A stretch of 64,000 nt of DNA from assembly GCF_048771995.1 (NCBI RefSeq), contig NC_133024.1:85044501-85108500 (forward strand). The letters are read 5' to 3'. This DNA is from Taeniopygia guttata (taxonomy: Eukaryota; Chordata; Aves; Passeriformes; Estrildidae). A program made the position numbers and the translations under genes. Below the pieces are notes generated by a model. That model was not told the DNA's origin and made no database searches. It saw only the letters and a list, made by a program, of their open reading frames with translations. Shown here piece by piece: positions 1-64,000 of this stretch (the first letter of the stretch is position 1; the number at the start of each line of letters is the position of its first letter).

Positions 1-170
1 CCTGCCTTTAAGACATTTATAGCCATTAATAAGATCCCCTCTCAGTCTTCTCTTCTCTAGACTAAATAGGCCCAGCTCCTGCAGCCTCTCCTCACAAGAG
101 AGGTTACATGCTTCTCCTGATATTCTTCAAGCTGTAATTCCCAGAGCAGGGACCAGAGTAAGTCTGTCAT
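1..170 (-). repeat. CR1 LINE fragment, cut by window edge
   Basis: The first ~115 bases read as the complement of the CR1 region just upstream of its 3' tail (the stretch with cccctctcagtcttctcttc and cagctcctgcagcctctcct, a standard CR1 block in birds). The element is in minus orientation and starts outside the window. The right boundary is approximate. CR1 is the dominant avian LINE and is usually 5'-truncated, as here. Confidence 0.7.
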
Positions 171-3100
171 GCAGAAGCAATGCTCAGCTCCAGGCCTATC
201 CCTTGGTCCAGCTCAGCTGGAGCCAATGGCACAGACTGAGGTGCCCTCTCTGGCCTAGAGCCCAGCTCCCCCTGGCACCCTGTGGGGTAGTGGAATCAGG
301 AGGCAAAGGGAAGTTGATCGTGCTCCCCAGGTCTCCACTGGAATGGGTACCATGGACCATGGATGGGGAATATACTGTGAGCAATGTTTCCCTTTTCCCA
401 CATCATCACTTGCTCCCAGTCTCTTCTCCTTTCTGCCATTGGGACAGAAGTTCTTCCCATCCCCCCCTGACATGATAGGCACCTTCCTTGTTAAACTCCT
501 CACTGCTTAAGATCTCTGTCAGAAATCTCTTGCGTACACATTTGCCTCTGGCAGCATCTCCCACTCAGCAATGGAGAGGAGGACATTTTAGGAGTGAATA
601 AGTCTAAATCACTTCGCCTGAGACACCCCTCTGCAGAGGAGATGTCTTCCTTTCTGCCCCTTCTAAACCTAATTTTCAGGTTCCTGTATAGGGGATAGGA
701 TGATGGGGACAGGAATGTAAAGCCATTTGGAGACATTCCGTGTATCCCCAGGCTCCCTTCTTTGAATATACCACAAATGTTTTACTTCAATTCTCAAAAG
801 CCCAGAGACGCAGGTTATTAATTCATGACTATGACAAGATTATTATGGTTAATTTAACATGTGCAGGCACTTAAGTAACTACTGTTAGGAAATATTTGTC
901 ATTAATTCAAAAATTTCCTGCCTGTAATTTGGCAAATATAAATGCAAGTGTGCAGCAGAAATCCAGCATGACATAAAGAGCACTCATGTGCCATAACCTT
1001 TACATGTGACTGTACAATGCTTGATCTCTGCCTTATTTAAATAAGCACAACAAAATGTACTGCAGCATTCAGAATTAAATTCCATTGATATTCATATGCT
1101 AGAAAGAGCCCAGATATAGAAAGAGAAACAGAGAAGCAGACAATATCCCCATGGGCAGCAAAAGGGACACCACTGGGAGAGAGGGTGGCAGAGCAGTATT
1201 CCTAATCAAAGTTCAAAAAGCAAAGCTGTGCAAAAAAACCCTACTTGTGGGGGCTTTTCTCCCACCTCCTGTGGGTCTGCAATAATTCCTACCAAGGCAG
1301 GTGGTGCAGAGTGAAACAACCAAAGTGGTTTCAGTCAGGAACAACTTGTCTCTCACGCACGCACAAACCTCCAGGGCCACCCCATCACTCCTAGGGAGGG
1401 AACTCCCTGCCTCAAACTTCTGTGTTTTGCTTGCTTTCCCAGAGAGGTAGGTGAAAATTCTGTGTGTATGGAGCTATTACAGCAACAAATCAGAAACACA
1501 AGTCCAAAATAATCAGTCTCACAGTAACTTAGAAGGGTCCCTCCCAGCACTTCTTGGCCTTTGCTGGCCCCTTGGGCAGGTCCAAAGTCAGATGAGTCTC
1601 ACAAAGGCTCATTAGCTCAGTGGTTTTGAAAGACCTGTTACTATCAGATGCATCCCACCTATCAGGCCCTCCTCATTGCAGGAGCTCCATGCATTACCTG
1701 GACTTTTTCAGTTCCCTCATGTGGTGAAAACTCCTTAGGGAAATCCTGAGGAACGTCTTGGTACACTTATATCTTCAAGCTTCATATAGGTGTTTCAGAA
1801 TAAAACTTGGGAACATACTATCAGAGGAAATTTCCTGAGCATTCAGTGCAAGCAAACACTCAATATAATCCCTTCACAGGCTGATTAAAGTCTTATTTTG
1901 AAAACTATTCAAATTCTCTGCACCTGCCCTACTCCAAGCCCACCTCTTCTGGCAGCCAGATGCCCAGAACCAGGCACTGGGTCCCAGGCAGCCTCTATAG
2001 CTAAATGACACAAAGATTACTCTTGGATTTAAGCTTCCCAGCTCCTAGTTAGGCTTGTACATGTTGATAGACAAACAGAGAGAAAGCATTCACCTGCCTC
2101 CTCTTGACTACTCTACTGAAGAGTCCAAGTACATGTTTGAGCTATTTACTATCAAGGAACACTGTTCATGCAAGGCCAGTGTTGCATTAACCTTTCCAGA
2201 CTTGGCTCTTTCCTAGGTCAAATCACCCAGATGCTGCTGCTGACTGCCAATACTAGACTACAGGACCCATTCCAGCTTCTTTTCAAACCCCAAAGTGCCA
2301 GCATATGCTCCCTTGGCTGAATTTGCAAGGGCCCAGCCATCTGTGTATCTACAGAGTGTCCCTGGTTTAGGTATAATGGGAAAATATTTAGCCTTTTACA
2401 TGCAGTTGGCAAATATACTAGCTCAAGCCTGAAGAAATTCTGATCCTTCTTGCTTAGAGGCCTCCTTTTTTTAAACATTTTAAAAATATTTGTGAGTCAC
2501 AGCAATGGGTAGGGAATGAAATATCTAGCAGAGCTCCTAGCTTTGCCAGAAAAGCATTACTAAGAGGACACTACCAGGCTTTGTGAACAGAGAAAAGGTC
2601 AGGAGGTGCAGGGTGACTAAATCTCTCAGTTCCCATGCTATGCTCTGAGGGTGCTATTTTACTGAAAGAGCTAGATCAAAGCTACTGAAGAGGTTTCTGC
2701 TGTTAACTGCCTCCTGAAAGTTGTTGACCTAGAGACCAGAACAATTAAATGAAATGTGAAGCACCTCCTCAAACAGATATTTTTCCTACTCTGTCCTACA
2801 TCACCTAATCAGACAGTAGTATGAAGTTACACACTTGGGAGAGCTTTTTGTAATAAAGGACATCGTGAACTGCATGAAGATACGAACCTGGTATATATTT
2901 TTTCACTCTTCTTATGTGGACACACACCCTGTGAGTCCTAGGAATGAATGTATGAGCTCTCCCATAAGTATGATAGAGACATAAAGTCTGGGATACCAAA
3001 TTGGACACGCACATTTAAAAAGCGGCTGCTGTATCAGGTATGCAATGTAAGACTCTGTGAATTGTTTTTCTGAATACTAAATGTGAAAAATATCAGTTGA

Positions 3101-6100
3101 AGTTGCACTTAGTCTCTCTGAAGAAATCAGCTTCTGAATGCCTTAGAGTCAGCACTCAAACAGCTCCATATTAGAAATAATTAAAATATATTGCTTAAAA
3201 ATAATCTGATTTTTTATGTCCCTATTCAGGATTCACCACTACAACCTTCTGTGCAAACCCCATATAAACATGCTTACAATGTACCTGTCCCAGAGATGTG
3301 CAGCCAGATCTTTGGCTGATGTCAATTGGCATGCCTTTGCTCAAGTTAATTGGAGCTGTATTAATTCATATTTCTGAAGAGATGGAATGTGCTGCTTATA
3401 GACTTCTGATAAAGGCAAGTTAAACAGTTTGTATGCACCTAGAAACATTAATTTACATGTTTTTCAAAATATGAAAATTGTATTTTCTGTGAAGAGTGGC
3501 CCTTCAGAAAACTATCATGCCAGCCCTGTACCAGTACTAGATATGAACATACTCTGGTTTGATTCCCACTATTTGTCAGTAGAGAAGCTACAACACAAGG
3601 AAGAAAATTTTTTTTTGTAAGTATTTTTCTTAGAATGGCACATTGCTCTAATTTTTACATTTGACAAAGGGCTTCTACTTGTAATCTATCACAGGGAAAC
3701 AAAATCCCATTGTGTTACTAACCAGAGGCAATGATTGCTGGCCTCTGCAAACAATACACAGCCAGAGGGACTTGCTGCTTTCTATTTTGCAAACATGCTA
3801 CCAACAGTGAGTTGCAGTGAGAGCATGGCAACCAATAACTCTTGATCACTTAAAGATTTTTCATTAGCCAGTTCTACAATAAATTAACTAGAGAAGTTTA
3901 AAGGTTGTTTTCAACAATTTCTTTATAAACACACACCACAAAGAACAAGGGAAGACAGTTCAACTTCCTACTTAACCTTTTTACTTACCATCCAATGAAA
4001 CTTTAATAGGAACAAAGGCAGGTCAATAGTCCCAGAACTGAATGTTGTGCACCTGTGTAACCAAGAAACACATTTCACCTGTAGGAAAACAACTCTTAAA
4101 GTACCTCAGACATAAACTTTCTTCAGCTGCTTACCTGTGTAGGTTTCTGTTTGTCAGATTCAACACACCACAAAAGGCTACTGGTGTTTCAGAAGGGATC
4201 TGTCACCTTGCCAGACATTTAAGTGGTAGCAAAACAGCAGAGGCACTTTCAAGTTTGTGCAGAGAATCCTGAAAGTCCCAATTCGGTTCGACTTGGACAG
4301 TGCAACCTACATCTCATCAGATATCCAGCATGGGGCTACTCTGCCTTCCCAAAGCATGAGTTACGAGCGCTGCCCTGATCCTTCCCCAAGTGATCCCTGT
4401 ATCTAACGCGGAAGGAGTCGGTCAGAGGAAAAAGCACCAGTATCCCCCAGTTGCTAGGTAACAAGCAGGGAGATCCTGACCTGAATTCTTAGTGGAGGCT
4501 GATGTTACTCAGGAAGCTTAGCTGGGTCCTTCCTGGAAAGGGAGAGCCAAAAGTTACTCCTGGCTTTGTAAAGGCCACTGGGTAGCACCCAGGACAAAGA
4601 GATAGCTGCTGAGCTATTTTTATGATAAAAAAGCACCTGTTGTGAAAATAGGAAGCGCACATACAAAGATGGAGGGTGACATTGTCTGCTCTTCATGCCA
4701 ATGGAACCAGAAAGTTTTTAACCTTAAAATCAGATCTATTTCAAATCTGGTTATAAATAAAGCAGAAGAAACAACCCACCCTGTGCACAGCCTCAACATT
4801 AATAAATGCAATGAGAATATTAAGCATGTGAAAACAAAAAAAAATGTTATCCTATACACCATACTATGAAGTATAATCTAAAGCCAAATTCAACATAGAA
4901 AACTGAAAGGAAGTAAATCAGGGAAATTTATGATGACACGAGAACACTGCATTTTCTGGCCATGTAAATAGTTTAAGTTATTGCCATGCCACGTATTGCC
5001 ATGTATTAATTACTCTATTTAGCTAGCAAATTCCTCAGGATGTGTTTTCTAACAGATGAAAAGTAAATGCTGAGCCAGACCTGAAGAGCTTAAGTGCCTC
5101 TGAATCCCTTGGATGGGGTATACCCGGCCCTATCATCCTGTATAACAAAAGTAAATAATGCCTCCTCATATGCAGAATAACACAAATGTCAAAAACCCAA
5201 TTATCTGGAAAAGATGCCTGTTTGCTTTCTACTGGCTCCAAGGAACATCTTGGCGAAAATGGCATGAAAGCAGTGCTGTGCACCATGTGTGGCAAGGCTC
5301 CCATAGGCTGGAGGGGCCCATGAGGCTGGGAGGGCTGAGGGGTATCGGTGCAGAAACAAGCCTTTTCATTCCAGTCAGCTTCCCCATCACATCTGAGCAC
5401 ATTGTCACATGTGAGCAGCTCTCTCATTGCTCAAGTAGATTCTGCTAGACCCAGACAGGAGTATCTGTGAGGTCTCCAGCTCAGCCAGGGCAGTAGCTTC
5501 CATATCTCTGCATGAGTTCACAGTGGGTGTACCTACCTCTGTTTGCAGTGGGTGTACATACCACCCAACCACCACACAGGCAACTGCTCTCCTAAAGAAG
5601 GGTCTCAAGGATAGGAGAACTGGCCTGTCATGCCTAGAGGAGTACAGCTATGACCTTAAAAAGAATCATTCCACAATAGCCTTCTAGCTGGTAGAAAAAA
5701 GCAATGCTTTAATGGAAGGAAAGGCACACAAGTGTCTTTGCAGCCCCGCTCAGCTGTGCAATGGCACACCTAAGGCATACTCCTAATGTATGCAGTGTAT
5801 CCCCAAAAAGGCTCTCCTTTCACCATAGCCAGATTCAGTCAATTAAGTGGCCTGATAAATCTGTGTTCAGCATAGGCTTGAGGTGAGGAAGCAGTCTTTT
5901 AGCTATGCTTCAGACCTTTCCCTCCCCATAAACGTCTATTTATCCAGGGGATCAGTCTATCCCTGCAGCAATTATAACTGCCCAAAACCAGATGAGTATT
6001 AATGGTGCTTCAAGCACCTTTCTGAACAGGAGCCAAAGCTCCTATTGAAAAGAAAAATTATAGTTCTTTCATTCATTTCCCTTTCTCATTTTATTGCAGA

Positions 6101-6750
6101 AAAAGAGCTCAGGGTTAAGTCCTAACCCATAAGCACTTAAATTTCCAGACAAAATAGTTACTGATGTCACAGTCCGAATTCAGCACGGTTAAATTAATCC
6201 AGGTTTTAAATAGATTCAAAATATAAAAATCCCTATAGATAACCAGTAGGCATTTGGAGGAAATATACTGAAAATTTAAGATATTAAATATATACTCACC
6301 TGCTGCTAAAGAAAAACTGAGCATGTAACAACACAGCACAAATCAGAAAACACATCTTTATGCAGTGCAACTGATTTTTAAGCAATGCAGATACTCTGAA
6401 ACAATTTTCTGATGAAAGGCCATCTTACAGATTCCATCACCAGGAGGCAAAACAGTGCAGAGAATCTACTCATAGAAATATCTGTGGTTTAGATAGCTCT
6501 AGACTATTTTTTTTTAACATAGATTCAGCTTTTGCAAACCAAGTGAAGTGGATGGCACTTCAGTGCATCTTTTCCTACAGATTCTTCCAAATGGTCCTTA
6601 TGTTCAGCCATGCAACAAGCTGCATTAAATAGCAGATACTAGAGAAACCAGAGGAAGCCTGGCAAGATGAAAGGTGTGGCAAATACAAGCTTTTATTAGT
6701 GAAGCCCTTAATAGATGCAAAGAGAAATTAAAAGACACAAGTAAGGTAGA
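171..6750. other. No gene recognised; probable intronic sequence
   Basis: I see no exon with conserved-looking codons flanked by good splice sites, no RNA gene and no clear mobile element. Open frames here are short and lack family resemblance. If the CpG island at 25.4-26.05 kb is the promoter of a leftward gene (CRACDL by synteny), this lies within its first intron. That placement is inference. Confidence 0.5.
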
Positions 6751-7344
6751 TGTTATGGGTAATAAACATAATTTGCGCCATTCCTTGTATGGAATATATA
6801 ATGTTAAATACTTGTTAGATTATACCTCGTTTGTACTAGCCTCCCCCCCTTCTCCCCTCCGAGACCGGGTGTATGTTGGAAACTAATTTACAAGTAAGAA
6901 GATATGGCTCGCCAGGAGATGGGCCGTGTCTGCAAAGCTGAGGGAGACCCCAGGCACTGATCATCGCGTGAACGACCCGAGATGGATATCTTGGAGATCC
7001 CCGGACAGATACATGTGAATGCAGCGTTCCCCTAAATTTCATCACGGGATTCAACAACTCCGGACACTGAATTATTAACATATGGACTCTGAATAGAAGA
7101 AAGGACTGATTGCAAAAATCTTGGCCTCAGGTGGAATTTTCCCTATAAAACTCGCTTGTGCCAGGATGGAGGTGTGTGAGCATGGAGGAAAACCTCTGAT
7201 GAGGCTGACTCCTTGTTGCACACCCAGGGCCGACCCCGGGCTCGGCTCTGTTCTTTCCTTGTGGCTAGCTAGATAAAATTTGATTGCAAAATAAATTCTA
7301 TATTTTTCATATTAATTTGGCTGGACAAATTTTCATTTATAACA
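6751..7344 (+). mobile_element. Solo LTR of an endogenous retrovirus
   Basis: A 594-base segment begins TGTTAT and ends ATAACA, a short perfect terminal inverted repeat with the TG...CA ends of an LTR. It is flanked by an exact 5-base target duplication, GTAGA (6746-6750 and 7345-7349). It contains a TATA-like box (about 7144-7150) followed by AATAAA (7290-7295), giving plus orientation. No internal retroviral region is present, so this is a solo LTR left by recombination. The 5-base duplication suggests an ERVL-like or related family; the exact family is not known to me. The clean ends suggest a fairly young insertion. Confidence 0.85.
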
Positions 7345-9278
7345 GTAGATTTGAGAAGAAGTGCAGAACTGCTGAGCCCAAAAGAGAGAGGAAGAAGGAA
7401 ATAATTTCAGGATTCATCTAAAAGCTAGGAAAAAAGATGTAGATGAAAACAATGCTGTTGGAAATACTGATTCCATGGAAAGCACAAACTGGACACCTCT
7501 TCTCTCTTTTAACATTTCCTCCTGTCATGTCTTGAACAGCAAGAACATGTAAGTAGCAAAATGGATTTAAGTGGAGTAGAGAAAATTCACTCCATAGTGT
7601 TAAAAATAACCTGTTGCATCTTCCTATTGTCTAAACTGGCATAACTCCACCCAATTCATTTTATGTCATCTTAAGACTTGGTCAAATGCTATAAGAGGAA
7701 GGTAGCAGTTCTCTTACATGTTTCCCTTTGCCTGCAGGCAGCCTTCTGCAAATGGTGTGTCTATTCCAGAGGAACATACTTAATGAAGGATTTAATCTCC
7801 CTGATGAATACAGATAGATGCCAAAGTGCCAAACTTGTCAACACACCTTGCAACAAAACACAGTGTTAAAATTTGCTTTACTTGGCTATATGCTTGCAAA
7901 GACATGTAAAACAGACAGCTCCAAAATGCCTGACTTCAACCACTGAAAGTCAAATATTGCTGTTCAAATCCCTCTGCAAAGGTGTAGTATTACAGTAATT
8001 GAGATGGTCCCTAATCTGCTCACATCAGTGACACAGTGCCGAGAAATCTCTGGGTTGTTCAGCCGCAGAAGGAGCTGTTCGAAGCACTGATTCACGCTGA
8101 TGAATTGTAACCAAGCAACACTGCCAGCATCTCTCCAGCCCATTGTTCAACTGAGCTGGGGAGAATAGCAGCAGAACAGCCCTGAAAAAACCTGCCAAAC
8201 TCCAACTTCAACTAAAGGATACCATCCCTCTAACACTCAGAACAGTAAATTCTTTAGCCAAAGTTTAACAGAAATAAACTGTTACTTCCCTCTCAGTAAA
8301 GATAATGATGTGCCTGAAGGCAGCAAATTAATTTCTGTGTGTCCAGAACCTCTTAGAAACCATCTTTACAAAAGCAAGAGTTGAAATTTACTTGACACAG
8401 GAAAATGCAGGGCAATGAATTATTCATCTGAACAGAGGGACAGAAATACTGCCTTTTTGTTAGTCTGGCTATTAGACACTGAGGGAAACTAAAGAAAACT
8501 TTCTCAGATACAGTAACAACACAGATGAAATGGAAAGAAAATAGATATTTGTAAATTTTGTTCAGTGAGAGCTGGCAATTTTTTCCCATAAAAATGTCTG
8601 AAAAAAACCAGTTAATGCTGCTACTACATCATCACTCATGTGAACCTTATTATCAACAAAGGCATTAAAAACTTAGGTTACAATACTGAAATATTTTCCT
8701 TTTATTGCAGTTAAGTGGTGGGATTATTTGTTCTGTTTAATGCCACGGGTCTGGATGTCAAGAACAAAATTCACTGCAAAATTATCCACTGTTGCCATTC
8801 AGGGAAATAAGATGACATGGTCTGCTAACAAAACTATTGGTTACTAGATATTTTTGCAATGTTCAACAGTATCCTCATTTTACCAGAAAAAGAAAAAATA
8901 ATGTATAACTTAAGAATATGATACAGAATTGACTTGTTTTTATAATATAAAAGACAGGCTAGCAGCTGTAGGCATTTCTCAGAGCATAAAAACCAAAAGC
9001 ACTGACCTGTAAAACAGAAATAGTAATAACATCTGCTAGACTTCTGGGCTCTGAAATCACATTCCCTGAGAGCAAGTTTCCAAAAGAAAGGCTGGGCACT
9101 TATGTAAGATACCAATTCCCTTTTCAATGGACAATGTTTCTCTTTTGAAATTTTACGTAAAAGCCTAAGTGCAAAACCACACATCTTTATTCTCCAGGAA
9201 TTAATGTAGTAGGGCAAAGTAACAAAATGCCATACCAGTGGCATAAAAATAGATTTATTAACTTTCAGAATTTGTGAT
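7345..9278. other. No gene recognised
   Basis: Plain AT-rich sequence between a solo LTR and a CR1 tail. No convincing exon, RNA gene or repeat seen. Confidence 0.45.
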
Positions 9279-9440
9279 ATCACAGAATCATAAAATGGTT
9301 TGGGTTGGAAGGGACTCTAAAGATCATCTAGTTCCAACCCCCCTGCCATGGGAAGGGGCACCTTCCACTAGATCAGGCTGCTCAAAGCCCCATCCAACCT
9401 GGCCTTGAACACTTCCAGGGATGAGGCATCCACAAGTACT
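9279..9440 (-). repeat. CR1 LINE 3' end
   Basis: The segment opens with the complement of the CR1 tail (atcacagaatcataaaatgg) followed by the typical ggttggaagggactctaaag and accttccactagatcaggct blocks. This is the last ~160 bases of a 5'-truncated CR1 in minus orientation. The right end is approximate. Confidence 0.85.
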
Positions 9441-12254
9441 ATTAGATCACCCTCTTTGCTTACTTCCACGCTTGTCTTTCTAGTCCCCTTCTAAAAACAA
9501 GGTTCCTAGGTGTGGTCTTTTCAATCCCATCATGGGGGATCAAGCAGTTCTGTATTCACTATTCTGTGTGGAGTATCACCAGTATCTCACACAGGCAGGA
9601 ATGCTGCTGCTTAGGCTCTGCCTGCTTGATAGCTTAGGGTCCTTATAAATCCTCAAATCTGCCACAGGCTTTGGCACTACACAGGACTCCTTATAGGCTC
9701 AAAGCCTGCTCTCCCATGGTATGAGTTCCCACCAACTTCCTCTCAATGTGAGCAGATATTTAAAGCAGAACTTGGTCTAATCATCTTCTTTCCCTTCATA
9801 TGTTTGCCAGATGGCTTTATTTAATGTCTGTTCTCTGAATTGGCTCTTAGATCGATTTTTTTTTCCTTTACATTTGCCATCTGCTGGTCCAAACAGCTGA
9901 ATGACACACTTCCTTTTCAATCTTATAGCATAAATTCATTCTTGCTGTCAACTTGGCATCCAAAATAGTATGGCAGGCAGACTGGCAGGTTTGGGTGATG
10001 CCTTGCTCCACCAACAGAAATTCTGTCCTTGTCCCTTTGAGAGCCATTAGCATAGGAGCAAAGTTTTTAAGTTAAGATGGAACAAAGTAGAAAGCCAGAG
10101 CAAAATACAGGTACCAAAAAGAACTGTAAACCATTTTCAATGATGGAAAGTAGTCTGTGTTGCAGCTGTTTCTTGGAAGCAGGATTTGCAGCCCCAGCAG
10201 CTGGCAGGGCATGTTCTTGTACAAAGAGAAGACATCAAGTTATGCAGCAGCTAAGTGCAGAGAATTGCATATGGACTTCCAAAAGAAACAAATGCTGTGT
10301 GGGAAAAAACTTGACTTGAAACCTTCAAACCATTTTCCTGAGTCTTCAGCAACTGTCTTGCTCTTTTCAGTGAAAATGTATGAGGACTCTTGTGAAATAA
10401 CTGATGTGGATATGGGACTGTGCCTTCACCCCGCAGGGTGCCCAGCCCAGGCTGCATTACAGGGGCAGTGCCAGAACAAGGGCTTGCAAAACTAAAATAC
10501 CAGATGGCTGGGAAGGGTGTCAGGAGGAGGACAGAAGCAGCACAAGAGGAGGAGCAAGGGAAAGGTGCCAAAAAGTCTTGTTATGACCCCACCTAAATGC
10601 CTAAGAGCAAGGTATTACGGAGTTGCTTGAATGCACATGTTTTACCCGTCTCATTACGTTAAACTCAGAATTTTTTAGAGAATATTCCATCTCAAGTGTT
10701 TGCACAGTTCCAAGCACAATAGCTTCTTGTGCTGGCTGAGTCCTTTGAATACTGTAAGAATACAATTAAATAATAAGAGCAGTAAAAAGCCTGATGTTAT
10801 TCATACATGAGAATATCTCACATGGCTCTGGAAATATCACAGCCACAGCAACACTCTCAACATACACATTTGCTAATCCTCTCATTACTATTGTGGCTTT
10901 CTTTTACAGACAAAGACAGAAAAAATGTCATGAAAAAATATTAACTGTATTTCATATCTGAATGCCACAAAAGACCAACAGTTTATCCAAACAATGTAAG
11001 TGAACAAAAGCTTGAGAATTCTTACTTTAATGCTTCTATGTATATCTAAATATGCAAATACACTTGTCTTTTTCTGTTTCCCCTGTGGTTTTGGTGGCTC
11101 AGCTGACATCCAGTAGCCTGTCTGCTCTCCACTTTCTCCACGCATTACATGGTCAAGTAAGTGGAAATGGTGTGACGTTTGCAATGTCTTGACCTCTTAA
11201 TGTTTAGATAAATGCTGATACTACAGAGCTGATCATAGTTTTCCAGAGTTTCCTACCTCAGTTATGAAGGTAATAAACCTAACCTGGTGGTTCAGTGCCC
11301 TTGGTTTCAGCAACTCTGATCCAATGTCCATTGAAGCCTAAAGAAAAACTCCTTAATTAGCCAGTTAGTGTCAAATAAAGCACAATTAGGCTCAAGTGCC
11401 ACTAAAGAATAAGATGTATAAATTCTTTTGCAATGCAAATTCCTTTGCTGCTGAACTGTATGGAATTGACCTGCCTGCTCCATGTCTCCATGTTACCTGA
11501 TACTTCGTACACCACCCAATGTTCAAGGGAGGGGTGCTGAGAAACAAATTTCTTTAAATTCCCAAGCTGCTTTATATGCTTCATGTTGCTGATTCGCAAT
11601 CAGATTCTGGTTGTCACCATCATGAATGAAAGGATAAAAATTCAGTGACAAGTTATGAAATGTTACATCTGCTCTAAAAGGTAGAACGACCAGCCAAAAC
11701 CAATGTGTCAAAGAAATGTGTAAACCAGCTCCAGATTTATCCAGATCCAGCACAAGCCAGGTCTATATTTGAAAGCCACACTTTGTGCAGATGTTAGTAG
11801 GTGTATGAATAAAGGGTGGGATGACTGTACCAGTTTACATATCCATGGTAACTAAGAGAGGATCTGCTGAGAAAAGGAGCTGTGAAATGAGGAACAAAGA
11901 ATTCTTTTCCCCTTTGAGGGCTAAATAGTTCACACCATCTAGTGAGATTATTTAGGATGGGGACACATGCACCTCCATATCATAAGAGCAACACGGAAAA
12001 AAGAACAACATGACATCTTCAGTCCTCAGAGGGCTTGTCTAGCCTGTACTGTAGTCCACGTCTCTGCATGTTCACAGCTCTTGTTCCACTTAGGCTGAAG
12101 TTGATGCAAACACACCCAGTGGCCATTCAAACAACCCATTATAATATACATAATACAGTACAGTACCCAAGACATACACTGGCTGGTTGGGACGTGAAGA
12201 CCAGAAAGAAACAATGGCCTTCTATGCAGCTCTCAGGATACAGTATTTAGGCAC
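9441..12254. other. No gene recognised
   Basis: No exon, RNA gene or repeat that I can support. Several short overlapping open frames around 10.1-10.6 kb have no recognisable family signature. Confidence 0.45.
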
Positions 12255-12335
12255 CAATCACAGAACCATTTAGGCTGGAAAACATCTTAGAGGCCACCGA
12301 GTCCAACCTTTAATCTAGCATTGCCAAGTACTAGT
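12255..12335 (-). repeat. Short CR1 3' tail
   Basis: Sequence with caatcacagaaccatttagg, then ctggaaaacatcttagagg and gagtccaacc, is a diverged complement of the CR1 3' terminal ~80 bases. An old, severely truncated copy. Confidence 0.7.
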
Positions 12336-15300
12336 GTAGCTCATTTCCCTCTGTATGTATGAGTATGCTCTGAATACATTTATGATGACACAACTGCATC
12401 AGCTCTAGGCTGGGTTTTACAATTTTTACTGATTCATGACTAGTCATTAAAGTTCTATTACTATTGAAGGACAATGTCCAGAGGAAGTATAAGCAATTTC
12501 AGAAGAATTAAAAAGCCAAAAGACTCCGTGCAACACAGAGTGATACCAGTGTCCTCACACACGTACCATGATTCAAATGATTCAAAGGGCAACCACTTGA
12601 GTTCCCAACTGCTCTGTGTTCCCCAAACAACACTCACAGACAGAACTGCCATCTATCTCCATTTCCTTACAACCATCATTGGAGCAGGAGGGCAGTACTA
12701 TCACCAGCACTAAGCTGAGCCCACCTTGACTGGATTCTGGGTGCCTGCATGCAGAGCTGCCAGGCAGAAGTCAGACAGAACAGAAGAAATAGGCACCATC
12801 TTCCATGCTGCTGTACATAACCTCTGAAGCAAAAGGATGAAAAATTTCTACAAATATAGCTTCTTTTAATAACCTCCTTTTCTTATTCTACTGCCTCTGC
12901 CACAATTTTTAGTTTTAGATATGTGAGTCTCTGCATATGGTCCAATTCTCCAGCTTACTTTGGGTCCAGGTTTTTCTTGGGTTTTACTAGAGGCAAGAAA
13001 GATTGATATCAAAAAGAAAGAGGAAATAGAAAGAAAATTGAGGAAAACAAAGCCTTTACATACCCAGAAAGTCACCTGAACAGCCAAACAGAAGCAGAAA
13101 TGTTCCTTCCTCTTTTTAAATATATCTCCTGTTTCCATGCTATCCTAACTACATGGTATGTTTTTAAATAATCTGTTTTAAAATAAGTTGGGTGTGATCT
13201 AGTTACTAAATGTTGCGTGATTTGATTTGATACTTACACAGCAGAGCAAACTACTTTCCTAATCTAGAATAAGATGTAAAATTCTACAATGTCTTTAAGA
13301 AAATGGGACTTAAGTACCTTTATTTTTTCCAATGACAGGCAAGCCCAGGAAAAAGTAATTTTCTATTTTAGTTGGTTTTCAAAGTCTTAGAATTGACAAT
13401 TGCATATAAACAATTTACATCTTCACTTTTACAGCTACATGAAATCAACATCATTGATTTAGGCAGCACACAGTGTATTTATTTCTTGATTAACTTCCCT
13501 TCAGGTTTTCACTGTAAGCCCGTGATATTTTATTAGAGATAGCAGTGATACTTGTATTAATTTCCTTCATTATATTCCCTCATTATAGTCCCTCATATAT
13601 ATTCCTTCATTATAGTCCCTCATAACTTTGGCAGGTGGTCCTTTGAGTAAAGGGACAAAAGGATAAATAACTTGTGATGGTGTAACTGGAGTCCACCCCA
13701 CATACAAGAGGCAGGTTACAGCTCCACAATGAACTTTGGTTCTGACACACTCAGCCTTGTGCTTTGACTCAGCAGAGTAAATAATGCTCTTTACAAGCAG
13801 TCTGCACAAAATTGCCAGGGCGTTCTGGTCTAACAAACAGTATCTTATCAGGCATTACACATCCAATATAATTAATTAAGACATTTAAAAACTGAAGTGG
13901 TCTCACCCAGTATTTGGCAATTTCCTGTTACTAAGCAAAGTGGCCGAGTAATAAGAAACATCACAAAGACTAGCTAAAAGTTGAAGATCATTTTGATAAC
14001 AAACATTCTCATGTAAGTAGACCATTTGCATGTTCCTATCACAGTAGCACTCCTGCCTTCACTAGCAAATGGCTTCTGCTTCCTTACCCTAACCTTTTAA
14101 AGCAGATACTGTCTCCAGATCACTACAAACTATACAGACTGTTGTGGAGTAAAAAGTTTTAATAACATCAGAGCAGACTGTGGCTTGGGCTTGGGCTGAG
14201 TTAATTCAGCCTCAGTCTAATTCTAACAGTCAAATAAACAGAGTTAGGATGATGCTCAGTGCTATTGTAAATTTCAACCATATTCCATACTGCAGAGTGG
14301 ACAGAAAAAACAAAATGGTGTAATCACTTATTGATACTATGAAGAAAACTAGATTGGTCACTTTTATTTTGCCCTATGCTTCAGAAATAGATGCTATTAA
14401 AATAACAACTAGTCAGATACAAAAAGCTAGGAGGAAATGAGACTTTATATTATGGAAATACAGCTGACAAACAGTGCTGTGTAGGAACAGATGTGGTTGA
14501 AAAACAATGAAATACTTTTCAGCAGAATTTGCAAGTTTGTTTTGTGGAGGTGGAACCAAGAAGCCCTTGCTGGAGATTCTCACACCATTATCCACAGATC
14601 CAAAGTACCTAGGAGTTCGACAGGAAGTTGAGGTGTACCTATCTGCACACATGGTACTCTTATCTTGTGACTGAGCTACAGCTTGTGACTTTCATTTAGA
14701 ATACGACAGCAAAGCAGCTGAACTGGTTATTAAACTGGGCTGTTGAAGTAATAAAGGTAAAAACTACAGAATCTGATTTAAAGTCTAATTGTCAGTATTT
14801 CACTTTGACTAAGAAACTCGCTACACCAGGCTCATTGCAAGAATTGCAGAGAATGTTTCAAGAAAACTGACCAAAAATCCTTTGTGGACACATGACACTT
14901 TCCAGTGCTCTCTGCTCACAGAATCATTTCATATCAGATTCACAGGATTAGCTATTGCTAAAAACATCCTCTCACTGTGAGAAAGGTCATGGAAACAACC
15001 TCTTTACTCTAGAGCAGACAGCAGTTCCTTAAAGCATGCCATCAGAGTCCAAATAAAAACACTCATACACTTGTGCTAACAGTGTTGAGTTACACAAGCA
15101 CTGGTAACCAGTTTAAAGAGCATAATTTTGTCAAAACAGCAGGCCAGCTACTATTATCCTTCTGTATAGTGCAGACTCAATACAAATGTCAGAGTAGCCA
15201 GACTGTTTACTCAGTTCAGGCATTACTGAAATAGACTAACCTTCAGTGTCATAAAACTTTGCCCGTTCAAGGTGGGTTCAAGCCCACCTGGGGACCCTGG

Positions 15301-18300
15301 GTTATCAGATATGCAGTGCTATATTATTACAAACCCATTATTTCAACTTGCTTCTAGGAAAGATATACGTCTTTTCCTCCCATTATCTTCCACTGTTAAA
15401 TTCCAAGTTAATAACCCATTGTTGCAACAGGTTTAAGCATTACTGAAGCAATTCAAAACAAGAGTAAAATGCAACAGAGCTTCCTGATCCAAGGACATAA
15501 TGAAAGCAGCAGAACCATCATCTATAAATGCATGGCAAGTCCAAAGGAGCAACTGATGTTCTAGGGCAGAGAGCTGTCCCTTAAGATTGTTATCACAAAT
15601 GCAGGTATTTGTATGGCAGAGATGTTTCTGTGCAAAACAAGAAAGCAAGGAAGGAGAAACTCTGCAGGGAAAACAGTATTAAAGGCTGCAGAAAGTCTGA
15701 GGGAAAGCAAGAATTGTTATTGAAAAAGAATTCCGAAAAGGGGCTAATAATAGGGCACCACTTCACTGGTGGCAGAACAAAATAGGGAGTGATGCTCAGA
15801 GAAGCCTCCCTCCTCTTCAATGAATTCTATTTCATCCATGCAATCAAGTTTTGTTTGGGGTTTTGTTTTTAATTACCAGGATTAGATCTGGCTTCATCAT
15901 CAGATTAATATTAGCTAAAAGCCTGGTTTTGACCTAAATTTTGACAGCCTCAGATCTCAAGTAAATCCAGGGACACGCCCCAATTCTGACCTTGCAGCAG
16001 ATCCTTGCTCTGTCTTGCCCACATACGGCTTTTCATACACACTACACTGTGATCTCAAATGCCCATGTGAAAGTGGAAGCAGCAGCAGATTGACTTTCAG
16101 GTGGCTTTTGTTGATTTCTTTCACAGCTGTAGGAAGAATTAACACTGGCACACCTGTCAAAAGAATCAAGAGAGCCTGTTCTACAGCCAAGAGGCCACAG
16201 ATAGGACAATAGCTCTGCAGCCCACCAAACCATGGGATACTGCTCTCACAGGCTCCCTTCTCCTGTGCTGAACTCCATCCACCTGACCCAGGAGCCATAA
16301 TGCTCCTCACTGTATTTTGCACCCCAGCTTACCAGACACGTTCTCTTTGCACCATCGCAGCACCCAACACAACACTCCTCCAGACACATTTGCGGGTACC
16401 TCAGAAATTTTGTCCAGCACATAGAAGGAGCTGATTTCCTGAAGTCCTTTCAGCTTCTCTGCTGACTGCACTATGTGCCACAGTTTCTCAAAACTAATCT
16501 GCTGTTTCAGAGAAACACGAGACTTATGAGGAGAACATGTCCATTCATTCACGATATACACTCCTCTACAAATATGTAACACAGATTGGAACTGACATTC
16601 AAGATGACCCACACCCTATATAAGCCTCATGAAAAGTGCCTACTTATTCACTTTTCCAGCTTGGCAAACTAAGCCTCCATACTCTGTGTCAAGCTAAAAC
16701 ATTTGTTAAAACAATTCTTGGCTTCCTTCCACTCCAAACAAATTCATCAGACAGATATTTCAAGTCATATTCTATTTAAGCAAGCAGAAGTAGAAAGGTA
16801 AAAAAGTAGAAATGTAGGAGCCTTCAATAATTAGAATATTACTTTTTTTTTTTGGTACACCTTTCTCTTCCACATAAGGATAATGGAAGGTTTCAGCTAT
16901 TTTTGAGGTCACTGTCTCCAATTAAGAGAAATGCATGAGCTTTAAACAAATCAGACAACCGTGGAACAATTTTAATCCCTGAATGAATAAATCCCTTGGG
17001 GGACGTGGCTGCAGAGAAATCAATGGGCAATTCTATTAAGCCTTAACAGCAAATAAGGCACAATCTGGCTTCTACAATGAACCTCAAAGCCACAGATCCT
17101 GTCATAAGAATTTATCAGATTTGTGTGATCAGTCATCAGTGTACAGAGTCCGATTATACCCAAGTATCTTCTGCTTACAGCAGCTGTTGGAACAGTGTTG
17201 TACTGGGCCATCTTTGAGTTAGGGGCTGCAATCTTACGGCAAAAGAAAAGACAGAAATAAGTGTTAGCTGGGTGAATACTCATTTGTTCCAGTGAGCTCC
17301 TACTCTTGTTGGCACCCTGCTGCCCACTGACCTTACCTCCAGCCCCGAAGTGTAAAGAGAAGTGTGAGCTGTGACTGTGAGAAAATTGGCATTTGCTCCC
17401 ATAGCCTTTCACAGCAACACATAAATGACCTCATTTGCCCTACAAACTGGAAGTGCTCTCTCCAGCTGTGGGATCAAACACAAATCATTCATACCATGCT
17501 ACAAAAAAGTCCACAGACTAGCACAGAAAATAGAACTGTGCTTTAAAAAAAATCATCAAAACAGAAGATGAAATTTCCCCTCCCCTTCAATATACCTAAC
17601 AGCTCACCTACTGACCCCTGCCAGGGTAAAGACAAAATCACTTTGCTTGATGTGGGTGATACAGCCTAGCCCATATCTAGGAGCCTCTGCCTCAGGCTGC
17701 ATCTGCTCTTGTAAGCGAAACACTCTCAGGACTGTTCTGTGGCACCGGAGGCAACGCTTGAAACCAAACTGCTAAACTCTCATGGTCTTCAAAACAGGTT
17801 GACTACATCCACTCCGCTTGCTGCAAACCATCACCAGCCTATCCAACAACGATTACATCCAGGACTGTTCCAACAACAGCCTGGTACACCCAGTGTTCAC
17901 AAGTTCAGAAGTACTCCCTACTCTTTAGATAAATAGTTATTGAGGGCCAAGTTTTCACAGCTATTAAATACCTAAAGATAGAGATGGGAACCATCACTTG
18001 CAGTGAATAGGAATCATTATCCAATAAGACCCACAGCAGGATTTTGAGGTTAGGTGTCTCCTTCATATTGCAGTTGACTGGGATTTATGTCCCACATTTA
18101 TGGCACACAAATGGGATGTTGAAAGCCTCTGTGTTGAGTGTCATGCCTTTGTTATCTCTTTACATGAAAGTACAATGTCGCCAATCCATTACATTGGCTT
18201 ATGAAAGAAAGAAATACAGAAGTAATAGTACAGGCAAGTGTTTTCCTCCCTCTGCTGGGTAAAAAAAAATAACACCTGCATATTTCAGCTTTGCAATCTT

Positions 18301-21300
18301 GCTTCATCTCTATCTCTGAGCAAACAAATTTAAGTCCTGTGGAAGCTGCTTGAGTAAATTTCAACACTACCTGGTAGTGCGAGACACAAGACAGGCAGAA
18401 ATGGTTAAATAGCTTAATTCACACTGGTTTGTCATTTGGTCAAAGAGATTTTGTAGATGTAATCAAAAAAAGGGAAACTTAAGTCATTAGAAAGAACAAA
18501 TAATTTTCACAGTGACACTTGACTTTTTTCCCTCAGCATCCTTTCACTGATGCAAGTCACCCAGAACTCTGTAATCTGCTCAATCGGTTTAAAATACTGA
18601 CATACATCTAGCACCTCACTTTAAAAAAATAAACCAATAAAGAAGCACAGCACTCTTCATCAGCTGGTTCAGTAGCAATTAGACAAACTGAGTTTACAGT
18701 CTGGACCATACTTCATCTCACAATAAATTTTTAAAAAGAGCTAGGCTACAATATTAAATAAAAAAAAAATCTATACTTGTGCTCCCATGATTTTGTATCA
18801 AATAACTTTTGAGAGAAGTACATATTTAATTGAATATTTGAGAGCAGTAACCTCTACAGTATCTTATAAAACAGGCTGCTGAGGAACAAGAAACCCATGG
18901 ACCAGATACAGCCTGTGACTTCACTTTGATAATTTTGGACTGAGTGATTCGAGGGGAGTGCATTAGGACAAGAAAAAAAGTGTATCTGGGCCCTGTCAAA
19001 TGAGTCTGACAGTTCTCCCTGGGCTGCAGTGAAAAAAAATCTCATTTCTCCTATAAACCAATACTAGGAGAAAATTATAGTGCACATTAGCACAAGAAAC
19101 TACTCCTCATTAACAGTTTCTATAAACCTTAATGGCAAGTAAGAGGGACAAAAGGAAAAAAATGTTGTCCTGATTATTTTAAAAACAGATTTCTTTTTCA
19201 GAGTTAACTTAGAAGTATTCATGCTGGGAAGCTACATCCAAAATACCTGAAATGGGCTCCATTTTCATAAACTGTTAAGTACTCCTTTCCATTAAAAAAT
19301 CAACCTTTAGTCCATCCACCTTCAATGTCTCAAAGACATTAGCCACCTGGGACAGGACACCTCACTGAAATACACTAACTTGTCTTTCTTCAAATACTCC
19401 TTTTTAAAATCCTGACACAACAGTCCTAATGAGAAAAGCATTTTCTTTTTCTTGCTTGGATTATGTGCCAGTGTGGCAAAATTCAGCTACCACTAATGGC
19501 TTGAATGCACCAAGCAAGATATGGAGAAGGATCTCTGCAGGTCTGCATGTTCACTCATGTTTGCAAAAACTGACATCACACAGATTAAGAACTGATTGGC
19601 ATATATTAACTGTTTGCTTAAATGATGATCAACTCCAGGTTTCTCATCTCCTCTTTTTGTTGTGTGAAACTGTCTTATATATTTTTTCATGACATGCTGT
19701 TGAAGAAACTAAGGGCTGATTTCTCTTTGACTAATGACATTAAATAAATTCTGTTTTATTATGATGCTGCCACCTATAGTCTTTCTGAACACCACACCAC
19801 CTCTGCACAGTTTTGATTTGCATTTAAATTTCTAAAAATTGCATTGTTTATCTTTTGCTAAAACTTTCAACATCACCCCACCCAGCAATGACAACAACAA
19901 ATAAAATGTTTGAGGGGACACGCTTTTGTCATCTTTCCTCTGTGATTTCCAGCCCCACCAAGTATTCTCCCCAGTTTTGGATACTCTGATATTCTCTGAT
20001 GAAGAGACTGCTTTCAGAAGTTCTGAGAAGAACGGGTGACTCAGAGGTGAATATCTATTAAACCAGCATGTACTGCTCCTTTCAAACACCAGAGAGCATG
20101 CCTGAACACACTACACAACCAGCCTACAGCGCAGAAGACAGGATGAAAAACAGATCTGAAGTTTCTGTGAGGCCTAAAGGAGAATTCTCACCAGATACTC
20201 CCATATATACTTCATTCATGCACTACTTCTGTACTCTGATTAGGACCACTAAGCAGAGACATTAATTCTCTTCCTCTCCTGATGCTTTTCTGAACTATAG
20301 TTTTCTGAAGCTAATTTATCATTGAGTAAAAAGCAGACCTCAAATAGACCAGACATACATACCTTCCACTGCAGAGCAACAAACAAAGTGATGTGGATCT
20401 GGAATCTCTCCGTCCTGTAGTCCTACCAGCTGAGACCTAAGCCATAGGGATGTTTTGCACAGTGCTCCTACCTATGAAACTATCAGCTCTATGGTTATGC
20501 ATTAAACACCACTACACCAACTCAAAAGGCCTGTAGCTGCAGAAATTAGCTATTTGTTCTTCTTCTAGGAATGGAATTAGAAGGACAGATAGACATTTCT
20601 TATGTTTGTCCCTCCTTAACCTCCAATTTGTCCGAGTACCTATGGAAACTCTTGCATGTTTCCATGGTCAGCTGATGCAGTGCAACTCCTGTATCTGCCA
20701 AACCCCCTAATACCTTGAAAAAACCTTAGTGATACTGATTCCAGTATTAAAGAAGGAATGCCATAACTGTAAGATTAAAAGAGCTACTAATTTTGATGGC
20801 ATACAGTGCCCTGAGTCCTTTAAATTCCATATTATATTGTATTTATAGCTTCTTTGTTCAGTTCTAGAATATTTTCCATTTTAGGAAGGAAAGAAATCTA
20901 CTCAAGAATTAAACAAATCCCATAATTCTAAAATACAGGCAGCTGATTGCATTGTATTAGACAATGAGTTAGAAGATGAAGCAGTTCCTTTGTTATATTC
21001 TGTCTCTTTAAATAGCAGAATTGCCAAAGTTGGTGTGACAAAAGAAGAATGACATGGAGAATGAGAACTGTGTAATCTTCCCATCTCAGTCAGCACTTAA
21101 GGATACAAAGGAGTAAAAATGCTACCTGTCTCCATTGCCCAGAACTTCTATGTGCTGCAGATAAAAAACAAACAAACCAAAACACACTGAGTTTTTAGCT
21201 TTTCAGGGATGCAATATTAAACAATTTCATTAAAAATAAATTGTTTTTTTTTTAAAAATAAACTGATTTTCTGTTTTAAAAAGGGGGGAAAACTAGAGCT

Positions 21301-24300
21301 ATTGTGTATTTTTATCCACTGAACAAACAAACTGTTTATGGAGACTGTATCTCAGTGCAAGCTGAAGAACTTTTTATAACTGTGTACTCTCAGACTGTAA
21401 ACTGAGATATTATCCCTAAAATCATTTACTGTTTCCATAAAAGAAAAAGTTGTGCTGTCAAGTACTGTCAAGACATTTTCCTTGAAGGACTCTTTAGAAA
21501 GTTACTTCTGTCTTAACTTAGCAACAAACTTCAGCAGAGAACCAGCTGGCAGAGGACACCACTGAATGTATGTGCCAGCTTATACACGTGTAGGTTTTCC
21601 ACACTCCTGGAGCTGACTGATAAAGTCTTCTCTGAAGCAGCTGGGAGCATGGAGAACCACGGGCCTGAGAATTCTGAGAAACCAAATTTACTGGAAGAAA
21701 TACCAAAGAAATCAGCGCCCTGTTTTATCTCATTCTCTTTGAACATCAACAGGCTGGCTAAAAAAAACTTTTTCCCTAAGTAAATACTCTAGTAATTACA
21801 CTTCACTAGACTCATTCAAGGTCATGAAGAGTCAATGGTGATCAACTGCTAAAAAGTCCCACACTTGTTTTGATGCATATTTCTCTGAGCCATTGATTTA
21901 ATCTTCCTCTTGATCATTTCAAAATTTGTCACAATTTAAGGCATCACCAATTTCTATAGTGAAATTTACTCCCAAGGTGCATTTCAAAAGTGCTGCACAA
22001 GAGCAGATATACCATCTGCTGTTTAAAGAGTTCCAAGACAATTTTCTGTTACATTCCTACAACAACTGAATAAGCCACTATTGCCAAGAGGAATTCTGTT
22101 GACTCCCTTTGAGGCTATATAGAGTACAGGCATCACGAGTAACAGGACTTGCAAGAGGTATGAAAATGGTAAAATGGTACCCTTGAAATTAAGACAGTAA
22201 TTATTTAAGTCTGAGCTTTACTAGAAGCATCACTGCTGATAGTTTTCACAGAAATATCTACTTATACATTTACACTCTGCTCCCAGACTGCTGTCTGTAT
22301 TTTCCCAGGGGGCAGTAGACCCAGTTGCTTGGCTTTGAGCTGCCAAAACTTTTAGTTTCATCCTGTTATAACTCATCAAACAGATGTAGGCATTTTACAC
22401 TCAGAATCCTACAACCCACTATGTGCAGTCTTTACAGATACCAAAAACCAGAATACTCCAGAATTCCTGTGCTGATTGCATTGTTTACTTTTATGCTTAA
22501 TTTCAAAACTTTCCATTTTAAATGTATTTCAGGGCAGTCAGACTCTTGTATTGCATTGTTATATTGCACTGTTTTACCCACATCTACCTCCAAAAAGTTA
22601 GTCAAATACTGTATCAGGAAGATCTTTCCATTAATGACTTTATGAGATGACACAGATTTAATGAGCCTGTCTTAGCTTAACCCTCTTCATGTGGAGTGTG
22701 GAAGGAGAGAGACTGCACTGCCACACTGAGAAGGCACTGGGGAGGGATTTGTACAAGTATTGACCAGTTCAAAAACAACTGAGACAAGGTTATCAAATCC
22801 GAATAATTCTGAGGGAGTTCTGCTGTCTTGAGGATGAGCAGCAATGCACAGAAATGCTTTGGTACAGATAAAGCCATCTTCCTTAAGTGACAACATCCAT
22901 GAATGGATGTTTCACTGCAATAAAAAGGGTAGGTAAATGGTCTCCTTTCCTGACCTTTTTGCACAGACTCTCCCTTTAATAATACAGAAACATAAATCTT
23001 GCAGCAAGAGAAGACTGTATATTTAATACCTTGGATAAATTACATTTTATGACTGAGCTTCCATCTCTCTTGTGATTAACTCTCTTCCAGTATGTGCACA
23101 GCTGGAAATGAAGCAGCTTTTCCTAAGAGCATCTTACAATCCTGGCACGTACAGCCTTCATTCTATTGCCTTCCAACAAAGATTCCCATGTTCAAGTGGA
23201 CATCCTTTAGTATTTTGGACTTTAACAAACTAGCCATATTCAGTTCATCAGCACCTACAATTGCAGAAAGGCACTTCTAGGCTTCTGTAACGAAAAAGAT
23301 AAATTAACTGTGCATTGCTGGGTATATATTATGTTTAATGGGCCAAAGCCTGAGCTTGCTGTTACGAAGCAGGAGGGCAGAGAACAAGAGAATTGATGGA
23401 TTCCAGCTGTGCAGGGCACTGGACAAGAGACCTGTGATATAGTAACAACAGACTTCAGAGTCACCTTCACTTCCTGCACAGTGAGTGCTCTGCAGGTCCC
23501 CATCTACAATGTGTGTTGGTTATACTCTCCAGTCAAAGACCGGTTGTGCTCAAAACACATCTGAAATCAAGAGTGGAACAGATGGGCTGTGAGGCAATGA
23601 CCATTTATTAAATCTTCACATAAAACAGGGAGAACTTGTCTATGTATTGTTAGACATTGATGATTTCACTTTTGCGCTGGTGACTCTGAAATGCAGCTTT
23701 ACTACTGCAATAAATATTTGCCGGAGACATTTCCAAAATTCAATCCTATTTTCAGCTCCTCAGTAACAGTTCAGTGCCAGTCCTTGTTATTTAGGAGGTT
23801 TTTTTCTCCTGTTTGCTACTCTTTTGTCATGACTGTAAATACTGAGGCTACCAGCCAAGTACTGTACAGCTGTTAATGTCCTACACAACAGAGAGGACAG
23901 CACAGGAGAGAGGACAGCAGAGGCTGTCAGCACCCCCACAGGCTGAGTGGGAGCAGAACCCTTTCTTCTGTAGAGCTCAATGGCAGGCAGCACACACTCA
24001 TATTCCCATCTACTGCCTTAGAAGAAACACTGCCAGGTTAGCTGTTTTTTCTGTTCTTTTCCAAGAGAACAATTATACCCTATACACCCAGAAGCACATG
24101 CTAAATAAAACATTTTTTAATTAAAAACACAGCAGAATTTAAGTTCACAAGGTCTCTGTGAAAGCAAAGAAACATGACCTTCTACTTTCTCTAAACTCTG
24201 ACGTCTGTACATAGACAAACTAATTACCCATCACTATAAACAACCACAGACAGTTCCTACCTCGTCACTGGATAAGCCTAAATGCACCTGCTCCCTTTCC

Positions 24301-25400
24301 TTTAATGATAAGCCAACTGCTACCCTGAAAACGCCTTCTTTCAATGATTAAAGAGCTACAAGGCAAGTGCCAGTAATAAAGTTACATTTTTTTCTTTCTG
24401 TAATCTAATCTTTGCCCTGTAGAAACTGCTGATGAGAGCTCAGTTCCACTTAAAATTTACATGAAAACAAGCCATATCATGTTGCATGGAAAAGGACTGT
24501 TGCCCCAGTGTTTATTGGCATGGTGATACAAAGACTGAGAAATTACTCTGATGCAAAAAATTATGTACAGCCTTGTATCAACATCAAACAGGCTTTGATG
24601 TATGGTTGCTATTTTTGGAAGCTAATGATCTGTGAGTGATAAAGCAAATGAACTTCTTAATGATGACAAATACAGGAGAATGTACAGTACTGAGTAGAGA
24701 ACATGAAGTCCAACCAAAGAAAGATTTATGGGAGATAGTTATGGTACCTAAGATTTATAATGGCAAAAGATGAGAACAGGAAAAGATTCTGGAAGGTCTT
24801 GTGCATCTACCTGGAATAACAATTCACAAAGGATGGAATGTACAGTCCACTGCATGCTTCTAGCTGATACTAACATTGCTTTTGGTATTTATACTCATAT
24901 AAAGCATAAGACATGCAGTACTTTCTCCAATTTAAATACAATTAAATTAGCTATAGAAAAAAAAATTGGATTTTTAACTAGTGTGAAAATATGCAAATAA
25001 TTAGTGTTTATATTGTTGGGGTGTTCCTGTAAACTTCTCTTTATATATGGGGTGGTTTTCAGCTAATTGTGTGGCAAAACTGGAAAACCGACGTTTTCAC
25101 AACCAAAATTTCATTGTGCTCTTAAAAGGTTTTGAATTGAAGAGATTCCTTTACAGTAACCTAAGATCCATCAATGGCAATCAAAATTCAATGCACTAAA
25201 TATACTACGGGTAGTAAAGTTTGCCAACAGAAGATAGCATAATAATGAAAACAATGCATTTGTGGTAGTTCAGGTCTTGTGTCTGAAAGTATATTAAAGA
25301 AACGGGAAAAGTCACAGAATTTATGGCTAATTTCAGGGTAGAGGATCAGTCAGCATTTTGAGAGATATTTAAGGAATGGAAGAGAAAAAGCCACAGCCTT
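12336..25400. other. Long stretch without a recognised gene; probable intron
   Basis: Thirteen kilobases of AT-rich sequence in which I find no exon with family resemblance and no clear transposon. A short imperfect tandem repeat lies at 13561-13625. A stem-loop resembling a tRNA T-arm sits at 15269-15288. A P/Q-rich open frame of unknown status lies at 17739-17936. If the CpG island at 25.4-26.05 kb starts a leftward gene, this is its first intron. Confidence 0.4.
13561..13625. repeat. Short imperfect tandem repeat
   Basis: About two to three imperfect copies of a ~30-base unit built on ttccttcattatag and tccctcat, making repeated blocks of tcattatagtccctcat. Minor local duplication, no function inferred. 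Confidence 0.6.
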
Positions 25401-26060
25401 TCAGGGCAAGAATATACTGCCTGCTGAGCTCGGCCTTGCCGCAGGGAGCCGGGCAGGTGGGAGCACAGCCTCTTCACCGCAATCCAATTCACACCTTCCA
25501 GAAACCCGGAGCCGCCGGTCGCGAAGGAGCCATTTGTGTACATGGAAACCGGAGTCCCACTGGGTACGTGCGGCCTCTAAGTCAAACTCTCTTTTGCTTC
25601 AGGTTAAGTGTCTCCCGTCGCTGCGCTCGCAAACAGCGTCCTGAGGGACGGGGGAAGGAAGCGAAGCCCTGCCCGCCGCCCAGCCCGCCCCGAGGGCAGC
25701 GCCCGCGGCTCGGCCCGCAGGTCCCGCTGGGCGCGGCGGGTCCCGCTCTGCCCTCACTCACCTGCGGCCCGGGCGGCGGTGCCGGCGGTGCCGGCGGCGG
25801 GGAGCGGCGGAGCCGGGCGGCGCGGACCCATCCGAGCCGCGGAGCTGCCGCCACCTGCCCCCGGGCCCGCCCGCTCCTCCCCGGGCCCGCCGCCACCTGC
25901 GGCCCGGGACCCGCCCGCGGCCGCGGGGCCAAAGGCGAGGCGGGCCCGCGGCGCTGCCCCGGGGCGGGCGGGGCGCGGCGCTCAGGCGCTCTCCGCCTCG
26001 GCGAGACATTGACCGCGGCCGGGTCACAGAGCCACGCGGGCTGAGGAGCGGACCAGGCAC
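25400..26060. promoter_or_regulatory. CpG island, probable promoter
   Basis: A sharp shift from AT-rich sequence to very GC-rich, CpG-dense DNA, densest at about 25.62-26.04 kb with many GGGCGG-type and CGCCGC motifs. This is the only such island in the left half of the window. On the minus strand it holds a consensus splice donor, CCGCAG|gtgagtgag, with the exon ending at 25762, which fits a first exon whose intron runs leftwards. The long open frames in several registers here are a by-product of base composition. In mammals the gene beyond TSGA10 on this side is CRACDL, on the minus strand, so it is the leading candidate. Confidence 0.75.
25762..26045 (-). other. CRACDL: Candidate 5' untranslated first exon of CRACDL
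   Basis: The minus-strand donor ending this putative exon matches the vertebrate consensus (CAG|gtgagt). The upstream boundary, meaning the transcription start, is a guess within the island. No translation start can be assigned and none of the known CRACDL protein is visible in the window. Gene identity rests only on conserved synteny with mammals: CRACDL, TSGA10, LIPT1, MITD1, MRPL30. The island could instead start a long non-coding RNA or serve the other strand. Confidence 0.35.
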
Positions 26061-29000
26061 TGAGACAGGGCGATTTCAACACTGCAGCTTTCCACCTCGG
26101 CTTTTCTTTCCCCCTTCGCCTACCCCAAGTGGCTTAAGGTAGCGACGAGCCATTTCCAGGTTATTTTCTCGAGCGAGTGTTGGAGGTGACGGGGCAGTTG
26201 CGTAGGTACAGTCAGGATCCTTGCGGTGGTATCTGGTGAAAGGCTTCGGCTGAAGCTGCTTGCATCTGTGAACAGTTGTGCCCTTGGATCTTCAAATGGG
26301 GTGTTTCAAGCTTAGCTTCTATGCAATGAATGAGAAAGGAAGGCTGGCCGAACTGACGGGAATAATTGACCAAAATAACATCAGGTAGTCGGTCCCCCTC
26401 ACTTTGGCATTTTATCTGTTTTAATAAACTTCTCTCAAACTTGTGAGTTCTGGTTTCAACATGAGCACTTTTTTTTTTTCCCCTAAAGAGTCTCTCCCGT
26501 GTAAAGTCAATAAGTCCGAGGACAGCACTTTTGGATAGAAAATACATATGTTACCTGAGAAATGAATGAACACCACACTACACTGACTTGCAGTCCAAGG
26601 TAAAAGCATTAGAGTGAAAAATGCCGTGGAGGTTGCTTGTTTCTTAGGGCACTGATAAGGACGGTAGAAATGAAAATGGAAAGCTGGTGCACCCTGACTC
26701 AGTCTTAAAATGAAAAATCATTTCAACGCTACTTCCAGAGCAGTCACTGTGGTCAAAAAAGAAATTCAATTATAGGTTTTATTTCTGCCAAGTAGCATTG
26801 TTTTAAATATATTCATGCTATACTGGCAAAAGTGATTTTATAAAATATTTCTATGTGCAGGAAAGATGTACCGTCACGTAAAGCAAATCTTAGAAGTACA
26901 TTGTTCACTCGCTCGGTTGCACTGCAACTCTGACAACAAAGACGTTTTCTGCTTTGTGTACTCTATATAATTGCTTGGGTGTAGTCTGCATTCAAGATAA
27001 AAAATGTTTGTTCTTCTCCCACCTCAGGAAATAAAAGCACCAAAAATACAACACAGATGAGAAGCATAAGACAGGAAACTTAAAACTAAGCTTAGAATTT
27101 TGCATTTGCTGAAATAAATTATTAAACTGCTTCATGGATTTTAATAAAAATCAAATTACAGTATATTAGAGAGTCAGATTAAAAAAAAATCCATTGGAAG
27201 GGAACATAATTTCAGGCCATATCTTTAGACATAATGTTTTAATTACAAACCAATATTGTTTTTTCAAAGTTTATTAATAAAAAATCTGATCCTTGTAATG
27301 AAATAAGGTTGCATTTTTGATATATTCAATCCAAGTGGAGTCACATTAAAATTTTATCCATCTTATAAATTATTTTTCTTCTGTTTGGAAAGTGTCAAAA
27401 ATGTAAAACTAACTGAAATAACTTTCCATGTGTTCAGATAACAGAGTATGTTAATACCACAAAGCTATGTATGATTCATTCATCTTCATTTCACTTACTC
27501 CCTCTGCTGGGAATTAGCATGAAAGTTCAGTGGATCAGAGGAAAGATCATTAAGAGTGCAACATGCATTAAAAAGCCTCTTTTACTTTTTTTAATAAAAG
27601 ATCACACATCTTTTACAGACCCTCCTGTATCAGTAAATCAATTTGCATTTCTTGTTGCAGGGCTATTCATCCCAAAATGATGAGGAAGGAGAAGCTAATG
27701 CAAATTAACTAGTTAAATGCGGAATATATACTATGTTCTTATGCATTCTACTGTATCATTGTAACTGCCAACATCGAAGATTAAATAAATACAGAAAAGC
27801 AACTGAGTAACAGAACTCCTAAACTATACCTGATGCTGATAGCCATGTTGCTAATACCCCGCTGCTTACACTGACACCGACAGGATTAGTTGGTCTGAGA
27901 AGAAAGGGGGTAGAAGGGATAGAACAAAAAATTCAGTTGTAGTACTACCAAACACTACTTCACACCATGAACATTTTTTCTGCTCAAAGACTAAAACCAT
28001 TTGCTTTAACACTGACAGCAGAATCTTAATTCTGATTACATGTTGCTAAAATTCAAGCTCTATTAGTGAATGAAAAGAAGAAAAAGAAAAGATGGAATGA
28101 TGGCAGTGGTCAACAAGGGGTCAACAAGAGATGTCATACTGTAATGGAGATACCACTCTGTATCCCTACATCCTGCTTCTTCTAGTATGCAGAAAAGAAA
28201 ATAAGGAGGATGACGCCAGAGGTATACTGAATTTTTTCTTCTACAAACCCTGTAAACCAGTTGTGCTCAAGTGAAATATCTTCTTCTGAGTAGTGGGGAC
28301 AGTTTCCATTACCACAGGTAAGCAAACAGTGAGAAATAACTCTATTACCAGTGGCTAAAAATTATCATGAATACTTTAGGTTTACAAATACTGTAGGTTT
28401 CTTTGTCATGCAAACCACATGATTTTAGGTCATAACAGTATAGCTGAGTTTAAACTACTCTTATTTTTTATAAAACCACAAATTGTATTTTCAAGTTTGC
28501 CTGTGTAAAAATATTGTGGTAAGAGGCAATTTAAATATATGTATAAAAATCAAGTATAGCATTGTTCATAGTTGCAAATAAGTGTCACAAATGCAAACAA
28601 CAGATAAATAAATTTTTTAGGTCTCTTTCCAATCAAAATATTGTAACTAAGCAATGACAAGAAAATCACAAGTAACCCACATCATGAGGAAATAGATACA
28701 ATCACAAAGTGTGTAACACATTTCAGGCTGGGATATACAACAGTAATTCCTGGATATTGAAAAAATTAAGATGTATTATAGATTAGAGTGTTTGCAACCA
28801 AAAGTAAAGAACTGTAAAAGCTCTGAGCTTATTGGCCTTTAATATTCAGTCATGGTCTGAAGGTTTCTAGAATATACTGTTGGGGCAGTACATACAATTC
28901 CCAACCAACAAACACTGTTCCAGTCCTCTCAGGCTATTACTACAGACATTGCCAGCAAGCAAATTTAAACATATTGTTTGAAAACTTCAGCAAATTCAAT

Positions 29001-31555
29001 TATTTTTTTCATTTTTTTCTTTCTTTCAGTTTCTGATGTAGATCAGACACAGGGGTATTGCCACTACAGTGATCCTGCTCTCTGAATATACTCACTTGAA
29101 TGTTTTTTTTCCTTAGCCATTAAAAATTATGCAGCAATTAATTGCTGTCAGAAGTCTGTTGAAGTCTGTATGTCATCACCAATGACAAAAGTTCCTTTGG
29201 CTCTATCCATGATATTATAATACCCTTGCAATTTTCCTGCAAAAAAAAAAAAAAATTAAAGTTTTCATTTCCAAAACATTTTTTTAAAGAAAGGCTAACC
29301 CTAATAAAAAGGTTATTACTATACCAGAGTATTAAAAAAAAAACCAAAACAGGTTTATTATATATTGATGTTTATATCTCATATTCCTTTATTCCTCTCT
29401 GCATAAAAGAAGAGTTTTTAAGTCCAAATTGCTTAAGAATCTTCTGATTTTACTTTTTAGGTGAGTACCTAGCCCATCTTTACTGACTTTTTTTATTATG
29501 TTACATGGAAAAGCATCATTATGCAATCATTATTGCAACTAAAGAATTACTTCTTAGGACATGGGCCTCTGCACAGCATATCCACTCCCAAAAAGAGCTC
29601 CTTTTATCTGTACTAAATTTATCTAATATCTGCTTCTCATCTTCTAGATGATAGGGTATTAGTTTTATAGACTAAGATCACATATCTCAAACTGGTTTGT
29701 GATCATCTTCTAGGAAAAAAAAATCAATACAACAGCATGATTGCAAAACAACGAATCTCTTTCTCATCTTCCAGGATAATGAAATTATCATCTTCTCTCA
29801 TCTGGGAAAAGTGTACAATATGCCATTTAATAACTGCATAATGTGGCAATGGTTAATATAATTGTGTCTGCTCCTACAGTCTTTATTTATTACTTGCAAG
29901 CAGTCCCATTAACACTGGTGATTGCTGATATGATTTCTGTGGCTGTGTGCCAAATAAAGAATGAAGAACCAGGACCTCAAAATTAAAATCAGTTCACCTG
30001 TACTGAAAAAAATGTTACTCTTTAGGAAAATAATCCTAAAATTTATGTTGCACATATATATCTATACTTTAACTTTTAAAAAATATTATTCATTAAACTG
30101 TTTTAGAGTTTTTTTAAAGCCACCTGTTCCTAAAAAAGCAACACAGTTGCTTTATTTCAGTATTAGGAGCATTCATATGGGTTATGCTGTCTTTAATTAT
30201 TACTCAGACATGTATGTTAATTTTGAGCAGTCAGCTTATCACAAAAAAAAATCCCATAAAGGAATACATGTGCAAGTTTATGCTTAACCCATTATTGTGA
30301 CCAACATGTCTTTGCTTGCAAAAATAAACCAGAGACCTAATTAATTTTTTTATGAAGATAGCAAAAAGGATGAATCTAGGTGTGGATTCTGAAAACACTT
30401 TGAGGAAACTTCCTAGACTCTTTAACAGTCAGTCCAAAGCATTTGACAGATTTGATTTTATTGTATAAAAATGTCATAGCACATTTGATGTGTAAGGCAA
30501 GCTTTGGACTCCTATCACTTAAGAAAACCAGACAGAAAAGGTCTTTCCCACCAGTTCTGCAACACAAAGGATGTGCAGGGCACATCCTTTTCACTTTACT
30601 GGAGCAAGGACTCTGGTACAATAAATACACAGAGAAAGACGGAATAATAAGAAAAAGTCACTGTCCAATTTACTTCTGATATCACATCCTCCACAGAATG
30701 AAAAGGTGACTGCCTCATCTCCCATTACAGACTGTCTGCTGAAATAGCAGCTGGAGAGAAGGAAGGGCATTAATTGTGATTCCAACACTACTATCTCTTT
30801 GTACTTCATGTATACTGCAGAGTCAAAAATTAGCTGTGGAAAAAGCCTCTTCAGTTTCTAGCAGCTGTTTCTACAGTACCTTTTTCAATCCCTGGTGACT
30901 TCTCTTACAGTGTCTGAAAAATGAGACTTCCTCTCCAGGGGGACCCTCCTGGAATAGTAGTACACTACTTAACAGGAACTTACACCTAGATCATATTTCA
31001 TCAATTCCCCAAATATCTATTTTTAAAGTCTTAATTCTGTTATGCTGATGATTATTACACCCAAATATTTGCATTATTATTCTTGCTTTTACTCTCAGGC
31101 AATATTCTACATTTGTTTTTATTTTTTTGTGGTCTCAATGAATTTTCTAAATCTTTCTAGAGTTAGCTGAGAGGGAAATCATCATTCATAGATACTTAAT
31201 ATATTTCTACTATTCCATCTCATTCTTGATTGACACTCTAAGTTCTTGATAAAATTTATCAAGAACTTTAGTACTGTGGACATTAAAGCAAATATGCAGA
31301 TCAAATGTAAATCACTTATACAAAGCAGTCATTTCCAGGTTCAGATCTCTGCTCTGTTTTAGGACAGCCTTTTCTAATAGGCTATTTCATTCATCCCTGT
31401 ACCACTACAGTACACAAACCTGATAAATTCTTTCAATTGAAGCTTTTAAAATGTAGCACAGACTGCTAATGTTTCAGTAATTATTGCTTTTTTTTTTTTC
31501 TTATGCAAACAATCCCAAACCATTTAGCATAAACAAGTAACTAAACAGTGTTTAA
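26061..31555. other. Apparently intergenic, AT-rich
   Basis: No exons, RNA genes or clear repeats recognised apart from short A/T runs (for example 29240-29255). This would be the spacer between the 3' end of TSGA10 and the CpG island. The C-terminal exon or exons expected for TSGA10 should lie between about 26.1 and 34.7 kb but I could not find them. Confidence 0.45.
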
Positions 31556-31645
31556 GGGAATTGAGCAACCTGGTCTAGTGGAAGGTTAGAACTAGATGGT
31601 CTTTAATGTCCCTTCCAACCCAAACCATTCTAGAATTCCAGGATC
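31556..31645 (+). repeat. CR1 LINE 3' tail
   Basis: gagcaacctggtctagtgg, then ggtctttaatgtcccttcc and caacccaaaccattctag is the terminal CR1 block in plus orientation. A 5'-truncated copy of about 90 bases. Confidence 0.85.
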
Positions 31646-34600
31646 CTGTAAGTATGAAACAACCTTAGTCCTTTCCATGTAGCAAAAAATATAAGTATAA
31701 CAAGGAAAATAAGTTATTAATTATATTAGTTATTACATATTAATTAGATAGCTTGAATTCTCAAAAATGGAAAATAACCAAACAGAAAAATGGAGCTCAT
31801 TGCCATGCAAAAGCTACATTGATTTAATTAAGACAAACTTAGCTTAAAACAGTCTGAAAATTTTGAACACTTACTTCATTTTTTGTCTTTAAACTCATGG
31901 TACCCTAGGCATGTGCAAAAGTCACATAAGGCCAACCAGGATAAAAAAATTCAAACCAAAACAACGGAACGCCAAGAAAAAATCCCCCACAAAACCAGCG
32001 GGGTGGAAAAGGAACATCAAGCAAGATAGGAATTTAATTTCTAATCTAGCTAGCAGAAGCATAGTCTTCATTTGTTATTAAGCAAGAAGTTTACTTCTTA
32101 GAATGGAATTTTATCACCCTGTAAAGGGAGTAATGCAAATAGAAAAACCACCATAATTGTTAGTATCAGTGTGGTGACTACCAGATTGTTTCCTCTTATC
32201 TTTGTAAGTATCAAAAATACAAGTGTTATGGTAATTAAAAGTAAATGAAACTGTACCAAATGACACAATGTTTCTTTCAACAAATTTAAGAGCTACAGTG
32301 TACTCAGATGAAGGAAGAGTAGACACAGTTCTATCAGAGGAATGAAGACTCCCTGTACTTGCAATCAAGGATTAGCAGTAGCTAAAAAATAACTGTCATG
32401 CACAACTGTGTTTTCTTCCTAAGGGCACCAGAACCAGCTCACTGACCCGAGGAAACCTGTCTCATTTTATTGGGACCAATTTTCAATACTTAGAGAAGCC
32501 TTTGATAGCAAAGATTAGTCAAGTGCCAAAGGAAATAATCTCAGTGAACAAATTAAACTTGGAAGTACGTAATCATTTCAAAAGCAAGTCATGAACTGAG
32601 ACTTCTTCCTCCCTCCACTGGCAATATTTTTTTTATGCATGCTGTCAGCATCTAAATTTTATTTTAAAAGGAAATGTAGTTTTCATAATATTCTTCTCTG
32701 AAAGACACATTAGTGAATCTCTTTGTATTATTCTCTTACTGAGATTTATTTCTACGTATCCATTGTCTCAATTTCCCCTGAAAGAAGATATCCATGGTAA
32801 CTGCAGGTTTAAAACTAAAAACTATAAACATCTCCAGGGAGGAAGAGCCTAATTTTAAGGTTATTCAAAAGTAAGAACAGTGCTGCTTGTGATATTCCTG
32901 TGCTGTTTGAGTTGGCAAGGCCAGTGGACTAGAGTCTACTGAAGTGCCCTGAAACTGATGGATATTTAAGAGATGCTGGAATCCCCAATGGGAAAGTTGC
33001 AAAATGGAAGTCCAGTTATTTTGAGTGCAAGAGATGGGGCCTGGATATTAGATCAATCCATAGCTCCTGAATCTTGCTGTATGGGAAGGAAGTATGTGGG
33101 ATTGGATAACCCATTGGAAAGTTTTAAAGATACATACTTCTCTGGAATTGCGGTTTCAATTTGTAGAATTGTCAGTTGTTTACATTAAGGAGAATCTAGT
33201 CTGTGTTGGATTGGGAAGCTACTAGGTAGGGTGGCTACAACAACCCCTGGGTTTCAGTGTGGCCCAGCCATTACCACAGACTTACCCGTGGAGTGGACCA
33301 CCGTAAGAGGTAACTAAAGCCTGCTGGGGAATGATCACATTCAGCACTGGCTCAGGGAGTTGGATCTAGGGACAACAAAAGGACTTGCTCGAGCAACAGC
33401 AGCCCAGAAAGCCCAACAGTTCCTGTGCTTGGTCATCACAGCCAGGGGAGGACAATAATTAAAACCTGATATTTCCACAGGAGTCCAAATTGCTTCTGCA
33501 GTCAAATGGGGAGGTAAAGAAAGAAAAAGAAAAAGCCAGACTGATGGATGAAGCTCCTGGTATCACTGTTTTTGTGCCTATTCAAGGTCTGACAGTGTTG
33601 GCACTTCCACCTCCTAATTTCAGGCATTATTTCATCCTGCACTAAGGCAGTAAATAAGTATGACTAGTCCATCCACTGTTATAAAAAGGATAGCATATGC
33701 CCACTTCTTCAAACTAACAACAAAACTAAACCTGATGCTTCCATTATGTACTAACGTGATACTGACTTTAATGATAGTATTTTTCTTATATGGCAAATTT
33801 TCTCTTTTTCACTTGCCAGTGGCAGAAAAATACTTTGGCTCTGAGAAGCTGCTTAATTTCTTTCCATGAAGATGATCTTCTCAAAGATGCCCTCTTCAGA
33901 CCCTTGATCCTTACTTATGAGAGAACAGAATATCAACAATTTACTGGTTAAATGGCACACCTCATTCTCAGACTTGTGCTATAATCACATCACTCTGCTT
34001 CTTTTAGATCGCTGTTTTACATATTCAAAATAATACCCAAAACTGTAATATTTTATCCTCAATACATTCATGAAAGAGAAGTATTGTTTTTTCAAAGATA
34101 AGAAAACTCTGTAAGACACCAAGACTACATAAATCAATGCACGAAGCAGGACAGGGACCATTCTCTGGTGCTGTGGTCAAATCATGTGAAATAGTTCCTA
34201 TAGGTTGTTAAACTCTCTTCTTGCAAAATTAAAAAATACAAGTATTTGTCGTACTGCCATTTGGGAACCACCCACAGAACTTCAAGTAGCACCTGGAAAA
34301 ATAGGGGTTGGTACAGGCGAAAATCATTCCGGGGGCACAGAGAATTAGTAGGCTCTAAAGCACTTGTATAAACAGCTAGTCACCTGGATTTTCACTATAG
34401 ATCAATTCAGGCATCAGTACAAATGAGTGAAGAGAGATGAGTATCTTCAGGAAAGTGACCCACCTCATCCTAAACCAGGCCATTCCAGAGGGTAGTTAAT
34501 CTCACTGTCTCTTTCTGTTGGCTATACAGGCAACCTACACAACTAATTTAGACAGCATGTGTAACAGCTGAATAGACTAAATTTAGTTACATTAATAGTC

Positions 34601-34737
34601 TCTGAACACAGAGGACATGTAGAGCAGTGTAAATCCAAATTTTGTTTTTTATCTGACTAATTAGCCTAAGTCTCAGTACTATACTGCATTTCACCCCAAT
34701 TAGCTGCAGGAAGCACAGTACAAAAACATATACTTGC
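31646..34737. other. No gene recognised; possible unassigned relic at 32.9-33.5 kb
   Basis: Mostly AT-rich. The part from about 32.94 to 33.50 kb is less AT-rich and reads like diverged coding or repeat sequence in places, but no frame stays open for long and I recognise no family. The last TSGA10 exon or exons were sought here without success. Confidence 0.35.
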
Positions 34738-34838
34738 CTATCAAAGTGCTCAGTCCCCAGCTGTGTTTTGGTGATATCCAGTTCTGACTCTGAGTTGCTC
34801 TGTTTCTGAGGTGAGTAAATTCTTGATTCTGCACAGCA
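34738..34838 (-). pseudogene. TSGA10: TSGA10 exon i (frameshift)
   Basis: 101 bases, four fewer than the 105 implied by the human segment. AVQNQEFTHLRNRATQ (human AIQSRDVAQFRNVVTQ) is in one frame and LDITKTQLGTEHFDR (human LDITKRQLGTERFER) in another, a 4-base loss near 34789-34790. The donor is AG|gcaagt, a GC-type donor with otherwise perfect consensus. No downstream exon was found. Confidence 0.92.
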
Positions 34839-35158
34839 CTGTGAAGTCCATACAAATTAACTAGATAGTAACTGTAATTCTCTAAGCATTTAGCCACATG
34901 CAATTATTCAAAATTAAATGGACAGTTATATCATGCAAATGAGATTAAGAACATTTTTTGGAGCAAAATACAACACTATAAAGAAGAGTCTATTAGGGTT
35001 TAACTGAGAAATCCAAAGAGGTTTTTGGTATCTTCTGCTATTAATGTAGTAAAGGCACACTGGCCATTTGAAAATGCAGCTAGATATAAAACCACATGTT
35101 TTAAAATACATTGGAAATAATGAGAAAAACTGCAATACTCTCTTTGTCATTTACTCAC

Positions 35159-35355
35159 AGATTGTTTTCTACTAAAGAAAGCTGTTCCTTGTGAAACTGA
35201 ATTTCAGAGACTTTCTCTTGGTTTGCTCTCTGTGACTGAAATTCATTCTCACAACTGGACACAAGCGAAGATTCCAGGTTTTTTATAGATGCTTTTTCAT
35301 TTCCCAGTTGTTTTCTCAGCATCTCTGTTTCAGAATGGTTTGACTCACACTTGCT
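35159..35355 (-). pseudogene. TSGA10: TSGA10 exon h (open)
   Basis: 197 bases, open: [20 protein letters not shown], then [20 protein letters not shown] and [15 protein letters not shown]. It matches human DSAHSEIELLRSQMANERIS, LLVANRDKEYQSQIALQEKE and EIQLLKEHLCLAENK. Acceptor ctgcag and donor gtgagt are intact. It ends after two bases of a codon. Confidence 0.94.
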
Positions 35356-35417
35356 CTGCAGATAAACAAAGATTTTAAAGTTTCAGGTGTATGTCCATCA
35401 AGCTTACTATTGGGGTA

Positions 35418-35442
35418 ATCTTCAAATATATATATATATATA
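35418..35442. repeat. Short AT microsatellite
   Basis: About a dozen (AT) dinucleotides in the TSGA10 intron upstream of exon h. Confidence 0.8.
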
Positions 35443-37398
35443 TAAAAGGATCAATGGGATCAATGACAAAATTAATTTTCACTGCAAATGAGTGGTTAGT
35501 TTTATACTTTCCCAGTCAAAATCCTTTGTAAGATTTATAAAATCATCCAATGCATATATCTTAATATAAATATACTTGATACAAATGAGAAAATGCTATG
35601 AAATATATGGATCAATGGATTCTGTAGACAGAATCATTAATGAAGAGGAAGGAAGTTTCACATTTTGTTGAGGCAAGAAGCTATTGATTAACTGTTTGCA
35701 CACAGGAAATAACACGTGGTACTACAAAACAGTACCAGCATCACCAGCAGAGTGAGATTACACTTATTTTACTTACAGGAGCATCAAGAATAAACTGGGG
35801 GTTTATTTATCAAGAATAAACTGGATGCTGTTTTCCCTTCATCTTTTCATGTATGCATTATAGTCTAACTAACTGAGTCTGTTTGGGGTGCTGCAACACT
35901 TTTATCTGTATTTTACTCAAGCCTAGTTTACATAAAGCACAACAATGCTCAGCCAAAGGTCATGGGAAACTATGAACTGAGATATCTTAACAAATTCTCC
36001 ACCTCTCCACCACATTTCTTAGAAATTTCAGAAGATAACCATTTGTTGTTCAAAGGAGGAATACACTGGAAGAACTCAGATAATAGGCCAACAGAAGAAG
36101 AAAAAAGAAAAAAGCATTTGTAATTTATCAAAACAAAAGTTTTTTTTTCTTTTACCAAAGTAAACTGAAAGGTTTCTTCATTCTGAAAGTTTCGATTTTC
36201 TATGAACTCTCACTCAAAAATCTAGTTCCTTTGCAGAAAAACAGTTTTGATATTCTACATTTGTATTTCAGAAAAAAAGAATAATGTAGACAGAAGAAGA
36301 CATAGGAAAATAAACTGTATTAGAAACAGTGAAAGAACAATATTATTCAGAATCAGGTTTAGTTTCCACTTCTGCATATAAATATGCTGTAATCTAATAA
36401 GGCAGATTCTGCGCTGGAATACTGTGTAAAGCAAGAGACTTATCTGAAGGTTATACATGGCTAATGAAAGACTACTCTTTGAAAGATACAGAAAAATTAG
36501 TTAAAATTTCCCAACTTCTGACTTTTCTCCAACTCTCAAATCCGCATTTCTGCAGTTTTCTTTTCCAAAACTGTTGCTGGTCTCCGCAGTGCCAGCAGAA
36601 GGATCCAGAGAGGCTTAGCCATATTAGATCTCATAAAAGTTTCAGATAAATGCCATATGCTGGAACTCTTCCATATCAAAAGAATCATAGAGGATTTCAC
36701 AAGGCTACAAAAGACATCACACACATTTGACTGGAATGCAAAACCAACTGGCAAACAGCAGCTTTACCCACTGTGCTTCCAAAATACATAAAGGTTTACA
36801 GACTACTGGAAACCTATAAAGAACAAGAAAATATCTCATCTGGAGCAGAGGATGGATAGGTCAGTAATAGAATCACATTGAAAATACCTGAATAATCTGC
36901 GTGTGTTTGAACAACATTTCAAAGTTTATCCAAACTGAACTTTAAAAAATTTATGTATCACACATTAATTTTGTAGTTTTTGTAAAAATCAAGTCCAACA
37001 AAAACTGATTTCTAAGGGGAATTAAGAAAATATTAAAAATATTGATACTTACTAAAATAGTCAATCATTTCAAAGTTCCCACCAAGATTCATTGCTAACA
37101 ATCTTCTCTAGCTATACTGCTTATCTAGTGACTAGATGTAGAAGGTATCTTTCTTGAAAACAACAGTAATTTTTAGCTCACACTTTTGAATGTTCATAGT
37201 AAAACCCTGCAAAGCAGTGAGGCAGTGTCCCTTTCAAAAAAAGTGTTGAACTCATACCCTTTGAGGAGTAAGCTCCTGAGAAATGCCAAATTAAACATTT
37301 AAAAAATTTAAAAATGATCATTCATGATTCTAAAGTATATTTGGATCCCTTAAGTGTAACATTAACATAAACTTATTTTTCTAATATATTTCACATAC

Positions 37399-37595
37399 CC
37401 TTTCTACCTTCTCTGCTGTGGAAATTAAATGCTAATTTAATCATTCTTTGATTGCATCTGGTTTAATGCAAAGTTCTGGTGTAGATGTGACATTTTCAAG
37501 TACAGAGACTCTCTCCAAATGTATATTTCGAGGCCCTCTGCCCATCTTCACAAGAGAGTTGCTTAAGGCAGAAACAGAAGACTTGTATGCTGCTT
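37399..37595 (-). pseudogene. TSGA10: TSGA10 exon g (two stops)
   Basis: 197 bases. The codons run AAYKSSVSALSNSLVKM, later LERVSVLENVTSTPELCIK, against human RSYKSQISTLHKSVVKM and FEKVSALADLSSTRELCIK. TGA (37441-37443) and TAG (37432-37434) fall where human has LLNR, leaving E, stop, LN, stop. Acceptor caacag and donor GAAAGG|gtatgt are good, and the exon ends in phase 0 as the next one requires. Confidence 0.93.
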
Positions 37596-38585
37596 CTGTT
37601 GTTAAATGATACAGAAATGCAATATAAAACTCTACTAAAAAATTAAAATAACTTCCAAAATCCTACAAAATATCTCTATATAATTGTGGCAAATTTTAAG
37701 AGGCTGCAGCAATTTGTTCTACTGTAAACTTTATTTATTTAAATAACTCCTGTATATAAAAATTAGAGAAGTTCTTGCTTCTGACAGCAAACTTATCTTC
37801 CGGTGTTTTAAAATCTATTCCTGTAATTTTACTCCTTTTGCAGAGTTAATAAGGTTGAAAATTCTGCCATGGACTGCATTTTATTTTCAGATGAGATCCT
37901 CTTATTTTAGCAATAAAATTTGGTTTTGCGTGTAGATGATCTGTGAATGCTGAGATTCTGTCAGTCACATTTATACCACTGTCACCTGTAAATTCAGGCC
38001 TGACTAATGAGAGTCACATTAAAGTGGAGTCCACAAGGCAGCAGAAGCAGGTCTTACTAAAAGCATTAAGAATTTTGTACATTTCAAATTAACATAACCT
38101 AGGTTTTTCCTTTTTGAAAAATGCCTGTACTTTGCCCAGGGATATTCCTGGTCAGCCACTTTCAACTCCTTAACTTTCAGTGGGTGGCAGAATGAGTGTG
38201 GAAGGTTAACAGAGAAAAGTGAGAGGTAAGGCACTGTGATTTGCTTGAAGGATTTACTAGAAATGACATCCAAAGAGATTATTTTATGGGAGCATATCAC
38301 ATTAATTCTAGCTCTGTCTCACCAAAAAAAAAAAAAAAAAAGAACACAGAGATCTGCTGTGCACGTTAGGATTTTTGAATACAAACATCTGTGTTTTAGA
38401 TATGTGCCTTGCATATAACGGTATGAACTGGAATATGACATTTGGAATTCTAACCCAATACGCTGACATAGTGTTCATTAAGAGGCCTGTTCATTCCTAT
38501 ACTTAATAGCAGACATGTGGGAAGGAATTAGAAGGATGAAATGTCTGCTAGTTTCAGGCTTGTTGGACAAATTAGAACCATGTAC

Positions 38586-38672
38586 CTGTTTTATTTTCTC
38601 TTCAAGAAATGCCAAAATCTGCCACACCACCCTCCTGTGCTGTTTTGTTATTGCTGTGTTCTCATTCACTTT
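38586..38672 (-). pseudogene. TSGA10: TSGA10 exon f (probable, open)
   Basis: 87 bases, 29 open codons: KVNENTAITKQHRRVVWQ and on, ending EEKIKQ. It corresponds to the human segment running from EESENRQMMEQLRK to WENKARQ by position, length and a scatter of matches (EN, Q, R, E, K, Q). Acceptor gtttag and donor CAG|gtacat are good. Similarity is weaker than in the other exons. Confidence 0.65.
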
Positions 38673-39754
38673 CTAAACAGCAATCTTGATTCCTCTAGAG
38701 TATCTAATGTTCTTGAGTAGCACTCAGCAGCTTATGTGATGTTCAAGAAGCAGAGATGATCTGCAACAAATATTAGAGATCCTCCAAACCATGTTTATAT
38801 GCTCACAACATATTTCTAAAACCACACTATTAATTTTTCTTCAAGTTCTTCAGATTTTCAAGTGGGAAGAGGCTCTATGGGACATCTGAAACAGTGGAAA
38901 GAAGACTAAGAAGCTCAAAGCAAGAAGAGCAGGGACAGGAATATGACAGGATATGATTCAGGTATGCTGTGGAGTTGTGTATGACTTAATGCCTTCAATG
39001 ATTCCAAATCATGAGAGCATTTAATTTTTTTGTTTTCCTTGAATTTTTTTTTTAATATTTTTTTTCCAAAGTGTGACTGGTGGAATTCTGATAATATTAC
39101 TATATAAAATAAAAAGCATACAGTTCATGGTGGAAAATCTCCCTGAAATAGAAGTGGCATTATACATAATTTTAAAATATTACAAGACCATTTCAAGGGT
39201 GAACTATGGAAAGAATGATTTCAACTCAATTGCTCCATCTGTGTTTCAAGGGACTCTATTTTTCCTTTCCAACTGTGGCTCTCAGACTGCACTGATCAGT
39301 GCCAGTCTAACAGGAAAAGCCTGTTTCTCCTTCGTGGCATTTTGCTTCCCAACTTCCTTGTTCACAGGCTTTGTGATAATTCTCCAAGAGCTCACAGTTC
39401 TCCCTCCTAACACATAAAGCTTATTTATTTAATAATTTACAGTAAGCTCCAAAAAATAGGGATAATTATAGATCTACAGATACGGTATTGGATATACTCT
39501 TTCCACTGAAAATTCTGCCATTTAGTGAAAACATTGAGAGACTTCTCAAGAATCAGAGTTTTGTCCAAGATGAGTACATTTTAATGATCAATAGACATCT
39601 GTTCAGAATGGCTAGGTTAACATTAGACAAAGTATAGCAATATAGCGCAGTAATATTTCTTTTTATTTTAATCCCATAAAATAATAAAGAGAAAAGAGTT
39701 CCAGGTCTCTGTATTATTCCCTGTCTGATTTTTTAAATTTAATAAACATACATG

Positions 39755-39775
39755 TGTGTGTGTATATACATATAC

Positions 39776-39831
<56 letters not shown>

Positions 39832-39842
39832 GTATATATATG
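39755..39842. repeat. Compound TG/TA microsatellite
   Basis: A short (TG)n run followed by about 80 bases of (TA)n with occasional C or G interruptions, inside a TSGA10 intron. It can form cruciform or unpaired structure and is likely polymorphic. Long tyrosine/isoleucine open frames across it are artefacts. Confidence 0.92.
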
Positions 39843-40029
39843 TAAAACCACAATGAAATATTGTACATTAATTTTGTACTGCAAAAACAGCCATGAAAAT
39901 GTGTCCAAACTACTAAAACCAAATTAAGGGAATGCAAATGAGTTTTGGTTAGGAAGCAAATTCTTCTATGGAGATATAAAAAAATTTTACTTTTAGTTAA
40001 AAACCAACAGTTTTAATCTGTATACTCAC

Positions 40030-40140
40030 TTTAGACTTCAGCACATGCTTCAGACTGAAAATATCTCAGTTTTAATCCTGTGCTTTCAACTTCATATCGT
40101 CAAACTCAGTTTGGTACTTTGCTAGTTCTTTATATAGTAC
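40030..40140 (-). pseudogene. TSGA10: TSGA10 exon e (two stops)
   Basis: 111 bases, 37 codons: VLYKELAKYQTEFDDMKLKA, then QD, stop, N, stop, DIFSLKHVLKSK. Human has HNELNDIKQKVQDTNLEV and NKLKNILKSE. The stops are TAA (40072-40074) and TGA (40066-40068). Acceptor cttcatag and donor gtgagt are both still good. Confidence 0.9.
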
Positions 40141-43100
40141 CTATGAAGAAAGGTTTTTTCCATAAGGTTTAAGTATACTGCTTGTATCTTTAAAAAAAAA
40201 GAATTATACTGCTTGTACCTTAAAAAAAAAAAAAAAAAAAAAAGAATCTAAGGTCTACAGCTTTATTACTTTATTAACTCATTTTTAAAGGCTATGTGAA
40301 ATGTAAATTATGTCTATTTTTATAAACCAAATTTTTAATTTCTAAGAATTTCTTTTTTCCTTCTAAATAATGCTAAATCTTCTTAAAAAGAAGAAAAATA
40401 TCTGTAAAGGAATGTAGCCATTAAAAAGAAAAAAACAGATGGTTTATTTAGCATCTAGATTGTCCCATTTAACAAGCAGAGCTCAATCAGTTCCATCTCT
40501 ATCACATTACAGTTTTTTAAAAGCCTATATTTTTAAAAGTAGAAGACAGATAAAAAATTAAGTAATTTAATTATTACAGAATTGCTTACATTCTATTTAA
40601 TCAAATGCTTATTTCCCAATCAGGAGAAATAAAGCCACAAGTATTAAGAGAACAGACATAGAACTTCTGAGAATTATTTCTTGAGAAAGTGAACAGAAGG
40701 AGGAAAAAGAACTGCAGAAAGGCTGTCTTAAGCTGCACAGTTCAGAAACTTCTGTGCAAAAATACTAGGAGAACTCAGTTGCAAAAACTGGGGGAAGGTG
40801 TAGTGTGGGGAAGGCTCTATGGAGAAACCCTCATTCCTGTTGCAAAAAGGCTGTGAGGTCCTGAGAAAGGTGTTCTGGAAATTTTCCAGTAAACTCAAGG
40901 AAAGAAATAATAATACTTTAAATACTTGGAGTATCACCTCAACTAATGGAAGAGCCTGGAGGAACTAATACATATTCTAGAGGCAATCCTACAAAAAGTA
41001 CTTAATCCTATGAGACATTTTGTTTTCAGCTGCTTCTACAAGCATCCAGGTATTGCAAAGAAAACTGTGAAGCTTTCAAAAGTAGCTGGGAGCAACAGGA
41101 AGCTGCATTTTCTACCAGCTGATATCATCCTTATAAAGTGTGATTCCAAGAAGAGGTGAAGAAGTGATTCCCTGATGAACTTTTGGCAGTCAAAGCCACT
41201 ACCAACCTCACCTTTTCTAGGAGGGCACTTAAGAAAAAAAAATAGTATGTTTGGGAGAAAAGTTATTCAGAATGGAAGTGGTCTCAATGAAGAATTAAAC
41301 ACCTGATCTAAAGCCATTAGCTATACTACCTCTATAATGGAGAAAGATAAAACTCATCACTTAAAAAACTTGGGTGGAATAAATCTCCTGGAGGACATTT
41401 CTTCACTTAAAAGGGACCCTTAATGACTTAAAAGTTCTATATATCTGACATCAGGTACAGTTAATTTACTCCTTTAAAACTGAGTAGCACTTCTAGAGGA
41501 AGAGAAAGTCAAGTGAACAGTAGAGCAAGTTCGCAGATCAAGTACCAGAAAACCTAAATGAAGGCAAGAAGCTGAAGAAAAAGAAGAAAAACCACATCAC
41601 CACAGAAGTGATGAACTCCTACAGGTATTAAGCTAAATTTCTAGCTGCCTGGAAAACATATTGGTGCAGGAGTATTGTGTGTGCATGAGATGACACTTGA
41701 AATATTTTAACTACTTTCACCAGGAACTGCACAGAGATAAAAAACACAGTAGATAATGTAAGGCTGTATTATGACACACTATTTCAAGTATCTTCTATCC
41801 AAAAGCAACTCTTGAAGAAACATAAATACAGTATGTGTTGTCACTGAAACTTACCCTTGCCAGACATCTGTCACATAATTTTAAAATGCAAAAACCTTTC
41901 AATAATAAAAAAAAACCAAACCAAGAGTTCTGCATTCAGAATGTTAAAACTTTCAGAAGTATATTTATTTATTTGTTTGCATTCAATGCCTTTTCTTTCA
42001 ACCCATTAAAAGAAGATGACTGCAGAATATGACAATAAGCCTATTGAATTTTATTATAAAAATTGGATCTGTCATTCACCAGTTTTTAAATCTAAATTCA
42101 CAATTTTCTTATAACTAAGTTGCATTTCAAGTTTTTTCTTCACAAGGCTTCCCTGAATCTATGAAAGACTCAGTTCTGTCTTTTCATTGAATAAACTGGA
42201 AAAGCAGAAGCATTAAACAGGAGAATTCAGACATTGATATACTATTTTTTCTTTTATAAATGTCACTAGAATTGCAAAAGATAGGAAAAATTGAGAGTTT
42301 TTCTATCTATTTTAGACTGTTTGGGATATTTTATTAATGTTATCTTGAATCTCAGTGTATTAAATTCTGAGTAATTGCATAAAGGATTACAGAAAAGTAA
42401 GAGAATTCTTTGCAACAGGTGATCATAAGGAAATCACAAAAATAATTAAAATAAAAAATCACCACCTGGGACATCCATTGGAATGCTTGACCTGCTTCAA
42501 CTTATAACCAAGTTATATGTTAAAATGTAGTAATATTAATGATTCTCACACTTTTCAGGAAACTGAAAAGAATCATCAGTTTGGTTTGGGGGTGTAAAGA
42601 AAGAGATGTTTTAGTGACAGCGTCTAGTTTTCAACAATTGAACAGTGTTCATAAATCCGAGAATTTATTATAAAGCAGCACTCACTGACATATGTTTTAT
42701 TCCCTAAAGGCTTTGACCTAGTCTAGTCCCACTATGCTTCTGAACAGGACTGGGAACACCAGTTGAGCAGCAGACCATAAGCCCTACATAAAGATTCAGT
42801 TTTACTTCCTCTCATGAAAAGGCTCCAAGAGTAAGAAATGGATCTTTAAAACTAATGACATGACAGTCACTAGTTTATGCATTTGCCAATTTTCATTAAA
42901 AAAAATAAATTAAAATAACATTTTTCATATACTATTTACCAAAACCCATCAATCCCTGTAGTTTCTAACAGAAAGCTCCTAACTCTAAATTAAGTGAATT
43001 TTATTTTTTCACTGAAGATGGTTTCCACCATATCATCATATCAATAAGACAAGAACATTTACATATAAATAGGCAATGAAGAAAACAATTTAATTCCAAA

Positions 43101-43181
43101 ATGAAGGATGGCTCATAGCAGCTTTCATAAATTCCTTTCTCTTTGGCCCATATAACAGTTACCAAAAACAGTGAACATAGG

Positions 43182-43541
43182 TGTGGCAGCAGCTCTTTGG
43201 CTACAGAGAGAGGCACACAACTTTCCCAGGCCTTTCTGGGAAAGGCTGTGAGAAGATCAGAGAAAAGAATCAGAAACAATTCTTATCTTCACTTGCTGCA
43301 CCTGTTGTAGTGAACACGTGGAATGTGTTATGGAGATTTGTTTACCAAAGGGTGGTTTCTTAAATGACCAATGGTGATGGTGTTTAGATTGGAGGACCAG
43401 TTAGGTCCAGGTGGATTGTAACTGTCTATAAAAGCAATGGGTTTCTAATTAGGAATAAACTAATAAAGAGATTGATCAGCCTTCTGAGAGTCATGGAGTC
43501 AATGCTAAACCTTACCCAGCCGGGGGCCTGCTGTGGCAACA
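43182..43541 (+). mobile_element. Solo LTR of an endogenous retrovirus
   Basis: About 360 bases beginning TGTGGCAGC and ending GGCAACA, with a TATA box (43427-43434) followed by polyadenylation signals (43454-43459 and 43462-43467), so plus orientation, antisense to TSGA10. The flanks catagg and cacaga could be a diverged 6-base target duplication, suggesting an ERVK-type element of moderate age. No internal viral genes remain. It lies in the TSGA10 intron downstream of exon d. Confidence 0.75.
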
Positions 43542-43627
43542 CACAGACTGATATTACCAGTCAAATTAATGCAATTACATGATTTTACTTACTTAAGAGA
43601 AGCATATTCAGCTTCCTATCAACTCAC

Positions 43628-43743
43628 TCAGTTTCAGAATCCAGTACTTTTCTTGTCAATCTTTTCATCTCAGTTTCCAAAGAATCAATGGTGTCTTTCA
43701 TCAGTGCCACTGTAGACATCTGTTCTAACTGTTCACTATCTAA
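43628..43743 (-). pseudogene. TSGA10: TSGA10 exon d (open)
   Basis: 116 bases, open: LDSEQLEQMSTVALMKDT and on, matching human LDDERMEQMSNMTLMKET. It ends after two bases of a Glu codon (human exon ends DTESE). Acceptor tttatag and donor gtgagtt are intact. A solo LTR ends 86 bases away in the following intron. Confidence 0.92.
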
Positions 43744-45099
43744 CTATAAATATAATCAAACATTAACAGCTGAGGGGGGAAAAAAGAGCTGATTTATAGA
43801 ATTTATTTCAATTTTTACTCTGTTTCTAGCACAAATCTTTTGCTGAAGAAGAAATGTCCAAATATCTCATTTACTCAAGGCCTGACTCAGTTTACTGAAG
43901 ATAGTTGGCAAAGACCTGAAATGTGACTTTCACTTCTTTTGAAGGTAAATCTATTTCCCATCTTTTAGATCTCTGGGAATATTTTTATTTATTCATATAA
44001 ATTTTTGGTTGGTAATTACGCCCAAGGACAAAAATGTTTGTCATTGATCAACATTAAAAGTTTTCAGCACAAAATAGCATAGAAGAAAACATTATTATGA
44101 GTGTATGAATAGGGAGAAATCATGGTTTGGGACACAATATGACAAATAATGGCTTTCAGCCTCTATTAAGTTACATGCCTATGCCAATAACTAGGTAGAG
44201 AAATCACTGTAAAATGCTTGCATAAAGCACTATGTAACCAAGTTACCACCATGAGGCCTTCAGGTCTGTAGCTAAAACAAATAACAGATCCAAAATCTGT
44301 TCCACAGACTCCAGCAAAGCTGGTTTGAAATCCTCAGTCTAAAGAAACCTCTATCTTTTTATTAAAATACTTACACTTAACATTCAAAGAACTGTCCTTT
44401 CTAAATTATTTGAAACACATCTTTTAAAATACAAAAATCCTTACCCCATCTCTCTCCTCCTTTACCAAATTTTTCAGTACTAATTTCTATGTTACTATAA
44501 CCAAAGTTCAGGCTTCTAAAGATCAAGACAGTAAGCTTCTGGTATACAGTAACTTCTTCAATACTAGTGCCATAAATTTCATGTTGATGTATCACCCTCA
44601 AAGGTACCAAAAGAACTGAAGAAATAAGATGATGTATGTAAAACAGGGCTTCCAATACTCACTACATGTCAAATGTAGGTGTGTGATTAAAATTAATTTT
44701 CTACTCTGAGCTATTTCAGCCTACAGTGTATTCTTCATATCAGATGCACTCCATTTAATATTATAAACGGTGGTATTATATTTATAAGCTTAGCAGGATT
44801 TTAGAAGGCTGAGGCAAAAAAAGAAGATAAACCAGAATTTATAACCACAAGATCTAGAAGAAAGATATACAGCAGAAACCAATATTTATTTATTTAAAAA
44901 TCAACCAAGATTGTAAGTAAATTTACGATTTATATTCATTATATTAAGGTTTCCATTTTCTATTTTTGTGCCATTGATTAGCAAACAAGTGCACACACAA
45001 GTAACTTAAACCATATGAAATACGACTTGCCAGAACAGTGCAATTACATTTAGATTTGAGGCATCGGGTCTTAGTAATACACAGTCATAAAGTAATCCA

Positions 45100-45410
45100 C
45101 ATTTGAATAGACTCCAGGTCTCTAGTCCAAACCCCTGCTCAAAGCAGGACCAGCTCTGAGGTGAGGCCGTTCAGGGCTTTGTCCAGTCCAGTCCTGAAAA
45201 TCCCCAAGGCTGAGGACTACTCAACTGCCCTCATGAGAAGCAAGTATTTCCTTGTATTCAGCCTGAACTCTTCTAGTTTCAATGGCTGCCCATTTTTGCT
45301 CATCTTTCCACCAAGCACTGGAGTAAAAAGCCTGTTAATAACTTCTTGATGAACCTACTGGCAGGTAGGACTTATATCCCTCTTCTACTCCAGGTGAAAC
45401 AAGCCTATTC
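45100..45410 (-). repeat. Older CR1 LINE fragment
   Basis: Blocks such as tctagtccaaacccctgctc, then gtccagtccagtcctgaaaa and cagcctgaactcttctagtt match the complement of an older CR1 subfamily, in minus orientation. It abuts a second CR1 copy. Boundaries approximate. Confidence 0.7.
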
Positions 45411-45466
45411 TCATCTGGATATAAGATCACTGTGGGTAACACTGTCGAAGCTTGGTACAGTCTTAA

Positions 45467-46030
45467 AATCACAGAATCACAGAATGGTTTTAGTTGGAAG
45501 AGACTTTAAAGACCATTTAAAGACCAAAACCAGACTGGCTTTGAACACTTCCAGGGATGGGGCATCCACAACTTCTCTAGGCAACCTGTTCCGGGACTTT
45601 ACCACCCTCACAGTCAGAAATTTCTAATTTGTATCTAATCTAAACCTGTTGTCTTCCAGTTTAAAACCATTCCCTCTCGTCCTGTCACTACATGTTCTTG
45701 TGAAAACTCCCTCCTCAGCTCTCTTGCTGGTCCCCTCTAGGTACAGGAAGGCACCAAAACATGCCCCTGAAGTCTTCCCTTCTCCAGGCTGATCAACCCC
45801 AACTCTCTCAGCCTGTCTTTGTATGAGAGGTGCTCCAGCCCACTCTGATCATTTTCGTGGCCTCCAACAGGTCCACGTGACTATTAACGTTGGAGACCTC
45901 AGAGCTGGACACAGTTCTCCAGGTGGTGCCTTAACAGAGCAGAGTAGAGGGGAAAGAGTCTTGGTAAATAACATTCATGGCTCTCAGCCTGTTGTTTCCT
46001 GATAGCAGTCTGGCTGGTGCTGCAGGATTA
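45467..46030 (-). repeat. CR1 LINE 3' portion
   Basis: Starts with the CR1 tail complement (aatcacagaatcacagaatgg), then ttggaagagactttaaagac and onwards through the cccttctccaggctgatcaac block. About 560 bases, minus orientation, in the intron between TSGA10 exons c and d and ending only about 60 bases from exon c. Confidence 0.85.
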
Positions 46031-46087
46031 ACCAGGAACGTCACCTGTACTATATTTACAATTCCATAAATAATTATTTTCCCTTAC

Positions 46088-46165
46088 ATCGTGAATAGTA
46101 GTTTAAAGCTCTTCAATTCTCTGCTCCAAATGAGCCTTTTCATTAAACACACTCTCTTGGGAAAT
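46088..46165 (-). pseudogene. TSGA10: TSGA10 exon c (stop, damaged acceptor)
   Basis: 78 bases, 26 codons, the same length as in human: ISQESVFNEKAHLEQRIEEL, then a stop, then TTIHD, against human IAQETAFNEKAHLEQRIEEL, E, CTVHN. The TAA (46103-46105) replaces a Glu codon. At the expected acceptor the genome reads gatatgg rather than an AG ending. Donor gtaagg is good. Confidence 0.93.
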
Positions 46166-46351
46166 CCATATCAAATAACCCAACAACAAAAGCACATATA
46201 AACCAAGTCTCAACTCACCACAGACTTGTAAATCAATTAATTCTCAGGACCAGAAGAGAAATCCTTAGCAACTTTAATTACACTGCTAGGTAGTTTTCAT
46301 GTTTAAATAACGTGTGGGGTGGGGCTGAGGTGGGATGGGACAGAATCAAAC

Positions 46352-46532
46352 CTGTAACTGCTCCCTGAAGCTATCATGTTCCATAGACATCCTTCAGAAA
46401 TACGACAGTGCTGTATCCCTTTCTATCTCCATGTGTCTTAACACAGCTTGAGCTGTCACATGAGTGATAACTTTTAGGAGTCCTGGGGCATTTTACAACT
46501 TCCTGGAAAAGCTGGGAAATTTCCTTCCAGGC
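46352..46532 (-). pseudogene. TSGA10: TSGA10 exon b (frameshift and stop)
   Basis: Starts AWKEISQLFQEVVK (human AQEEITRLRREMMK) and ends RMSMEHDSFREQLQ (human RMTTERDSLRERLK). The length is 181 bases, one more than a multiple of three although both neighbours are in phase 0; the register changes around 46450-46475. A TGA stands at 46394-46396 where human has Arg, consistent with CGA to TGA. Acceptor aaacag is good; donor CAG|gtttga is weak. Confidence 0.92.
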
Positions 46533-46883
46533 CTGTTTTTAAAACGGTTGAATAACAGAAACATAGAATAGATAATCAATATATTACTGGGTCCTGTGGC
46601 GGTAATGTAGAGCATCCCAGAAACTGTGTAATATCGAAGATGAAGTAATCATTTGTGCACATATTCTTTGAATCAGGAAAGCATTTTTAACTCAAGACAG
46701 CACTTACAAACTTGTATTGAACTGACAGATTCAAATCACAGAATTTCCATAACTTTTTAAAAAATGTTTTTAAACAAATATTTTGCATTCTTTCTTTTTT
46801 CTTTCATACGAAACCAAAAGTATGTCTTTTTCTTGCACATTACCTTGTTATTTCAATTAATCACAAATATAAATAAAATTTAC

Positions 46884-47033
46884 CCTTTCATAAAGACTGA
46901 GAATTTTGTCTCTTTCTGCTGTTAAAACTTGGAAGTTACCCTGAATTTCTGCTATGACATTCATTAATTTTCCATGTTGACTCAAGTTCTTCATATTCAA
47001 TATTTTCAAGACTTCTGGATCAGAAACCACTTC
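46884..47033 (-). pseudogene. TSGA10: TSGA10 exon a (open)
   Basis: 150 bases, 50 open codons. It contains IAEIQGNFQVLTAERDKIL against human LAEIQGNVKVLKSERDKIF, ending SLYER (human LLYEQ). Acceptor ctttaag and donor GAAAGG|gtaaat are both good. The first 27 codons (EVVSDPEVLKILNMKN and on) go beyond clear human similarity. Confidence 0.9.
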
Positions 47034-48479
47034 CTTAAAGAATATGGTGATATAGTGTTAAAGCAGAAAAACAAAACTTGAAACACTTTCTTATTATATC
47101 TGGTCTGAAAACATCTATTATAGGCTCATTCCTATTTTATGCATCCTTCTGTTTACAATCAGCTAGTTTTTCTTCCTGGTAGTTATAGCTTTAGTAGTTT
47201 AACATGAGATATATTCTAAAAAATATATTCCTCCTCTTCCAAAGCTTAGGACTTCCCAAGCTCACCTGGATGGATGATTTTTTTTTTTTATGCTGCCACA
47301 AGTAGAGATTTACTTAGGACTTGAGACGTGTTTCTTAATACCTTTAACAAATCCTCAGTCTCACATTTATGGCAGTCTCTGTCCTTTTTCAGTGACTAAA
47401 TAAAGGCATCAAGCCTTGAAGGTGATTCCCTTGCTTTATTTCATATTCTCTTTGTAGCATAAGCTGCATTAGCATAAATGAGAGAATGCATGCACTGAAA
47501 TAAAACTTTTGTAATTAGTGATACTTCAATGTAAAATGGATAAATATACCCTTTAAAATGAAGATGAAGCAGATACCTAATCAAAATAAATATCCATATA
47601 ATACTTTAAAGTAACTTCTGAATGTCTGTATTTTCTCTTTTTTGTTATATTGCAAATATGCCTGAATGTCCTTCTAATATGTATCTAACAAGAAAGAAAG
47701 GGACATACAAGCTAAATGTTAATTAACTTGAAATATATCTGTTCAGAACCAAGGGTAGATTTGTACTGGAATATCTAATGAATTTTTAAATATGATAGAA
47801 AGTAGGCCACCATGTATGTTTAAGGTCCATGAAAGGTGAATTTTTGAAATGGAAATAAAGTAATGCACAAGTAAGTATTGTTGAAATCCAGAAAGTCATT
47901 TAAGAGCCTAAAGCAGATTCTGAAGATAAACCACAATTCTTAAATTCAAAATTGCACACCAAATCCCATTTGTTTAATAGTAAACTAATGTAATTTTGAG
48001 TCACTACAAAGATTAATTTCTAGAAATTGATTCCTACAATCGATTTTGGCATTCATACTAAAATTAATCATGTCCTAGGAGTACCTCTGATGATAAAGAC
48101 AGTCTACATATCTATTACAGTCATCATCACTATTGATATATCATGTAGATTAGGTGAATCCCATCCAAATACACTGTTCTCACTGAAAGAGGCACTCTCA
48201 AGTTCTGCAGTTATATGCATTTCCCTAGTCCTAGGGAAGGGAATCAGAGCAATCAAGCAACAGGCACCTTCAGTACCTCACTGAGCATTGAAGACTCAAA
48301 TTTACACACAGAATTTACACACACTTGTGAGTATTTGCTCACTCACAACTAGTAAAAGAGCACTTTTTGGAAAACATGATAATATTTATATATCCTAAAA
48401 TATATACTTATATTACACTTGCCGTATAGTGGTAAGAATTTACTGTTGTGACACATTTCACCACTGATTTGGAATGAAA

Positions 48480-49645
48480 TATGGAAGACCCAGGGAAATA
48501 CAGGCCAGTAACTCTTGCCTCAGTACCTGTCAACATCATGGAGCAGACCCCCCTGGAAACTATCCTACAGCACATGGGAAATAAGGAGGTAATTAGTTGC
48601 AGTCAACACGATTTCACCATGGCAAATCATGCCTGACAGTTTTGGTGGCCTTCTACAAGGGGGTTACAGGAGTGGGGTAAAGTAAGTGATGAGGAAAAAG
48701 CAACTGCAATCATCTACCTGTGCTTCTGCAAGGCATTTGACACTGGCCCGCACAACGTCCTTGTCTCTAATCAGGAGAGACATGGACTTCACAGATGGAC
48801 CATTCTGTGGATAAAGAACTAGATGGATGGTTGCACTCAAACTGGCCAATGACCCAATGTCCAGGTGGAGAACAGTGGTGCTCCTCAGGGGTTGATATTG
48901 GGCTGGTGTTGTTGAACATCTGTCAGTGGACACAAGCTGGGAGCAGAATGGATGGAGAGCAGCTCTGGGGAGAAGGACTTAGGGGTGCTGGCGGACGAGA
49001 AGTTCAACATAAGCTGGCAACGTGGCCTTGCAGACCAGGCAGCCAACCACACCCTGGGCTGCAGCTAAGAGGCACAGCCAGCAGGGGAAAAGAGGGGACC
49101 CTCTCTCTCTACTCTGCCCTCATGAGACCCCACCTGGAGTGCTGCATCCAGCTCACAGCTGTTCAAGAAGACACTGATCTGTTCAAGAAAGACACTGTTC
49201 TGTTGGGGCACTAAGCTGATCAGAGGGCTGGAGCACCTCTCCTATGAAGACAGGCTGAGAGAGCTGGGGCTGTTCAGCCTGGAGGCTCCAGGGAGACTCC
49301 AGTACCTAAGTGGAGCTTACAAGAAGGCTGGAGAGGGACTTTCCGCATTGGAATGTAGTGATAGGACAAGGATAGGACCTTAAGCTGAAGGAGGGAAGGT
49401 TTAAATTAGATTATAGGGAGGAGTTGTATATTTTCAAGAAGAATTCACTTCTTTGGAGGGTGATGAGGCACTGGAAGAGATTGGCGAAAAAGGCTGTGGA
49501 GTCCCCACATCTGGAGATGCTCAACATTAGGCTGGATGGAGCTCTGAACAACCTGGTCTAGTGGAAGGTGTCCCTGTGCATGAAAAGGGAGTTGGAACTA
49601 GGTGGTCTTTAAGATCCCTTCCAACACAAACTATTCTATGACTCT
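48480..49645 (+). repeat. CR1 LINE, 1.2 kb 3' portion with ORF2 remnant
   Basis: Plus-orientation CR1 covering part of the reverse-transcriptase ORF (translated pieces such as [13 protein letters not shown] and MRPHLECCIQ in the forward frames) through to the 3' end (aacaacctggtctagtggaa, ggtctttaagatcccttcc). Frames are broken, so it is inactive. It is the longest CR1 in the window. Confidence 0.9.
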
Positions 49646-49737
49646 GATTTCCTTGAGGCAGGAGTTCTGTAGGACAGAAGCCAAGCAACTGTGATGGACA
49701 TACTGACTTCTGGCTCAGTACCAGCACAACAGCTTAC

Positions 49738-49824
49738 CTAAATAGCTTTCTAGCAAGCGTGCCATCTCTGCATTTTTATTTTCTTTACTCTTGCTTTCCA
49801 AGATTATCATAATAGCTGTTGTCC
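49738..49824 (-). other. Possible upstream TSGA10 exon
   Basis: An 87-base segment between acceptor cctgtag and a strong donor TTTAG|gtaagc on the minus strand. One frame is fully open and reads TTAIMIILESKSKENKNAE followed by MARLLESYL, charged and helix-like; EMARLLESY resembles the human TSGA10 stretch ELKCMLEKY. The frame does not join exon a directly without a shift. It could be a decayed 5' coding exon, a 5' UTR exon or chance. Confidence 0.4.
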
Positions 49825-52800
49825 CTACAGGTGTATATGACTGAAATTCTATAGGCAAAACGAGAGGTTAGAAATATTCCTAAAAATAATTTTTAAAAAG
49901 ATGGATTGTAAAATCTGGTACAAAATTATCAGTAAACCCCTTTTCCCATTAATGCTGATATAAATATTTATGACCACTGCTTTCACAGAAATTTTAATTA
50001 TTTCTCTACTTGGTTTCATCTTGTGAGGTTTTTTAATAACTCTTATCTATGAAAATTCAACTTTCTGTATCAGGTTTATGATGTGGAGTACAGTTTCTCA
50101 ATAAACGTTACTAAAGTAAAGGAAAGGTGCTCATATTTATTTCTGATTTTAAGTACAAATGAATACTGAGTGACCACTTGCTGCTACATCTTCTTGAAGA
50201 GCTTTTCTGTTGGGGGAGTGAGTTAAGCCAAGCTTCTCCTCAAGTGACACAACACTCTCTCCACACCTTGACAGATAAAAAGATTACTTCCTCAAATAAT
50301 AGTTCAATTCTTCGTAGTTATTTGGGGATGAAAACAAGAGGATGGATCATAAATTGGCACACTCAGACACATGCAATACCACCATCCATTGTTGTTTTGA
50401 GTGAAATTATTTTAAAGAATTCCTTTAAAGCACCTTTAACCCAAACCTCCCTGGCCCACACATAGAGCATAGGCTTTGCCTGTGGTTAATGCAAAAGCCT
50501 CAGCAAAAGGCAGGGAAAGGCAGCATGAGCAATGCTTACAGGTCACAGGATTTCAGAGACAAAGCCAAGCAGCCAAGTCTTGTCAGTCCAGCCCCAGGAG
50601 AGAGATGGGTACTCTGAAACTGCCACAGCTGATCAGGCGGGACTGACAGTGAACTCCAGGAGCTCAGCTGAACACCTCTACTCTAATTAGGTTCATCCCT
50701 TCCAGAAACTAATATCCAAGGAGACACTTTCCCAGATGAAAACTCCAGCAATTGCTGCACAGTCTCTTAGGCCTGACAAGAACAAAGAAAGTGTTAGATA
50801 AGACTGACTTAATCTTGTGAAAATAGCTTCCTTTAATTAAACCTTATCTTCTATCCAAACCCATCTAATTTATGTATCTATTTGTAAGCCTATGTGCAAG
50901 CTGTATCATCCAGAATAAATATTATTCTTTGCACTATACTTGTTCCTTGACAGTGTCAAACATAAGCTTCACTCATATGATAAACTCCAGTCTGAACTCA
51001 CTCCTGATTTTTAATGCCAGGACTAACATATTACTGGTTTACAGACATCATGAAGTTAAAACATCAGAGTATTACAAGGCTAATTAAGTTTTTCTTCATT
51101 CCACCAACAAAGTACTTTCAGAGAAATTGCTTCTTATGTTTCCTTATATCCCAAGATAGGAGTTCTTATTTACAGTAGGAGTTCTTATTTACAGTACCTC
51201 TGGCTGCACATATCTTCTTCTTGGAATAGCACAGAGCCAAGCAGACTGGTGCCTTTGAAGAAAGTGATGCAAAAAGGTTAAGAAGGCCATGTGAGCCCCG
51301 TGACTCCTATTGCCTGCTCATGGCAAGGATACAAACAGCCTTTGTAGGAGGCTGCTTTAGGTAGTCCCAGAGTCAGAGAAACCAGACAAAATGTCCTCTC
51401 TTCCCTGCTAGCCACTAGCACAGGTTTTATATTCTGGAGACAGTGCAGGGTGACTAACAGGGTTTTTGGCAAGCAGCCATGATTAAGCACTCATGGATAC
51501 AGCTTGCCTTTTCAGACATTAGGAATGAATAATACCTCTGAAATACAATCCCCACCTAAAGCCACAAAATAAATTGGAAGATATTAATTTCCACAAACAG
51601 AGCTAGAGAAACAAGTCTTTTTCTTTTCCCTTTCCCGATCCTGGATTTCTTGTAAATCTTACTTTCAGATTTTGGCATGGTGGAAGCAGAGACTCTGTAT
51701 TATCATGTTTATCTCCAAAAAAAAAAAAAAAAAAGTGAAAAGGACATCTCATGTTTTCACAACTTTAACAAAATTATTAACGAAAATTCATTTTAGGAGT
51801 GAAATAATTTAATTGGTTTTGTTCTAGTATGGTTCTACATTTTTAATAGTTCTACATTTTAATTGGTTTTGTTCTAGTATGTCTAAGGTATCCTCTAAGG
51901 GACATATGGTGAATTCTTTTTTATATCTTAATGCTGGTTAATGTTTTGCAGAGCAGTTGCATTGCTTTTTGAATATCAAACAATGCTCTGTTGATCAAAA
52001 AAGAAATTAGATTAATATACAGGATTGTTTTCAAAAGTGAAAATAATATTTGGTGTATTTTACAGCTATGTGATTTATACAATAGTAGTTGGGACATAAA
52101 AAAATTTTAAATGTCCAGTCCAGAAAAGATAAATAATTTACAAATTCATACTTTTTGCTTGTTGTCAGACTATTTCTAATTATCTTGCTGGATTTGTCTT
52201 CAACAATAGGAAGGCATTTATTGTTGTATGTGCAGTTCATCCTTCAGCTTATCAGAAACAGACCCATGACATTTTTATCTGTCCACCTAGTATTCTGCAC
52301 ATTCTAAATTTTTTAGCAAATTATGGTTCTAACTATGAAAACAGTTTTTGACTAGAAAAACACAGACTGCAACATCTCACAGTAGGTTTTTAGAGACACC
52401 CCGTGGCAAAATGACACACTGCAAACATTCAAGAATCAAGTGCCAAAAAGGAGACAAGTGGTCCCACATTTTGGGGGATTTTAGTAACATCAGTTGCCTC
52501 ACAAGATGCATTTCCATACTTCTGACCAGTGTTAGAATGCACAGGTTTGTGTTTGCATTTTGTCAACTGACTTCAACACTGATTTCCAGCACATCCTTAT
52601 GGACAAAGTCCATATGCTTTTTACCTTGTGCATTACAGAATAGTTCACTCCAATGAAAAAGTATTACCAGTCTAATTCAGCAAAAAGCTCTGTCAATTTC
52701 AAATTGATTTAAAAATTCCCCCTTTTTTTTTTTTTTTTTTTTTTTTTTAATGTGACAGTACAACATTAAAGGTGCTGGCACACACATCACATCAAGCTCC

Positions 52801-53339
52801 TTTTAGAGTCTTTCTCTCACTTATCACCACCAGCACACATGTTGTGATGGTTTCTTACTTTTACTTGCCCTACTACACCCACACAGCTCTTTTAAGGCAG
52901 AATGGAAGACAAAGGCATGTAATGTAACTTTTAGAAATATACATCAGTGAACAAGAGAAATACAGCACGTATTTGCCCATAGGGATACTACTATGGATAA
53001 AAAACTTCAGCTAGCACTGAACACCGTCCCACGGTGTAAGCTTAAGCACAGACAATAGCTTTTGATGAAGAATTATAGTTAAGGTCAGGTAGACTTTAAG
53101 AATGGTTTAAATGCAAATCTGAAGACAATGTGCTGCCAGCAATACGTCTAGTTTTTGATCACTTTCCAGCTTGTTAATGAATTATGCTGTCAACATTTAG
53201 CTTTTATATCTTCATGAGCACCATAGTGTATTTCACAAGTCTCTGCATTTCCATTATCTCTGTCTTCTTGTGAACTCATAAAAGCTTCTAGCATCCAGAA
53301 TACCCTGCAGAGAGGAGTTGCACATCTGGGTCTTGCAAG
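49825..53339. other. Presumed TSGA10 5' region or intron
   Basis: AT-rich, with poly-A/T runs (51719-51735, 52721-52749), an 18-19 base tandem duplication at 51164-51200, and a minus-strand ATG in good Kozak context at 51676-51678 (ccaccATGc) opening a basic frame MPKSESKIYKKSR. That frame could be a decayed start exon, but its identity is unproven. No other exon seen. Confidence 0.35.
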
Positions 53340-54372
53340 AAAAATCATCCATTTTATGCATTGTGCACTGGCCTCTTGTTGCCCTGTAAATATTGTGGGA
53401 AATGCCCAAAAGTATCTGAAGCGAAGGTGTGAAGAGGATGAACTCAGGCTCTTCTTGGAGGTGCCAAACAATAGGATGAGAAGCAACAGCCAGAAACTGA
53501 TGTACAGGAAATTCTACCTGAACATGAGGAAGACCTTTACTGTGCAGGTACCAAGCACTGGAACAGGTTGACCAGAGAGGGTGTGGAGTTTCCCTGACTG
53601 AATATCCTGAATATCCCTGGGGATATTCAAGATATTCAAGAACCGCCTGGACACAACCCTGTGCCACGTGCTCAGGGGTGACTCTGAGTTTGAAAAACGC
53701 CAATCACTTGGTTTTTAAAATTTTAAAAGTTTAATAATAATAATAAAATGGTCATAAAAATAGTAATACAATTAGAGTAATAAAGTTTAGAGTTAGGACA
53801 ATTACAAGACAATAAAAAGCGAAGAATTACGGACGTCTGGATGCTCTCGGACACTAAGTCACGAAAAGCATGACTTGTGAAAAAAGGAATAACCTTAAAA
53901 ACAATAGCCTGTTGCATATTCATATATGCTTCATGGTTATGCATACATTCTATTTTAAACAAGAACTCTGTCTGTTGTATGTCAACTGTTTCCTTTAATC
54001 CCCATGGCGTCTTCGAGTCTGAGGAAGGCCTGAAGAAATTCGTTTCTTCTGATAAGAAGCCATAAATACCTCTCCTTTGGAAGATTTAGGTGTTCCTCGA
54101 AGCGAGTATCTCATTCCTAAAAAAAAAAAAAAAAAAAAAATTCCCCCCACATACATAGTCTCTATTTTAACATTATGTTGGAACCTAAAACTATATTTAA
54201 CACACTACTTAAGGGAATTAATACAGCATAACTTTCTAACATTACACATATAATATTCATTGTAATATTTGCGAAAAGCCAATCATAAAATATGCATTTT
54301 TCACACCGAGGTTGGACCAGATGTCCCACTGTGGTCCCTTCCAACCCGACCAGCTCTGTGATTCCGTGACCT
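53340..54372 (+). repeat. CR1 LINE 3' end, split by a solo LTR
   Basis: 53340-53688 carries CR1 sequence (cagccagaaactgatgtaca, accaagcactggaacaggtt, aagaaccgcctggacacaac). The element resumes at 54306-54372 with gaggttggaccagatgtccc and ends ctctgtgattccgtgac. The two parts are contiguous in other CR1 copies (compare the complement at 61140-61220), so the LTR between them is a later insertion. Confidence 0.88.
53689..54305 (-). mobile_element. Solo LTR nested inside CR1
   Basis: About 617 bases with inverted ends (gaaaaacgcc at the left, catttttcaca at the right) typical of TGTGAAAAA...TTTTTCACA avian LTRs, flanked by near-identical 5-base duplications (ctgag and ccgag). Minus orientation is favoured by the placement of the A/T-rich 3' part. 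It includes a 20-base A run. No internal viral genes remain. It is younger than the CR1 it interrupts. The family resembles passerine ERVL-type LTRs, from memory. Confidence 0.72.
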
Positions 54373-54379
54373 GTCGGCA

Positions 54380-54960
54380 GCTCCATCCCCGCCAGTGCCG
54401 CGGCCGCGGTGGGACAGGCGGGACGCGGCGCTCGCAGCCCTCGGCCCTCAGCCCTCAGCCCTCAGCCCGCAGCCCTCAGCCCGCAGCCCGCAGCCCTCAG
54501 CCCGCAGCCCTCAGCCCGCAGCCCGCAGCCCTCAGCGCTCGCAGCCCCCAGCCCGCAGCCCTCAGCCCGCAGCCCTCAGCCCGCAGCCCTCAGCCCTCAG
54601 CCCGCAGCCCTCAGCCCGCAGCCCGCAGCCCTCAGCCGGCCCCGGCCCCCGGCGGCGCAGCGCCCGCCCCGGCACCTCTCACCCGGGAAGCGGAAGGCGC
54701 TCCCGAGGCCGCAGGTTGCGAGGGGCCCGCAGGGGCCGGGCCGGGCGCTGGGACCGCTCAGCTCCTCACCGTGAGTAGCGCAGCGGGGCTGTGCGGGCGG
54801 AGACGCGGCGTCGGGGGCTGAGGGACGCCGCGCCAGGAACCCCGCGGAAAAGAAGGCAAAAAGACCTAACAAAGCTGGACTACGCGCAGTGAAACCGAAT
54901 TGGGAAGGCTGGGTTGAGTCAGGGGAAATACACATTCCGTTTGTTCCTTTGATCTTTCAG
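54380..54960. promoter_or_regulatory. LIPT1 promoter region, first exon and first intron
   Basis: GC-rich, CpG-containing sequence around the minisatellite and down to a plus-strand donor ctcacc|gtgagtag (exon end 54770). The matching acceptor gatctttcag lies at 54951-54960, so the 190-base intron is 54771-54960 and exon 1 is non-coding. In mammals this interval is a divergent promoter shared with TSGA10 on the other strand. Whether minus-strand initiation survives here is unknown. Confidence 0.65.
54434..54640. repeat. Heptamer minisatellite (CAGCCCT/CAGCCCG)n
   Basis: About 28 tandem 7-base units, nearly all CAGCCCT or CAGCCCG, with one interruption near 54533-54550. Larger blocks such as T-G-G alternation suggest higher-order duplication. 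The minus strand carries GGG every seven bases, so many G-quadruplexes could form, with i-motifs on the plus strand. It sits between the CR1 and LIPT1 exon 1, inside the GC-rich promoter zone. Seven is not a multiple of three, so all forward frames read S/P/Q/A/R repeats; these are not proteins. Confidence 0.95.
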
Positions 54961-55206
54961 GCAGCGGGGCCTGCGAGGAGCAGCGGCTGTGACACCCGCG
55001 GATGTCTGGTGAGGCTCCCGCGGGGTCTGAGCGGCAGCGCCGGAGGAGCGCCGTGCCGGGGAGCTCGCTGCTGCTCTGGGAACAGCCTGACTGCCTCATG
55101 CCGCCGCCGGCATTTCGGTTCTGTCACAGGAGCCGGCCGCGCTCCTGCCGCATTCAGCGTTAGCAGAGCAGGCATTCCTTCCATCCGCTGTGCAGTTATT
55201 AGAAAC

Positions 55207-56325
55207 ATGGTGCTCCAGTCATTGAAAAATTGCCTTTGGCTGTCCTGCGTCCTCAGGACTCCAAAAGCTTGCTTCTGGAGCACAGTTGGTGGAGCCCTCA
55301 TTATCCAGTCTGTTTCTAATGATGTTTACCAAAATCTAGCTGTGGAAGATTGGATCCATGACCACATGGATTTAGAGAAGCAACAGATCCTTTTCCTTTG
55401 GAGGAATTCCCCTGCTGTGGTAATAGGGAGACATCAGAATCCCTGGCAGGAATGCAACCTCAGGCTATTGAGGCAAAAAAATATAAAACTAGCCAGGAGA
55501 AGAAGTGGAGGAGGGACAGTTTACCATGACTTAGGTAATATCAATTTGACTTTCTTCACAACCAGAAAAAAATACGAACGAATGGAAAACCTGAAGCTCG
55601 TTGTGAAGGCACTGAAAGCCTTGCGACCCCAGTTAGATGTACATGTCACTGACAGATACGACATCTTGCTAGACAGGCAATACAAAATCTCAGGCACCGC
55701 TGCAAAGCTGGGAAGGACAAGTGCTTATCACCACTGTACCTTACTCTGTAATGCAGATAAGTTTGTTTTATCTTCTGTGCTAAAAAGTCCTTTTAAAGGG
55801 CTAAAGAGCAATGCCACTCCTAGCGTGCCTGCCTTGGTGAAAAATCTCTTTGAAGAGGATCCCAGTTTAACTTCTGAGATGCTCCTGGATGCCATTGCTA
55901 AAGAATATGCTGTGCAACACCAGATAGATCACCATATCACCTTAATAAATCCAACTGATGAGACTCTGCTTCCTGGAATTAGTAACAAAACTAAAGAACT
56001 ACAAACCTGGGAATGGGTGTATGGAAAGACACCAAAGTTCAGCATTAGCACATGTCTTAACATGAACTATAAAGATTCTGTTCTTGACGTTAAAGTAAAT
56101 ATGGACGTAAAGCATGGACGAATTGAAGTCTGTAACATTGATCTGCCAGAGCAGTGGCTGCCACCAGAACTGTACAGTGAACTGGTCAAGAGTCTTATTG
56201 GCAGTAAGTTTTGCCCAAATGAAACCACTACGCTTGTTACAACATTGCTAAGAGTATGTCCACAAGATGATGAGTTGCACAGCAGGTGGAGTCTACTATG
56301 TGAGAATATGATAAGGTTAATGTGA
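55207..56325 (+). CDS. LIPT1: Lipoyltransferase 1, mitochondrial
   Basis: 372 residues in a single exon, matching human LIPT1 (373) from end to end. LIPT1 moves lipoyl groups onto the E2 subunits of pyruvate, 2-oxoglutarate and branched-chain dehydrogenase complexes in the mitochondrial matrix. It belongs to the BPL/LplA/LipB family. Visible motifs: [14 protein letters not shown] (71-84), [20 protein letters not shown] (97-116), the conserved lysine in KISGTA (160-165), YHHCTLL (174-180), and the C-terminal accessory domain with [15 protein letters not shown]. The first ~30 residues are weakly conserved and look like a mitochondrial targeting peptide. The frame is also open upstream, back to 54889 across the intron, but homology sets the start at 55207. 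Exon 2 begins at 54961, leaving ~246 bases of 5' UTR. An ATTAAA at 56385-56390 is the likely polyadenylation signal. Confidence 0.97.
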
Positions 56326-56384
56326 CTTGCATTTTGAAACTGTAAGTTAAACTTCTGCTGCTTTTTTATTTAATGTATCAAAAA

Positions 56385-56390
56385 ATTAAA
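56385..56390 (+). terminator. Likely LIPT1 polyadenylation signal
   Basis: ATTAAA, 60 bases after the stop codon, in an A/T-rich stretch; the first good hexamer downstream. A longer 3' UTR using a later signal is possible. Confidence 0.45.
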
Positions 56391-57219
56391 ACAATCACTA
56401 CTAAGAGAAAAAAATCAGCTTGTAGAAAACAAACTGTTCAATCTTGTGCTTTTATTTAATATTACAATTACATTTCACCCTACCTGCACCTGATGTTCCC
56501 GAACTGTAGGATTGAAACCACTGCTGACAAGACATCATTGCTGCTTGAACCAGGGAAAATGGTGGGTACATCCCAAATTGGCCCTGTAGCAGAGAAGGTA
56601 CAAATAGCCGACACAGATGGAATGGGGTAGGTGTAAAAGTGGCATTGTGCTGCTGCACTGGATGCCCCAGTCTGCATCCTGCTCCTTGTGTGAGCCCAAA
56701 CTGAGCTGTGTGGAGAGGGATGTTCCCTGGTTTCTGATTCAAAGTCCTTGCAGAGTGCTGGTGCCCCTGTGCTTCTGCTGTACAAGCACCATAGTGAGCT
56801 TAGCTCACCACTGGGTAGTGAACCACTGAAGGTCCACCCTGGGTTAGGCCTTTTGTCCATGCATGTGCCAGAGCAGGGGAAAATGAGGAAGTTCAGTGTG
56901 GGGATTTACTGGGACAGAGGCCACATGTGTTTCCTTCTTGTGCCTGTCTTGTGCCTGGCACAAAGCTGGGAGTCCCTGCTGCCATGGGTACTGGTATGAA
57001 AGCTAAACAGTCGAAATGCAAATACAGAGCAAGGAGAAAGAGATTCCTTATGTTCCCACCTTGCAGATTTTCCCGTAGAAGGCAGCAATGAACTGAAAGT
57101 AATAGATTTATTGTTAAATAATAGCTATATATATATAGTAAAATTATTAAAGAAAGGCTCAAGATGTATTTCACTGTTGTTGAAGAAAAAGTGTAATGCA
57201 ATTTTGATTAGGTCGGAAC
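56391..57219. other. Spacer 3' of LIPT1; unassigned minus-strand open frames
   Basis: Two overlapping minus-strand frames of about 96 and 126 codons lie at 56.45-56.86 kb. One reads QFGMYPPFSLVQAAMMSC in its middle and looks protein-like, but I recognise no family and see no splice sites that tie it to a neighbour. It could be a decayed retrocopy or chance. Confidence 0.3.
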
Positions 57220-57517
57220 AGTACCTGAAAGGAGGCTGTGGCCAGGTGAGGTTTGGGCTCTTCTCCCAGGTAACCAGTGACAGGGCAAGAGGACACAGCC
57301 TCAAGCTGAACCGGGGGAAGTTTAGGCTGGGCATTAGGAAATAATTGTTCATAGAAGGAGTGATTGGGCATTAGAATGGTTGCCCAGGGAGGTGGTGGAG
57401 TCACCGTCCCTGGAGGTGTTTAAGAAGACTGGACGTGGCACTCAGTGCCATGCTCTAGTTGACAGGGTGATCTCAAAGGTCTTCTCCAGCCTAGTTAATT
57501 CTCTATGTTTGAAACTG
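57220..57517 (+). repeat. CR1 LINE 3' end
   Basis: Plus-orientation CR1: gaaccgggggaagtttaggc, ttgcccagggaggtggtgga, gtccctggaggtgtttaag, ending near tcttctccagcctagttaat. About 300 bases, 5'-truncated, between the converging LIPT1 and MITD1 genes. Confidence 0.9.
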
Positions 57518-59431
57518 CTGGACTAGGTTAAAAGGCTCAAAGCTTCACATTTGGGAAATTACTATATTTACGGTGAGCCTTCTCCAGAGCGTGGCTGGAT
57601 CTCTGAGGCATTACACAGCTTCCTTGAATTTCCTGATGTTGTGAAGAAATCAAACAGATGAGTTAAGCTACAAATAATAAAAAATAACCTTTATTCCCAT
57701 TAAAAATAAGCATATATTATACGCAACCGAATAAAATTCACAAGTGACTAGAAACTTCCTATCACAGCAGCAAACCAGGGTGCTCCTATGGAATGTTTAG
57801 GGGAATGACTAATAGCACACAGCTCTGTGGCACATATATTATTCATTTTGCTGATGCAACACTGCAAAGCTGAAACATTATTATGAGAAGGATAAAGAAG
57901 GCAGACCACTGCTAATTGTGACCCAGAAAATAAGGCAAAGACCAGCTCCATTTCTTATTGATTGCTGTGGAATAGATTTGTTGTTAGAAGCAAGAGGAAA
58001 AGAATAGCAGCATTAGATAACAGAAGATGAAATAATAAAGTGCATTAAGGGAAAAAAAAGATAACAGAATACACCAACCATCAGGAAAAATAAATATAGG
58101 AAACAAAAAAAGTTCTAGCAATAAACAAGCTACTAGACTATAGAGGCCTATTGTATTATAAGGCAGAAAGTGTAAGGCACTTGTCAGTTCTGAGGATGAA
58201 AAGTTTTTGATGGGACCTGAAAAAGAGGACACTGGCCTGGTTTTTATGTCAGACTGTATGACTTAGGCAGATTCTTGCTAACAAAGAACTCTTGATTAAG
58301 GAGAAAAAAAAGCAGCACTTCTGGTAATACCTTCTAGTTTCCAAAGGCTGAAGGAATGACAAGGGAAGACTGTCTTTATTCTGAATAGCATATTGCTTGG
58401 AATCGCTGAGTATTTTAAGTTAAGGGACTTTTTATATTTTGAGGAACCCACAAGGATCAAGTTCAGCTCTTAACTGAATGGCCCTTACAGGCATAAAACA
58501 CATGACCTTGGCATTATTCACACCATGCTCTGACCAACTGAGATACTCAGGGTACCCAACTTCTGAATAAACTTCAATTTATTCTTTTTAAGGGACTACC
58601 TTAGTAATAGCAAAATAGCTTACTGCAGTTGAGAGTGGCATGAAAAGCCAGTCATTGGACTCTAAAATCAGACAGTAAGATCGGAAGAGGATCGCACATC
58701 CTTGCAACACTTAATGCAAAGGATGGTATGAGGTATATGGTCATGTATCATGGAATAAAAGAATACACAGGAGTGTCAGGGAAGAGATTACAGCTGTTTG
58801 CAGCCTTCCCAGTCCAAAATCCATTATGCAGAGACACATAAGACGACCCTAAAATGACTGTGTACTAAACACTATCACATTCATAGGCAAAGAGCTTGGA
58901 AAGTGGAATGTGAAATTTAGGATTACTAGTAAAGTCTGGGAAACAAAGTATTACAGGATTGACAAAATTCCAGCAAAACAGTAGTCATGACTAGAATACA
59001 GGAATTAAAGGAAATAAATAAGACTGCTTATAAAAGAGGACATGTGGTAGCCCAGTTTCCAATGATTGTGAGGTGGTCAGTTAAAGATATAAAATCCAAA
59101 ACAGGCTCAAGACAAAATCAACAGTAAAAATAGAAATGGCAGTAAAGAGGCTTTTGAAAGACATTATTGAGGGTCTGTTATCAAATCAAGATAAAATTTA
59201 GACATGGATTGTATTAAGATTATAAAAGAAGTACAATGAAGGAATCATGAAGTTTTGTTTTCTCAGACTGGAAAGTCTCAAATATTCTAAAGCATATAGA
59301 TTATAAAAGCTGTGTTGCACTAAGTACTTAGAAGAGTTGCTTCTGTGGGCAGCCAGCTGGACTCAAGCAACATCTTTCAGTCTTACATTTTTATGCTTAT
59401 GAAAACACTTATTAAAAGCAGTAATTTCTGA
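57518..59431. other. Intergenic spacer between convergent LIPT1 and MITD1
   Basis: AT-rich, no exon or repeat recognised. The MITD1 3' UTR must run into this region from the right; its polyadenylation site was not identified. Confidence 0.5.
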
Positions 59432-61919
59432 TCACATTTGCTTTGTGTGTTTAGTATGAAAGACATCCACTGTTGTTTCATGACAAGGTCTCAAGTCCAA
59501 GTCACAGTATCCAATGCTGAAACGACCCTGCAGAGATGAACAAAATCGACATGGTGAGCATATACTGTAGAAGAGCTAATTTTAAGTTAATTAAAGAAGT
59601 CAAAGCATCCTTACCTGTGGTTTCTTAAAATAATCAAGACCCCTTCCAATCTTAATCATCCATCCATTGTTGAATCTGTTTTAAAAATGCACAATAAAAA
59701 AGTTACATCCACATGATGCACAAGCTCCTTGTTTCAATCACAATTCTTTCAATCACAGTTAGCTCCGAGCATCACCAATACCTGTGTGAACCACAGAAGG
59801 CACCATTCTGTAGAGAGATATTATATATCTAATACTAATATTATATTCACAATTAGAAAATATAGAACTACAGAGGGCTGATTTCATCCAGTGAGGGCCA
59901 CTGCCTCTTACTTTGTTAGCCACAGCAACTTATGGTTAAATAGTTTGACTTCAAATAACTGCCATTTGGTCATTTTTTTATATCACCTACCTGATTTCTC
60001 GATCATGTATGGAAGACGAAAATTCAATACTCAGTGTTACTCCATAATTACTCAATGACTGTTTTATTCCTTCCAAGGCAATCCTCTGTTCACTCCTACT
60101 ACCCTATCAAAAGTAAAAATAACATGATGGGCTTTTGTTTTCTTTTTTAAACTATATATTCTACTTCTGGTCACCACTTCTTAAACTCACACACAAAACC
60201 TTTTCAGCATCAAAGCAAACCAAAAGAAAGGAAGAAACTTGGATGAAGGCAGTTTTACAGTTTCAAAGACAGGATAAAAAGCAGACAGACTACAGGTATA
60301 TTTGCTGAGGGATATGGAGGATGAGCTCACTCTCAGCCCTTTGAAACTAGATAGGTACTATTTAAGTGCAGTAATAGTTTAAATAAGTGCAGAGGTAGTT
60401 TGACAGATTTCAGCTCATGAAAGCCTCTAAAATGACAAATACAGCTGTTGGAAGAGCAAAAAAACCCTTGTCTTAACAGATGCTTTGGTTTTTATGACAT
60501 TTTCCACAACAAAACTTTTACAGAAATTTCAGTTTAAGATTCTGCTTACTCAGAATTTGTTAACCAGAAAACTCTGAACTTACAAAATTAATTACGTTCA
60601 ACTACCTAGGAATGAGCCTGTATTTTTATATTTTGTTTTACATGTGGCATCATCAGTACAGGGAAACAGAACCCAAAATCTAGACACTTACCTCATCACA
60701 GGAAGTAAGGAGATGGATTGTTTTCACCTTGCATGGCCCCTTAACTAGCATCTCACAGAACCGTAGAAAGTTATACAGCTGAAAAAGTTTTATTTAATTT
60801 AGTAGCTTGGAATTTCTCTAGTGGTTGATGTTTGTGTACTAATCTGTATTAGTTACACCAAATATCAACTTGCCTGATGAACCTGTCGAATGTATGGATC
60901 TTCCACCCAAACTTCAGAAACAATCTCAGTGAGGTACTCGTGGAAAAGCTTTTCATAGCCAAAACCTGTTGCATTTTCTTCTATCCTGATTTGCTTATGG
61001 TATTTGCCATCTGAAAAGAAAGTAAATCACTTTTGAAGTAAAGGTCAGGACGTAATTTTCAGGTTAAACCACCTCCTTCATCAAACATTCACATAACAAC
61101 AGACATTTAAAAGCAAACGGGTATGTCAGGTACATCCCAGCTCATGGAACCATGGAATGGGTCAGGCTGGAAGGGACCACAGTGGGACATCCGGTCCAAC
61201 TCCTGCTCAAGCAAGGTCATCCCAGAGCACGTGGAGAGGATTGTGTCCAGACAGTTCTTGAGTATCTCCAGAGAAAGAGACTCCATAACCTTTTTGGAAA
61301 ATCCGTTGCAGTGTTTGGTTTCACGCACAGTGAAGAAGTTCTTCCCCATGTTCACGTAGAACTTCCTGTGCATCAGTCTCTGCCCCTTGCCTCCTGTCCT
61401 AGTGACTGGCATTACCAGGAAGGGCCCGACTCCCTCCTCTGGGTATCCCCCATTTAGGTATTTATACCTTGTTTCTCTTTCTCAATGTGTTTTTTGATGT
61501 CCTCGGCTCTGGTCATGTACTCGGATATCTTCTGCCGGTAGCGGTGCTTCTTCGCCTCATCTGTCGTGGCTGTGAATCACAAAAAGTCACGGGCCAACTG
61601 AACACAGGGGCCGCCCTCCCGGGAGCCCTGCCCGGCCCGGCTGTCCCGGGATCCCTGCCGCTCCCCTTCCCTCCCTCGCTGCCCCGCTCCCCGCGGGGCT
61701 CCAGCCCTGTTCGCGTGTCCCCAGGGCCGGCCCGAGCCCCGAGAGCGCCCGGCCCGCACCTTTCACCACCTGCAGCAGGAGGTCGATGCCCTCCTGGTAA
61801 CACACCAGCGACTCCTGGAACCGGCACGCCACGTCCAGCTGCACCGCCCGCTTCACCGTCTCCACCCCGGCCCGCTCCAGCGCGGCTGTGCCATTGCTCC
61901 CCGCCCGCGACATGGACAT
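59432..61919 (-). CDS. MITD1: MIT domain-containing protein 1
   Basis: Seven coding exons: 61760-61919, 61468-61569, 60874-61010, 60692-60778, 59991-60103, 59615-59675, 59432-59527. They total 756 bases, 251 residues (human 249), all phases consistent and all frames open. The N-terminal MIT domain (about 16-90; [31 protein letters not shown], then [20 protein letters not shown]) binds ESCRT-III tails. The C-terminal phospholipase-D-like domain (about 95-245; [80 protein letters not shown]) binds membrane, lacks PLD activity in the family, and aids abscission in cytokinesis. Intron 3 has a GC donor (CATCAG|gcaagt); using GT instead would drop the conserved VHQ. A CR1 lies in intron 2. Two ATGs are possible, 61919 and 61913; the first is chosen. 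It shares a promoter with MRPL30. Confidence 0.96.
61140..61457 (-). repeat. CR1 LINE 3' end in MITD1 intron 2
   Basis: Complement of the CR1 tail: ggctggaagggaccacagtg, agcacgtggagaggattgtg, cacgtagaacttcctgtgca. About 315 bases, in sense with MITD1, ending about 10 bases from the exon 2 donor at 61467. Confidence 0.9.
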
Positions 61920-62300
61920 GGACAGGGACGCGGACCGTCGGGGACGGTAACCGGGATGGCGACGGGAGCGGGGCGGGGAACGGAGCGGAGGTGTCGCACC
62001 TTTGTCCTTCCGCCCGCCCGGAACTGAAGTGCCGCGGCACCGTGTCCGGCCGGGACAAAGGGTGTGCACGAAGATGGCGGCCGCGGCGGGCCGGGCGGGC
62101 CTGGGGCTGGCCGGCGCCGGGAAGGTGGGCAGGGGGGATGTGGGGAATTCAGGGGGGGTCCAGGGAGACATCTGGGCTGGGCATGAGGCTTGCAGCCTCC
62201 GGAAAAGTGGGGATCCAAGCCGGGTGTCGTAGGGGTGGATCCAGCTGGGGATCTTGCTCGGGGCTCCGCGGCCGCTGCGAAGGTGGGGAGCCAAGTGGGG
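61590..62300. promoter_or_regulatory. CpG-island bidirectional promoter of MITD1 and MRPL30
   Basis: GC-rich, CpG-dense sequence spans the start codons of the two divergent genes, which are 154 bases apart (61919 and 62074). ETS-type motifs (CCTTCCGC near 62006-62013, CCGGAA at 62018-62023) and a YY1-type AAGATGGCGGC at 62071-62081 overlapping the MRPL30 ATG are typical of housekeeping divergent promoters. Confidence 0.85.
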
Positions 62301-63909
62301 CTGGGACTCAGCTGTGTCATCTGCTCGCAAGTGTTCGTAGCTCTGAGGAAAGCGCAGACGAGTTATGCCATCCTCTCTTTGCAGGTGCTGGGGAAGAGGA
62401 CGGAGGGGATGGCATCCCCGCTGTGGGTTCGCTGTCTCTTTACCAGGTCGAATATTCCAGACTCGGTATGTACTTGACTTGCACTTTACACTTTTACATT
62501 TATAGTTTTAATTTATTTTCGCAAGATACCATCTAGTGTCAGTTGACTATTTTCCGTAAAAGCGTTCATAAAGCCTGTGGAAAACCTTGCCATGGAGAGG
62601 CTGAGCACAGTCTCCCTGATAAAATGCACGTGAATTAGGTGTTGTGCTGGTACAGGGTGTTGTCCATGTATTTCTGTGCCGTTGTGTGGCTAAACTCAGG
62701 AGTTACTATGCTTATTAGCAAACCATTATATAAATATATTTGACTTCATTTTATAACAGTTAAATTTGAGGTCACTTTGTTGGTACTTTGACTGCCTGAA
62801 AAGAAAAAGATGTAAGAATTTTTACCAAGGTTGAAGTATGCTTTGGACAGCACTGATGACCAGATATTTAGGGAAAAAACCTCTGTTTTGTGAACTTTAT
62901 ATTATAGGTATTTCAGCCACGGCCTGGAGATCATGAAAAGTACGGAGGTGACCCTGAGGAACCCCACAAAATCCACGTTATTACTAGAATAAAAAGTATC
63001 ATTGGTCGCCCATATTGGGAAAAGAAGATAATACGTGATCTGGGGCTGCAAAAAGTATGATTGTTGTTTTTTATACTTGTGTATGTCAGAAATGTGGCAC
63101 TAAGGTGGTGAGTTTTATAAGAACCTTCATTTTGCAGTCACAAATCAGAATTACATTTACAGCAGCCATAAAGCAATCTGAGAAGGTGATGACGTGTTTA
63201 AGAGCTGAGGGGAATGTTTGTGGCAAATGTCCTTTTAGTGGGAATTCAGAATACCTCTGTATGGTATTGTTCTGCATTGCCTGAGGAGAATTTTACTCTC
63301 AGAATTCTTCTAAAATAATAGAAGAATTTGAATTCGGGTCTCTCTGGGTCATATTATTCACAAATTGTAGCAAGGCAAATAAAGCTCATTTATCAGTGAA
63401 AAGGCTTCCAAATTCAGGACTCTAAAAGTTTGTGTCAAAGATGTGTTTATCCAAGTTTTTCAGGCCAACTGCACAATATGCAAAGATTTGCCTAATCAGT
63501 GTTATATTACAGAAAAAAAAAAGTGTGCTTGATCAATTTAAGATATAACTGAGGAAAGCAGTTTTGCCCCTAAGCTCTTGTATTTACATTTTCAGTACTT
63601 CTAACAGTTGGAAGAAAAAAGCATTTATAGTGAAGTAGGAATAAAGCTGAAGTTGTTTTTACTGGAATCAAGTTCTGATTGCATATTTTTATGTATGTTC
63701 TTGATGCATGGCACTTCTGTAAATCTTGTGTTTGCAAATGTGGTTTATTTTTGTACTGGTAGTGTGCAAAGTTCAGTGAGCAAAGATTTGGGATTTGGCA
63801 ACACATCTGTAAAACTTGTTTTATCCCTTATGTAGGCACATCAGCCAAGACTGCACAAAAATATCCCTTCTGTGAATTCCAGACTGAAAGTTGTTAAACA
63901 TCTCATAAG
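62074..63909 (+). CDS. MRPL30: 39S ribosomal protein L30, mitochondrial (5' part; continues past window)
   Basis: Four coding exons: 62074-62124, 62385-62465, 62908-63054, 63836-63909, all with good GT-AG sites and consistent phases. The ~117 visible residues align with human MRPL30 (161) up to VVKHLIR; the last exon lies beyond the window edge. The start [14 protein letters not shown] plus exon 2 ([17 protein letters not shown]) forms an Ala/Arg-rich mitochondrial targeting sequence, less conserved than the body. Conserved core: [59 protein letters not shown]. It is a structural protein of the large mitoribosomal subunit (uL30m family). Exon 1 encodes just 17 residues. Confidence 0.95.
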
Positions 63910-64000
63910 GTTTGTTAACTATTTTTTTATTTGTTTGTTTGGAATATTTAATATAGTCACAGGACTTGACTAAGTGAATTCTTTTGCCTGTAGAATACAG

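Follow-up and report, generated by a model that had tools for sequence, protein, structure and literature searches.

Introduction

Does the zebra finch, Taeniopygia guttata, still have a working TSGA10, and if the gene is dead, when did it die and what could its loss have to do with the sperm of songbirds? In mammals, TSGA10 is required for the head and tail of sperm to stay joined, orders the mitochondrial sheath and sits at the centrioles. In humans, its loss is reported to yield sperm that lack heads; in mice, heterozygous deletion of Tsga10 is reported to make males infertile and to leave the mitochondrial sheath disordered (PMC10840149). The locus analyzed here lies in a window of 64,000 nucleotides, meaning the whole stretch of DNA examined, in which an initial annotation had called TSGA10 a unitary pseudogene.

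Identity and genomic setting of the locus

The TSGA10 relic consists of 11 ordered exon remnants on the minus strand (34738-47463) and neighbors an intact LIPT1. The survey of remnants with bird proteins used full alignments from 5 of the 10 proteins compared, residue numbers follow the stork reference (Ciconia P0016, 796 residues) unless another protein is named, and exon ends were read by eye from the sequence and alignments. The ordering of the exons stands as annotated; their number was given as nine, and is now 11 plus a possible remnant of the alternative first exon of a Falco protein (48110-48196, minus strand), which scores 77 against a maximum of 49 in 20 shuffles. When the exons are read through with X at the stops, a protein search retrieves TSGA10 from a wide range of bird species, with a best E of 2.1e-140, and the matches among the best 120 of 200 hits are named TSGA10 except for a few unnamed, uncharacterized or hypothetical proteins. 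Compared with Pfam and with solved structures, the read-through protein gives no match that is above the curated cut-off or convincing. The tree places the relic within the songbirds, with a support of 99 for oscines and with corvids, Passerides and suboscines positioned as expected.

Head-to-head with the relic is a LIPT1-bearing open reading frame (54889-56325, plus strand), an intact single-exon frame of 372 residues in which 343 residues align with solved LIPT1, and this position fixes the synteny of the relic. MITD1 follows (59612-60966, minus strand), named from a match to MIT_C, the MITD1 C-terminal family, and from its position; the three exons examined have open frames that reach their splice sites. 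LIPT1 and these MITD1 exons are undamaged, in line with the initial annotation. The arrangement, head-to-head with LIPT1 and then MITD1, is that expected of a TSGA10 ortholog from the gene order in mammals. The relic resembles the TSGA10 of other amniotes in exon order, sequence and synteny with LIPT1 and MITD1, and differs from it in having 11 stops and no detectable start, middle or last exons.

Lesions in the exon remnants

In total, the relic contains 11 in-frame stops, nine frameshift sites and one AG-to-GG acceptor change, distributed over 10 of the 11 remnants (in remnant B merely as a compensating pair). Damage had been annotated in five exons; its spread is confirmed and the count of exons is too low. 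All six stops annotated earlier are present, and five further ones begin at 47398, 47312, 43621, 43618 and 42161, along with additional frameshifts. The coding frame has 11 stops in 546 codons compared with 42/526 and 48/526 in the other two frames, which identifies it as the frame of the former gene. The acceptor is AG in 10 of 11 exons, and 10 of 11 have a donor that reads GT or, in one case, GC; the introns are thus kept, and the relic is not a processed copy.

All remnants are on the minus strand. Remnant A (47266-47463, residues about 109-179) carries stops TAG 47398-47396 and TAA 47312-47310 and frameshifts near 47427 and 47326. Remnant B (46884-47033, residues 180-230) keeps its splice sites and has compensating frameshifts at 46994 and 46959; read from 47033 to 46884 it looks intact at first sight and hides this pair. 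Remnant C (46352-46532, residues 231-288) has a stop TGA 46396-46394 and a 7-base insertion near 46463, which is the source of the net +1 shift annotated in this exon and coincides in position with an insert of two residues in the models of Passerculus and Ammospiza. These two models also miss one residue at the stop TAA 46105-46103 of remnant D (46088-46165, residues 289-314), where the annotated acceptor change is likewise seen, GG being read in place of AG at 46167-46166. Remnant E (residues 315-364) extends from 43743 to 43593 and has a 1-base deletion near 43626, followed by stops TGA 43621-43619 at residue R356 and TAG 43618-43616; the deletion also created the apparent donor GTGAGT at 43627-43622, which is spurious. 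R356 itself looks like a CpG codon (CGA to TGA), which is prone to parallel change.

Remnant F (42080-42195, residues 365-402) has a stop TAG 42161-42159, and remnant G (40030-40140, residues 531-567) has stops TAA 40074-40072 and TGA 40068-40066. Remnant H (39230-39406, residues 568-629) has frameshifts near 39312 and 39287 and has apparently lost its donor, with TTGAGT in place of the expected GTGAGT, so that its low end is a guess. Remnant I (37399-37595), an optional exon aligned to the Cathartes protein, has stops TGA 37443-37441 and TAG 37434-37432. Remnant J (35159-35355, reference residues about 701-767), with an open frame and both splice sites kept, is the sole exon remnant with no lesion. 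Remnant K (34738-34838) has a GC donor and a 4-base deletion (one codon plus one base) near 34792, close to the 34790 given before.

Missing exons and other copies

Three exon blocks, at the start, middle and end of the protein, have no convincing match, and a tblastn search over the window was also unconvincing. Scores relative to the shuffle maximum are 36/35 for residues 19-108, 34/41 for residues 403-530, 34/33 for residues 446-490 and 29/40 for the last exon, compared with 243/34 for a kept exon used as a control. The two blocks whose scores stand one point above the highest of 20 shuffles (19-108 and 446-490) yield peptides unlike TSGA10, and the final exon expected after remnant K was not detected downstream. 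Two small open stretches farther upstream were considered as 5' TSGA10 exons and rejected: 54105-53996 has no match among 160 proteins, and 49850-49740 has one weak match (E 0.47) among the same number.

A search for a second TSGA10 in the assembled genome (1.14 Gb, E <= 0.001), whose scope does not extend to germline-restricted DNA, returned the relic and one paralog only. No second intact locus of the kind that the initial annotation had named as contrary evidence was found in the assembly at this threshold. The paralog, which we take to be the centriolar gene CEP135, is a coiled-coil relative with two exons that match remnants H and J, but it is a separate locus on contig C5 and three of its exons are open. 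The set of neck genes has not disappeared altogether, since two exon matches to a further member, SPATA6, are open in the genome.

TSGA10 in other birds

Non-passerine birds have TSGA10 protein models, four of them labeled LOW QUALITY, among the best 120 of 200 and the best 120 of 389 hits; we read this label as marking models corrected for stops or frameshifts. Intact orthologs are thus represented in relatives, for example by the 796-residue Ciconia protein. Among the matches listed, an ordinary TSGA10 model was found in none of 10 passerine species, in hits clustered at 90% identity, where a passerine could hide in a cluster named after another bird or lie lower.

The most informative lesion is the stop at R356. 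X is present in 0 of 160 database proteins, so stops in other species should appear as missing residues. In 6 of 6 informative oscine models, which comprise a corvid and five Passerides, with basal oscines outside the sample, R356 is missing or the model ends: the residue is missing in five (three flagged by script, Passerculus and Ammospiza read from the alignments), and the Mimus model stops just before it. The Corvus and Zosterops models skip this stretch. Read in this way from protein models, the R356 stop appears to be common to other oscines, and TSGA10 had probably died by the time Corvides and Passerides parted, because the lesion appears in all six. The comparison proposed with the initial annotation, of stops common to oscines with an intact gene in non-passerines, is thus positive for oscines at the protein level.

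Among LOW QUALITY models, the density of small indels per 100 residues is 1.1-2.8 for the five from oscines and 0.3-0.7 for the four from non-passerines; for 52 ordinary proteins of non-passerine birds, which include the stork reference, it is 0.10. The Corvus, Zosterops and Mimus models have 0 to 2.

Constraint and age of the loss

Constraint was compared at the protein level, within stretches of good local alignment only, in 55 non-passerine birds (four LOW QUALITY), 28 non-avian amniotes, 10 passerine models and the window, all chosen from the listed hits. Sites conserved in other amniotes are changed in 251/1295 cases in eight oscines plus the window, 44/209 in the window alone and 1119/12858 in the 55 non-passerines, whose own rates are lowered by a bird consensus built from them. 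The ratio of change at conserved to variable sites is 0.95 for oscines pooled with the window, 0.99 for the window and 0.55 for the pooled non-passerines; single-species ratios overlap, at 0.31-1.05 in non-passerines (Cathartes 1.05, Rhynochetos 0.99) and 0.63-1.30 in oscines. At conserved sites alone, the oscine values (0.155-0.223) all lie above the non-passerine maximum (0.139). From the stop count, neutral divergence is estimated at 0.14-0.17 per site (95% interval about 0.07-0.30), or some 43-85 million years at rates of 2.0-3.3e-9, which are our assumption.

Interpretation and alternatives

Synteny with LIPT1 and MITD1, retained introns, many independent lesions, lost constraint and the lack of a second assembled copy bear out the reading as a unitary pseudogene. 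With considerable confidence, TSGA10 is dead here, having been inactivated in place on the songbird lineage before the Corvides/Passerides split and having drifted neutrally since. During this drift, stops and frameshifts would have built up, splice sites would have been lost and exons probably deleted. Like other unitary pseudogenes and lineage-specific losses, this is the in-place decay of a single-copy gene with old common lesions and younger private ones; it differs in that TSGA10 is required for male fertility in mammals. No earlier report of TSGA10 loss in songbirds was found in the literature.

A date before the oscines has perhaps one chance in three: constraint could already have been relaxed in the common ancestor of passerines, from which suboscines also descend, with oscines adding the R356 lesion. 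The stop-based age reaches the passerine stem, and suboscine TSGA10 is absent from the best 120 of 200 and the best 120 of 389 hits, being represented only by two partial sequences, one from Pitangus (313 aa) and one from Willisornis (193 aa). Conserved sites are changed in 15/87 and 9/56 cases in these fragments, in both at a higher rate than in all 55 non-passerines. However, the samples are tiny, both fragments are unnamed hypothetical proteins, and the Willisornis fragment, in which no small indel was flagged and whose later part aligns poorly, carries Q at R356. Pitangus skips the R356 stretch, and a lesion common to oscines and suboscines was sought in these two fragments and not found.

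Separate losses in several oscine lineages after relaxation, with R356 mutated in parallel, are improbable. Most lesions do differ between lineages and R356 resembles a CpG site, but its lesion is carried by the window and by six models, Cyanocitta and Sylvia both lack a residue at R380, and the N-terminal exons and the last exon are absent from all eight oscine models, of which Zosterops and Mimus are fragments only.

It is very unlikely that a working TSGA10 resides on the germline-restricted chromosome or in unassembled DNA and that the copy seen here is a redundant somatic one that decayed. Songbirds do carry such a chromosome, absent from somatic cells, which would account for the absence of a germline gene from somatic DNA; but it is described as leaving the nucleus in the first meiotic division of males and as being expelled later (PMC9508068), before TSGA10 would be needed in elongating spermatids. 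There is no evidence for TSGA10 among its genes, and none of the papers on this chromosome among the matches listed names the gene. We give equally little credence to a shortened protein or functional RNA made by skipping damaged exons: the undamaged remnant J and the 10/11 acceptors and 10/11 donors (one GC) that are kept would permit it, but only J is free of lesions, the start exon was not found, and the remnants change as fast at conserved as at variable sites. Sequencing or assembly error, to which the LOW QUALITY models of four non-passerine birds might point, is refuted in practice by lesions in 10 of 11 exons (B as a compensating pair only), open neighbor genes, three open paralog exons in the same genome and lesions apparently common to other songbirds.

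Possible relation to songbird sperm

In songbird sperm, one fused helical mitochondrion replaces the mitochondrial sheath, and the annulus and often the proximal centriole are gone. Given the role of TSGA10 at the mammalian sheath and centrioles, its loss in the songbird stem would be a genetic mark of this change. The initial annotation had invoked a reduced sheath and centriole apparatus in passerines. The former is doubtful, since a review table gives passerine sperm a prominent fibrous sheath; for the latter, the same table gives passerine sperm no proximal centriole and no annulus (PMC8812575), but retention of the proximal centriole is reported to vary among songbirds (PMC9828668).

A tie between the loss and sperm form is plausible, though speculative. 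By analogy with mammals, the lost function would be the organization of the centriole and midpiece in spermatids. Songbirds may have dispensed with this role as the neck and midpiece became a single helical mitochondrion, or other proteins may have taken it over. We tentatively suggest that the loss of TSGA10 in the songbird ancestor formed part of the remodeling of its sperm, or else permitted it. Partners to compare between songbirds and other birds include, for example, ODF2, CEP135 and SPATA6.

Songbirds may thus build their unusual sperm without TSGA10, and the loss would provide a roughly dated genetic landmark for it. If this is true, thousands of species join head and tail by a TSGA10-independent route, and a bird radiation living without the gene would show that its requirement in sperm is not universal.

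Structure and lesions of the TSGA10 relic

The window lies within contig C1 of the 1.14 Gb genome (41 contigs) and carries 11 TSGA10 exon remnants (A to K), in order on the minus strand from 47463 to 34738. In a frameshift-aware alignment to the 796-residue TSGA10 of the stork Ciconia, with one optional exon added from Cathartes, the relic shows 11 stops in frame and is frameshifted at nine sites. All six stops listed by the initial annotation are correct, five further ones having been overlooked, and the AG-to-GG acceptor change it reported is found as the GG ahead of exon D (46088-46165). This is the sole exception among acceptors, the other 10 of the 11 exons having kept their AG. Donors, either GT or GC, likewise survive at 10 of 11, that of exon H (39230-39406) being probably gone. 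Stops occupy 11 of 546 in-frame codons versus 42 of 526 and 48 of 526 in the other two frames, a low share that is the expectation for a decayed, formerly open frame. In their expected stretches, stork residues 19-108 (score 36, shuffle maximum 35), residues 403-530 (34 and 41) and the last exon (29 and 40) score like shuffled sequence, while a kept exon used as control scores 243 against a shuffle maximum of 34. A tblastn search for these three missing parts across the window also returns nothing convincing.

Identity, copy number and surrounding features

When used as a protein query, the read-through protein retrieves bird TSGA10 (best E 2.1e-140). Falcon TSGA10 searched against the assembled genome gives 12 exon matches (E up to 0.001), seven here and five on contig C5, at a locus that we take to be the paralog CEP135. 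Three exons read at the C5 locus are all open up to their splice sites, including the counterparts of exon J (35159-35355) and exon H. The 181 bases of exon C (46352-46532) occur once in the genome. The initial annotation described intact neighbors, which holds for the complete frame of LIPT1, adjoining the relic, and for three open exons of the MITD1 C-terminal family nearby.

Upstream of the relic, an exon-like open stretch (EFQSYTPVGTTAIMIILESKSKENKNAEMARLLESYL; 49740-49850, minus strand) with an acceptor and a GTAAGC donor has one weak TSGA10 match (E 0.47) among 160 fetched proteins. Another open stretch (MRYSLRGTPKSSKGEVFMASYQKKRISSGLPQTRRRHGD; 53996-54105, minus strand), preceded by an acceptor-like site and lying near the LIPT1 promoter island, has no match among the 160. 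A GC-rich tandem array of GGGCTGCGGGCTGA-type units (54450-54640), upstream of LIPT1 and adjoining a GC-rich promoter stretch, generates long spurious ORFs in several frames.

Lesions apparently shared among oscines

Two protein searches (best 120 matches each) return TSGA10, sometimes partial, from many non-passerine birds. Among the matches listed, ten passerine species have TSGA10-like models and none has an ordinary full TSGA10: five oscine models are LOW QUALITY (Sylvia, Cyanocitta, Passerculus, Acridotheres and Ammospiza), that of Corvus is uncharacterised, Zosterops and Mimus have short hypothetical proteins, and the suboscines Pitangus and Willisornis have hypothetical proteins. The LOW QUALITY non-passerine models listed are those of Rhynochetos (P0018), Pluvialis (P0022), Podargus (P0031) and Alca (P0042). 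Each of the four shows 2-4 small indels, and in some of these birds the gene may be decaying independently.

Since X residues are absent from the first 160 database proteins, a stop masked by annotation should appear as an absent residue. One residue is absent in five oscine models at stork R356 in exon E (43593-43743), where the window codon is TGA (43621-43619); three were flagged by script, and Passerculus and Ammospiza, with short flanks, were identified by eye. The Mimus fragment ends directly before R356, the Corvus and Zosterops models skip this stretch, and Willisornis has Q. The Pitangus (P0173) and Zosterops (P0161) models truncate exon E at SETD, stork residue 353, where the window has a GTGAGT created by a 1-base deletion near 43626; Pitangus, although a suboscine, may share this deletion. 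The two sparrows, Passerculus and Ammospiza, lack E309, which is TAA in the window, and have a two-residue insertion at the site of the window's seven extra bases. R380 is absent in Cyanocitta and Sylvia; the window reads GGA there. The initial annotation looked to stops shared across oscines, and at the level of protein models the R356 lesion appears shared; from these models we infer that the other oscines' lesions are real stops.

In a tree, the window groups with Passerculus and Ammospiza (support 95), with supports of 98 for Passerides, 100 for corvids, 99 for oscines, 97 for suboscines and 95 for passerines; the remaining order is the accepted passerine order. Old common and young private lesions along the species tree form the pattern that a single ancient loss would leave.

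A rescue copy could reside on the germline-restricted chromosome, which songbirds have and their somatic cells lack, but this is unlikely because the chromosome is lost from the nucleus at the first meiotic division in males and afterwards expelled (PMC9508068), before the elongating spermatids in which TSGA10 would be needed, and because the main texts of the matches listed on this chromosome nowhere name TSGA10.

Relaxed constraint and age of the loss

Sites were classed as conserved or variable by 28 non-avian amniotes, and change was scored against a bird consensus. In 55 non-passerine birds, whose rates are flattered by a consensus built from themselves, 1119 of 12858 conserved and 2402 of 15227 variable sites are changed (ratio 0.55), versus 251 of 1295 and 247 of 1216 (0.95) when the window is pooled with eight oscine models, these oscine rows being related and non-independent. 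The window alone gives 44 of 209 and 41 of 193 (0.99). Taken species by species, the ratios of non-passerines (0.31-1.05) and oscines (0.63-1.30) overlap; conserved-site change is 0.155-0.223 in every oscine versus a non-passerine maximum of 0.139. The two suboscine fragments, with little sequence, also exceed every non-passerine (15/87 and 9/56), which hints that constraint may have been released earlier than the oscines.

Under neutrality, the density of stops implies 0.14-0.17 substitutions per site (about 0.07-0.30 once count error is included). If rates are taken as 2.0-3.3e-9 per site per year, this amounts to ~43-85 million years (21-153 with count error), which would fit a loss on the songbird stem or the passerine stem, no sharper.

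Prior reports and possible relevance to sperm form

Within open-licence papers, TSGA10 loss in birds is unreported in titles and abstract openings of the TSGA10-bird literature, and in the matches listed on gene loss and on suboscine and oscine sperm centrioles. Among these papers only the review PMC8812575 combines TSGA10 with passerines or zebra finch, and its one mention concerns human mutations. An earlier report outside the open-licence literature is possible.

According to PMC10840149 and PMC12901780, cleavage of mammalian TSGA10 yields one part found in the tail and another, centrosomal, that binds ODF2; its loss in humans leads to headless sperm, and male mice heterozygous for a deletion are reported to be infertile, their mitochondrial sheath being disordered. 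The mitochondrion of passerine sperm is single and helical, and a table in the review PMC8812575 gives annulus and proximal centriole as absent and the fibrous sheath as prominent, so that this table does not support the reduced sheath of the initial annotation. Proximal centriole retention varies among songbirds and all species have the distal centriole (PMC9828668). Two open exons in the zebra finch genome match SPATA6, which also acts in the neck. Given the mammalian roles of TSGA10 and these passerine traits, it is reasonable that its loss may be tied, as cause or as consequence, to change in the sperm midpiece and neck.
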